This document shows, piece after piece, positions 1 through 40,250 of a DNA stretch of 40,250 nt. A model generated the notes under the pieces. The model saw nothing but the letters and a program-made list of their open reading frames with translations, was not told the DNA's origin and made no database searches. The DNA comes from a virus. The translations under genes were made by a program, and so were the position numbers. The DNA is taken from positions 1-40,250 of IMG/VR virus record IMGVR_UViG_3300026473_000347; one strand, given 5' to 3'. Position 1 is the first letter of the stretch. Every line of letters begins with the position of its first letter.

Positions 1-452
1 ACGCTGATCTCTTATGGTTCGAAACTAGTACACCTGATATTGCACAGGCTAAGAAATTCGCCGATGCTATACATGCTGAGTTTCCAGACCAAATGTTGGC
101 TTATAATTGCAGTCCTAGTTTTAATTGGCGCAAGTTTTTATCTGTAGAAGAGTGTGAAACATTCCAGCGTGAGCTAGGCGAGCTTGGTTATAAGTTCCAA
201 TTTATTACACTAGCAGGTTTCCACTCAGTTAACTTAGCAACATTTGAACTAGCAGAAGCATACAAGGCACGTGGTATGGCTGGTTACAGTGAAATGCAAC
301 AACGTGAGTTTGCCGCACAAGAACGTGGCTTTACAACTGTTAAACATCAACGTGAAGTTGGCGTTGGCTACTTTGATTTAATTAGCGAAGCAGTTGGGGC
401 AACGAGTACTGTAGCAAACAAACACTCAACGGAGGCGGATCAATTCCATTAA
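1..452 (+). CDS. aceA: Isocitrate lyase, C-terminal part (5' end outside window)
   Basis: Cleaves isocitrate to glyoxylate and succinate, the first step of the glyoxylate shunt. The reading frame is open from base 3 (starting ADLLWFETSTPD), so the apparent internal ATG at 93 is not the start. The visible ~149 residues carry family hallmarks: AYNCSPSFNW, FQFITLAGFH, a QREFAAQERG block, KHQREVGVGYFD and the C-terminal QFH tail seen in bacterial AceA. The catalytic KKCGH region lies upstream and cannot be checked. The stop is 1 nt before the desaturase start, so the two are probably co-transcribed. No malate synthase is visible. Isocitrate lyase is unusual in a phage; the gene looks intact at this end. 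Confidence 0.93.
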   Translation, partial: ADLLWFETSTPDIAQAKKFADAIHAEFPDQMLAYNCSPSFNWRKFLSVEECETFQRELGELGYKFQFITLAGFHSVNLATFELAEAYKARGMAGYSEMQQREFAAQERGFTTVKHQREVGVGYFDLISEAVGATSTVANKHSTEADQFH

Positions 453-453
453 T

Positions 454-1155
454 ATGCTTATTATAATCTATACCTTGGTGATGGTACAAATCACTATTGC
501 TTGTGTTACTTTGTATTTGCATCGTAGTCAAGCACACAGAGCAGTATCATTTCATCCAGTGGTTAGTCATTTCATGCGTTTATGGTTATGGTTAACAACA
601 GGTATGAACACTAAGGAATGGGTTGCAGTTCATCGCAAGCACCATCAAGCAAGTGACACAGCGACGGATCCACATAGTCCTAAAATATATGGTATCTGGC
701 GTGTACTGTTTGGTGGTGCATTTCTTTATGTTAAAGCAAAGAATGATCCTGAAGTTATAAAGTTAGGTATTGGAACACCTAACGATTGGATAGAAAATAA
801 AGTTTACACTCCCCACCCCTTTGCAGGGATTCTATTGATGTTGGTCATTGACCTTGTTCTTTTTGGCCTTGCTGGGTTTATAGTGTGGGGAGTTCAGATG
901 CTTTGGATTCCGTTTTGGGCTGCTGGAGTTATTAACGGCCTTGCACATTGGATAGGATATAGGAATTATGATACAAAAGACACTTCTCGTAATCTTGGGC
1001 CTTTTGGTGTTTGGATTGGTGGTGAAGAACTTCATAATAATCACCACGGAGACGGTGCAAGTCCTAAATTCAGCACTAAGTGGTACGAAGTAGATATCGG
1101 CTGGATTTATATTAAAACGTTAGAATTTTTTAAATTAGCAACTATTAGAACTTAG
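454..1155 (+). CDS. Membrane fatty-acid (acyl-CoA/acyl-lipid) desaturase
   Basis: Di-iron membrane desaturase that inserts a double bond into acyl chains, probably delta-9 type. The 233 residues hold the three histidine boxes in order: HRSQAH near residue 23, HRKHH near 61 and HNNHH near 195. Hydrophobic stretches flank them (about 1-22, 40-50, 123-165), giving the usual four-helix arrangement. It is shorter than typical bacterial enzymes, as if trimmed at both ends, but no catalytic box is missing. No ribosome site lies close to the ATG; a GGAGG sits about 18 nt upstream and the start follows the aceA stop by 1 nt, so translation may be coupled. Its 3' end overlaps the convergent peptidase gene by 11 nt. 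Confidence 0.9.
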   Translation: MLIIIYTLVMVQITIACVTLYLHRSQAHRAVSFHPVVSHFMRLWLWLTTGMNTKEWVAVHRKHHQASDTATDPHSPKIYGIWRVLFGGAFLYVKAKNDPEVIKLGIGTPNDWIENKVYTPHPFAGILLMLVIDLVLFGLAGFIVWGVQMLWIPFWAAGVINGLAHWIGYRNYDTKDTSRNLGPFGVWIGGEELHNNHHGDGASPKFSTKWYEVDIGWIYIKTLEFFKLATIRT

Positions 1156-1879
1156 TTGCAATAAATTCTGCTTCAGGAATACGTGTGTGGGTATTTTTAC
1201 TACCTAACACAATTACAATTCTGCGACCAATATCAGTATCTAACATCATCGCAATACAACCTCCACTGGCTCTTATGTAGCCAGTTTTGCTGACTATAAA
1301 GTCGTGACGTTTTCCAATGATAGGATTAGTGTTATTAAATATCAACCATTTTTTACGCATTTTAATTTTTACATGAGGTGTGCTGGCCGATTTAACAATT
1401 TCAGGATAGGTCTTAGCAACTATAACTTGTTTAACTAAATCAGTTGCGGTGCTTACATTAAACACTCCTAAGCCAGTTGGGTCTACATACTTTGTATCGT
1501 GCATACCAATAGAGTGTGCTTTTGCATTCATAGCTCTAACACAGGCAACTTTGCCGTTAGGAAAATGTTCGCACAAGAGTTCTGCAGCTTTATTATCGCT
1601 ATGCACAAGTGCTAACTGCAATGCTTCGCCCCGTGTGTATTTGCCAATACGTTCATCTAGATCTTGATGAGCATCTAACACAACCATTGCAGTCATTAAT
1701 TTTGTAATACTAGCTATACTGCGAATTTCAGTTATGTTGTCACTTTGAATAACGTTGCCGGATTCATCGGCCACGAGCCAGCTTTGAGCGGTGATAGGCA
1801 AAGGTTTGGAGCTGGTGGCATTTGTTTGCCCGCTATAAAAAACGGAAAGTAATACCAATATAGAAAAGATTCTACCCAT
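1145..1879 (-). CDS. PBP7-like D-Ala-D-Ala endopeptidase (peptidase S11)
   Basis: Periplasmic serine peptidase acting on peptidoglycan cross-links or stem peptides. A Sec signal peptide covers about residues 1-22. All three penicillin-binding motifs are present: SITK (57-60), SDN (94-96) and KTG (198-200), so it should be active. At 244 aa it is compact compared with E. coli PBP7 (about 310). It lies downstream of the cyclase gene but has its own strong sigma70 promoter (-35 at 1909-1914, -10 at 1886-1891). The -10 ends 6 nt from the ATG and there is no ribosome-binding site, so the message is probably leaderless. Likely role (inference): wall remodelling during infection, perhaps for the outer-membrane or surface assemblies encoded upstream. 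Confidence 0.88.
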   Translation of the reverse strand: MGRIFSILVLLSVFYSGQTNATSSKPLPITAQSWLVADESGNVIQSDNITEIRSIASITKLMTAMVVLDAHQDLDERIGKYTRGEALQLALVHSDNKAAELLCEHFPNGKVACVRAMNAKAHSIGMHDTKYVDPTGLGVFNVSTATDLVKQVIVAKTYPEIVKSASTPHVKIKMRKKWLIFNNTNPIIGKRHDFIVSKTGYIRASGGCIAMMLDTDIGRRIVIVLGSKNTHTRIPEAEFIATKF

Positions 1880-1885
1880 AGATCT

Positions 1886-1914
1886 ATTGTACGCTCTAGT
1901 ATAAATTCTGTCAA
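1886..1914 (-). promoter_or_regulatory. sigma70-type promoter of the PBP7-like gene
   Basis: On the minus strand: TTGACA (1914-1909), 17-nt spacer, TACAAT (1891-1886). The predicted start of transcription falls at or next to the A of the ATG at 1879, which implies a leaderless mRNA. Confidence 0.7.
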
Positions 1915-1915
1915 A

Positions 1916-4000
1916 TTATTTTTCATGTGCGATAAACTCGCCATTCCAATCATCGCCTAGATCTTGTTGTTTCATAAAGTCACAACGCTCGATCCACATT
2001 TTATAGTACTTGTCCATTTGTCCGTTAAATGAACCTTTCATTTCATCACAGAGTATTTTGGCTGCATCAAATTGTTTGAGCTTATACAATTCGTGCATCT
2101 TATTGTGTGTTATACGAGACTTGTTATATTCTTTAACATCGCCTTTGATGCGTAATGCTGTATAGATACTATCAGCAACAGTCTTACCTTTTGGCTGTAA
2201 GTTATCCAAATACAAGTAAAAGAAATCATCTTTACTACGGTTATATGTTTCAGCACCAATAATACATAGCACACCATATGCTTTACAACGTGCCTCTAAA
2301 CGTGCCGCAGTACTAACCATGTCACCTAAGATGTCATAGCTGTGTCGTTCTGTTGAACCCATTTCACCAATAAATCCAATACCACTATTACAACCCCAAC
2401 CCATTGCTGCTGGAGGTAAACCTTGTGCTTCCATTATCTTAGTGTATTCATCTACAGCATCTAACATTTCTAAGCCAACACGCACAATAGTTTTAGCATG
2501 GTCTGGATCATCAATAGGCGCACCATGAATGTGCATACTTGCGTCACCTACATACTTGATAACCATACCTTTGTTTTCAAGCATAGGCTTACTGATAGCA
2601 TCCATGTAGCCGTTCATGTATTTGCCAAGTCCAGCAACATCATCACCGTAGTGTTCGCCAATTGGTGTAAAGCCGCGTAAGTCACTAAACATAACACTAA
2701 CATCTTTCCTTACACCACGCTTAATTAAATCGGGATCTTTTTGTAACATTTCCACAACTTCTTTTGAGCAATATCCTGCAAACTGTTTCTTTATGGCTTG
2801 CTTTTGTAAGAATTCGCTGACAAACTTGACACCGTAGGCATGCAGAGCGACCAAGAGTAGGCCAACTCCAATGGCAGTAGCGTCAAATAACCATAGATAG
2901 AGATCGTACATAACCCAACTGCCAACAGCAGAGCCGCCAATGATAATAATAGTCGATGCCAAACCTGCATATACATACCTCGTTAAGAAAATTAATAAAA
3001 TGCCGGCAACAAGTAATGTTATAATTTCAACACCATCTGCATAGTCTGGTCTTTGAATGTTAACTTGATTAGCCATTGTAGCAATAACAGCCGCTTGCAT
3101 TTCTTGTGGCCAAACACTTCCAATACTAGTTGGTACAGGGTTCCCTAGTCCAGCGGCCGCAGTTCCTACAATGACAATAGCACCACCAAAGTCTTTTGGA
3201 AGATTAGCCATAGAAACTGAACGAGATTTTTGACTCCAGTCAACCCATACTCGACCTAAACTGTCTGTTGGAATTATTCCAATGTCTCCAGGTAATCTCA
3301 TTTTTTCAACGCCACCTTCAAACAGTTTAACTTGGAATGTTGAATTAGCTGTTGCAACTCTCATTGTTTCCATTGCAAGACTTGGATATAATTTACCATC
3401 AACTGTAACAATTAAAGGCAATCGACGATTAACACCATCAACTTCTGGCAATGTGTTTGTAGTTCCTACACCAGCTGCAGCATTTTCTAATCTAGGAATG
3501 TTAGCAATTAATCCAGGATAAGTTACAATTTGATCTAACCATTCTGGATTAAGTACGGCACTACCTGGAACTTTTGGTGTATTTTTTGTCTTTTGTGCTG
3601 GGGTATTAGGCAGAACTACAGGATAGTGTTTTAATATCTGTTCTAGAGCTTTGTCTCCTCCTTGTCTGTCTGCTTCTGGCATTAAGACATTCCATACTAC
3701 TAGTCCAGCTTTGCGAGCATATAGATCTTCAATCATATCTGCATAGACTTCTCTGTTAAACGGCCACTGTCCGTATTTGGCCATAGTATCTTCGTCTATG
3801 TTTACAGTATAGATATTATTTTCTACTGCTGGTTTACTTGTTATTAGTGTGTCAAAGTAACGTAATCGTACACTTTCTACAAATGTTGGATCAGATATTC
3901 TTAATCCTAGAATTAAGGCTAGTGTTAATAGTGCTGTCCATGGACTAACTAATATTTTTTTAACGTGGAATTGCGGCAGCTTTGGCAGGGAGATCTTCAT
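1916..4000 (-). CDS. CHASE2-domain class III adenylate/guanylate cyclase
   Basis: Inner-membrane receptor cyclase making cAMP or cGMP. Residues about 20-320 form a CHASE2 sensor (N-terminal helix, then a periplasmic domain with NIYTVNIDEDT and GQWPFNREVYADMI). Several transmembrane helices follow (about 325-400), then a class III cyclase domain (about 430-620). Metal-binding aspartates are seen in FSDLRGF and KYVGDASMHIHGAP, and the substrate-side lysine in VIKYVGD. The usual transition-state motif GDxVNxAARLE appears here as GDMVSTAARLE, so Asn is Ser while the Arg is kept. From memory VST variants occur in proteobacterial CHASE2 cyclases, so it may still be active. The start overlaps the lipoprotein gene by 41 nt. 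Such a sensor is rare in a phage. Confidence 0.9.
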   Translation of the reverse strand: MKISLPKLPQFHVKKILVSPWTALLTLALILGLRISDPTFVESVRLRYFDTLITSKPAVENNIYTVNIDEDTMAKYGQWPFNREVYADMIEDLYARKAGLVVWNVLMPEADRQGGDKALEQILKHYPVVLPNTPAQKTKNTPKVPGSAVLNPEWLDQIVTYPGLIANIPRLENAAAGVGTTNTLPEVDGVNRRLPLIVTVDGKLYPSLAMETMRVATANSTFQVKLFEGGVEKMRLPGDIGIIPTDSLGRVWVDWSQKSRSVSMANLPKDFGGAIVIVGTAAAGLGNPVPTSIGSVWPQEMQAAVIATMANQVNIQRPDYADGVEIITLLVAGILLIFLTRYVYAGLASTIIIIGGSAVGSWVMYDLYLWLFDATAIGVGLLLVALHAYGVKFVSEFLQKQAIKKQFAGYCSKEVVEMLQKDPDLIKRGVRKDVSVMFSDLRGFTPIGEHYGDDVAGLGKYMNGYMDAISKPMLENKGMVIKYVGDASMHIHGAPIDDPDHAKTIVRVGLEMLDAVDEYTKIMEAQGLPPAAMGWGCNSGIGFIGEMGSTERHSYDILGDMVSTAARLEARCKAYGVLCIIGAETYNRSKDDFFYLYLDNLQPKGKTVADSIYTALRIKGDVKEYNKSRITHNKMHELYKLKQFDAAKILCDEMKGSFNGQMDKYYKMWIERCDFMKQQDLGDDWNGEFIAHEK

Positions 4001-4181
4001 CGTCTTTGTATCCTAAACTTGTAGCACCTGATTTCTCTTGTGCTGTCATTGATTTACATTTACCTGCAACAATCATCTCACAAGGAGGTGGTGCCATTAC
4101 AGGCCTTTCAATAGTAACAATTTTAGGGCCTGCACAGCCTGCCAGTAAAATTGCTGATAATATTGATACTTTTTTAAGCAT
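3960..4181 (-). CDS. Small predicted lipoprotein
   Basis: A 73-aa protein with a lipoprotein signal (positively charged start, hydrophobic core, lipobox LLAGC around residues 12-16), followed by a short Pro/Ala-rich tail with two further cysteines. I do not recognise the family. No ribosome-binding site is visible; a late-type TAAATA box (4186-4191) lies only 4 nt before the ATG, so the transcript may be leaderless. Its end overlaps the cyclase start by 41 nt. Could be a spanin-like or outer-membrane partner of the curli-like system, but that is a guess. Confidence 0.6.
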   Translation of the reverse strand: MLKKVSILSAILLAGCAGPKIVTIERPVMAPPPCEMIVAGKCKSMTAQEKSGATSLGYKDDEDLPAKAAAIPR

Positions 4182-4185
4182 TCAA

Positions 4186-4192
4186 TATTTAT
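4186..4192 (-). promoter_or_regulatory. Late-type promoter box (ATAAATA) before the lipoprotein gene
   Basis: Minus strand reads GATAAATATT. The distance from the TAAATA core to the ATG is 4 nt, with no Shine-Dalgarno sequence. Confidence 0.45.
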
Positions 4193-4201
4193 CTAGAAAT
4201 T

Positions 4202-4501
4202 TTAGGTTTGATAATCTGGAATTTCTTTAGAACCGTCGCCTGTGCCCAGTATACAGGCGATTTCTGAAGTGAATTGTATAAAAGTCCAGCTTCTTGTTTG
4301 TTTATTGATGAAAAGGCTGTACCTTGTGTCGTCAAGAGCGTCCTTTCCTGTCCAAATAGGAATTTCTTGATAGTTTTCGTTCAGTGCTTCTATGATAGTT
4401 TTAACTTTATCGCAAATTACAGGCTTACGACTTTGAAACACTTGGGCGTTGGCTATAGAGCTTGTAAGGCATAATAGGAACACCAATGCTAATATACGCA
4501 T
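4202..4501 (-). CDS. Exported protein of unknown function
   Basis: A 99-aa protein with a clear Sec signal peptide (MRILALVFLLCLTSSIANA) and a mature domain of about 80 residues. The mature part has two cysteines (ICDKV and IACIL) that could form a disulfide, plus a WTGKDALDDTRYS segment. I recognise no named family. Good ribosome site (AAGGAG, 7 nt before ATG) and a late-type TAAATA box at 4521-4526 overlapping the stop of the upstream giant gene. It sits at the end of the curli-like cassette, so a periplasmic accessory role is possible. Confidence 0.65.
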   Translation of the reverse strand: MRILALVFLLCLTSSIANAQVFQSRKPVICDKVKTIIEALNENYQEIPIWTGKDALDDTRYSLFINKQTRSWTFIQFTSEIACILGTGDGSKEIPDYQT

Positions 4502-4520
4502 GGCCTACTCCTTAAAACTA

Positions 4521-4527
4521 TATTTAT
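4521..4527 (-). promoter_or_regulatory. Late-type promoter box (ATAAATA)
   Basis: Minus-strand AATAAATATAG overlaps the TAA stop of the 806-aa curlin-repeat gene and precedes the exported-protein gene by about 20 nt, with AAGGAG in between. Confidence 0.5.
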
Positions 4528-6944
4528 TGACGCACTACAGTTGTGCATCCTGCTGGATTTGCACAACTTTGAATGATGCTGAAAGATTTGCCGCCGGTTT
4601 GCTGTAAATCAACACTAGCAGGACCGCCTGCGTTAGTTAAATCTATAACAGCATTGTTAGCAGTATTACCAGATTGTGTAACTGTTGCTGAGTTATGATT
4701 GCCTGTTAGAGTAATATCGGCAAAGTGTCCTGCTGAACCAGATTGATTAGTTGTAACAGTATTAATGTCACCAGTTGCACGACTAAACAGTATATGGTTA
4801 CCTGTTCCTGTTTGTGTATGATTCACAGTATTACCATTACCTTGAATTTTAGTTTCAGCGTAGTTTGGTCCGCCTGAAGTATTTGATTGATTAGTAGTAA
4901 CATTGTTTCCCCATCCTGGAATTTCTTGTTTTAAATAGTTGCGGCCGGTTTGTGTATTGTTAACAACGTTATTGTTGCCATCTAATGTAAACTCAATTTT
5001 ATTCTTGTCACCTATTTGTGTAATTGTTACATTATTGTTAGTACCGTATGATTGTGTAATATACAATTCGTTATTATAAGATTGTGTTCCATTATTCCAA
5101 GTATTGACTCTTGCTTGTTTAATATTGATATCTGGAGGTGGCACATAAGAACTTCCGCTACCAATAGTTTCTTGTCCTGTGCCATTGGTCATTGTAATGG
5201 TTCCGCCTTCAATGGATGGTCCTAGAACAACTGTAGTTCCGCTTACATTAACAACACTACTATTAGAATAAACTACTCCTGTAGTATCAATTGTTGCTGA
5301 AGCAATAGTACCTGTTGTAAAAGCTGAGTTTCCAACTTGTTTGACTCCATCTCCATAGTCCCAAAAGAACCTGTGGCCAACACCGCCTTCAACGTTCCAA
5401 TACCATGCTTCTAAATTATAACTTTGTCCGGCAACAACATCCATCCAACCGTTACCGTTGTAGTTGTTACCTATTGCTTGCCATTGGTATGTAGTACTGT
5501 TATTAATAATAGTGCTGCCATTAATACGTAATACAAATCCGTCGTCTGTTTGATTGTAAAAATATAATCTATAAACTGTGCCAGCAGGATGTGCGGCAGT
5601 AATAGGAGCAGTAATTGTTCCAGTATATCTTATAACAGTACCTTCGTTGTATCCTAATAGACTTCCATCGTTATTTGGAAGTCTAGCATTAGTTTGCAAA
5701 AACATTCCGTTGGTAGTTACTCCACTGTTTACAGTATTTCCATAATCAGCTGCGTTGGTACTTGGTACATGGAAACTAAAAGGAATAGCTATACATCCTA
5801 AGAATCCGCAACTATAGTTTCTGTAATCGTATCTCCATACTTGGAAATTTAATCCCTGTTGTACAGTTTGTGTAGTCGTAACAACCGCACCGTTTGATTC
5901 AATGGTAGTTCCTGCTACGCCCGATGTTGTTACTGTATTAATAGGAGTTGTATAAGTTGTTAACGTATTACCAACAATTTTGTTAGTTGTAACTGTCGAA
6001 GCAACTTTAGTTTGATATAGAGATTCTGTACCATTGCTAGTAGTTGTTGTACCGTCACTCCAAGTTGTTGTTGTTACAGGTGTACGATATATTGTTGTTG
6101 TATTACCGTTTACTACTGTTCTTGTTGTATATGTAACTGATGTACCTGTTACAGTTGGTGCTGGAGCTGCACCTGCTGTTGCGCCTGTACCGGCATTTGT
6201 TACTGTCATGGTGTTGTTATAACCACCTGCTGTTCCACTAGTAGTACCACCTGTAGCACTTGGTCCACCACCGTTAGCGTTAGCAACTAGACCAACTGTG
6301 CTAGATCCAGGAACACCATCGCTGTTAACAATACAAGCATTTGATCCACCCCAAGCACCTTGACACGCACCAAAACCCGGACTGCTTGTCCAACCCTGTG
6401 CTGTTATGCCGTTATAAGGACCAAATTCTGGGTTATACAATAAGTTGCCGCCGCCATTAAGTTGTAGTGTAGGAGCACGATACCAAGGACCATAGTCACC
6501 TGCCCAATAGCTTCCATCGATACCGTACATATAAACTTTAGCATAAGCAACAGTTGCGGCTTCTGCTGAAGTTAGTGTTGAACTAATAGTTAACGTTGTC
6601 CAAGGTACTGCTGTGTCAATACATGGGTTACCGCAGACAGCGTTAGGGTTTGGTAAGTTAGCATTATATGTTGAATTTGCACTTTTTACTAACGATCCAC
6701 CGGCAGTATAGAATTCAATCTTTACGTTGGCTGTATCACTTTGGCCAGCACGGCCGCCACCATTGTGTGCTAACACACTCATAGTGAATGTTCCACCTTG
6801 TTGCATATTACTATCAAATACTACATATTGACTAATAGTCGTAGTAACGTAAGCAGTTGCAATAGCATTGTATTCTACTGCTTGGCTATGTGCGCTTAGG
6901 CAAAATGATAAACCAAATAAAAATTGAAGTACACGTTTTATCAT
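4524..6944 (-). CDS. Giant secreted protein: PA14-like domain plus C-terminal curlin repeats
   Basis: 806 residues with a Sec signal (about 1-22). The N-terminal region resembles a beta-sandwich (VFDSNMQQGGTFTMSV). A Thr/Val-rich low-complexity linker spans about 225-370. A PA14-like module covers about 400-545 (YFYNQTDDGFVLRING, then YNLEAWYWN). The C-terminal ~170 residues are curlin-type repeats built from N-x-V/A-x-x-x-Q-T/S-G units (NTVNHTQTGTGN, SATVTQSGNTAN). It probably leaves the cell through the CsgG pore and polymerises as amyloid or coats the cell or virion. ATGA overlap with the FecR-domain gene (6941-6944) shows operon membership. Four cysteines cluster in N-terminal and extreme C-terminal parts. 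PA14 would suggest carbohydrate binding. Confidence 0.8.
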   Translation of the reverse strand: MIKRVLQFLFGLSFCLSAHSQAVEYNAIATAYVTTTISQYVVFDSNMQQGGTFTMSVLAHNGGGRAGQSDTANVKIEFYTAGGSLVKSANSTYNANLPNPNAVCGNPCIDTAVPWTTLTISSTLTSAEAATVAYAKVYMYGIDGSYWAGDYGPWYRAPTLQLNGGGNLLYNPEFGPYNGITAQGWTSSPGFGACQGAWGGSNACIVNSDGVPGSSTVGLVANANGGGPSATGGTTSGTAGGYNNTMTVTNAGTGATAGAAPAPTVTGTSVTYTTRTVVNGNTTTIYRTPVTTTTWSDGTTTTSNGTESLYQTKVASTVTTNKIVGNTLTTYTTPINTVTTSGVAGTTIESNGAVVTTTQTVQQGLNFQVWRYDYRNYSCGFLGCIAIPFSFHVPSTNAADYGNTVNSGVTTNGMFLQTNARLPNNDGSLLGYNEGTVIRYTGTITAPITAAHPAGTVYRLYFYNQTDDGFVLRINGSTIINNSTTYQWQAIGNNYNGNGWMDVVAGQSYNLEAWYWNVEGGVGHRFFWDYGDGVKQVGNSAFTTGTIASATIDTTGVVYSNSSVVNVSGTTVVLGPSIEGGTITMTNGTGQETIGSGSSYVPPPDINIKQARVNTWNNGTQSYNNELYITQSYGTNNNVTITQIGDKNKIEFTLDGNNNVVNNTQTGRNYLKQEIPGWGNNVTTNQSNTSGGPNYAETKIQGNGNTVNHTQTGTGNHILFSRATGDINTVTTNQSGSAGHFADITLTGNHNSATVTQSGNTANNAVIDLTNAGGPASVDLQQTGGKSFSIIQSCANPAGCTTVVRQ

Positions 6945-8050
6945 CTTTGTATTAAGGTAATAGTTGTATTACCTCCTTGATTAACACGATTTTTAAATTC
7001 TAAACTACCTTGTGTTTGATAAATCGTACTGTTTTGTGTTAATGGCGTTTTGACACATTGAATATCAGCGCCGTTATCTCGACATAATTCAACACTTAGA
7101 TCGTCTTTGTAAGCAACGATTCCGCTAGATTTTTTATAATCAGGTAATACAGGATCTACAGGATCTAAAAACTTTTGATCTAGTATGTTGCCAATAATGT
7201 CAAACAAACTAGCTAGAAAATTATTGTCTAAAAAATTCTTTGCTAGTTTGTCGTCATACATTTGATTTGCCTGCATGTCTAAATAATTCTCTAAACCTTT
7301 TTCTTTCAAAAAATCAAAATCAAGAGCGTTAAATGTTCGACGTTGTTCATCTACTGCACGTTTGACTTCTGCTGGCGGACTTACAATTAACAAATTACTA
7401 ATAGCCATTTCGCTTAGTTGTAATACCTTAGGAGGAGTAGGTGGCTGTGTTCTACTCATAACTTTAGTAACTTGGAATGGCTGATTGAGTATTACAGTTC
7501 CAACGTCGTTAGTAACTTCAATACTGCCGGTTTTACAGTTTGATTCAATATCTTTTACTGTACGGGTTGGACGATCATTAGGGCAACTAGGTAAAAGAAT
7601 AATAGTGCTTTCGCCAAGTTCATCAACTGTGGCTGTAAAATCTGTTCCACGTACTGCTACAGTTGCGCTAGGTGTGTTTAGTGCAACATTTTGTGGACTG
7701 TTTTTTGCAATTTGTCCAGATGCGTATCGTACTGTGCCAAGCGCAATCTTAGCACCTAATTTGCCACTTTTGCTCTTAGGGTCATAGACAAAATCATCAA
7801 TGACTAGTTTACTATTTTCGTTTACTTGAACTTTAGTATCGTCTTCAAACGTTATCCCTACTTTCCCTTGAGCTGTTTTGATGGCATCGTTCATCTCTAC
7901 TCCAGTCCCTTTCGACGCCGTTAGTGTCGAATTCTGTCTCTGGATACTTGGTGGAGTATTTATAAGTTCCGTCACTTTGCCTATCGCCGCGTTTGTGTTC
8001 GACGATATACCTAGCAACGGAACGCATAGTATTGCCATCCATAATTTCAT
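6941..8050 (-). CDS. FecR-domain periplasmic protein
   Basis: 369 residues with signal peptide (about 1-22), then a FecR-type beta domain at about 40-165. Hallmarks are the GVEMNDAIKTAQGKVGITFEDDTKVQVNEN-type pattern and the TPSATVAVRGTDFT motif. The C-terminal half is helical (about 200-300) and ends in a beta-rich tail with two cysteines. In curli-like phage cassettes a FecR-domain gene accompanies csgG and curlin genes (from memory of pelagimyophage genomes). Role unknown: possibly periplasmic chaperone or peptidoglycan-proximal scaffold for the amyloid subunits. Good ribosome site (GAGGG). ATGA overlap with the downstream gene; 9 nt from the upstream curlin gene. Confidence 0.8.
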   Translation of the reverse strand: MKLWMAILCVPLLGISSNTNAAIGKVTELINTPPSIQRQNSTLTASKGTGVEMNDAIKTAQGKVGITFEDDTKVQVNENSKLVIDDFVYDPKSKSGKLGAKIALGTVRYASGQIAKNSPQNVALNTPSATVAVRGTDFTATVDELGESTIILLPSCPNDRPTRTVKDIESNCKTGSIEVTNDVGTVILNQPFQVTKVMSRTQPPTPPKVLQLSEMAISNLLIVSPPAEVKRAVDEQRRTFNALDFDFLKEKGLENYLDMQANQMYDDKLAKNFLDNNFLASLFDIIGNILDQKFLDPVDPVLPDYKKSSGIVAYKDDLSVELCRDNGADIQCVKTPLTQNSTIYQTQGSLEFKNRVNQGGNTTITLIQR

Positions 8051-8059
8051 GGAGCCCTC

Positions 8060-9034
8060 TTAGTTTTTCTGTAAAATAGTATAAGTGTTACTACTTCCCG
8101 ATACGGCAAGATTTGTTAAGTTACTTACAGTACCTTGTTGTGTAATACCAATAGTATTAGTGCTACCTGTTACTGATAGTGTTGCATGATGACCAGTTCC
8201 ACTGCCGCCTGTTTGCGACAATGTTATACCGTTTCCACTTCCAACTACAGTGATACTAGCATAGTGATCATATAATCCAGTTTGAGTTACATCAGTTGTG
8301 TTACCTGAGCCAGTGATATCAACAATGGCTTGCGCTCCGTTAACACCATATGCACTTTGAATAATACTAGTTGTATTAGTTGCTCCTGATGTAGTTAAAC
8401 TAACTTGACCTTTATTTCCAGTCATATTAAGTGTAGTTGTGTTACCACCGCCACCTGTCTGACTAACAGTTGCTACGGTATCATCTGCGTTAATTGTACC
8501 AGTGAATGTATTATTAGCACCGCCACTTGTTCCTACTGTTAATTGATTACTAGTTCCAGTCATATTAAGTGTTGTAGTTGCACCACCACCACTTTGAATG
8601 AAACTAACTACGTTACCACTGGCTGTGCCTGTTCCATTATTATTAATATTGATGTAACCTGTGTTGCCACCACCACTTACTTGGTAATTTAAGTTTACAC
8701 CGATATTAGCATAGTTAGATACTGTTCCACCTTGAGTTGAATTAACACCCAAAGACAGTACGTTGGTTGCTCCAGTTTGTTCGATATTAATTGTCTGAGC
8801 AGAGCCAGTTAATTTAGCCGGATCAGTAGTGCCTCCAGCAGAACCGTTAGTTAAAATTCCTTTTACTTTATTTCCAGAACCATCTTGTGTCATAGTAATG
8901 GTACTGTTGTCGCCAGACTGATCAATATAAATGCTGTTGTCAGCCGCCATGCCCAATGTTGTCATTGCAGACAACACCAGAATTGTGAGTAATTTTCTCG
9001 ACAACCCACCAGCGCCTTTTATACTTTTGTCCAT
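8060..9034 (-). CDS. Curlin-repeat (CsgA/B-like) secreted amyloid subunit
   Basis: 324 residues: Sec signal with a slightly long n-region (cleavage near GMAADN, about residue 31), then almost entirely curlin repeats. The repeat pattern is roughly S/N-x-I/V-x-I-x-Q-x-G-x-x-N with spacing near 22-25 residues (IYIDQSGDN, INIEQTGATN, TDVTQTGLYD, ITLSQTGGSG, IGITQQGTVS). Mature sequence has no cysteine or tryptophan and is rich in Gly, Thr, Asn and Ser, as expected of amyloid subunits. It is about twice the length of E. coli CsgA. A 65-nt gap separates it from csgG; the ribosome site is weak (AGAAAAAG). Confidence 0.87.
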   Translation of the reverse strand: MDKSIKGAGGLSRKLLTILVLSAMTTLGMAADNSIYIDQSGDNSTITMTQDGSGNKVKGILTNGSAGGTTDPAKLTGSAQTINIEQTGATNVLSLGVNSTQGGTVSNYANIGVNLNYQVSGGGNTGYININNNGTGTASGNVVSFIQSGGGATTTLNMTGTSNQLTVGTSGGANNTFTGTINADDTVATVSQTGGGGNTTTLNMTGNKGQVSLTTSGATNTTSIIQSAYGVNGAQAIVDITGSGNTTDVTQTGLYDHYASITVVGSGNGITLSQTGGSGTGHHATLSVTGSTNTIGITQQGTVSNLTNLAVSGSSNTYTILQKN

Positions 9035-9099
9035 CTTTTTCTAATGTTGGTTTATCGATTTCGCCAACAAGTTCCTTGGTCAGTGACCTGTTATAGTTA

Positions 9100-10296
9100 T
9101 TACTGCTTTACTTCTTCAATTTTTTCAATTCGGATCCATCCTCCTCGATTAGTTCCGTCTTCTGTTTTTACTCTTACCCAACCCTCACTCCCGGGTTGTA
9201 ATACACTTAATGTTGTGCCTTTTGCTACCCACCATTTTCTTGTACTTTTTTCATCTTGTTCTGAGTGTAAGAAAGCATTGTCTTTTAATTGTCTATTGCC
9301 AAATAAGGCTACGGGTTCTTTCTTTACTTCGGTGGTGGCACTGGGTGCGGCTTCTGTTTTGGTTTCGGATGAGGTTTGCGGTTGAACCACGACATCTGTT
9401 TTCTCCTCTTCTTTAACTGGTTGTTTAATTTCGCTACTAATTACCGGAGCAGAAGATACAGGTGCAGGAGTAATTGTAACTGGAGGGAGATCTTTCACCT
9501 CTGGTTTATAATCCCAAATTCCTTTACGCTGTCCTTCTTTAACTAACTCAACAACTGCCATTTCTACTGTTGCCTTTACTGCATAAGTTCCTGGTTCGTT
9601 AATTGTTAAACCAGCTTCTGCTTCAAATGCCTTTGTGCCTGCGTCAAAAAATCTTAGTGCAGATACGCTGTCTGCTGAACTCAAGATAGTTTTTTGAACA
9701 GTAACAGTAGCTAAAACTTTACCTGTGTTTACGCTGACTGCTCGTAAACTGACTGTCACTGTGTCTGTTGACCATTGTGTTTGTTTTCCAATACCAAAAA
9801 TACGTTGGCCGATGCCGCCGCTTGTAGTACTTTGATCGTAACCTACAATTCCGCCTTCTAAAATAATACCAGCAAACTGCATTGGCATTAATGGTTTAGC
9901 ATCTTTACCTTCATATGCTTCGCGCATTTGACGAATAATTAAACGTTCTTTAGTTAAGTTATCAATACCTACACGTTCAACAACATCGAACCATTGTCCT
10001 TTACCTACGTTTTGTAGAGCTTGAATTAAAAACGTTTCTGCGCCTTGTGTAACTGCTGTGCTTAAACTAGCTATGTTAGCTTGAGGGCGGCGTTGTCCAG
10101 TTTTATCTTGGAAACTGTAAACTGCTACACTAATTGGTTTACCAGTAGCAGGACCTGGAATAGTGTCAAATTCTTTTTTGACATTAGTCATTTGTCCTGT
10201 TACTTCAGGTGTCTTATCTAATGCTCCTGTGCTTTGCATAACAGCACAACCAGAAAGCATACTTAAAATTGCTAGGGCTATAAATGTCTTTTTCAT
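9100..10296 (-). CDS. csgG: CsgG-like outer-membrane secretion channel with C-terminal SH3-like domain
   Basis: Forms the nonameric outer-membrane pore that exports curli subunits. Lipoprotein signal with lipobox MLSGC (cysteine near residue 17). Residues about 45-270 match CsgG along the whole length: ISVAVYSFQDKTGQ, LSTAVTQGAE, FDVVERVGIDNL, GGIVGYD, SGGIGQRIFGIG and the KTILSS segment. Beyond the normal CsgG end there is a charged Pro/Val/Lys/Glu linker (about 275-320) and an SH3-like domain (about 320-395: FLHSEQ, WWVAKGTTLSVL, GWVRVKTEDG, GGWIRIE). That extension is absent from E. coli CsgG and would sit in the periplasm, perhaps holding peptidoglycan. Four nt downstream of the CsgF-like gene. 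Confidence 0.93.
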   Translation of the reverse strand: MKKTFIALAILSMLSGCAVMQSTGALDKTPEVTGQMTNVKKEFDTIPGPATGKPISVAVYSFQDKTGQRRPQANIASLSTAVTQGAETFLIQALQNVGKGQWFDVVERVGIDNLTKERLIIRQMREAYEGKDAKPLMPMQFAGIILEGGIVGYDQSTTSGGIGQRIFGIGKQTQWSTDTVTVSLRAVSVNTGKVLATVTVQKTILSSADSVSALRFFDAGTKAFEAEAGLTINEPGTYAVKATVEMAVVELVKEGQRKGIWDYKPEVKDLPPVTITPAPVSSAPVISSEIKQPVKEEEKTDVVVQPQTSSETKTEAAPSATTEVKKEPVALFGNRQLKDNAFLHSEQDEKSTRKWWVAKGTTLSVLQPGSEGWVRVKTEDGTNRGGWIRIEKIEEVKQ

Positions 10297-10299
10297 GAT

Positions 10300-10845
10300 T
10301 TAATTCCCTGGCATTTGGAATGAGCTTAGTGGCACATAAACACAACTCATACCAGTGTCTGTACACGAAGCTGAACTTGGGTTAGTTGCAGTAGGATCTG
10401 CAATTTTTAACATAATGCAATAGCCATATGCTGTAGAGCAATTAGCATCATTTGCACTACTAACTCTTCCCCAACTAATATAGTTGCCTTGGAAGTCAAT
10501 ATTTCCTGAGCAATTTGTGTTTGTTGATGACGTGCAATTATTATTTGCAAACATAGCAGTAGCTACGTTTTGACTTATTTGTGCATAGATACGTGATTCT
10601 AAGTTGCTAACAAACTTATATAAATTTGTATTCTTTTTGTCTGCAGCAGCTTTATCAATTTCAGCCTGTAGTTTATCAGCACGTTCTTTTTCACGTGTTC
10701 TTTCTTGATTTTCTACAGTTAAAACATGACTACTATAACCTACACCATTAAAAGCAGGACTCTTAAATTGATAATCGCTAAGAGGTGCTGCTGTTGCAAT
10801 TAAAGGCAATAGTAGTGTGATTATTCCTAATTTTGTTTTGGACAT
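10300..10845 (-). CDS. CsgF-like curli assembly factor
   Basis: 181 residues with a Sec signal (about 1-19). The mature start LSDYQFKSPAFNG resembles the CsgF N-terminus (FQFRNPNFGG), which in E. coli plugs into the CsgG pore. A helical charged stretch (about 45-75) and FVSNLESRIYAQIS match the CsgF helix that precedes the C-terminal beta domain. The C-terminal domain has extra cysteines (six in the mature protein) not present in E. coli CsgF, possibly making disulfides. Assignment rests on the N-terminal motif, helix pattern and position directly before csgG. Good ribosome site GGGAG; TAAATATAAT box upstream at about 10868-10876. Confidence 0.75.
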   Translation of the reverse strand: MSKTKLGIITLLLPLIATAAPLSDYQFKSPAFNGVGYSSHVLTVENQERTREKERADKLQAEIDKAAADKKNTNLYKFVSNLESRIYAQISQNVATAMFANNNCTSSTNTNCSGNIDFQGNYISWGRVSSANDANCSTAYGYCIMLKIADPTATNPSSASCTDTGMSCVYVPLSSFQMPGN

Positions 10846-10864
10846 TGGTTCGCTCCCGGTATCC

Positions 10865-10881
10865 TGTATTATATTTACAGT
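10865..10881 (-). promoter_or_regulatory. Promoter-like box in a CTGTA/TACAG dyad before the curli-like cassette
   Basis: Minus strand CTGTAAATATAATACAG holds both a TAAATA core and a TATAAT (10873-10868) inside an imperfect dyad with CTGTA/TACAG arms. No good -35 is found 17 nt upstream (ATTTTC), so a late-type or activator-dependent promoter for the csgF-csgG-curlin operon is most likely. Confidence 0.45.
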
Positions 10882-10918
10882 AACGGAAACGAAAATTAAA
10901 CGCTGAGTTTAATCTAGA

Positions 10919-12478
10919 TTAAACTTCTTCAGGTTCTGTTTCTTTTGGAGGAACAAACGGTGTATATAAACGTTTTGCTTGAGGAACTTCCCTCGGTTTA
11001 ATGACTGTTTTTACTAGTTGTGGGAACTGTTGTTCTAATTCTGCAATAACTTGATCTGTCGGAACACCTGCCAATTTCATTTCATATGCAGCATTAGCCA
11101 TTTTTTGAATAACACGTTGATCTTTGACATTACGTAAATTTGCAAATTTTGTAGCCCAACTTACAAATGCAGCTTTTTGTTGAGCAATAAACTCAGGTGT
11201 TTGTTTCTTTGGCAATTTCGCTTTATCAGCTCTTAATGCCTTTTCTAGGCCTGGTGCAACAACATCAGTTCCGTAAGTTCTTGGATTGATTTCAATTTGT
11301 GGGTAAACTGTTCTTGCAGGATTTGCACCGCTTAGATAAATGGTTTGTGCGTGTAATCTTAAACCTTTTGATCCTAAATCTTCTGCCTTAGTATACCAAA
11401 CAAATGTGCCTGCACCTAAATCAATATATAAAACACCATCGTCGTGTTTTCTAGCCATATAGTAATTAAATGTGGCTTGACTATATGCCTGTAATGCTCC
11501 ATTGACGTCACCAGATTCGATTGATGATAAAACAGTATTAATATTTTTCATCAATCGTTGTCTATATTCTGGACGAGGTGGGCGATATCCTTCTTTAGTT
11601 GAATCGCCCCAGTTTCCAAAAATTTGTTTAATATTGTATCGTATCAAACCCAATAATGTACTAGATTCATCGGGACTTGCTGCTTTAACTAGTTCAATTG
11701 CAGTTGTCAAACTTAAACCGCTGTCGCCTAACCCTTTTTTAGCTTGATTAGATAACAGACCTTTTGACCCTAATTTTTTTATTAAAGCAGATGCAAATGC
11801 GTTGAGTTTTTTAGATCCTTCTGCGTAATCTGCTGTAGGGCGAACTTCTTGATCACCAAAACGAGCAGAACTTTTCTTAAGAGAACCTTTTTTGTCTGGA
11901 GCAGTATCCGATGTTTTAACTTCAACAGATAATGTCTTCCCGCCATATTTGACTAATAAATCTCCCTTGGTGCTCTCTGGTTTGTTAATTCTTTTACTTA
12001 ACACACTTAGGCCAAATTCTCCCTTACCATGTCCTAGTGCCATAACTCTCATTAATTCATCGACTAATTCTTGAATTAACGGATTAGTATCGTAACCTGC
12101 AAAAACTTCAGAAAAGCCTACACGATCTCCTTCTAACATTTTGTCAAGATTTACAAGTTTATCAGCCCTCCATAAACTATAAAGTTCATTGCGTTGTTCA
12201 GGAGTGGCATCAATGCTTATGATATAACGAGCTAATAGTTGTTGTGCAGCATTTACAGTTGGATCGCCGATACTTTTAAGGTCTTTATTGATCAACCCTA
12301 CTCTTCCGCCGGCATTAACATCTCTTAGTAAATCTTCAATTTCTCTTAGAGTCTTTACTGTGCCTTCGTCCGCTGGTAATTGTTTAATTTTTCCAGCTAG
12401 GGCATTTTTTAAGTCGGCAATGGCATCTGCTGCCATCTCAAAAATAGGGGTAAGAATTTTAATATCAGAAAATCGCAT
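10919..12478 (-). CDS. Phage protein with PD-(D/E)XK-nuclease-like motif
   Basis: 519 residues, unknown family. Residues about 190-215 read KGDLLVKYGGKTLSVEVKTSD, the G-D...x-E-V-K arrangement of PD-(D/E)XK / restriction-endonuclease-like folds. The rest is mostly helical, with a Lys/Pro-rich C-terminal tail. The opening MRFSDIKIL resembles N-termini used in T4-like marine phages. If the nuclease motif is real it could act in DNA packaging, host DNA breakdown or as a virion-associated nuclease; a structural protein is the alternative. There is no ribosome site. The TAAATA box at 12487-12492 is only 8 nt from the ATG, so the leader is minimal. Confidence 0.55.
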   Translation of the reverse strand: MRFSDIKILTPIFEMAADAIADLKNALAGKIKQLPADEGTVKTLREIEDLLRDVNAGGRVGLINKDLKSIGDPTVNAAQQLLARYIISIDATPEQRNELYSLWRADKLVNLDKMLEGDRVGFSEVFAGYDTNPLIQELVDELMRVMALGHGKGEFGLSVLSKRINKPESTKGDLLVKYGGKTLSVEVKTSDTAPDKKGSLKKSSARFGDQEVRPTADYAEGSKKLNAFASALIKKLGSKGLLSNQAKKGLGDSGLSLTTAIELVKAASPDESSTLLGLIRYNIKQIFGNWGDSTKEGYRPPRPEYRQRLMKNINTVLSSIESGDVNGALQAYSQATFNYYMARKHDDGVLYIDLGAGTFVWYTKAEDLGSKGLRLHAQTIYLSGANPARTVYPQIEINPRTYGTDVVAPGLEKALRADKAKLPKKQTPEFIAQQKAAFVSWATKFANLRNVKDQRVIQKMANAAYEMKLAGVPTDQVIAELEQQFPQLVKTVIKPREVPQAKRLYTPFVPPKETEPEEV

Positions 12479-12486
12479 AGTAACAA

Positions 12487-12493
12487 TATTTAT
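12487..12493 (-). promoter_or_regulatory. Late-type promoter box (ATAAATA)
   Basis: Minus strand GCATAAATATTG directly before the 519-aa gene, overlapping the stop of pcyX. TAAATA to ATG is 8 nt, with no Shine-Dalgarno. Confidence 0.5.
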
Positions 12494-13170
12494 GCTATTT
12501 CTGGGAAGAGGCAGTCCTGTATGAAAACACGTACATCGTCTTCGTTTAGCCCTAAACTAGCCATAACACGCGGTGTATGTGGATTTTGTTTTTGATTATC
12601 GCAATAGTAATTTTGATATGTAGTGGTATCTAATGCTGTATTATTAGTTTCCGCTACTGTTTCTAAGTAGTGTGCCAGGGTATCCCTAGCCATTTGTGTA
12701 ATTTGTTCTAATTCTGTTTCATCTTGCACATTGCCTGCTGCTACCATGTGCGGGCTAAAAATGCGTTTTGCCCAGTCCGGAAGTTCACGTTCTCTGCGCC
12801 ATTCTAGTCGCTTGACATATTCACCAAACCAATCCATCATAGGATGAAACTGATCGCCAGCGGCACTATAATCGTGAAAACAACCAGTCATTTTGTTTTT
12901 GCCAGCTACAACATCAAAGCCGTATATAGGAGCAGGATTGTGTATGTGTGGGAAGATACAACAATGCATCATCCACAGGCCTTTAGTTTCACGAGCATCT
13001 ACGACATCAACGTGAGCACGGCGATAATCATTACTGGTCCAAACGCGATTGATCCAACCAGGCTGATTAAACCTATCCATTCCAGGTTCAAATATTTCTT
13101 TACCTGTAGCATCAAAACTTTCCTCTAATAGATGTTGAATATCTATCAGTGTATCCCATACTTTACTCAT
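12490..13170 (-). CDS. pcyX: Ferredoxin-dependent bilin reductase, PcyX type
   Basis: Reduces biliverdin IXalpha using ferredoxin electrons; PcyX-type phage enzymes make phycoerythrobilin in a four-electron reaction (established for oceanic phage homologues). 226 residues. The HY2-family core is clear: MMHCCIFPHIHNPAPIYGFD followed by VVAGKNKMTGCFHDYS. Catalytic positions: His69 and Asp86 correspond to PcyA His88 and Asp105, while the PcyA Glu76 position is Asp55. His plus Asp, with Asp replacing Glu, fits PcyX rather than PebS or PebA, which lack that histidine. The start overlaps the heme oxygenase stop by 8 nt, so the biliverdin producer and consumer are translationally coupled. Confidence 0.88.
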   Translation of the reverse strand: MSKVWDTLIDIQHLLEESFDATGKEIFEPGMDRFNQPGWINRVWTSNDYRRAHVDVVDARETKGLWMMHCCIFPHIHNPAPIYGFDVVAGKNKMTGCFHDYSAAGDQFHPMMDWFGEYVKRLEWRRERELPDWAKRIFSPHMVAAGNVQDETELEQITQMARDTLAHYLETVAETNNTALDTTTYQNYYCDNQKQNPHTPRVMASLGLNEDDVRVFIQDCLFPEIA

Positions 13171-13717
13171 AGTCTTTGGCTACATCCATCAACTGTTCAA
13201 ATAGTGTTGTAGCAAAATCAAAGCAAACTTTTGCTTCGTCGGCCATGCTGTCGTCAAGTTTGGTTCTAATAGCATTTTTAATTTCTTCTGTGTCGCCATT
13301 AAATTGATAAAACTTACCACTACCTGGTACACGTTTACTAATCATTTGTCCGCCACTTAGATCACCCATGTGACGAACATAAATGTGTGCCATTAGTTTA
13401 TGTGGGTCTTCTTTTATGCTTAAGATGTATTTTATGTAGTCGTTAACAACTGGACAAATTTTAGGTTGTTCTGTATTGTCTCTTCCCCACAGTTCAATAA
13501 AATCTTCAAGAATTGCAGGTGCTCTACGTATATCAGGGATGCCGTGCAATAACTGATGAGGCATAGCACAAGCCTCTAGCACTTCATACATTGGGTGTTG
13601 ATTTTTAAGATATGTTGCGTATAACTTAGGATTAATATTTCCCGAAAATAACAACTTAACAAACGGTCTAGTCTCTGCTCTTCGATGCTGTTCGTGTGTG
13701 GCTTCTTTTAAACTCAT
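13163..13717 (-). CDS. ho1: Heme oxygenase
   Basis: Opens heme to biliverdin IXalpha, CO and iron, with ferredoxin as likely electron donor. 184 residues, slightly shorter than cyanobacterial HO1 (about 240), all-helical. The N-terminal proximal histidine region is TxEQHRRAE (His8/His11). The distal-helix signature HMGDLSGGQ (116-124) is intact, including the flexible glycines. The start overlaps the clpS stop by 4 nt (ATGA) and the end overlaps pcyX by 8 nt. Phage heme oxygenases are known from cyanophages, always near bilin reductases, which matches the context here. Confidence 0.93.
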   Translation of the reverse strand: MSLKEATHEQHRRAETRPFVKLLFSGNINPKLYATYLKNQHPMYEVLEACAMPHQLLHGIPDIRRAPAILEDFIELWGRDNTEQPKICPVVNDYIKYILSIKEDPHKLMAHIYVRHMGDLSGGQMISKRVPGSGKFYQFNGDTEEIKNAIRTKLDDSMADEAKVCFDFATTLFEQLMDVAKDYE

Positions 13718-14016
13718 TCTTCCTCCAGTTTGATTTGGAGAGGAAATCCATTAGTACGTGCCTGTTGTGTGGCTTCAACTGCTTTGGCCTCTGCAATTTC
13801 AAAACTGTAAACACCAGCGATTCCGCTTCCTGTTTCATGAACTTCTAACATGATTTCTTTTGCGGTTTCTGGAGTATGTTTGAATATTTCAACTAAAATT
13901 GAAATTACAAATTCCATAGGAGTTGAGTCGTCGTTAAGCAAAATAACTTTCCAACGCTTTGGCTCTTGAATAGTTACTTTGATTTTTTCATCTAGTTGAA
14001 TATCAGTACTAGGCAT
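13714..14016 (-). CDS. clpS: ClpS, adaptor for the ClpAP protease (N-end rule)
   Basis: Recognises destabilising N-terminal residues and delivers substrates to host ClpA. 100 residues from ATG 14016, preferred over an upstream TTG because AAAGAG sits at proper distance. Core motifs match E. coli ClpS: WKVILLNDDSTPMEFVISIL, the MLEVHETGSGIAGVY segment and a C-terminal EEE tail. The ligand-pocket residues (N-D-D, the Met of TPMEF, and His of VHETG) are conserved, so substrate binding should work. It would redirect host ClpAP during infection. Operon position between hsp20 and heme oxygenase puts it with the proteostasis genes. Confidence 0.92.
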   Translation of the reverse strand: MPSTDIQLDEKIKVTIQEPKRWKVILLNDDSTPMEFVISILVEIFKHTPETAKEIMLEVHETGSGIAGVYSFEIAEAKAVEATQQARTNGFPLQIKLEEE

Positions 14017-14035
14017 TTCGTTCTCTTTCAAAGTT

Positions 14036-14053
14036 GGGGGAGTTTCCTCCCCC
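14036..14053 (-). other. GC-rich hairpin with GAAA tetraloop between hsp20 and clpS
   Basis: Minus strand GGGGGAG-GAAA-CTCCCCC: a 7-bp stem closed by a GNRA loop, in an otherwise AT-rich region. No run of T follows, so it is not a standard terminator. It more likely stabilises or separates the upstream dnaK-hsp20 message from the downstream clpS-ho1-pcyX segment. Confidence 0.6.
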
Positions 14054-14061
14054 GGTTGCTG

Positions 14062-14487
14062 TTATTTAATTTCAATTACACGAGGCTTCAGTGCTTCTGG
14101 AATGATACGCTCAATTTGAATCTTAAGCATACCGTCTTTAACTTCAGCACCTCTTACTTCCATGTATTCTGCTAGTGTAAAATGTTGTTCAAAATCTCTA
14201 GCAGCTAACCCGCGATGTAAATATTCCTTGTCTTCGTCGCTGGACTTTTTACCTGTAATTTTTAGTTGATCTTGATCAACTTCTACAGTGATTTCTTCTT
14301 TACTAAATCCTGCTACTGCAACTTCAATACCGTAATGTGTTTCATCATACTTTACAATATTGTGTGGAGGATAATTTCCATTTTGGCTTCCTTGAAAGAA
14401 TCGATCGTTGAAGTAACGATCAAAACCAACTAGGGCTCTGTTTAATTGGGCTAGTGCCGCTGTATCAATAGTTCTTAATTGTGTCAT
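14062..14487 (-). CDS. Small heat-shock protein (IbpA-like Hsp20)
   Basis: ATP-independent holdase of the alpha-crystallin family. 141 residues: N-terminal arm with VGFDRYFNDRFF, alpha-crystallin domain from about 38 to 125 (YPPHNIVKYDETHYGIEVAVAGF, then LKITGKK and FTLAEYMEVRGAEVKDGML), and a C-terminal IEIK-type tail resembling the IxI oligomerisation motif. Overall it is close to proteobacterial IbpA rather than to typical cyanophage Hsp20. It lies 74 nt downstream of dnaK. Its leader carries a predicted ROSE-like thermometer that would release the ribosome site when warm. Confidence 0.93.
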   Translation of the reverse strand: MTQLRTIDTAALAQLNRALVGFDRYFNDRFFQGSQNGNYPPHNIVKYDETHYGIEVAVAGFSKEEITVEVDQDQLKITGKKSSDEDKEYLHRGLAARDFEQHFTLAEYMEVRGAEVKDGMLKIQIERIIPEALKPRVIEIK

Positions 14488-14493
14488 TTTAGA

Positions 14494-14545
14494 TCTCCTT
14501 TATTAAGCAAGAACTTTGTAGGGCCCGACTATCGGCACCCTACAG
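14494..14545 (-). promoter_or_regulatory. ROSE-like RNA thermometer in the hsp20 leader
   Basis: Minus-strand leader has a first hairpin GTAGGG..CCGA-TAG-TCGG..CCCTAC (about 14543-14518), then TTCTTGCTTAATAAAGGAGA (14513-14494), in which TTGCTT can pair with AAAGGA of the ribosome site. The UUGCU opposite AGGA pairing, with a G·G mismatch, is the signature of ROSE thermometers in rhizobial and enterobacterial small heat-shock genes. The same 20 nt, with one change, precedes dnaK. Confidence 0.65.
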
Positions 14546-14561
14546 TTTTATTATAAGACGA

Positions 14562-16460
14562 TTAGTCTTTTTTATCAACCTCTTTGAACTCCGCATCTAC
14601 GGTTTGTTCGCCCTGTGGTTGAGCAGGGTTTTGAGCGGCAGATTCAGCGGCTTGTTTCTTAGCCATAACTGGACCTGCTGCTTCAAAAAGTTTACCAACA
14701 GCTTCGTTAATCTTTTCTTTGTCATCACTAGACATAGCTTCATTCAACGATGTCTTGGCTGTTTCGTAAGCTGACTTTTCTTCGTCAGTTAATTGATCCT
14801 TGTAAGTTTCAAAGTCTTTATTAACTGAATGGCTTGCAGCTTCTGCTTGATTTTTTGCATCGATAAGTTCACGAGCTTTTTTATCTGATTCTGCATTTTC
14901 TTCTGCTTCACGAACCATACGTTGGATCTCAGCCTCGGATAGTCCACTGTCTGATTTAATAGTGATTTTATTTTCTTTACCTGTGCTTTTATCTTTAGCA
15001 CTGATATTCATAATACCGTTGGCGTCAATATCAAATGTAACTTCGATTTGTGGCATTCCACGTGGAGCAGGATTAATACCATCTAACTTAAACTCGCCTA
15101 GCATCTTGTTATACTTAAACAGTTCACGTTCACCTTGTGCTACCTTGATATCTACAGCAGGCTGATTGTCTTCTGCTGTAGAAAACACTTGACTGGCTTT
15201 AGTAGGAATAGTTGTGTTCTTTTGAATTAACTTAGTGAACACACCGCCCATTGTTTCAATACCAAGTGACAATGGAGTAACGTCTAGTAATAGAACATCA
15301 GTCTTGTCGCCTGCTAGAACTGCACCTTGGATGGCGGCACCAGCGGCAACTGCTTCGTCTGGGTTAACGTCCTTACGTGGAGCCTTACCAAACAATTTTT
15401 CAACTGCTTCTTGTACCTTAGGCATACGTGTTTGACCACCAACAAGGATAACCTCGTCAATGTCGCTTGCAGATACATTAGCATCTTTCATAGCAACTTT
15501 ACAAGGGTCAATTGAACGCTCAATTAGTTTCTCTACCATTGCTTCAAATTTAGCACGGGTAAGTTTGACATTTAAATGCTTAGGGCCACTTGCATCAGCG
15601 GTAATATATGGCAAGTTGATGTCTGTACTTGCAGAGCTAGACAATTCAATCTTGGCTTTTTCTGCGGCATCTTTTAGACGCTGTAGAGCCAACATGTCTT
15701 TCTTAAGATCAACACCGTTTTCTTTCTTGAATTCTTCAACTAAGTGATCCATGATAGCCTGGTCAAAGTCTTCACCGCCTAGGAATGTATCACCGTTTGT
15801 TGACAACACTTCAATCTGTTTGTCACCGTCAATGTTAGCAATTTCGATAATACTAATATCAAATGTACCACCACCTAAGTCATACACAGCAATCTTGCGA
15901 TCCTTCTTAGATTCTTTATCAACACCATAAGCAAGTGCGGCCGCTGTTGGTTCGTTGATAATACGCAACACTTCTAAGCCAGCAATCTTACCTGCGTCTT
16001 TAGTTGCTTGACGTTGCTGGTCGTTAAAATATGCTGGAACTGTAATAACTGCTTTAGTGACTGATTCGCCTAGATAGTCTTCGGCAGTCTTTTTCATTTT
16101 GCGTAGAACTTCAGCACTGATTTGTGGAGGTGCTAGTTTTTCATTATTGGCTTCTACCCATGCATCACCGTTTTCTGCACGGATGATAGTGTATGGCATT
16201 AGACCAATGTCTTTTTGCACAGCCTGTTCTTCAAACTTACGTCCGATTAAACGCTTGGCTGCGTAAATTGTATTCTTGGGATTTGTGACTGCTTGACGTT
16301 TTGCTGTAGCACCAACAAGAATTTCATCTTGTGTGTAAGCAACAATTGATGGTGTTGTTCTTGCACCTTCGCTGTTTTCAATTACTTTAGCTTTACCGTT
16401 TTCTAGTACTGCTACACAGCTATTTGTTGTACCTAAGTCGATACCTATGATTTTGCTCAT
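14562..16460 (-). CDS. dnaK: DnaK, full-length bacterial-type Hsp70 chaperone
   Basis: ATP-driven chaperone. 632 residues, normal bacterial length. ATPase motifs: [13 protein letters not shown] at the start, [13 protein letters not shown] (about 195), [13 protein letters not shown] (about 335). Substrate-binding domain from about 385 ([15 protein letters not shown], then [12 protein letters not shown]), then the helical lid and a C-terminal [11 protein letters not shown] tail matching the DnaJ-linked C-terminus of proteobacterial Dna[17 protein letters not shown] and other stretches look beta/gammaproteobacterial. It starts the chaperone-bilin operon from a late-type promoter (TATAAATA) with a ROSE-like leader. 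No dnaJ or grpE lies in the window, so it would rely on host or distant partners. Confidence 0.97.
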
Positions 16461-16466
16461 TTCTGT

Positions 16467-16486
16467 TCTCCTTTGTTAAGCAAGAA
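16467..16486 (-). promoter_or_regulatory. ROSE-like RNA thermometer in the dnaK leader
   Basis: Minus strand TTCTTGCTTAACAAAGGAGA lies 6 nt before the dnaK ATG. TTGCTT can fold back on AAAGGA, masking the ribosome site, with a G·G pair and a bulge as in ROSE elements. A small bulged hairpin (AGC-G-CC-GTTA-GG-GCT, about 16510-16496) precedes it. The motif is almost identical to the hsp20 leader although the surrounding bases differ. Confidence 0.65.
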
Positions 16487-16517
16487 TATATAAAGCCCTA
16501 ACGGCGCTCTACATTCG

Positions 16518-16525
16518 TATTTATA
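16518..16525 (-). promoter_or_regulatory. T4-type late promoter (TATAAATA) for dnaK
   Basis: Exact T4 late consensus TATAAATA on the minus strand. Expected transcription start is near 16512, giving a leader of about 50 nt that contains just the two hairpins described for dnaK. Confidence 0.65.
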
Positions 16526-16811
16526 CTTTTTCTCTTTCAGAACTAAAAATATTTGACCAAATTTTTAGTTTTTCACGCTTGGCTTCTGCGGCTTTTTCAA
16601 TATTGCTAAAACTAACAATATCAAGCTCTTGTAGGATTTCTACCATGGCTTGTAAATCGCCTAGTTCTTCTTCTAAATGTTCTCTGTTAGTTTTGGGTTT
16701 TCCGGGCTTTAAATTATCTAGTCCAAACCTACTTATTTTACTAACTGCTTGAATTACTTCTGCACATTCTTCTTGTAAAATATCCATTACTTCTTTTGTT
16801 TGTTTGTCCAT
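16521..16811 (-). CDS. MazG-like nucleotide pyrophosphohydrolase
   Basis: Likely hydrolyses NTPs, dNTPs or ppGpp-type nucleotides, as phage MazG proteins do. 96 residues from ATG 16811, chosen because GAGAG lies upstream and the start follows the exonuclease stop by 1 nt; longer in-frame starts would overlap that gene. Motifs of the all-alpha NTP-PPase fold: EECAEVIQAVSKI (about 12-24) and REHLEEELGDLQAM (about 43-56), giving the ExxE ... ExxD metal ligands. Single-domain and compact. The dnaK late promoter overlaps its stop region. Confidence 0.8.
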   Translation of the reverse strand: MDKQTKEVMDILQEECAEVIQAVSKISRFGLDNLKPGKPKTNREHLEEELGDLQAMVEILQELDIVSFSNIEKAAEAKREKLKIWSNIFSSEREKV

Positions 16812-16812
16812 G

Positions 16813-17397
16813 TTATCTCTCATTGCTAAAAGGTGCGAGATATTTGCCATCTCGTGTGGTGCTAGTACGCAAAGTGTTATAGACATTTTGTATACCAACT
16901 GCTTGATTCCATGCATCTTCTAATGCATGGTGTTTTAATACTGGAGGGCGATTAGGATTTATGCCAAGGTCAAATGCGGTACGCACATCACGTACTTGCC
17001 AAAAGTTCCAAGGTACTGCCTTGTTAATACGTTTGAAAACTGTTTCGCAAATCACAATGTCAAATGCCGCACCGTTTGACCAAACACGTTTTGCTCCCCA
17101 ACAAAATTTATATAGCTGATTAAATGCATCGACTACATGAATGCGATTGTCGGGACTGAAGGCTTCGTCTTGTGCTTCTTTGCTTTGATTAGCCCACCAT
17201 GCAATAGTGTCGTCGTTTGCAACAAGGCCGAGCTCGTGACAACTATCAACATCTACTTTGACATAAAAACTATCCATTGCTGGTTCTTCTATGTCCATAC
17301 CAAAAGGATCAAACTTTACTGCTCCAATGGTAAGAATGGCGGCATCTGTGGATGTCGCCAATGTTTCTAAGTCAATCATTACATCTGTATTAGCCAT
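16813..17397 (-). CDS. DexA-like 3'-5' DNA exonuclease (DEDDh)
   Basis: Degrades DNA from 3' ends; T4 exonuclease A is the nearest known relative. 194 residues with DEDDh motifs: Asp9 and Glu11 in MIDLET, Asp113 in GAAFDI, and H156-x4-D161 in HHALED. TIAWWANQS and FWQVRDVRT match DexA landmarks, and the length fits. It is driven by its own consensus sigma70 promoter, so probably early. The 28-nt space between the -10 and the ATG is almost entirely an inverted repeat, and no ribosome site is evident. Co-transcribed with the MazG-like gene. Confidence 0.87.
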   Translation of the reverse strand: MANTDVMIDLETLATSTDAAILTIGAVKFDPFGMDIEEPAMDSFYVKVDVDSCHELGLVANDDTIAWWANQSKEAQDEAFSPDNRIHVVDAFNQLYKFCWGAKRVWSNGAAFDIVICETVFKRINKAVPWNFWQVRDVRTAFDLGINPNRPPVLKHHALEDAWNQAVGIQNVYNTLRTSTTRDGKYLAPFSNER

Positions 17398-17454
17398 TTA
17401 GTATCTTTCGTTATTATGATACTAAATTGTAACACAAGAATGTTGTAATGTCAA
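17398..17454 (-). promoter_or_regulatory. sigma70 promoter plus operator-like dyad before the exonuclease
   Basis: TTGACA (17454-17449), 17 nt, TACAAT (17431-17426). Directly after the -10 lies the inverted repeat TTAGTATC-N12-GATACTAA (17425-17398), whose last arm touches the ATG. It could be an operator over the transcription start or a 5' mRNA hairpin controlling translation. Confidence 0.7.
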
Positions 17455-17681
17455 TACATTTTCTTTGGTAATTGCTCTTTTTCGAGCTTCTTGCGCCAAC
17501 GAGCTTTGGCTGCACCTTTGGCTCGTTTACGGGCTGTAGTTGGTTTTTCGTAAAATTCTTTTTTACGTAAGTCGTCCAAAATGCCTGCGTCTTCAACTTT
17601 GCGTTTGAAACGTCTTAGTGCTTGATTAATGTTTTCGTTATCTCTAACGGTAACACCAGTTCCTTTAGTCTTGTGATTCAT
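17451..17681 (-). CDS. rpsU: Ribosomal protein bS21
   Basis: Small-subunit protein near the anti-Shine-Dalgarno end of 16S rRNA, needed for initiation. 76 residues from the third of three tandem ATGs (17681), placed 6 nt after GAGG. Diagnostic motifs: [32 protein letters not shown]-type ([19 protein letters not shown]) and a basic C-terminus ending MY. Phage-encoded bS21 is established for several aquatic phages. It could bias host ribosomes toward phage messages, which is of interest here because several genes lack Shine-Dalgarno sites. Overlaps the upstream gene by 17 nt. Confidence 0.95.
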
Positions 17682-18075
17682 CATCATCCTCTTGGTTGTC
17701 AGAAAATTGTTCTACGATTTGGTCCAAATCCCAAATTCTATTTTTTGAAATTAGGTTATATGGAGTTGTCTCGTCTTTAGTTATATAGTGTGCGTTGGGT
17801 TGTGCCAGCAGAAATGTGACAAACTTTTGAGTAATTACATCGCAGTTGTCGATATCTACAATAACTACATCTACTTGTTGTGCAACGCTTAACATCCAAC
17901 TAATATCAGTTTCTTGTTCATCAAACATAAAAATGTTTAAATCATCAATGCTTTTACTTAAAATAGTTTGAAACTGTTGTTTAATGTAGTTTGAAGGCTT
18001 AACTAATAGATAACTCAAATTCATATTGAACAGTTTATCTGGTGGTGTTATTAGAGTTATTTTTCCTAAGTTCAT
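17665..18075 (-). CDS. Conserved-type phage protein, unknown function
   Basis: 136 residues from ATG 18075 ([14 protein letters not shown]). A longer in-frame start would overlap the preceding ORF far more deeply, so the internal ATG is preferred. The fold looks alpha/beta: strand KITLITPP, helix [10 protein letters not shown], strands NIFMF and VDVVIVDID, and [14 protein letters not shown]. The tail is very acidic ([10 protein letters not shown]). From memory, similar proteins occur in T4-like marine phages without a known role. Overlaps the upstream ORF by 41 nt and bS21 by 17 nt, suggesting coupled translation. Confidence 0.65.
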
Positions 18076-18307
18076 ATATTCTATCTGCAAATTCTTGTAG
18101 TCGTTCTGATGAATAATTAGCAAACTTTGGTCCTCGAGCTTTTGTTTCTTCAACAAATTCATACAAGGATGGGTCTGTAAATTTATCAATTATCAAATCT
18201 TGAAAACGATCAACATCATAGATTTTGTACAATTCGTCCTTGGGTCTTAGTCTACTTGCATTTATTCTTGACCAAAGTGTTCCGTCACTTTGTTCTGCAT
18301 TTTGCAC
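18035..18307 (-). CDS. Unknown protein; possibly the -1 frame C-terminal part of the upstream membrane protein
   Basis: 90 residues if begun at GTG 18307 (with AGGG close upstream): helical, TLWSRINASRLRPKDELYKIYD then LYEFVEETKARG. The -1 frame relative to the upstream gene is open without a stop from the A9 run at 18371-18379 into this ORF, so it could be the C-terminal domain of that large membrane protein, joined by frameshifting or split by a homopolymer error. As a stand-alone protein it has no recognised family. Conserved-looking charged composition supports real coding. Confidence 0.6.
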   Translation of the reverse strand: MQNAEQSDGTLWSRINASRLRPKDELYKIYDVDRFQDLIIDKFTDPSLYEFVEETKARGPKFANYSSERLQEFADRIYELRKNNSNNTTR

Positions 18308-18315
18308 ATACCCTG

Positions 18316-19566
18316 CTACGATCTGTCCTTGATCTGTATCTTGCCCGCTTCGTCCTTGGTCATATACGTCTTTTTTTTTGATTCTTCTGTTTCTTCTGCC
18401 TTAGGAAAGTCTGGTTCAATTGTTGCCTTTGTTTCTTCTTCAACTGCCTTTTCAGCTTCCTCAATCATCTTGTTCCATTGTTCTAACGGAACTGGTGTTT
18501 CTTCCTGTTTAACTTCTTCAATGCGTTCTTGTACACGCTCTTCTGCTTGTTTAAGAAAGTCGGGTTCAAGATCTATAGCTGGTTGCTCCGGCGCTGTTAT
18601 ATCACCTCCTGTGGCAGTCGACGGTGTTTCGCTAGGAATTTCTACAGGTTTCTGTACTGATGGGAATGGCCATAACGAACTGAATGGTGGCCAGTCAAAG
18701 TTTCTTTCTTTTGCCTCTTCTATTTCTTTCTTTTCTTCTTCTGTAGGTGGTTCACCTACATCTCTATCCAAGTCTGCTATTGTAGGATAGCTGTCTTGTG
18801 CTTTTTGTTGTCTGTACCAGCCAAAGGTCATTTGTGCAGCTAACAACATAATAACCGCTAATGGATCAAACACAATAACAATAAGAATAATAATCCAAGT
18901 TACAGCACGTTCTAAGAAGTTTTCATCTGCTCCTTTGTCACCGTAGATAAACTTGGCTATGTATTTTATTGGACCAACTTCTGCTTCCACCTTACGCACT
19001 TCTGCGGCAATGGGTGCCCGTTCTTCACTAAGTTGGGCAATAAGTTTCTGTTCGGCTGTAATCTCAGAAAGTAATCTAGTGCGTTCTTTGGCCTGCCCTC
19101 GACGTAACGCAACTGCTTTGTCGGCACCTTTTTCATCTTGACTTCGACCCATAACTTGGTCCACAGCCTCATCCATTTGTTTGAGTGCTTTGCGATTTGC
19201 ATCGATGTTTTCCTTTGCTACTTTAATTTTTTCATCGTAGATAGCAATCTTACTTTGAACATCGCCACTTACTAAGTTTTGGTCGTTGTGTGCTTTAGAT
19301 AAGAATCCAAAGATACCCATTGATGTAATTAGCATGAGAACCATAACTGCGGTAATCATGTAATATTTCATGAAACGTGGAGCACGTTCCCAATTGGCTT
19401 TTAACCAACTGGCGCAGACTAACTTGCCTACTTCCAGTGCCGATCCCATTATGATAATCGGAATGGCGGCGGCAGAAAATATTGCGGTAAGACCTACTAC
19501 TGAGTAATAGATCGCTACCGCGGATATTGTTAAGCCAGTTAGGAGTAGTAACCAAGCTAGTATCAT
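18316..19566 (-). CDS. Large membrane protein with coiled coil
   Basis: 416 residues. Two N-terminal transmembrane helices (about 3-25 and 28-50), one at 68-90, a long coiled coil (about 100-205) with Lys/Glu heptads, a fourth helix pair (about 222-250), then a Pro/Glu-rich acidic tail. From memory, proteins of this architecture are conserved in T4-like marine phages, function unknown. Possible roles: inner-membrane anchor for replication or host takeover. Near its end an A9 run (18371-18379) reads A AAA AAG in frame; the -1 frame continues into the next ORF. Zero-frame continuation adds TYMTKDEAGKIQIKDRS before TAG. Confidence 0.75.
   Translation of the reverse strand: MILAWLLLLTGLTISAVAIYYSVVGLTAIFSAAAIPIIIMGSALEVGKLVCASWLKANWERAPRFMKYYMITAVMVLMLITSMGIFGFLSKAHNDQNLVSGDVQSKIAIYDEKIKVAKENIDANRKALKQMDEAVDQVMGRSQDEKGADKAVALRRGQAKERTRLLSEITAEQKLIAQLSEERAPIAAEVRKVEAEVGPIKYIAKFIYGDKGADENFLERAVTWIIILIVIVFDPLAVIMLLAAQMTFGWYRQQKAQDSYPTIADLDRDVGEPPTEEEKKEIEEAKERNFDWPPFSSLWPFPSVQKPVEIPSETPSTATGGDITAPEQPAIDLEPDFLKQAEERVQERIEEVKQEETPVPLEQWNKMIEEAEKAVEEETKATIEPDFPKAEETEESKKKTYMTKDEAGKIQIKDRS
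18370..18379 (-). other. A9 homopolymer / possible slippery site
   Basis: Minus strand TCAAAAAAAAAG with zero-frame codons AAA AAG. Only two A/T runs this long exist in the window, and both lie where two ORFs are in -1 relation. Frameshifting or a collapsed A10 are both possible. Confidence 0.5.
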
Positions 19567-19574
19567 CAGATGCC

Positions 19575-20216
19575 TTATTCTGCTGTTCCTGATTCGTCTG
19601 TTGTTACAAGTTCGGTGCCGTCGATTAGTGCAACTGTAACATCTGCTAAGACGTTAGAAGCAGTATCAGGAGCGGCAACTGTAATTGATAACATGTTGTC
19701 AGTGCCTGCTGTTCCATTGTATACACGAACGTTTGCTGTTGTAGCATCGCGAACACCACGGACAACTAATTCTTCTAAACCTAGTAGTGTTGTTGTAATT
19801 GCTACACTACCTGCGTTGTTGTAAGAACCAGACTCTGCATAAACTGCTGCTCTAATGCTGTTGGTTAAATCTTGTGGGCGTTCATATTTTACAGTAAATG
19901 CTAAACTTGTTGCTTGACTATCGCCAGTTGTTTGGCCGCCGACTTCAATGTCTAGAATCTGACAATCACCTACACCACTTAGTCTGTTTACAATGTTGCG
20001 GAAACGCATATTTCCGCGAGCACGGTCTTGACCTAGTGATAGTGTGGTTGGCTTTGCTGAAATTTGGTTAACACCGTTACCCACGTTGTCTGAGCTGGTT
20101 GGTGTAACTGCACCGCCTGTATTACCTGTTTCTGTTGGATAGCCAGACATGTCAATAACGACACGGTAAAAGCCTGGGCTTAATTGGTTTGTATCTTGTA
20201 CGAATCCTGATGGCAT
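19575..20216 (-). CDS. Probable structural protein of unknown function
   Basis: 213 residues, beta-rich, low in charge, Thr/Ser/Gly/Asn-rich (GFYRVVIDMSGYPTE, LSLGQDRARGNMRFRNIVNRLSG, then SLAFTVKYERPQDL). One cysteine. No signal peptide or transmembrane helix. The composition resembles phage virion decoration or tail proteins. Strong ribosome site (AAGGAG) and a late-type box ATAAATATT (core 20239-20244) upstream support late expression. Family not recognised. Confidence 0.6.
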   Translation of the reverse strand: MPSGFVQDTNQLSPGFYRVVIDMSGYPTETGNTGGAVTPTSSDNVGNGVNQISAKPTTLSLGQDRARGNMRFRNIVNRLSGVGDCQILDIEVGGQTTGDSQATSLAFTVKYERPQDLTNSIRAAVYAESGSYNNAGSVAITTTLLGLEELVVRGVRDATTANVRVYNGTAGTDNMLSITVAAPDTASNVLADVTVALIDGTELVTTDESGTAE

Positions 20217-20238
20217 TTTGATGCTCCTTAATATCTAA

Positions 20239-20245
20239 TATTTAT
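20239..20245 (-). promoter_or_regulatory. Late-type promoter box (ATAAATA)
   Basis: Minus strand CGATAAATATTAG, about 22 nt before the 213-aa gene start, followed by AAGGAG. Confidence 0.55.
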
Positions 20246-20252
20246 CGTTATT

Positions 20253-20588
20253 TTACTTGAAAACAATCAATGCCAACAAGCCGGCTTGGACAAAGAATCC
20301 AAAGCCAATGGTTACAATATTAAGCAAATCCTTCTGGATTGTTGCTTTAATAAAGAATAAAAACAGCCCTAACCAACTGAAAAGCACCATGTCAACTGGT
20401 GGCATTTTTTCAGTTAGTCCTGTAAGCACAGCAATCATAGTAGGAATGGTTGCCATGTGTAGCAACACTACGGCAACCCATCCTGCTGTTTCTGCTGAAA
20501 TGTGAGGTGCATGTTCTTTGATGTTTGCAACCCAAAGATCAAGATTAAACAAATCTTGTGTAAATTTCTTTACAACTTCTACGTTCAT
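20253..20588 (-). CDS. Small three-helix membrane protein (holin candidate)
   Basis: 111 residues from ATG 20588 (an in-frame GTG lies 4 codons earlier; AGTGAGG fits the ATG). Three hydrophobic helices at about 35-55, 66-82 and 88-108 with a charged N-terminus (EVVKKFTQDLF). It begins 8 nt after the SleB-type hydrolase stop, a common place for holins, and has the right size and topology. No sequence family is recognised, so holin is an inference from context. Confidence 0.6.
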   Translation of the reverse strand: MNVEVVKKFTQDLFNLDLWVANIKEHAPHISAETAGWVAVVLLHMATIPTMIAVLTGLTEKMPPVDMVLFSWLGLFLFFIKATIQKDLLNIVTIGFGFFVQAGLLALIVFK

Positions 20589-20596
20589 GTCAGTCC

Positions 20597-21127
20597 TCAC
20601 TTATAAAAAATATGTCTACCAACTTTGGCAATTGGTTTCTTACCCCATTTAGGGTTTACATAGTCAGCATGATAATACAATGCTTGTTTAACAGAGTCAA
20701 GTCTAAATCCCTCCAATAGGACTTTCTTTGCGACTTCCATAGACTCATAATAAACTGGGCCATTCATTGGTTTCTTTAGACTAGCACTATCACAGTACCA
20801 GCTGAATTGGCAAAGCACTTTTTCATACACTATGTTCTTTTGATAAACAACCTGGCAGATGTCACTAGGGAACTGTCCACTTTCTGCACGATTGATTGTA
20901 ACTTGTGCAACTGCTACCTTACCTTCAAATGGTTCGTAGCCTGCTTCATGGTATATGTTACGAGCTAGACAGTCTAGTTGTTTCTGTCTCATACTTGCTG
21001 TAACGTTGCTCACTTCTATGCGAGCTGTCTTGAGGGTTTCCAGTTTATAATTAACTGCCTTATACCCTGCGAATGTCACCGCTAGCATAGCTAGGGCGAA
21101 TACTATAAATTTTATGATGCGTATCAT
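20597..21127 (-). CDS. SleB-type cell-wall hydrolase (membrane-anchored)
   Basis: Peptidoglycan hydrolase of the Hydrolase_2 / SleB family, probably the lysis enzyme. 176 residues: an N-terminal signal-anchor helix (about 4-24), then the catalytic domain from about 48. Signature LARNIYHEAGYEPFEGKVAV carries the catalytic Glu61. INRAESGQFP, ICQVVYQ and CQFSWYCD follow in family order. A signal-anchor would export it through Sec, as in SAR endolysins, so lysis timing could depend on membrane depolarisation by the neighbouring small membrane protein. Confidence 0.87.
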   Translation of the reverse strand: MIRIIKFIVFALAMLAVTFAGYKAVNYKLETLKTARIEVSNVTASMRQKQLDCLARNIYHEAGYEPFEGKVAVAQVTINRAESGQFPSDICQVVYQKNIVYEKVLCQFSWYCDSASLKKPMNGPVYYESMEVAKKVLLEGFRLDSVKQALYYHADYVNPKWGKKPIAKVGRHIFYK

Positions 21128-21279
21128 TTCGTTTCTCCTTTACGCTGGAACAGGCGTCGCTAGCGCCGTTAATAAAAAGTTTTGGCCGTTGGCATCTCCT
21201 TGCAAAAATGGTACCTTATTTTTTAGGTACAATATATAGTTATGCCTGTGTGTCTCTGATAAAAACATAAGTTTTTAAA
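21128..21279 (-). other. 152-nt intergenic stretch with a weak hairpin
   Basis: Minus strand holds GTACCT-N8-AGGTAC followed after one base by a short T run (about 21236-21209), a weak terminator candidate for the 131-aa gene, then GGCG..CGCC about 35 nt before the SleB gene. An ATG with AAGGAG directly adjoining opens only 8 codons. No convincing gene. Confidence 0.4.
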
Positions 21280-21675
21280 TTATCTACGCATTTTACTTAT
21301 TTCTACCGCTTGTTCGTTGCTAAAAATGGGTACAGCGTTGCTTTTATGCATGGTTCCAATGCCTTTAATCATTGTACCAGTATAAACTTTATCTGGTGCT
21401 TTAAGGCACGGTGCCATATTTGTAGGATCCAAACTAGGAATCCTTGATCCTGTATCTCTAATAAACGGTTTGTTAACCACTGGACTTATAGTTGGAGCGG
21501 CCAGACCACGTTTACGTTTTTTATCTTCTGCTTCTATTGCCCATTTCTTTTGGAGCTCTTTCCATGATTCGTCCAATTCTCTAGCCTTTCTAGCATGTTC
21601 TGCTGAGCGAAATTTTTGTTTGCCTTTCTTTTTGCCAGTAGTTGACAACCACGGACCTTCCAAATGCATACTCAT
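21280..21675 (-). CDS. Basic phage protein, unknown function
   Basis: 131 residues from ATG 21675 (TTGGAG 7 nt upstream; the longer TTG start would overlap that site). Very basic N-terminal half (STTGKKKGKQKFRSAEHARKAR, then WKELQKKW helix) and a Pro/Met-rich C-terminal half that looks extended (VNKPFIRDTGSRIPSLDP). Strong consensus sigma70 promoter just upstream, so probably early and abundant. Could bind nucleic acid. Family not recognised beyond a vague recollection of similar freshwater and marine phage proteins. Confidence 0.65.
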   Translation of the reverse strand: MSMHLEGPWLSTTGKKKGKQKFRSAEHARKARELDESWKELQKKWAIEAEDKKRKRGLAAPTISPVVNKPFIRDTGSRIPSLDPTNMAPCLKAPDKVYTGTMIKGIGTMHKSNAVPIFSNEQAVEISKMRR

Positions 21676-21706
21676 ATTTTTCTCCAAAAGTAATGACTAT
21701 TCCAGT

Positions 21707-21735
21707 ATTATACTATAATACCAAAATTATGTCAA
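21707..21735 (-). promoter_or_regulatory. Perfect-consensus sigma70 promoter
   Basis: TTGACA (21735-21730), 17-nt spacer, TATAAT (21712-21707) on the minus strand, 31 nt before the 131-aa gene start. All 12 hexamer bases match. Confidence 0.8.
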
Positions 21736-21746
21736 GTAGCTTTGAT

Positions 21747-22073
21747 TTATACTCGAAATGATTCGCCGCATCCGCAGCGATCACGTTCGTTTGGATTGAT
21801 AAAATCGAACCCTTCGTTCAGTCCGTTTCGAACCCAATCTATTGTTAGCCCGTTTAGGTATGGCAGGGCTTTGGCGTCAACAAGAACTACAAATTCGGGC
21901 TGGGCGTAGTTAGTTACACCCAGTTCCGCAATATACTCATCAACATATTCTATAGTGTATGCCAATCCACTACAGCCTGTGGTTTTAACTCCTACTCGAA
22001 TACCTACACCTTTACCACGTTTTTCAAGTAGTTGTTTAATTTTTTTATTGGCTGTGTCGGTTACGGTAATCAT
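21747..22073 (-). CDS. iscA: A-type Fe-S cluster carrier (IscA/ErpA-like)
   Basis: Accepts and hands on Fe-S clusters. 108 residues; the three ligand cysteines are present at 34 (TTGCSGLAY), 100 and 102 (RCGCGESF), almost the same spacing as E. coli IscA (35, 99, 101). The conserved GLAYTIEYVDE and GFDFINPN stretches are intact. The start overlaps the iscU end by 29 nt and has no clear ribosome site of its own, so it is translationally coupled to iscU. Possible clients in this window: ferredoxin serving heme oxygenase and PcyX. Confidence 0.93.
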   Translation of the reverse strand: MITVTDTANKKIKQLLEKRGKGVGIRVGVKTTGCSGLAYTIEYVDEYIAELGVTNYAQPEFVVLVDAKALPYLNGLTIDWVRNGLNEGFDFINPNERDRCGCGESFRV

Positions 22074-22428
22074 TTACTGCCGCTTTGATAGCGTCTTCTG
22101 CCAATATGCTACAGTGAATCTTAACGGGCGGTAGAGCAAGTTCAGTTGCGATATCTGAGTTCTTGATAGTACCTGCCTCGTCAAGTGTCTTGCCCTTGAG
22201 CCATTCAGTGACAAGACTAGAACTGGCAATAGCACTACCGCAACCATAAGTCTTAAATTTAGCATCTTCAATTATGCCTTGATCGTTGACTTTAATCTGC
22301 AATTTCATGACATCGCCACAAGCAGGTGCGCCAACCATTCCGGTACCCACGCTAGGATCAGACTTATCAAAACTACCCACATTACGAGGGTTTTCATAAT
22401 GATCGATTACTTTGTCGCTGTATGCCAT
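22045..22428 (-). CDS. iscU: IscU-like Fe-S cluster scaffold
   Basis: Scaffold on which cysteine-desulfurase sulfur and iron form a [2Fe-2S] cluster. 127 residues; Cys37 (GAPACGD), Cys63 (TYGCGSA) and Cys106 (IHCSILAED) sit at the same numbers as in E. coli IscU, with Asp39 also present. The HscA-binding LPPVK motif (99-103) is intact, so it should use the host Hsp70 HscA, or possibly the phage DnaK. No cysteine desulfurase is in the window. A late-type AATAAATAC box (core 22447-22452) lies just upstream. Confidence 0.95.
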   Translation of the reverse strand: MAYSDKVIDHYENPRNVGSFDKSDPSVGTGMVGAPACGDVMKLQIKVNDQGIIEDAKFKTYGCGSAIASSSLVTEWLKGKTLDEAGTIKNSDIATELALPPVKIHCSILAEDAIKAAVNDYRNRHSQ

Positions 22429-22446
22429 ACCAAATTCCCATTTTGG

Positions 22447-22453
22447 TATTTAT
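22447..22453 (-). promoter_or_regulatory. Late-type promoter box before iscU
   Basis: Minus strand AATAAATACC overlapping the stop of the Hc1-like gene, 18 nt before the iscU ATG. Confidence 0.45.
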
Positions 22454-22653
22454 TATTTGCCAGAAGCTTCCTTGCGAGCGTTTTTAACTGCTGTAACGTC
22501 GTTGCGAACTTCTTTACAAAGTTTGGCTAGTTCTTGTAAATGCTTGCGAACACGAGTTCCTGCTGCACCTACTTCTTTGTCGTAAAACTTTTCGAAATCG
22601 CCTTCCATTGCCTCTACTATTGCTGTGAATTCAGCGTGTCTATTTTGTGCCAT
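22453..22653 (-). CDS. Hc1-like basic histone-type protein
   Basis: 66 residues, helical and Lys/Arg/Ala-rich: FEKFYDKEVGAAGTRVRKHL followed by ELAKLCKEVRNDV and VKNARKEA. This matches the histone H1-like Hc1 family (chlamydial Hc1 N-terminal region), which occurs in several bacteria and phages and is thought to compact or coat DNA. Good ribosome site (AAGGAG) and its own sigma70-like promoter. Early expression could help reorganise host or phage DNA. Confidence 0.65.
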   Translation of the reverse strand: MAQNRHAEFTAIVEAMEGDFEKFYDKEVGAAGTRVRKHLQELAKLCKEVRNDVTAVKNARKEASGK

Positions 22654-22691
22654 ATTAATTCTCCTTATGGTGAGCTATGTGCTCTACAAGT

Positions 22692-22720
22692 AATTTAGCA
22701 AAATAGAATGGTAATGTCAA
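22692..22720 (-). promoter_or_regulatory. sigma70-type promoter of the Hc1-like gene
   Basis: TTGACA (22720-22715), 17 nt, TAAATT (22697-22692) with TGC just before it (extended -10). Confidence 0.6.
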
Positions 22721-22729
22721 AGGATTTGA

Positions 22730-22993
22730 TTAAGGGCCAATTTTGCCTGCATCCACATCTGGACTACCAGTATTAATAGTAGCGCCTGATGCCATGATTG
22801 CTCCAACTACAGCTATCCGTTTATCTTCAACATAAACAGTAACAATACTAGATACCACTGTATCACCTTTTACTGTTTTTGATCCCTCTGTGGCCGCTAC
22901 AAATGGAGCATCATTTAAGAAAACAGTTGTTTGAGGAGCAACTTTGAGCAGCTCTCTTGCATAATCTTTGGATATTCTAGCGACAGCTGGCAT
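22730..22993 (-). CDS. PAAR-like spike-tip protein (tentative)
   Basis: 87 residues, beta-rich. The C-terminal half VAAxEGSKTVKGDTVV ... IAVVGAIMASGATINTGSPDVDAGKIGP resembles PAAR repeats (GxIxxGSPxVxxxGxxxA), proteins that cap phage tail spikes and T6SS tips. The N-terminal half lacks the full first PAAR repeat and few zinc ligands are seen (no His/Cys cluster), so the call is tentative. Follows by 2 nt the two paralogous genes that may belong to the same virion module. Confidence 0.5.
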   Translation of the reverse strand: MPAVARISKDYARELLKVAPQTTVFLNDAPFVAATEGSKTVKGDTVVSSIVTVYVEDKRIAVVGAIMASGATINTGSPDVDAGKIGP

Positions 22994-22995
22994 GA

Positions 22996-23664
22996 TTATT
23001 GTGTATAAGGGAGAGGATAAGTTCCTGCACCAACCGCCGCACTCTTAGCATCGGCAGCAGTAGCAGGTAATATATTTTTTAGCAGACGATCTTTTATTTT
23101 TGCAAAATATTCTGCTATTGATTTATAAGTTTCTGTTCCTGTTATCCATCCTACAACAGTATTTGCTGCGTATGTTGTAGTTTGGACCACTGCTGTTTCG
23201 GCAACAACAGCTTGTCTCATAACATTGGCATCTTTAATTCCGTTTAAGATTTGTGTTGCCATTACTGGTTCTTGCACTACAACTCCTGCTTGTTTTTGAA
23301 GGCTAACATTAAAATTATTTGTTTTAATTTGATTAGTTGCTTTGGCCGCTAATACTATAGATTTAGTAGATATGTTTGGAGTTATTGAAGCCACTGCTAT
23401 TGGAAGGTTATCTACTGCTGGAGGTATTTGTTTCCAATAATGATCAATTTCACGCAGGCCTTTATTGATTTCGTTTAGAGATGCTTGTATGCCTTCGAGT
23501 AAGAATATAATTTCTCCGTAGTATACTCCAATAAGGTATGCATGATCAGTACTTACTGTAACGGTTACAGGACTAAAAGGCGGAGTAGAACCGGCCGGGT
23601 ATGGAGTATTTGTAGTACCCGGTTGAGGGTTAGCAATTGAAATATATTTTCCGCCGAGAGACAT
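22996..23664 (-). CDS. Phage protein, paralogue of the adjacent upstream gene
   Basis: 222 residues. Shares with its neighbour a common plan: variable beta-type start, then GIQAxxNEINKxxRE, PIAVASI, AxxNQIKTNNF, helical middle (ITxTETYxxIxxFxxKxKxxLLxxILP) and a DxKSAxxGAG end. This copy has a longer N-terminal Pro/Thr-rich part and IGVYYGEIIFLLEGI where the other has alanine-rich sequence. No known family; probably virion or baseplate-associated given the PAAR-like neighbour. 1-2 nt gaps to both neighbours. Confidence 0.6.
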   Translation of the reverse strand: MSLGGKYISIANPQPGTTNTPYPAGSTPPFSPVTVTVSTDHAYLIGVYYGEIIFLLEGIQASLNEINKGLREIDHYWKQIPPAVDNLPIAVASITPNISTKSIVLAAKATNQIKTNNFNVSLQKQAGVVVQEPVMATQILNGIKDANVMRQAVVAETAVVQTTTYAANTVVGWITGTETYKSIAEYFAKIKDRLLKNILPATAADAKSAAVGAGTYPLPYTQ

Positions 23665-23665
23665 T

Positions 23666-24292
23666 TTAGCCTATGTTAGCAGTCGGGTCTGGCAACACAC
23701 CAGCACCAGTGATGGCACTCTTTACATCGCCAGGTGTTGGAGGTAAAATAGTTCCAAGTAAAGTGTTCTTTGCCTTACTTAAGAAACTTTCTATACCACG
23801 ATAAGTTTCTGTCGTTGCTATCCATGTTGCAAGAGCTGCGGCTTGTGTAGAAATATATGAAGTCACCGCACCTTCAGCAACAGCAATACTATTCATCTGC
23901 ACGGAGTCTTTTACTGTTTCTGTAATCTGTTGAACAATTGGCGGTTCAACAGGAATTTTTTGTCCAGTTTCTTCTAAAGACGATTTAGTTGCTGCAACTT
24001 GGAAGTTGTTAGTTTTAATTTGATTACTGGCGGCGGCAGCTTGAATCACTGTCTGAGCCGCGGTTGCTGTAGCAATACTGGCAACGGCAATTTGTAGATC
24101 TTGTAATGATTTAGAACTTACGCTGGTATGATTTTTCATTTCACGTATTGCTTTATTAATCTCATTACAAGCAGCTTGGATACCTTTTAAGTTGGCGGTC
24201 ATTGCCGTTGTTGATGCACCAATAGCTAATGCTACTGGATCTAGATCCACTGTTGTTGTACCTGGCCCTGTCATTGTAATTACTGTTGCCAT
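23666..24292 (-). CDS. Phage protein, first of a tandem paralogue pair
   Basis: 208 residues, helical and Ala/Thr/Ile-rich, no signal peptide. Shared blocks with the next gene: GIQAACNEINKAIREM, LQIAVASIATATA, AASNQIKTNNFQV, WIATTETYRGIESFLSKAK, LLGTILP and DVKSAITGAGVLP. The pair therefore arose by tandem duplication and diverged. Late-type promoter ATAAATATCC (core 24315-24320) and strong ribosome site (AGGAG) suggest a late structural role. Function unknown. Confidence 0.62.
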   Translation of the reverse strand: MATVITMTGPGTTTVDLDPVALAIGASTTAMTANLKGIQAACNEINKAIREMKNHTSVSSKSLQDLQIAVASIATATAAQTVIQAAAASNQIKTNNFQVAATKSSLEETGQKIPVEPPIVQQITETVKDSVQMNSIAVAEGAVTSYISTQAAALATWIATTETYRGIESFLSKAKNTLLGTILPPTPGDVKSAITGAGVLPDPTANIG

Positions 24293-24314
24293 ATAAATCT
24301 CCTAACTTATAGGA

Positions 24315-24321
24315 TATTTAT
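24315..24321 (-). promoter_or_regulatory. Late-type promoter box (ATAAATATCCTATA)
   Basis: Minus strand GCATAAATATCCTATA; the tail-fibre promoter at 30950-30956 shares the same ATAAATATCCTATA extension. Confidence 0.6.
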
Positions 24322-24608
24322 GCTAGTTTAATACCGGTAGTACTTTCAATGAATTGATCAGCAAACCCTTTATCAGTTGCTTCACAGACTGTAACTGTAG
24401 TTTTAAGTAATTTGATTTCTTTATCGGGACTAACAGTGAAAAGGTATGGCATTAGTCCAGGTCCTTTTTGTCCCATACCAATAACCATTGGTTTGCTTAA
24501 TTTGTAATACGTTGCTGTTTCTTCTGTAAGTTTTGCAACAAGTTCTTCGCCGCTTGTAAGTTTTAATGTAACTACTTCGCCTGCGGATACGCCTTTATCA
24601 ATTAACAT
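24318..24608 (-). CDS. Sm-like-fold phage protein
   Basis: 96 residues. VVTLKLTSGEELVAKLTEET, YYKLSKPMVI and a beta-rich middle fit an LSm/Sm-like five-strand barrel; the LKLTSGEE / L.KP pattern is the usual Sm1/Sm2-like layout. From memory, such proteins recur in T4-like marine phages beside nrd genes. RNA binding is possible but not shown. Good ribosome site (AAAGGA), 9 nt from the glutaredoxin gene upstream. Confidence 0.55.
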   Translation of the reverse strand: MLIDKGVSAGEVVTLKLTSGEELVAKLTEETATYYKLSKPMVIGMGQKGPGLMPYLFTVSPDKEIKLLKTTVTVCEATDKGFADQFIESTTGIKLA

Positions 24609-24617
24609 AGTTTTCCT

Positions 24618-24854
24618 TTATAGTGTTGTCCAAAATTCTTCTGGTTTTCCTGCAAGTCCTTGGAACCCGCCTGGAATTAAAATTCCGTCTTTGAAAATTT
24701 GAGGTACAGAACGAAGACCTTGATCGATTAAGAATTCTTTTTCTGATTCATTTTCCTCAATGTTTACGGAAATGTACATCTTGCCTTTGCTTTCTAACAA
24801 GGATTTAGCTTGGTCGCAAAATGGGCAGTTGTTTTTGGTATAAACTTTAATCAT
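24618..24854 (-). CDS. grx: Glutaredoxin
   Basis: Thiol-disulfide oxidoreductase that reduces the C-terminal cysteine pair of ribonucleotide reductase. 78 residues: CPFC active site (residues 10-13 region), the cis-proline SVPQIF and GG helix (IPGGFQGL), the complete minimal thioredoxin fold as in T4 NrdC-type proteins. Sits 20 nt after nrdB in the nrd operon, which identifies its client. Good ribosome site (AAGGAA). Confidence 0.95.
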   Translation of the reverse strand: MIKVYTKNNCPFCDQAKSLLESKGKMYISVNIEENESEKEFLIDQGLRSVPQIFKDGILIPGGFQGLAGKPEEFWTTL

Positions 24855-24874
24855 AGTATTTCCTTAAAATTACA

Positions 24875-25975
24875 TTATAAACTTGGTAAAGCTTCATAGT
24901 CAATAGCATCTGACATAACACCAATAACATAATTGGTTGACTCACTTTCTTGTAAGGCTGTTTGTTTTTTGCTCGTATCACTATGTTTGTTAAACCAAGG
25001 AATTGGTGTTGACTTTGGCGATGGATTGTTATACTTAATGCCAATATCTTTTAATGCGCCAGCAGCAGTATAATCGACAAAGTCTTTTAGAATGTTGGCA
25101 TTGAGACCGATAACTGGTCCTTTCTTAAACAAGTAATCAGCCCATTCTTTTTCTTCACGTATAACATCTATATACATTTGGTACACTTCAGTTTCGCATT
25201 CTGCTTTTACTTCAGCAAAACGAGTATCTTCCTTAACGACTTGATTAATAAGGAAAGCAGTCCACCCTTTGTGTAGCAATTCATCTTGTAGGATAAGGCT
25301 AATAATGTTACCGTTACCAATAAAGATTTTATTCTCTACCATTGCTAGACTTGTAGCAAACGATACCATAAAGCGGAATGCTTCTAATGCATAGCTGGCG
25401 TTAAGTGCCATCCAAATTGCTTTAATGTGTGTTTTTTCGTTTATCTTTTCACCTGCTTCTTTTCGACAGTTGATTTGATGTAGTGCTTCGTAGTAGTTAC
25501 CTACGCTTGACGCCATGTCTACAATTTCTTTAGTGTCGTGAATAGTGTTGAACACTTCTTTAGGCACGTTGTAGATGTTGCGAATGATATGACTGTAACT
25601 ACGACTATGAATATTAGTCTCAAAGAATGTCCAGTTATAGACTAGTGCTTCTAACTCAGGCAGGCTTACGACCGGAGTAAAGATTTGACTTGGGCCGCGA
25701 CCTTGCAAACTGTCAAGAGCAGTTTGCCTAAGCAGGTTGCTAGTGAAGATATGTTTAACTGCATCTGATGCATCCTTAAAGTCTTGTGCGTCTTTTGTTA
25801 GACTAACTTCCTCAGGGACCCAAAAGAATCCCCTAGCTGTAGTTTCAAAGTCTGCAATCTTTTTATATTTTACTTCTTCAAACCGTTGAATAGTAACAGG
25901 ACCTTCTGGGTCAAGAAACATTTTTCTTGCTAGGTAATCTGTCTTTGTGTTTAAGTTATATTGTGCTTGACTCAT
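24875..25975 (-). CDS. nrdB: Class Ia ribonucleotide reductase, beta subunit
   Basis: Holds the di-iron centre and tyrosyl radical for dNTP synthesis. 366 residues. Ligand regions are present: Asp in TALDSLQGRGP, Glu and His in FFETNIHSRSYSHII, Glu in ALEAFRFMVSF, and Glu/His in QDELLHKGW. The radical Tyr follows IHSRSY. Oddity: the usual E-T-I-H (spacing ExxH) reads E-T-N-I-H here, one residue longer; the codons (GAG ACT AAT ATT CAT) show no sequence ambiguity. Start overlaps the stop of the 57-aa gene by 4 nt. Confidence 0.96.
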   Translation of the reverse strand: MSQAQYNLNTKTDYLARKMFLDPEGPVTIQRFEEVKYKKIADFETTARGFFWVPEEVSLTKDAQDFKDASDAVKHIFTSNLLRQTALDSLQGRGPSQIFTPVVSLPELEALVYNWTFFETNIHSRSYSHIIRNIYNVPKEVFNTIHDTKEIVDMASSVGNYYEALHQINCRKEAGEKINEKTHIKAIWMALNASYALEAFRFMVSFATSLAMVENKIFIGNGNIISLILQDELLHKGWTAFLINQVVKEDTRFAEVKAECETEVYQMYIDVIREEKEWADYLFKKGPVIGLNANILKDFVDYTAAGALKDIGIKYNNPSPKSTPIPWFNKHSDTSKKQTALQESESTNYVIGVMSDAIDYEALPSL

Positions 25976-26145
25976 TTTGTTTCCAATTCAATTTTTCCGT
26001 CTACTACTTTAACTCCTGTAACTTGTTTACCATTAACATACACAGGAGTTTCATTCCAATCTTTTTTGATTGTTGCGGCATTTGGTTTGTAGGCAACTTG
26101 TTGCCAGGCCTTAAATATTTCCTGGTATAAATCGTAAGCGTCCAT
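25972..26145 (-). CDS. 57-aa conserved-type protein between nrdA and nrdB
   Basis: Complete small gene: ATG at 26145 overlaps the nrdA stop (TAATG) and its TGA overlaps the nrdB start (ATGA). The protein begins MDAYDLYQEIFKAWQQVAYK and ends TGVKVVDGKIELETK: an N-terminal helix with Trp, then a short beta hairpin (TPVYVNGKQVTG). No cysteine. Perfect interlocking with both subunit genes implies coupled, stoichiometric expression; a regulator or small partner of the reductase is an inference. No family recognised. Confidence 0.75.
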   Translation of the reverse strand: MDAYDLYQEIFKAWQQVAYKPNAATIKKDWNETPVYVNGKQVTGVKVVDGKIELETK

Positions 26146-28493
26146 TATAATTTACATGCCTCGCAGTCTTCTTCTAATAGTTCTACTTCAACATGATGCC
26201 CATTCATTCCAGCTGTGTGATGTCCATTTACTTCTTGTGCAACTTCAACAGCCTTACTTCCTGCTTTATTAATCAAACTATAATAGAATGTTTTGATTCC
26301 CCACAGGTGTGCCTGCATTAAGTTTTTAGCAATTAGTGTAGTTGGAACTTTGCGTTCTGGAAAATGTGCTGGATTGTAGAATGTGTTTGTGCTGATACTC
26401 TGATCCACATAAGCCGCTAGTACTGCTGCTGTTTTTAAGTAATTGGCACAGTCTTTCTGTTCCCACATCATTTGATATTTGTTTTTGAGTTTATGATACT
26501 CAGGGACAACTTGTGTAAAGGAACCTGCTTTGCTTTCCTTAGTTGAAATAAGCGACATAGGCATTTCAATGCCATTAGTGCTATTAATAACAACACTGGA
26601 ACTTTCCACAGGGGCAATTGCCATAAGAGTTGCATTGCGTACTCCATATTGTTTCATGTTTGTGCGAAGTGTTTCCCAGTCAAGCTCAGGTGTAAAGTCA
26701 GCAAGTTCGTTTACTCCTTTAGCTCTTAGTTCCCAAGGAAATACTCCTTTTCCGTATCGAGTCTTGTTGCTGTGTAGACAAGCACCACGCTCTTTGGCTA
26801 ACTCAACTGTAGCTTCGGTTAGATAATATGCTTGATGTTCCATCCAACTTTTTACATCTTGTAGTGCGTCTTTATCGCCGTACTTGAGTCCACGCTTGGC
26901 ATGCCAATATGCTAGATTAGTAACGCCAATTCCTAGTGGTTGGATTTCTTTATTGCTGAGTTCTGATTGAATACTGAGGAAGTCTTGATAATCCAATATA
27001 TTACACAAACTGCGTTGAAGAATACGGCAAGCCCTACGCATATCCTCAGGATTGCGGAATGCTCCCCAGTTGATACTACCAAGTGTGCATAGAGCAATGC
27101 GACCGTCAGCATCATCCAGGCGCTTAAAAGGCTTAGTTGGTAAAAGTATTTCACAGCATAGGTTACTCTGGTAAATTGTATGATACTCAGGATCAAACGG
27201 TCCTTGGTTCATAACGTTGTCGACGAACACAAGATAAATGCGTCCGGTGTCAGTACGCTCTTTAAGAATACCACCCTTGAATACTTCCTCCGCGGCCATA
27301 GTCTTTTTGCGTAGACCTTTCTGACGTTCGTATTTAACATAAAGCTCTTCAAACTTTTCTGTGTTACTGTAGAAAGCTTCGTACAAGTCAGGTACTTCAT
27401 TAGGATCAAAGAAAGTAATATCTTCTTTGTTTTTAAAACGACGCCAGAAGAAAGCTGATAAGACCACTCCATAGTCCATGTGTCTAACGCGAGTTTCTTC
27501 AGTTCCTTGATTATTCTTAAGGACAATAAGGTCGTCAAACTGATGATGCCAAATAGGATAAAAAACTGTAGCAGATGCGTTTCTAATACCACCTTGTGAA
27601 CAACTCCTCAAGTCACCAAACCATTTCTTTAAAAATGGTATCATACCAGTATGCATGATTTCGCCACCGCGAATTGGGGAGCCCAATGGGCGTAGTCGAC
27701 CGATTTCCAATCCAATCCCCGCACGTTTACTGGCATACTTTGCCATCATCTCCCCACTAGCAAATATGCTATCCAAATCATCGTCACTGCGGATAAGAAC
27801 ACAACTAGAAAACTGTTTAGTAGGAGTCCCAAGCCCTGCCAAGACAGGAGTAGCAAGAGTAAACAAACCATCTGAAGCCGCGTTGTAGTACTCTTTGATG
27901 TAACGCATACGGGCTGTGTTAGGTTCTTCTTTATGGAAGACAGTCGCGGCTGCAACCATATAACGAATTTGGGGAGTTTCATAGATTTCCTTTGTAGCTC
28001 GGTTACGCACGAGATACTTTTCTATTAACTGTTCGATAGCTGCGTAACTGTATTGCTCGTCCTTTTCATGGTCAAGCATATCGTTCATTTTGTTCCAGTC
28101 TTCTTCAGTATACCAATCTAGAAGTTCTGGTGTATACAAACCAACTTCAATATTCTTTTTGACTATTTCATAAATGTGTGGAACTTGATAGTCACCGTAT
28201 ACGTCTTTACGCAACATCGATAAACGTTGTTTACCTGCTACAAATTGATAATTGGTATGTCCAATATCAGGATTGTGTTCTACATCAATCAAATCTACAA
28301 TAGCACGTAGAGTTATATCGTCGATTTCTTGTGTAGTGATGCCATCATAAAAATGAGGCTGACTTTTGATTTCTATCATCGACTGACTTACATCAGCGAT
28401 TCCACTACAAACTTTTGCTACTTGTGCTTGCCATTTTTCTACTGCTAATGGTTCGCGTTTTCCGGATCTTTTAATTACTGTAATATTGTTCAT
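26145..28493 (-). CDS. nrdA: Class Ia ribonucleotide reductase, alpha subunit
   Basis: Catalyses NDP to dNDP reduction. 782 residues with an N-terminal ATP-cone (about 5-90, VIKRSGKREPL). Active-site residues are visible: FSSCVLI (first redox Cys), NLCCEILLP (thiyl-radical Cys, flanked by Asn and Glu), IALCTLGSINWG (second redox Cys), and the PVESSSVVINSTNGIE loop. The C-terminal CEAC pair re-reduced by glutaredoxin is present. It heads the nrdA - 57aa - nrdB - grx - Sm-like operon, behind a sigma70 promoter and a ~160-nt leader containing a hairpin. Confidence 0.97.
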   Translation of the reverse strand: MNNITVIKRSGKREPLAVEKWQAQVAKVCSGIADVSQSMIEIKSQPHFYDGITTQEIDDITLRAIVDLIDVEHNPDIGHTNYQFVAGKQRLSMLRKDVYGDYQVPHIYEIVKKNIEVGLYTPELLDWYTEEDWNKMNDMLDHEKDEQYSYAAIEQLIEKYLVRNRATKEIYETPQIRYMVAAATVFHKEEPNTARMRYIKEYYNAASDGLFTLATPVLAGLGTPTKQFSSCVLIRSDDDLDSIFASGEMMAKYASKRAGIGLEIGRLRPLGSPIRGGEIMHTGMIPFLKKWFGDLRSCSQGGIRNASATVFYPIWHHQFDDLIVLKNNQGTEETRVRHMDYGVVLSAFFWRRFKNKEDITFFDPNEVPDLYEAFYSNTEKFEELYVKYERQKGLRKKTMAAEEVFKGGILKERTDTGRIYLVFVDNVMNQGPFDPEYHTIYQSNLCCEILLPTKPFKRLDDADGRIALCTLGSINWGAFRNPEDMRRACRILQRSLCNILDYQDFLSIQSELSNKEIQPLGIGVTNLAYWHAKRGLKYGDKDALQDVKSWMEHQAYYLTEATVELAKERGACLHSNKTRYGKGVFPWELRAKGVNELADFTPELDWETLRTNMKQYGVRNATLMAIAPVESSSVVINSTNGIEMPMSLISTKESKAGSFTQVVPEYHKLKNKYQMMWEQKDCANYLKTAAVLAAYVDQSISTNTFYNPAHFPERKVPTTLIAKNLMQAHLWGIKTFYYSLINKAGSKAVEVAQEVNGHHTAGMNGHHVEVELLEEDCEACKL

Positions 28494-28584
28494 CTCTGTC
28501 TTCGCTCGGTTAATTGAATGGGTCGATTATTGTTTTAGGAAGTATTTAGTGACTCTGGTCAAAAGTCAAAAACATTACGGTAAC

Positions 28585-28600
28585 CAACGCTGTAGCGTTG
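28585..28600 (-). other. Hairpin in the nrdA leader
   Basis: Perfect inverted repeat CAACGC-TGTA-GCGTTG, followed on the minus strand by a spaced T-rich stretch (GTTTTTG). Attenuator or RNA-stability element; NrdR-box identity was considered but not established. Confidence 0.5.
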
Positions 28601-28661
28601 ATTTAATAGGAATTTGAAATTATTTTTTAGAGTCACAGACCTTATCATACCAGCGCATTAA

Positions 28662-28690
28662 ATTATATACGCATTTATTTTAAAGATCAA
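28662..28690 (-). promoter_or_regulatory. sigma70-type promoter for nrdA
   Basis: TTGATC (28690-28685), 17 nt, TATAAT (28667-28662). Predicted leader of about 160 nt. Confidence 0.65.
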
Positions 28691-28717
28691 GCATCTTTGG
28701 CTTTAATTGTAACCAAA

Positions 28718-30928
28718 TTAATGACTAGCTGTAAACGAGTATGATAGTTCGCTTAGTGTTTCACCAACTAGTGCCTGTTTGTATCTCAAAGCAATACTGG
28801 ACGGAACATCACTCAAACCAGACAGAGCTTCACCATATTGATTTAATATTATCACCGAGAACTCCAATTTCAAAGCGTCATCTTGTGATAAACCAACTAT
28901 GCTAAAATCATCTGATAATTGAGCTTGTGTTGAATGTAGTGTTGCACTCTTATCAACATCAACTGTAAATGAAAGGGTACCAGTTCTGGTAAAATCATTT
29001 GCAGTACTCTTATATTTGTATCGAACATCGTAACTAACTGACTTAGAAGGTGTGCCGTTTATAGTCGATGGCACTGGGAAAACAGCAACCAGTGACCAAC
29101 TAGGCATGTATCCAACAAGTGCTTTCTTAGTTCCATATGAAGAATAAGAAACTTCACCTGTAATTTCTGGGATATAAGGCACCATTGTTAAGGATCCTAC
29201 ACTAGTAGGAGTAACTGTTGGTTTGTATGATCCAAAGAATCCTGTTAACCCAGCACTTGTGCTAAGTGGTCTAGCTGAAACTCCAACGTCAAACGCATCT
29301 AGATAGTTGTTTACAATTTTAAAATGTGATGTATCTACTATTTCTTTGATATAGTATGTTGTGCCAGCTACTACTCCGCCAGATGTTCCATTGAATGTAA
29401 TTGCAGCACCAACTATCATTTGTGCTGTTGTTGTAGATGTTTCAAATGCATTTGATACTGTGCTCGAACCAACAATGTCAATAGTAGTTAAGTCGCCTGG
29501 ATTATAAATGTTGCTAATTACTATGCTATTAAAATTAGTAAATGAAGTAACGTACTGTGTAACAACAGAAATAGTAGTTGCACTATCGTAATCTTCTTTT
29601 AGTGTGCCTTGAATGTTGGTTACATTTTGTTTTACAAGACTTCCTTTTGTTGCTGTGATTGGTTGATTTAATTCCAAATCGACAGTAAATGCCTTTGAAA
29701 TTAAAAAGTCTTGTCTATCTGATTGATCATTAACACTTGAGTTTCCAACTGAATCAAAGTATATCTGAGGGTACTCTGGGAAATAAACTCCAGCACCATT
29801 GTTGCCAACGTTTGTAAATTTACAATCTCTTGTTGAATTGCCTGAACCTCTTTCAACAACAAACCCTTGGCGCTTTATATCCTCAAACTTACAGGCAATT
29901 AATGAAGTTTCTCTTGGGCCGTATTGTTCACCCACTGTAGTTCCGTCAGCTGCTTCTCCTAAGTACACACCGTGTCTTAGATCAAAAAAGCGACAGTCTT
30001 CAAAGGTATTGTTTAAAATATCTTGTTTGGCCCATACACCATAACTAAATCCCGAAACAACTACATTTCTAAAAATATTATTTGCACATGTAACAATTGA
30101 TGATACAGCGTTTAAAGAGATTCCTTTGCTGTCTGGATCGTATGTATTACCCCAACTTCCGGCAACTATAATATTTTCAAATGTGCTATCTCTTACAGCA
30201 TCAAGTTTTAAACCGGTATGATCAGTTGCAGTACATACAAAAGAAATTCCTCTTATAGCAATACTTCGTGGTTGTGTATTTCCAAGAGTATTGCCAATTG
30301 CGCTTGGGTTTCCTATTGTTGAGTCGTCATTAATAAATTGAACAGCAGACCCTGCAATACCTTCGTAACGAATAATTGTTTTATTACGGCCAGCACCTAT
30401 AAGAGTAGCGTAACTTGGAATGTATAGTGTTTGTGTTGTTTTGTAAATACCAGGTGCTAGTTCTAAAATAACTCTTGCTCTTGTACCATCGGCTGTGTCG
30501 CTAGAAGCAGCTGTTGTTGGGTTTAGGAACAACTGATCAATAGCACGTTGTAGTGCTTCTGTGTCATCTGTTGTGCCATCTGCAACTGCACCAAAGTCTG
30601 CTACTGTAACTCGATCATCTAAACGATCTTGTGTTTGTCTTGATATTGGATCGTTACTGGTAGGTCCTGTTTGAATAGCAGGATCGTTTGATTTGTAAAT
30701 ATGTTGTATTAGATTTAATAAGTTACCTTGAACAGTTAAATCTCTTTCTGTAAGGATCTTAGTATTTCCTACGGCAGGACTACCTTCTGCGACAGATCCA
30801 TTTCCAATGTATAATTCTTGGGTATCAAGCGACCACGCAAGTTCACCTGATGCTAACTGTGGTAAACCTGTACCGCTTAATGATTTTCCTCGACGTATTT
30901 GAATACGGCTGATTTGCACAACTGCCAT
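28718..30928 (-). CDS. Tail fibre / tailspike with pectate-lyase fold
   Basis: 736 residues. N-terminal phage adhesin module RIQIRRGKSLSGTGLPQLASGELAWS followed by LYIGNG (tropism-determinant or hyaluronidase-type start common in T4-like marine phages). At about 100-420 a pectate-lyase-3 beta-helix: VTVADFGAVADGTTDDTEALQRAI, then repeated N-x-F-x-x-x beta-helix rungs (NIFRNVVVSG, NTFEDCRFFD, STRDCKFTNV). The C-terminal ~300 residues are beta-rich and presumably bind the receptor. Host polysaccharide recognition or cleavage is likely. Late promoter and strong ribosome site upstream. Confidence 0.87.
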   Translation of the reverse strand: MAVVQISRIQIRRGKSLSGTGLPQLASGELAWSLDTQELYIGNGSVAEGSPAVGNTKILTERDLTVQGNLLNLIQHIYKSNDPAIQTGPTSNDPISRQTQDRLDDRVTVADFGAVADGTTDDTEALQRAIDQLFLNPTTAASSDTADGTRARVILELAPGIYKTTQTLYIPSYATLIGAGRNKTIIRYEGIAGSAVQFINDDSTIGNPSAIGNTLGNTQPRSIAIRGISFVCTATDHTGLKLDAVRDSTFENIIVAGSWGNTYDPDSKGISLNAVSSIVTCANNIFRNVVVSGFSYGVWAKQDILNNTFEDCRFFDLRHGVYLGEAADGTTVGEQYGPRETSLIACKFEDIKRQGFVVERGSGNSTRDCKFTNVGNNGAGVYFPEYPQIYFDSVGNSSVNDQSDRQDFLISKAFTVDLELNQPITATKGSLVKQNVTNIQGTLKEDYDSATTISVVTQYVTSFTNFNSIVISNIYNPGDLTTIDIVGSSTVSNAFETSTTTAQMIVGAAITFNGTSGGVVAGTTYYIKEIVDTSHFKIVNNYLDAFDVGVSARPLSTSAGLTGFFGSYKPTVTPTSVGSLTMVPYIPEITGEVSYSSYGTKKALVGYMPSWSLVAVFPVPSTINGTPSKSVSYDVRYKYKSTANDFTRTGTLSFTVDVDKSATLHSTQAQLSDDFSIVGLSQDDALKLEFSVIILNQYGEALSGLSDVPSSIALRYKQALVGETLSELSYSFTASH

Positions 30929-30949
30929 AATAATATCCTCTATATAGGA

Positions 30950-30956
30950 TATTTAT
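30950..30956 (-). promoter_or_regulatory. Late-type promoter box of the tail fibre
   Basis: Minus strand GATAAATATCCTATA, 21 nt before the ATG with GAGG in between; shares ATAAATATCCTATA with the box at 24315. Confidence 0.6.
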
Positions 30957-31675
30957 CAGTTCTGTTTATAGTACTGCTCCACCCTATCCCACCAGCGTTT
31001 TTCCCAGTAGTCAAATTCTTCTGCCCTTAATATAAACTCCTGATATTTAGGCTCTTCTGTCATAATTAACTGCTCATTTAATTTAGGGCTTACGCACATT
31101 AGCACAACACCTTTACGTATGTTTGTACCATGTACTTCATTGTGTGCTAGAGCATAAGCAGTTAATTGTAAGTAGTAATCCTCAATCCACTCTTGTTTTT
31201 TAGGTTTATTAGTTTGTTTGTAATCTAGGATTGATTCTTCATTTAAGTGTAAACCGCAACCATCAGTAGTTCCCGCATATAATCTGGGAAAGTATAACGG
31301 AACTTCTACACCCCATACTTCATTAACGTTAACTAATCCTTCGCTAATGATGTGTTTGGCCATTGCGTGGCTTTGTTTGCTATAAGGATTAGAACCTGGG
31401 TCATTAAGTACACCGTGTGTAATGTAATCTTCTAGAAACTTGTGCATTCTAGTGCCGCGGCCTGCAGCTTCTGTTACAATTTCTTGTGCTTTCTTTTCAC
31501 CAACACTTTTTTTCCAACGCATTAGTGCATCGATTTTTTCTTGTGGTTTAGTCTTATCTAGAATTGTTGTAACTGATGGAACTTTGCTTCCATCTGGAGT
31601 AGCGTAAAGTCTTTTGCCCTCTACGCTTTCTCTGCTGATTGGTGTGTAATTAAATTTTTGAGTTAAGAGAGTCAT
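30956..31675 (-). CDS. PD-(D/E)XK exonuclease (Cas4/RecB-like fold)
   Basis: 239 residues. Motifs in order: GRGTRMHKFLE (His78), YAGTTDGCG (Asp138), ILDYKQT (Asp151, Lys153) and YYLQLTAYA (Gln170), the standard arrangement of RecB/Cas4-type nucleases. Four-cysteine Fe-S ligands of Cas4 are not seen, so it is a plain exonuclease. Probably degrades host DNA or processes recombination ends. Its sigma70 promoter has the -10 exactly 6 nt from the ATG and no ribosome site, so leaderless translation is predicted. Confidence 0.83.
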   Translation of the reverse strand: MTLLTQKFNYTPISRESVEGKRLYATPDGSKVPSVTTILDKTKPQEKIDALMRWKKSVGEKKAQEIVTEAAGRGTRMHKFLEDYITHGVLNDPGSNPYSKQSHAMAKHIISEGLVNVNEVWGVEVPLYFPRLYAGTTDGCGLHLNEESILDYKQTNKPKKQEWIEDYYLQLTAYALAHNEVHGTNIRKGVVLMCVSPKLNEQLIMTEEPKYQEFILRAEEFDYWEKRWWDRVEQYYKQN

Positions 31676-31681
31676 GGTGCA

Positions 31682-31710
31682 AGTATATAGTCACTTGCAC
31701 TATTTGTCAA
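31682..31710 (-). promoter_or_regulatory. sigma70 promoter, leaderless-type placement
   Basis: TTGACA (31710-31705), 17 nt, TATACT (31687-31682), then TGCACC and the ATG at 31675. No Shine-Dalgarno. Confidence 0.75.
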
Positions 31711-31713
31711 GAT

Positions 31714-32040
31714 TTATTTGCCTAATTTAGTTGCTCGTTTAGCCATTTGACTTACTACACCAGAATCTTCTTTACCGCCAACTTCTGGTTTTTCTGTCTT
31801 ATCTTGTGTTTTGACAGTAACTCCGTTGCCGTCAAATTTGAAAACTAAGTTATGTAAAACTTGTTGTTCTGGAGCAAGTCCTTCTTCCTCTTCCCAACGA
31901 GCTGCAAACGCTTCATAAGAAATTGGGATGCCCATCTTTTGAAGGGCACCCCAAGTTAGTGGTGCATGTGTATTTAAATTGTCGCCTGCGCTTTGAGTTG
32001 TGAATAGAGTCCTAACTAAAGGATCTATTGTTTCATTTAC
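31714..32040 (-). CDS. -1 frame extension of the upstream structural gene (108 aa)
   Basis: Open frame from the slippery A9 site to a stop at 31714. A separate start would have to be the ATG at 31935, which loses 35 residues of protein-like sequence (ETIDPLVRTLFTTQSAGD, then HAPLTWGALQKMGI), and no start codon exists in that stretch. The simplest reading is that it is the C-terminal part of a 446-aa fusion made by -1 frameshifting at A AAA AAG. Content: SYEAFAARWEEEEG acidic helix, LVFKFDGNGVTV strands, Lys/Ala-rich tail. Family unknown. Confidence 0.6.
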   Translation of the reverse strand, partial: VNETIDPLVRTLFTTQSAGDNLNTHAPLTWGALQKMGIPISYEAFAARWEEEEGLAPEQQVLHNLVFKFDGNGVTVKTQDKTEKPEVGGKEDSGVVSQMAKRATKLGK

Positions 32041-32046
32041 TTTTTT
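32003..32046 (-). promoter_or_regulatory. Programmed -1 frameshift signal (slippery site plus stem-loop)
   Basis: A AAA AAG (32046-32040), the E. coli dnaX slippery heptamer, in frame and immediately followed by the zero-frame TAA. Ten nt downstream lies a stem: AATAGATCCT (32029-32020), 6-nt loop, AGGA-C-TCTATT (32013-32003), 10 bp with one bulged C. Slippage gives Lys-Lys then Val and continues 108 codons. Confidence 0.6.
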
Positions 32047-33053
32047 TTTGAGTTAAGTAATAGAGCTAGGCGTCGACTGTAGTCAACGCTTTCACGTTTT
32101 TCTCTGCCTACTTCTGGTGCTGGAGGAGTTGGTAACTCTTCTGCTCCCATTTCGCCTTCTCCGCCTGGCATTGGAGGAACTGCTCCTGCTTCAGCGCCTG
32201 GCATAGCTGTTGCGCCTGTTGGTGCGCCCATAGTAGATACTTCGCCGCCTGATACGATCGATAGTGCGTTTGACAAGCCTTGACGTGATGTTTCTAGAGC
32301 TGTATAAATTGCTTCTAGTGCAGGTTTAACTGCTTCTTGATATGATTGGGCAACGTCGCTGCCTTGTGTTTCTCTTATAGAGTCTAATAATTCTAATAGC
32401 TGCTCTGCTTTCATTGCCGCTACATCTTCTAGCCAACCAGTGATACGGTCAACCATGTCCTTAGTGGCCATAATAGTTTCAGCTTTATCTTCTTCGCCTT
32501 CTAGTAAAATCCAGCTGGCTTGTGATTCGTTTAAGTCATAGCGTAATGCTAGTTCTGCCTTTAGTTCTTCGCGGTCTACACCTTCGCCTAAATTAATCTG
32601 TGCAATGGTCTTATTGATCCAAGTTTCTGGAACCGATAGTTCTTTTGCACGAGCACGTACAGTATTAACAATGTAACCTTCGTCTGTCTTTTTTTCTTTC
32701 TTGCCCATAGCTTTTTTAATAGCCTTATCTTTGGAACCCATGTACTCGTCTTTTCCAGATTCTACTTCACCGTCACCGTCGTAGTCTTTATCAGCTTTGT
32801 CTTCACGCTCCATGATTTCTTGATTAATGCAGTCAAGCATCAAGCGTGTTTTTTGATACTGTGGGCTTTCAAGCACAGAATCAAAAGCTTCTGAAAGCTC
32901 CATTTGACTTAGTCTTGTGCGAAGTTTATTACGTGCATCTTCAAGTTGCACATCTGTAAACTGTTCGAAGTTGATTTTGTAACCAAACTTCTTAGCTAAG
33001 TTCTCGTTGAGTACTTTAGCTGTAATAGGTTTTTGAAATTCTCTAATTTGCAT
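32037..33053 (-). CDS. Core/structural-type phage protein (frameshift donor)
   Basis: 338 residues. Helical N-terminal part (MQIREFQKPITAKVLNENLAKKFGY), an EF-hand-like acidic loop DKDYDGDGEVESGKDEYMGSKD at about 92-113, a helical middle, then a Gly/Pro/Ala-rich flexible linker (about 265-320) and a short basic end NSKKK. It resembles T4-like marine phage internal or structural proteins (from memory). The zero frame ends at TAA right after the A9 run; -1 slippage would extend it to about 446 aa. Exact late promoter TATAAATA (33088-33081) and AGGA ribosome site upstream. Confidence 0.65.
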   Translation of the reverse strand: MQIREFQKPITAKVLNENLAKKFGYKINFEQFTDVQLEDARNKLRTRLSQMELSEAFDSVLESPQYQKTRLMLDCINQEIMEREDKADKDYDGDGEVESGKDEYMGSKDKAIKKAMGKKEKKTDEGYIVNTVRARAKELSVPETWINKTIAQINLGEGVDREELKAELALRYDLNESQASWILLEGEEDKAETIMATKDMVDRITGWLEDVAAMKAEQLLELLDSIRETQGSDVAQSYQEAVKPALEAIYTALETSRQGLSNALSIVSGGEVSTMGAPTGATAMPGAEAGAVPPMPGGEGEMGAEELPTPPAPEVGREKRESVDYSRRLALLLNSKKK

Positions 33054-33080
33054 GATTCTGTCCTAGAATTCTTATACGTG

Positions 33081-33088
33081 TATTTATA
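33081..33088 (-). promoter_or_regulatory. T4-type late promoter (TATAAATA)
   Basis: Exact TATAAATA followed by CACGTA; the promoter at 37639-37645 shares AATAAATACACGTA. Confidence 0.65.
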
Positions 33089-33539
33089 CAAAACTCCACT
33101 TAAACATCTTGGATATTTCTTCCTTGTAGTGAGTTTCTTTGAGTTCGCTTTCTTCTAACTTATTTAACAAAATTAAGTACCTGCTGAAATCTTTAGTCAA
33201 CTTAATATTGCGCTTGTAGACTTGTGTATCGCTGTGATTAGCCCAGTAACAGTTGTCCAGACGTTTGATTTCATGAAACTTGTCTAGCTGCACATTGTTG
33301 TAGGCTTTTGCAGCCATTAGGGCACAAGTTTTTAAGAAATACTGATCAATTAAACTGCGGTCTTGGTAGTTGTAAACTGCCCAGTTGCCGTCTTTTTTCT
33401 GTTTAACTAAAAACTTCTTGTAGACTATTCCGCCATCCGGTAGTATAGTCAACGGTAACTTTTGTTCTAGCTCAGTACTAAGTTCCTTAGCTAGTTCTTT
33501 GATGCGTATTGTTGGTATTTTACGTTTTGATTTTTTCAT
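33084..33539 (-). CDS. Phage protein of unknown function (151 aa)
   Basis: Basic N-terminus (MKKSKRKIPTIRIKELAKEL), then a compact domain with GGIVYKKFLVKQKKDGNWAVYNYQDRS-type beta strands and helices carrying ALMAAKAYN. Cysteines in LKTCAL and NCYWAN. From memory, related proteins are found in T4-like marine phages near the core genes; no function known. Overlaps the upstream 85-aa gene by 20 nt. Confidence 0.62.
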   Translation of the reverse strand: MKKSKRKIPTIRIKELAKELSTELEQKLPLTILPDGGIVYKKFLVKQKKDGNWAVYNYQDRSLIDQYFLKTCALMAAKAYNNVQLDKFHEIKRLDNCYWANHSDTQVYKRNIKLTKDFSRYLILLNKLEESELKETHYKEEISKMFKWSFV

Positions 33540-33777
33540 TAGCTACCACTGTAGGATCTGTCATTCCTATCTTAGTTACCAGACTTTTACGTATCATGGC
33601 TTCGATCTTGAATTGCTCATGTTCGCTCAGTGTACTAAGTTTAACAGGCTTAGTTAATTTTTTAAGAATCTCAGCTTCTTCCAGAGTTGTCCAAATTTCA
33701 AAATCGTCGATAAGGGCATGTTTACTCTTAGGACTGTGAGCTTCTTCAAATCCTACTAGTAGTTCGCTAATTTTCAT
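33520..33777 (-). CDS. Phage protein of unknown function (85 aa)
   Basis: Starts MKISELLVGFEEA, the short N-terminal signature repeated by several proteins here (MKVTDLLTEA, MKVKELLVEG). Helical with a central DDFEIWTTLEEAEILKKL segment. ATGA overlap with the upstream gene, 20-nt overlap with the downstream one. The shared N-terminal motif may be a processing or targeting tag for virion core proteins (inference). Confidence 0.62.
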   Translation of the reverse strand: MKISELLVGFEEAHSPKSKHALIDDFEIWTTLEEAEILKKLTKPVKLSTLSEHEQFKIEAMIRKSLVTKIGMTDPTVVANEKIKT

Positions 33778-34466
33778 TTTAAGCCTGCAATAGTAAGCAT
33801 TTTGTCTAGCAGTTTATTGTCAGCGGATTCTTCAAACCCTGTGTATTTCATAATGCCCTGGCTAACTGCACCGCCCATTTTTTGTTTGAATTCTGGACTA
33901 AGTCCTGGACCATTGACGCCGTTTATTTTTAAAACAGTTTGAGGATCCATTTTGGCTTCCCATTCTTTAGGAGGAAGTACTGCAATAGGACTACCGTCTG
34001 GATTTTTAGGAACCCACCCATCCTTTGTTGCAGCTTGGATACGTGCTTTAATCTGTGCTTGTTCCCAAGGCTGAGTTGCTTTTGGTAATAGAGCTTGTAA
34101 TTGTGCTGTATAATGTTTAATAAGGCCAGCTTCGTCTGGTTCTTCTTCGATTGTTTTTTCAGCATCAACTTCCATGCCAGGTTGAATCTTTGGAACCTGC
34201 ATAGTTAATTTGTTATTGTCGCCCGGTTGTAGTGCTGTAGCTTGAACAGTAGTTGTATCACCGCTAGGCTTTTGTATGTCAACAGTACCATCGGGCTTTA
34301 CCTGTTGTACTTTGCCTACCATTTGTCCTGGCATTTCTTCTGCTATTGGCTCTGGTGCCTTAGGAGCTTTTGGCTTGTGTGGCTCAATATATGGTTTGGG
34401 TTTTGATGCATACTTCTTAGCTCTAAAGCCTTTTTTGTGTTCACCAACTACTTGTTTAACTTTCAT
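33774..34466 (-). CDS. Low-complexity structural-type protein
   Basis: 230 residues from ATG 34466 (GGAG 6 nt upstream within the preceding gene; a start 9 codons earlier has no ribosome site). N-terminal Lys/Pro repeats (KPKPYIEPHKPKAPKAPEP), a beta segment with VGKVQQVKPDGTVDIQKPSGDTTTV (KOW- or OB-like), and helical C-terminal half (HYTAQLQALLPKATQPWEQAQIKARIQ). Suggests a scaffold or head-associated protein. Overlaps the upstream nucleotidyltransferase by 11 nt. Confidence 0.6.
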   Translation of the reverse strand: MKVKQVVGEHKKGFRAKKYASKPKPYIEPHKPKAPKAPEPIAEEMPGQMVGKVQQVKPDGTVDIQKPSGDTTTVQATALQPGDNNKLTMQVPKIQPGMEVDAEKTIEEEPDEAGLIKHYTAQLQALLPKATQPWEQAQIKARIQAATKDGWVPKNPDGSPIAVLPPKEWEAKMDPQTVLKINGVNGPGLSPEFKQKMGGAVSQGIMKYTGFEESADNKLLDKMLTIAGLK

Positions 34467-35157
34467 TTTGTTCTCCGATGCTAAGACTAGCACTTTCTAA
34501 TTTATCTATGTATTTACGCAATTTATCAATTTGTCCGCGAGCCCTGAGCAACTTGAAAGCCAAGTTCTCTACGCTGTATTCTCCGTTAGCTTCAAGTCCA
34601 GCTTGGCGCAGTTTACGTATGCTAGCCATAGTTTGTTTGGCAGTTTTTAAATCTTTAGATTTTAGGGCTTGGTTAATTTGTCCTGCATAGTTGCGAGCTT
34701 TGCTTTTTACTTCTTTGTGTGTTGCTTTGGGAGCATCGCCTGTTGGTTCGCTGATCCATTTGTCATTAAGCACAGAATAGATACCTGCACTATGATGTTT
34801 TTGTTTGGCATCTTGCACATAGAGTTCTACATCTATGTCTTTGATTGTAATATCATATTTGGAATTATAGACATTCTTCTTAGCATCGTAGAGTTCAGCC
34901 TTTTCTGGACTGTCTACAACTGCTACTAAATGTAGATCTAAATCACTACTGTCGCTGTACCCGTAGCTGGCATTACTTCCACTTATGGTTATGTCTTTGA
35001 GGTTGAGTTTTTCTACATTCAAGTACTCGGCAAAATGCTTGGCAATAACCATTAGTCGATGTCGTACTTCTGGTATGAGTTTGTTGTTTTCCCACAGTTT
35101 GGGATTCAACTGTTTGTTATGATGTATTGGATCAACAGATAGTTCTTGGAAGTTCAT
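34456..35157 (-). CDS. Nucleotidyltransferase-fold protein
   Basis: 233 residues with the minimal nucleotidyltransferase signature: helix-turn GS at 60-61 in ISGSNASYGYSDSSDLDLHL, metal-binding Asp72 and Asp74, and a third Asp109 in KDIDVELYV. All three carboxylates are present, so it could transfer NMP groups to RNA or protein (as in MNT or AMPylase-like enzymes). C-terminal part is helical and basic. Late-type box TAAATA 4 nt before ATG within the palindrome CTGTTAAATACAG; no ribosome site. Confidence 0.75.
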   Translation of the reverse strand: MNFQELSVDPIHHNKQLNPKLWENNKLIPEVRHRLMVIAKHFAEYLNVEKLNLKDITISGSNASYGYSDSSDLDLHLVAVVDSPEKAELYDAKKNVYNSKYDITIKDIDVELYVQDAKQKHHSAGIYSVLNDKWISEPTGDAPKATHKEVKSKARNYAGQINQALKSKDLKTAKQTMASIRKLRQAGLEANGEYSVENLAFKLLRARGQIDKLRKYIDKLESASLSIGEQNES

Positions 35158-35158
35158 T

Positions 35159-35171
35159 CTGTATTTAACAG
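35159..35171 (-). promoter_or_regulatory. Late-type promoter inside a CTGT...ACAG palindrome
   Basis: CTGTTAAATACAG directly abuts the nucleotidyltransferase start (TAAATA to ATG is 4 nt). Confidence 0.45.
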
Positions 35172-35173
35172 AA

Positions 35174-35575
35174 TTACAGTCCTAAGAATTTTAGTATGGT
35201 GCCTAGATTAGGATGTCCTACCCAACCAGCTCCAGCTATAAACGCCAACCCAGCCATAGCATAGAGCATGAACTTGTGTTTAGTTTTTTCCAAATCTGCT
35301 AGTTTTGCGGCTAAGGTATTGTGTTGCGCTGTTTGCTCTGCATTGAGTTTATCCATGTGAGCGTAAAATTGATCTCTATTGCTTTCGTAACTGGCACTCA
35401 TGAGTTTAAGTTCGTCCATGATACCATCTCTAGTTCGATCTAAACAGTCGTGCATTTCTTTGACGTCTGCTTTTAAATCGCCTAATTTTTCGTCGATGTT
35501 TTCGACTTTTGTTTCTAATATGCCTACACGTTCTGGTAGAGCAGCAAGTTGTGCGACTGCTTCTTTTGTTGCCAT
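35174..35575 (-). CDS. Coiled-coil protein with C-terminal membrane anchor
   Basis: 133 residues: heptad-rich coiled coil from about 10 to 100 (LPERVGILETKVENIDEKLG), then a hydrophobic helix (about 102-120, FMLYAMAGLAFIAGAGWV) and a short tail. Tail-anchored topology. Could be a spanin-like, holin-partner or membrane-tether protein; no family recognised. Good ribosome site (GAGGAG) and a TAAATA box at 35667-35672 about 90 nt upstream. Confidence 0.65.
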   Translation of the reverse strand: MATKEAVAQLAALPERVGILETKVENIDEKLGDLKADVKEMHDCLDRTRDGIMDELKLMSASYESNRDQFYAHMDKLNAEQTAQHNTLAAKLADLEKTKHKFMLYAMAGLAFIAGAGWVGHPNLGTILKFLGL

Positions 35576-35672
35576 TTAGGCTCCTCGATTAATGTGTCCA
35601 AACACGTTGTTTGGTGTAGTATTAATAGCCTAAAAAGTCGTTGATTTGTATGAGCCTTCTGTAGTATATTTA

Positions 35673-36074
35673 TTATCTTTTTTGAAAAATAATATTTCGA
35701 GCAAGACCTTCTGTAACAAATACATCAAAGTTTTGCTCCATACTTTCATCTAGTCCACTAATATATGGAACTGCATCAAAGTCTTCTAGAAGATAACCAA
35801 TAGGATCTCCGTCTTTCTCAAAGAAATGTTCACGCTCTGTGTAAAAATCAAATTCCCAAACGTGTATGGTATTGATAGTATTAAATCCCACTAGTACTCC
35901 GCTAATTTCTTTCATAATAGGAGATTGTTTAAAACTTATGTTTGCTCGAATACCTAGTGTTTGAAGTACAGTTTGAAAATTCTGTTCTTTCCACCTATCT
36001 GCTTCGCGGCCAGGCTCAGATCTATACTGTCCTGTATTGGTTATATCGACTGTTGTGTAGAGCTTGTATTCCAT
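35673..36074 (-). CDS. Phage protein of unknown function (133 aa)
   Basis: Alpha/beta protein with MEYKLYTTVDITNTGQYRSEPG, WKEQNFQTVLQTLGIRANISF and a beta segment HVWEFDFYTEREHFFE. No cysteine, no signal. From memory, close relatives occur in T4-like marine phages, role unknown. Its TAAATA box (36080-36085) is 5 nt from the ATG inside a perfect palindrome, with no ribosome site, so a leaderless message is predicted. Confidence 0.6.
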   Translation of the reverse strand: MEYKLYTTVDITNTGQYRSEPGREADRWKEQNFQTVLQTLGIRANISFKQSPIMKEISGVLVGFNTINTIHVWEFDFYTEREHFFEKDGDPIGYLLEDFDAVPYISGLDESMEQNFDVFVTEGLARNIIFQKR

Positions 36075-36075
36075 G

Positions 36076-36089
36076 CTGTTATTTAACAG
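36076..36089 (-). promoter_or_regulatory. Late-type promoter in a perfect palindrome
   Basis: CTGTTAAATAACAG, self-complementary over 14 nt, ends 1 nt before the ATG of the 133-aa gene. Confidence 0.5.
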
Positions 36090-36093
36090 TCGT

Positions 36094-36120
36094 AAAAAAG
36101 CCTACTATAAAAGTAGGCTT
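36094..36120 (-). terminator. Rho-independent terminator
   Basis: Minus strand AAGCCTACT-TTTAT-AGTAGGCTT followed by TTTT: 9-bp stem plus T run, downstream of the 118-aa gene. Confidence 0.85.
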
Positions 36121-36148
36121 AGTCTTCCCATCCCTAGGAAATTAACTA

Positions 36149-36505
36149 TTATAGATAGTTGTCTTGGAAAATTGCTTCAACAGTGATTGTTAAACCGCTG
36201 ATACCGCAGTCTAAGTCAGCAACTGTTGTGTCGCCTGTACCTTGAGCAAGGATGTAAACTGTATCTGTTGTACCGCTTACAAATGCGCCACCGTTTGCTA
36301 GGCCAAAACCTGCTACTGTGAATGCACTGTCGCCAGAACCATTTGAACCATGTGGTGTTGTTAGATAGTCTACAACTTGTTGTAGGTTAGCGTGTGTTAA
36401 GTCTGTACCTGCTAGTTTTAAAACTAGTGTACGGCCATTAGTACCGTTAGCACGAACAAATTTCTTATAGTTTGTTGCTACTGTTGTGTTTGTTAAGTCA
36501 CCCAT
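36149..36505 (-). CDS. Small beta-type protein, likely abundant late product
   Basis: 118 residues, Thr/Gly/Ala-rich with little charge: FVRANGTNGRTLVLKLAGTDLTHANLQQVVDYL, then TVAGFGLANGGAFVSGTTDTVYILAQ. No signal or membrane segment. It is a monocistronic unit with a CTAAATA late box (36555-36560), strong ribosome site (GAGGAG) and its own terminator, the layout expected for an abundant virion component such as a decoration protein. Family not recognised. Confidence 0.6.
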   Translation of the reverse strand: MGDLTNTTVATNYKKFVRANGTNGRTLVLKLAGTDLTHANLQQVVDYLTTPHGSNGSGDSAFTVAGFGLANGGAFVSGTTDTVYILAQGTGDTTVADLDCGISGLTITVEAIFQDNYL

Positions 36506-36554
36506 AATATTTCTCCTCTATATGGTATACTCACTACTCTGTGAGCTTGTATTG

Positions 36555-36561
36555 TATTTAG
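36555..36561 (-). promoter_or_regulatory. Late-type promoter box (CTAAATA)
   Basis: Minus strand ACTAAATACAAT, about 49 nt before the 118-aa gene. Confidence 0.5.
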
Positions 36562-36582
36562 TATTGGTACGAAAAATTGGGC

Positions 36583-37368
36583 TTATATGCCTATTTTTTG
36601 GTAGATGTTTTTGAACCAATCTATGCTGTTTTCTTGTACAGCAACGCGGCCTTTTTCAACCCAGTTCTTGTCTTGTTGTACATGAGCCAGTAATGCCTGT
36701 GCTTCGTCGCTTGGTAAACTCTTCATAATAGCTTCTACACTACCTAAGTTATTACCATCTGCATTAGGGCCTAATAGTACCTTAGCAATATCGTCCCAAT
36801 CGTCTGCGACTAGTTCGCCCTTTTTGTTTTCAGGTGTGCGAGCATATAGTCCTTCCCATGCGCTATAAACATAGCCTTTTTGTTTAGCCAGACTTGCAAT
36901 CATAAGTTGTTTGCTAACACCCTTGTAAGGACTGCCGCGTGGAATTCTATGTTGATGGTAACGCTGAACTTTACCTACTTTACGAATACATTCTAAGTCA
37001 ACTTGATGTGCGTTAGGTCCATAGGGTAAACGTACAAACACATTAACACCTGCTTGACTTGTTTGTAGTCCTAAACTCTGAATTGCATCTGATAGTGCTC
37101 GTCGAGCGGCTTTTTCAATACTGTCTTTCTTATCGGCCGAGTTTACTTGTACATTTAACTTTTCTATAATGTCATCAAGATCAACCATGTTGTCTAAATC
37201 ACTGGCTAGTTCTTCTGGATCTCTGTCTGGATCGCTTGTTGAGCCAACACCTACAGCTTCAAGTCCTAGTTTAGATAGGTACTTGTTCATTTTAGCTCTT
37301 AATTCGTCGGCATGTTTCTTTTGAAAAGGAACTGTGTCCGGAAATATCTTACTGCCTTTTTCAGCCAT
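36583..37368 (-). CDS. Second nucleotidyltransferase-like protein
   Basis: 261 residues. GVGSTSDPDRDPEELASDLDNMVDLDDI (about 38-65) gives the GS turn and a D-x-D pair, and HQVDLECIRK (about 121-130) supplies the third acidic strand, with LPYGPNAHQVD typical of nucleic-acid-type nucleotidyltransferases. A basic central part (RYHQHRIPRGSPYKGVSKQL) may bind nucleic acid. The insertion between GS and DxD is longer than usual, so catalytic competence is uncertain. From memory, similar proteins are annotated in T4-like marine phages. Overlaps the upstream gene by 8 nt. Confidence 0.6.
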   Translation of the reverse strand: MAEKGSKIFPDTVPFQKKHADELRAKMNKYLSKLGLEAVGVGSTSDPDRDPEELASDLDNMVDLDDIIEKLNVQVNSADKKDSIEKAARRALSDAIQSLGLQTSQAGVNVFVRLPYGPNAHQVDLECIRKVGKVQRYHQHRIPRGSPYKGVSKQLMIASLAKQKGYVYSAWEGLYARTPENKKGELVADDWDDIAKVLLGPNADGNNLGSVEAIMKSLPSDEAQALLAHVQQDKNWVEKGRVAVQENSIDWFKNIYQKIGI

Positions 37369-37618
37369 TATCTTTGTTTTCCTGAATGCGCTTCATGCCG
37401 CGTTTGAATTTAGCTGCATCGCCGGATTTAATGCTATTGATAAAACGGCGTTCTAGCTCTGCGGCTGTTTCTATGTCGTAGTTTTCCTTGATCAAAGTTA
37501 GTAGATTGATTGCGCTTTGAATTAGGTTAGAGCCCCTACTTTCTATAACTAAATCAGTATCACGACTTATCCCTAAGTCCGAAAGCTCTTGCAACAGTGA
37601 TCTTGTGCTTTTTCGCAT
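37361..37618 (-). CDS. Small helical phage protein (85 aa)
   Basis: Helical throughout: MRKSTRSLLQELSDLGISRDTDLVIESRG, then LIQSAINLLTLIKENYDIETAAELERRF and a basic tail. No known family. Transcribed first in this minus-strand block, from a late-type box AATAAATACACGTA (core 37639-37644) with AGGAAG ribosome site. Confidence 0.6.
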   Translation of the reverse strand: MRKSTRSLLQELSDLGISRDTDLVIESRGSNLIQSAINLLTLIKENYDIETAAELERRFINSIKSGDAAKFKRGMKRIQENKDNG

Positions 37619-37766
37619 TTTATTATTCTTCCTACGTGTATTTATTGTATATTACAATAATATTTTGAAATAATCAAGTCCAAAGAAATTTGTGCTACCG
37701 CACAACAAGAGCTAAATACTCAGTAGAAACCATGAGTAACTACACACACATACGGAGATTTACACA
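37619..37766. promoter_or_regulatory. Divergent promoter region
   Basis: Between minus-strand and plus-strand blocks. Minus direction: AATAAATACACGTA (37644-37639 core). Plus direction: GCTAAATACTC (TAAATA 37713-37718), followed by GGAG before the ATG at 37767. Between them are the perfect hairpin TTGTGC-TACC-GCACAA (37690-37705) and TTGTA-TAT-TACAA near 37645-37657. Confidence 0.5.
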
Positions 37767-37946
37767 ATGAAGACACTATCAGCAAAGATGCTATCGCTAT
37801 TAGAGCGACTAGCCGAAATGTTTCCTAAGCAACATTATCAAACACGCTTAGAAGCTTACATTAACAGCAAACATCCAACTAACGCCGCAGAAGTAGAATA
37901 TTGGCAACGTGAGTATGATGCTCAGCACTGGGGTAAAGGACTATGA
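37767..37946 (+). CDS. 59-aa DUF3563-like protein
   Basis: Short protein MKTLSAKMLSLLERLAEMFP, then RLEAYINSKHPTNAAEVEYWQREYD. The pattern (N-terminal amphipathic helix, R-x-x-Y-I/L-x-x-S/K, A-x-E/D-x-E-x-W/R-x-R) resembles the DUF3563 family of small proteobacterial proteins. Good ribosome site (GGAG). Last codons overlap the next mini-gene (ATGA). Confidence 0.55.
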   Translation: MKTLSAKMLSLLERLAEMFPKQHYQTRLEAYINSKHPTNAAEVEYWQREYDAQHWGKGL

Positions 37947-38062
37947 AAAGAATATTAAAAGACATTTGGTTCGTATTAGTTTCTTTAGGAACGGCTCGTC
38001 ATGCAGCATTTTTGGCACGCCAAGGAAAATATGATGAAGCTAAAAACCTTTACAGACTTTGA
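37943..38062 (+). CDS. 39-aa small protein
   Basis: ATG overlaps the previous stop (ATGA). Sequence MKRILKDIWFVLVSLGTARH followed by AAFLARQGKYDEAKNLYRL: hydrophobic N-terminal helix and an amphipathic basic C-terminal helix. Possibly membrane-associated. No family recognised; support comes from tight coupling and sensible composition. Confidence 0.45.
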   Translation: MKRILKDIWFVLVSLGTARHAAFLARQGKYDEAKNLYRL

Positions 38063-38135
38063 AGCAAAATACGGTGAACGAGTAGCCGCTTGGTTAATTG
38101 TTGCGATGGTTGTTTATTTGATCATAGCTCAATAA
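38031..38135 (+). CDS. 34-aa single-helix membrane protein
   Basis: Two tandem ATGs (38031, 38034; AAGGA upstream favours the second). Charged N-terminus then one transmembrane helix AAWLIVAMVVYLIIAQ. Overlaps the preceding mini-gene by 32 nt. Its stop codon TAA forms the beginning of the TAAATA box used by the next gene. Confidence 0.45.
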   Translation: MMKLKTFTDFEAKYGERVAAWLIVAMVVYLIIAQ

Positions 38136-38138
38136 ATA
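38133..38138 (+). promoter_or_regulatory. Late-type TAAATA box placed for a leaderless transcript
   Basis: AATAAATATTAGC then ATG 38144; spacing from TAAATA to ATG is 5 nt, so the expected first transcribed base is the A of ATG. No Shine-Dalgarno. Confidence 0.45.
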
Positions 38139-38143
38139 TTAGC

Positions 38144-38719
38144 ATGAATTTAGTTTACATTCACGGTGCTAGTGCTACCAGTGAAAGTTTTAACTATATC
38201 AGAAGCAAGTTAGGCAACGGAATCGATATCGATTACGACAGTCGAAACGGGTTTGAAAACAACCTAAACGACATGCTCGACAAGTTATCTGGAGTTAAAG
38301 ACATCGCTTTTGTAGCACACAGTTTGGGTGGCATCTATAGTTTACATATTGCTAACACTTTACCCAAACAGGTGTTAGGGGCAGTTACACTAAGCACACC
38401 CTACGGTGGTGCTGAAGTAGCCGACTATGCAAAATACTTTTTACCTTTCAGCAGACTGATGCGTGATATTGGTCCAAACAGTTGGGCTTTTAAACAAGCA
38501 AGTAATATAAAAATCCAACATCCTTGGACCAATGTTGTAACTGTTAAAGGGCAAAGTCCATTTATGCTGGCCCATAATGACGGTGTTGTCACTATAGCTA
38601 GTCAAAAGCATCACGAAGACATGGAGTTAGTAGAAGTGGACTATAACCACTATGAAGTTGTATTGGCGGAACCTGTAGTTAAGATTATTAAAGAACGAAT
38701 AAAAAAGTTCAAGAAATAG
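38144..38719 (+). CDS. Alpha/beta hydrolase (lipase/esterase-like)
   Basis: 191 residues from ATG 38144; an upstream in-frame start would add 18 non-family residues overlapping a mini-gene. Oxyanion-type HG motif in VYIHGASATSE, nucleophile elbow AHSLGG (Ser60), Asp146 in AHNDGVV and His169 in YNHYE complete a catalytic triad. Compact lipase or acyl-ester hydrolase, cytoplasmic (no signal peptide). Next to a phasin-like gene, so polyhydroxybutyrate or lipid ester turnover is an attractive but unproven role. Confidence 0.8.
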   Translation: MNLVYIHGASATSESFNYIRSKLGNGIDIDYDSRNGFENNLNDMLDKLSGVKDIAFVAHSLGGIYSLHIANTLPKQVLGAVTLSTPYGGAEVADYAKYFLPFSRLMRDIGPNSWAFKQASNIKIQHPWTNVVTVKGQSPFMLAHNDGVVTIASQKHHEDMELVEVDYNHYEVVLAEPVVKIIKERIKKFKK

Positions 38720-38748
38720 TTGATTTTTATCTAAAAGAGATATATAAT
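38720..38748 (+). promoter_or_regulatory. sigma70-type promoter of the phasin-like gene
   Basis: TTGATT (38720-38725), 17 nt, TATAAT (38743-38748). Confidence 0.7.
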
Positions 38749-38752
38749 ACTT

Positions 38753-38771
38753 GTAAGCAATAGGTGCTTAC
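38753..38771 (+). other. 5'-end stem-loop of the phasin-like mRNA
   Basis: GTAAGCA-ATAGG-TGCTTAC, 7-bp stem starting at about the predicted first transcribed base; a typical stabilising 5' hairpin. Confidence 0.6.
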
Positions 38772-38799
38772 ATAAACATACACACACAAGGAGAATAAT

Positions 38800-39018
38800 A
38801 TGTTTACATCATTTGAAACAATCGTCGACACCGTTCAAGGTGCTCAAAAATCTTTCGTAGAAACCTACGTTACAGATAAGAAAATTCAAGCAGAATTAGT
38901 TAAACTAACTGAAGCACACGCCAAGTTTGTTAAAGGTTCTTACCAAACTAGTTTGAGTCTTGCTCAACTAGTTTTTAAAGGCGCAACTGATACTGTATAC
39001 GCAAAGAAAGGTGCTTAA
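38800..39018 (+). CDS. Phasin-like protein
   Basis: 72 residues, one long amphipathic helix region: MFTSFETIVDTVQGAQKSFV, then LVKLTEAHAKFVKGSYQTSL and a short basic end. The Phe/Ala/Gln pattern and FVKGxYQxSL stretch resemble phasins that coat polyhydroxyalkanoate granules, but it is shorter than most. AAGGAG ribosome site, strong promoter and hairpin leader imply high expression. It could also be a general amphipathic surface protein for membrane or virion. Co-transcribed with the 88-aa gene. Confidence 0.55.
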   Translation: MFTSFETIVDTVQGAQKSFVETYVTDKKIQAELVKLTEAHAKFVKGSYQTSLSLAQLVFKGATDTVYAKKGA

Positions 39019-39020
39019 TC

Positions 39021-39287
39021 ATGTCTGAACTAACACCAAAAGTACCAGAAGTTAAATTTAATAAAAACGGCTACGAGATCCGTGCTGACATTCTTGCTCT
39101 TGCGAAAGATCAAGTTGTTGGTGAATTCAACGCTAAGTTTGCTGGTTGGCAAATTAGCTCAGCCAAAGATGAAAAGACAGGCCAAGTAGTAACTTCAGTT
39201 GCCATGCCTGACTATCCAGGCGTTGATAAGATTCTTGAAGCTGCAGAAAAGATGTATGCATTTGTTAACGCAGGCGTTAAGAAGTAA
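39021..39287 (+). CDS. Abundant-type phage protein, unknown (88 aa)
   Basis: Helical protein MSELTPKVPEVKFNKNGYEI, then RADILALAKDQVVGEFNAKFAGW and ILEAAEKMYAFVNAGVKK. No cysteine. Two nt after the phasin-like gene with shared promoter and the terminator behind it. Similar proteins are, from memory, found in marine phage genomes; function unknown. The pair may form one particle- or membrane-associated complex. Confidence 0.6.
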   Translation: MSELTPKVPEVKFNKNGYEIRADILALAKDQVVGEFNAKFAGWQISSAKDEKTGQVVTSVAMPDYPGVDKILEAAEKMYAFVNAGVKK

Positions 39288-39324
39288 TCAAGCATAGCTT
39301 TGAGTAGGCTGATACTATAAAAGC

Positions 39325-39348
39325 AAAAAGGACCTTCGGGTCCTTTTT
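39325..39348. terminator. Bidirectional rho-independent terminator
   Basis: AAAAAGGACC-TTCG-GGTCCTTTTT: a 10-bp stem with UUCG loop flanked by A and T runs, so it works for the plus-strand phasin operon and for the convergent SpeD-like gene, whose stop is at 39349. Confidence 0.93.
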
Positions 39349-39741
39349 TTATGCTTGTCTATGTATGAACTTTTGTTTTATCTTTTTTGGTTCAAAATAT
39401 TCATTCACTACATCAATAGCATCGTTAGGATTAAAGTCTTTACAACTAAAAATATCAATATAAGCTGAACTTTCTGGAGCATCATTTAAATGCATAGTAA
39501 TTGAACTTGTTTCGATTAGTTGGATACAACTGTAGCCTTGTAAGTGCGGATCACCTTCTTTAAGAAACTTAATAATTGGTTCACCAACAGCTTTCATCTT
39601 GATACGTTTTACCAAAGCCTTAATCATTTTTTGTATCTGAGACTTGTCGCTGATGTTTTCATTCACACCAGAGCAATCTAAAATTAAATGATAGCCCCAA
39701 TATGTAGTTTTGGCTTCAGTTAATAAGTCTGTTACTTTCAT
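39349..39741 (-). CDS. speD: S-adenosylmethionine decarboxylase-like protein
   Basis: Pyruvoyl enzyme that makes decarboxylated SAM for spermidine synthesis. 130 residues: GYHLILDCSGVN (about 16-27), IQLIETSSITMH (73-84) with the likely self-cleavage Ser79 and His84 at the family spacing, and AYIDIFSCKDF with the catalytic Cys100. Matches the SpeH/SpeD-type prokaryotic subfamily, which often also occurs in marine phages. Compared with the usual ESHIT, the residues around the cleavage site read ETSSIT, so processing should be tested. Start overlaps the upstream gene by 4 nt. Confidence 0.82.
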   Translation of the reverse strand: MKVTDLLTEAKTTYWGYHLILDCSGVNENISDKSQIQKMIKALVKRIKMKAVGEPIIKFLKEGDPHLQGYSCIQLIETSSITMHLNDAPESSAYIDIFSCKDFNPNDAIDVVNEYFEPKKIKQKFIHRQA

Positions 39742-40142
39742 GCTATTGATTCGTTGTCAAACAAGTTAGGATATTTCTTACCGTAATTACGCATAATGAC
39801 TGCGGCTTCGGCATTGGCTTCGTTCTCTTGCGGACTACCAGTTGCGCCAGGATCTTCTCCATCTAGCTCGTGATTTAGATCTTGTTTGTAGTGGACAAGT
39901 TCATGTGCCAATGTACGACACACATCCATGATATGACGATTGACTACTGTAATTCTAATATGCTCACTACCGTAGCCGCCAAAGCTGTGATGTTCTACAC
40001 TAGTTTTAGTATCAAATTTAAAATCAAACTTGGGCAGTGACTTTAGTTCTAGATGCTCTGCAGCAAACTTAATGAAGTCAAGTAGGACCGTGTAAGTTGT
40101 CTTACGATCCATTCCTTCTACTAGTAGCTCTTTGACTTTCAT
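39738..40142 (-). CDS. HExxH metalloprotein (SprT/peptidase-like)
   Basis: 134 residues: MKVKELLVEG N-terminal tag, then a domain with RITVVNRHIMDVCRTLAHELVHYKQ. His80-Glu81-x-x-His84 is the zinc site and a downstream EANAEAAVIMRNYG Glu could be the third ligand. Resembles phage SprT-like or minigluzincin proteins; it may be a virion maturation protease or host-protein protease. Overlaps the next upstream gene by 4 nt (ATGA). Confidence 0.75.
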   Translation of the reverse strand: MKVKELLVEGMDRKTTYTVLLDFIKFAAEHLELKSLPKFDFKFDTKTSVEHHSFGGYGSEHIRITVVNRHIMDVCRTLAHELVHYKQDLNHELDGEDPGATGSPQENEANAEAAVIMRNYGKKYPNLFDNESIA

Positions 40143-40249
40143 CCTATGTTCCTATTAATACCTCTACTTTGAACTCCGCCTTTCTTACGCTTTGCGGCTA
40201 ATTCGGCAATGCCGTGACGTATTTGTTCTAAGTTTTGTTCTAGACCCAT
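40139..40249 (-). CDS. Partial or short ORF at window edge
   Basis: Frame open from 40249 (ATG) to TGA overlapping the next gene: MGLEQNLEQIRHGIAELAAK, then KRKKGGVQSRGINRNIG. Helical and basic. It may start here (36 aa) or extend beyond the window, which cannot be decided. Confidence 0.4.
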   Translation of the reverse strand: MGLEQNLEQIRHGIAELAAKRKKGGVQSRGINRNIG

Positions 40250-40250
40250 A

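Follow-up and report, generated by a model that had tools for sequence, protein, structure and literature searches.

A conserved slippery A9 run and a selected downstream hairpin at a probable programmed -1 frameshift in a virion-type gene of T4-related freshwater phages

An open reading frame that stops directly behind a run of lysine codons, while the overlapping -1 frame stays open far beyond the stop, raises the question whether the ribosome always ends there or sometimes continues in the second frame. We investigated such a locus in a 40,250-base IMG/VR virus record (this whole stretch is called the window), in which the genes in question are located on the minus strand. A preliminary description had proposed a probable programmed -1 frameshift that fuses two structural ORFs. 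The 338-aa ORF it described, ending NSKKK-stop on A AAA AAG TAA, is present on the minus strand as claimed, and its 3' end encodes ...LLNSKKK (sense AAC TCA AAA AAA AAG TAA). The -1 frame is likewise open for 108 codons and lacks a start in the first 35, as described, the first ATG/GTG/TTG being codon 36. Its product runs VNETIDPLVRTLF...ATKLGK (VNETIDPLVRTLFTTQSAGDNLNTHAPLTWGALQKMGIPISYEAFAARWEEEEG...KLGK), and slippage yields a protein of 338+108 = 446 aa. The features of the locus are as follows.

32037..33053, minus strand: upstream (zero-frame) ORF, 338 aa, alpha-helical, homologue of the RaK2-like 'virion structural protein'
32041..32049, minus strand: slippery run A9 (TCA AAA AAA AAG), A9 or A10 in 82/82 sequences
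32040..32046, minus strand: heptamer A_AAA_AAG, read in the sequence and in relatives
32037..32039, minus strand: zero-frame stop TAA, immediately 3' of the heptamer, TAA in 82/82 relatives
31714..32040, minus strand: -1 frame extension, 108 aa, open frame with no usable start in the first 35 codons
32003..32029, minus strand: hairpin of 10 bp with one bulge, spacer 10 nt, at the family-wide downstream hairpin position
31923..31954, minus strand: second hairpin TTGGGGTGCCC-N10-GGGCATCCCAA, 85 nt after the heptamer, kept in the window's own clade
30956..31675, minus strand: PDDEXK exonuclease, directly 3' of the frameshift gene, a syntenic anchor

The 338-aa protein matches phrog_14154 of PHROGs, 'virion structural protein', with an E value of 5.9e-9. 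AlphaFold predicts it to be all helix at moderate confidence, and a fold search with this weak-confidence model returned several uncharacterised phage proteins. Its neighbours in the window are small unknown genes, the exonuclease, a tail-spike-like gene and ribonucleotide reductase (RNR). The tail-spike-like protein (736 aa, 28718..30928, minus strand) combines a pectate-lyase-like domain with an Mtd_N-like N terminus. At about 32730..32800 (minus strand) the 338-aa protein carries an EF-hand-like insert, DKDYDGDGEVESGKDEYMGSKDKAIKKAMGK, where many relatives have a CxxC...CxC segment; its occurrence in unrelated proteins of marine viruses (L162, L163) gives it the look of an exchangeable module.

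Conservation of the slippery run and of the -1 frame

Relatives were collected by IMG/VR scans with the 338-aa protein and with a divergent member, giving 82 distinct sequences covering the site, and by a third IMG/VR scan with the -1 domain profile as query, giving 21 further contigs. The members form 40 clusters at 80% identity and 19 at 70%. Aligning relatives had been proposed as a check on the heptamer, and it is kept in all 82 distinct sequences: the site reads TCA or CCA, then AAA AAA, then AAG (68), AAA (7) or AAC (7), then TAA, with A_AAA_AAG (or its AAA or AAC form) correctly phased where the zero-frame ORF ends. All of them also have 100–122 open codons in the -1 frame, encoding the same domain. 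Among the contigs of the third scan, 19/21 have A9G and an open -1 frame. Over the three scans this amounts to 101 of 103 site-covering sequences that keep A9 or A10 and an open -1 frame with the same ~105-aa domain. One contig (L246) begins 17 bases before the match and its run reads A8; in another (L208, about 3045) an internal deletion takes out the slip region, which is either a natural variant or an assembly fault. Relatives with an uninterrupted frame and no slippery run, named in the preliminary description as evidence against frameshifting, were not encountered: none of the IMG/VR relatives of the 338-aa gene reads uninterrupted across this site, and every intact site keeps the run.

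Homopolymer runs are error-prone, and a sequencing or assembly error, or a decaying pseudogene, could likewise leave an interrupted frame. We regard this as practically out of the question, as 101/103 sequences from many metagenomes are concordant and both frames are conserved. Contigs from other metagenomes (L002–L004) that are 100% identical to the window over 338 aa carry A9 too, so the run is not the error of a single assembly. Sequencing error was rejected on the strength of the 101 concordant relatives, and since about 100 related contigs retain both the run and the added domain, we take the programmed frameshift to be real and not a sequencing slip.

A tblastn search of INPHARED returned no homologues, only the short element DYDGDG-K-ESGKDEY-GSKDKAIKKAMGK, which is common to non-homologous marine phage proteins, and a relative of the frameshift gene was not found in GTDB genomes. 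The frameshift gene is absent from Methylophilales phage Melnitz and Pelagibacter phage HTVC008M, which have a different gene in common with the window. An adenylate-cyclase-like gene within 1916..10845 (minus strand) is common to the window and these two phages; judged by position in Melnitz and HTVC008M, the ORFs beside it are possibly counterparts of curli secretion genes (CsgF, CsgG, curlin repeats, FecR). As a T4-type portal is present in the large relatives L023 and L015, phages of this family are T4-related.

The codon usage around the run is strongly restricted. The codon before the A run ends in A in all 82 sequences; in every Ser case it is TCA, compared with a TCA share of 32% among Ser codons, and where it encodes Pro it reads CCA. 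For the first two lysines only AAA is used, whereas AAG accounts for 32% of Lys codons. Only 4 of the 116 conserved columns in the upstream gene are single-codon columns. In 653 kb of loci we counted 56 runs of at least nine A's (51 A9, 4 A10, 1 A11), and 55 of these are the 55 slip sites. Both the TCA/CCA and AAA codon bias and the rarity of A9 indicate that the run is selected as nucleotides over nine A's, beyond the need of the heptamer. The A before the first lysine gives a second, overlapping site, A_AAA_AAA.

The impression that the -1 codons look like real protein is borne out by a conserved domain, by a position-3 substitution bias and by a predicted fold. Alignment A1 (51 members) contains the invariant residues P6, L11, F44, A99 and A102 and 15 near-invariant columns. 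Within the part of the frame that has no start codon, the differences separating close members are distributed over -1-frame codon positions 3:1:2 as 161:102:25. AlphaFold models the -1 product with a pLDDT of 79 (residues 30–70 >90), ordered for about 80 residues and ending in a disordered tail. The added domain is predicted to be small and compact, consisting of helices and a beta hairpin on a flexible tail; a fold search with it gave nothing significant in PDB or BFVD.

The -1 frame might also be a separate gene, translated from a non-standard start codon or by reinitiation after UAA, as in RaK2, CBB, GAP32, SCTP-2, Atu_ph07 and Deifobo a small protein starts soon after the upstream stop. 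For the freshwater family we consider this very improbable: the codon following the junction varies freely (AAT, ATT, ATA, AGT, ACT, ATG), and many members are without ATG/GTG/TTG for tens of codons while the slip run is invariant. In L044, L047, L064, L065 and L071 no such codon occurs until codons 62–107, and a separate start is excluded for these five by the lack of an early start codon together with the variable junction codon. An independent start or reinitiation was rejected since there is no consistent start among members.

RNA structure downstream of the run

The preliminary description had placed a 10-bp stem-loop with one bulge ten nucleotides after the heptamer. The window contains exactly this hairpin, with a stability of -8.5 kcal/mol for 45 nt (z -2.4), but it is not the canonical stem of the family: it belongs to a shifted kind, the 3' arm being displaced in comparison to the canonical stem. 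Across 55 members the 60 nt after the TAA showed a mean z of -3.3, compared with -0.1 to -0.5 in six control windows. RNAalifold found no consensus over all stems together, as the stems are shifted among members, and structure was therefore assessed by synonymous recoding and by pair counting. In the recoding test the -1 protein was kept fixed and the native 51-nt segment was compared with 300 recodings per member. The native segment was more stable than its synonymous recodings (p<0.05) in 47/53 members and beat all 300 in 36/53, with a native mean z of -4.0 and controls between -0.9 and +0.5. The downstream hairpin is thus under selection independent of coding.

The typical stem of the family, GTAGAnCCCTTAGT / ACTAAGGGnTCTAC, has a covariation score above all 500 shuffles and above all slid registers, and both-side changes occur at pairs 15:32, 19:28, 20:27 and 8:39. 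The stem is shifted in some members (L009, L044, L055), and the divergent clade L242–L247 keeps A9G with a different perfect stem, GATGCGGAT/ATCCGCATC, as read from its sequences. Whether the stem-loop is kept in relatives has a twofold answer: its position is under selection, but the stems are shifted, and in the clade to which the window belongs the structure is weaker (mean z -1.9). The second hairpin (31923..31954) is strong only in this clade, with a mean z of -3.5 and two pairs with both-side changes, and is perhaps a distal stimulator.

The spacer between heptamer and hairpin measures 8–16 nt in 44/57 members and reaches about 23–27 in a few. If the spacer exceeds 10 nt, UAA would be in the A site or close to it when the ribosome reaches the hairpin, which makes slippage beside a slow stop plausible. 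The presence of UAA in 82/82 sequences is weak evidence for this, since UAA is the usual stop in the window (32/39 genes). A Shine-Dalgarno-like stimulator upstream of the run was searched for in 57 members and found in one. This scarcity, the frequently long spacer and the weak hairpin of the window's clade speak against the ribosomal model.

Virion homologues in RaK2-like jumbo phages

Profile A2 detected homologues of the upstream protein in the whole genomes of Atu_ph07, SCTP-2 and RaK2 with E values of 3.6e-8 to 1.8e-5, and in a small set (JNE01, Deifobo, Atu_ph07, SCTP-2, RaK2) with E values of 9e-13 to 3e-8. Named homologues are CBB_298, RaK2 ORF135 and GAP32_293. In these RaK2-like phages a separate gene of 104–128 aa lies directly 3' of the upstream homologue, with its own ATG in RaK2, CBB, GAP32, SCTP-2 and Atu_ph07 and a GTG in Deifobo. 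It is followed by the same exonuclease as in the window, except in Atu_ph07; Deifobo has one extra small gene in between. NrdA is located close by in RaK2, Deifobo, JNE01, CBB and GAP32. The RaK2-like pairs (CBB_298 + CBB_299, RaK2 ORF135 + ORF136, GAP32_293 + 294) share with the window gene a homologous upstream protein and the gene order upstream protein, small protein, exonuclease, NrdA, but they are two genes with their own starts and without a slip run.

The adjacent pair of CBB, gp298 and gp299, is annotated as virion structural protein in both cases. Mass spectrometry of CBB particles detected CBB_298 with 10 unique peptides and CBB_299 with 2 (Table 4 in PMC5259590); that these are gp298 and gp299 we infer from the matching annotations. 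In size, in position and in a C-terminal MAxxA (MA..A) motif these small proteins are similar to the -1 domain. Comparing the two by hhalign gave P 0.002 at low probability with 8 sequences and nothing usable with 3; homology of the RaK2-like small proteins to the -1 domain is suggestive only.

Since the two proteins are encoded by separate adjacent genes in RaK2-like phages and both occur in CBB virions, the frameshift probably fuses two virion proteins. The term 'structural' used in the preliminary description is supported for the upstream half, which is homologous to virion proteins of jumbo phages; for the downstream half the support comes mainly from its position. By the same comparison the protein would be located in the virion of the window's phage, and it is likely that two adjacent virion genes turned into one frameshift gene.

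A second A9 site and the mechanism of slippage

The window contains only one other A9/T9 run, which is located 55 nt before the end of a 416-aa gene.

18316..19566, minus strand: second recoded gene, 416-aa membrane protein with a TC-A9-G cassette, unrelated to the first gene
18371..18379, minus strand: second slippery run A9 (TCA AAA AAA AAG), A9 in 65/67 and A8 in 2/67
18035..18370, minus strand: -1 frame extension of the second gene, 111 aa, open frame with its own conserved domain

In a sample of the window and 80 relatives fetched for this site, the run is in the right phase in 67 (65 with A9, 2 with A8 and TCT, heptamer intact). Among 48 distinct members, the -1 domain is 95 aa or longer in 41 and about 40 aa long in the other 7, and no start is found within the first 40 codons of the -1 frame in 30/40. 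As the zero-frame tail is conserved too (KKKTYMxKDxxGxIQxKxR), about 50 nt are read in two frames. In L310 (3001-4500), a natural variant or an assembly fault, A10 at this site leads to a continuous frame. A continuous frame with the motif YVQN.EQ..SIW.RI or QQNAEQN..LW.RI is also found in L298, L318, L333, L334, L338 and L341; that continuous-frame relatives carry the same motif indicates that the -1 product is a normal part of the protein. Judged from these sequences, the second site appears to be an independent programmed -1 site that is kept in most of the 80 relatives. No RNA structure was found 3' of the second run (mean z about 0). Elsewhere in the window a phage-encoded DnaK-like chaperone (14562..16460, minus strand) shows up to about 68–70% identity to other phage-record proteins.

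Three large relatives (813 kb) contain eight runs of at least nine A's; 6/8 are the two slip sites, which are the sole such runs in two of the three genomes. No A9 recoding cassette other than these two was thus seen there, and of the two only the first is accompanied by a hairpin. It is a tentative and rather doubtful idea that the lineage keeps exactly two TC-A9-G cassettes, purges other A9 runs and makes a coordinated, possibly infection-tuned short/long pair; if true, the tuning might come about, for instance, through an influence of the phage on lysine tRNA or on RNA polymerase.

A run of nine A's may also be slippery for RNA polymerase. The polymerase would stutter on A9, some mRNAs would carry A10 (or A7), and ordinary translation would yield the 446 aa. 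A_AAA_AAC is a poor slippage site in E. coli, and the third codon is AAA or AAC in 14/82 sequences; the overlapping A_AAA_AAA remains there. The homopolymer of about nine or more A/T that transcriptional slippage calls for is kept in relatives, as A9 or A10 in 82/82. This constraint spans more than the heptamer requires, with the first two lysines never AAG and with AAC and AAA third codons tolerated, and the second gene keeps its A9 without a hairpin. Bacterial RNA polymerase is known to slip on runs of nine A's (PMC5009743). However, the overlapping A_AAA_AAA accounts for the nine-A constraint ribosomally as well, two A8 members of the second gene have the heptamer intact, and the strongly selected hairpin is not expected to help a polymerase slip upstream of it. 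Since only the ribosomal model explains the hairpin, it is favoured on this point. Transcriptional slippage at A9 is a serious competitor that could contribute alongside ribosomal slippage or be the mechanism, but we consider it improbable as the explanation of the long product.

In E. coli, A_AAA_AAG shifts more readily than any other heptamer of its type, and dnaX uses it naturally (PMC5009743). The combination of this shift-prone heptamer and a selected hairpin 3' of it is best explained by -1 ribosomal frameshifting. The slip run, the -1 frame and its domain are conserved and the hairpin is selected, which supports the proposed fusion of two ORFs; that ribosomes and not RNA polymerase slip, and in what ratio short and long forms arise, we infer. 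The gene is probably a programmed -1 frameshift gene that makes a short virion protein and a 446-aa fusion by ribosomal slippage. Most ribosomes would terminate at the UAA past the lysine run and release the helical 338-aa virion protein, while a fraction would re-pair one base back on A_AAA_AAG (tRNA-Lys, AAG to AAA), aided by the downstream hairpin and possibly by a slow UAA in the A site. The slipped ribosomes would translate 108 more codons to give the fusion. A short form and a minority long form in a fixed ratio would probably replace the separate translation of two virion proteins, as RaK2-like jumbo phages encode the corresponding small protein in a neighbouring gene of its own. Of the earlier expectation of about 446 aa in a defined ratio, the length holds for the predicted product, and the ratio is what this model would predict.

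The arrangement resembles E. coli dnaX (tau/gamma) in its A_AAA_AAG heptamer and downstream stem-loop. In contrast to E. coli dnaX, it lies in a virion-type gene of a phage, the frameshift yields the long form, the run is A9 and not A6, the spacer is longer and an upstream SD element is lacking. In dnaX of some bacteria a stop codon directly follows the slip site (PMC5009743), and these variants with a zero-frame stop right after the site have the same arrangement as the window gene. Nine A's in the coding strand are shared with Thermus dnaX and other A9 transcriptional slippage genes; unlike in Thermus dnaX, the long product needs the shift and, in the first gene, a selected hairpin lies downstream.

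As in lambda gpG/gpGT and other tail-assembly chaperones, a minor -1 product adds a C-terminal domain to a morphogenesis protein. Unlike the lambda gene, the window gene is not beside a tape-measure gene, its neighbours being an exonuclease and ribonucleotide reductase. It is not in a tail operon immediately 5' of the tape-measure gene, where a tail chaperone would be located, and its context is similar in distant relatives; no homology to tail chaperones was found. T4-like phages would make their tail chaperones without frameshifting, going by the title of a paper cited in PMC10885494. A tail-assembly chaperone was rejected by gene neighbourhood and synteny, and the likening to tail-assembly and capsid genes in the preliminary description did not hold, as the gene is neither a capsid nor a tail-chaperone gene and has no tape-measure neighbour.

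The mechanism as such is already known, and the most unusual part is the shared cassette in two unrelated genes. The gene family and its frameshift were not found in the open-access literature searched. Standard ORF calling truncates the protein and loses the first part of the C-terminal domain. The twin A9 cassettes, with and without a hairpin, are a natural pair for telling slippage by ribosomes from slippage by RNA polymerase, and a simple list of the rare A9 runs of a phage genome may reveal other recoded genes. The well-known phage frameshifts are mostly found in tail chaperones and a few capsid genes; here a deeply conserved frameshift is located in a different virion-type gene of T4-related freshwater jumbo (giant) phages, and the comparison points to the merging of two neighbouring genes into a single one with a frameshift.
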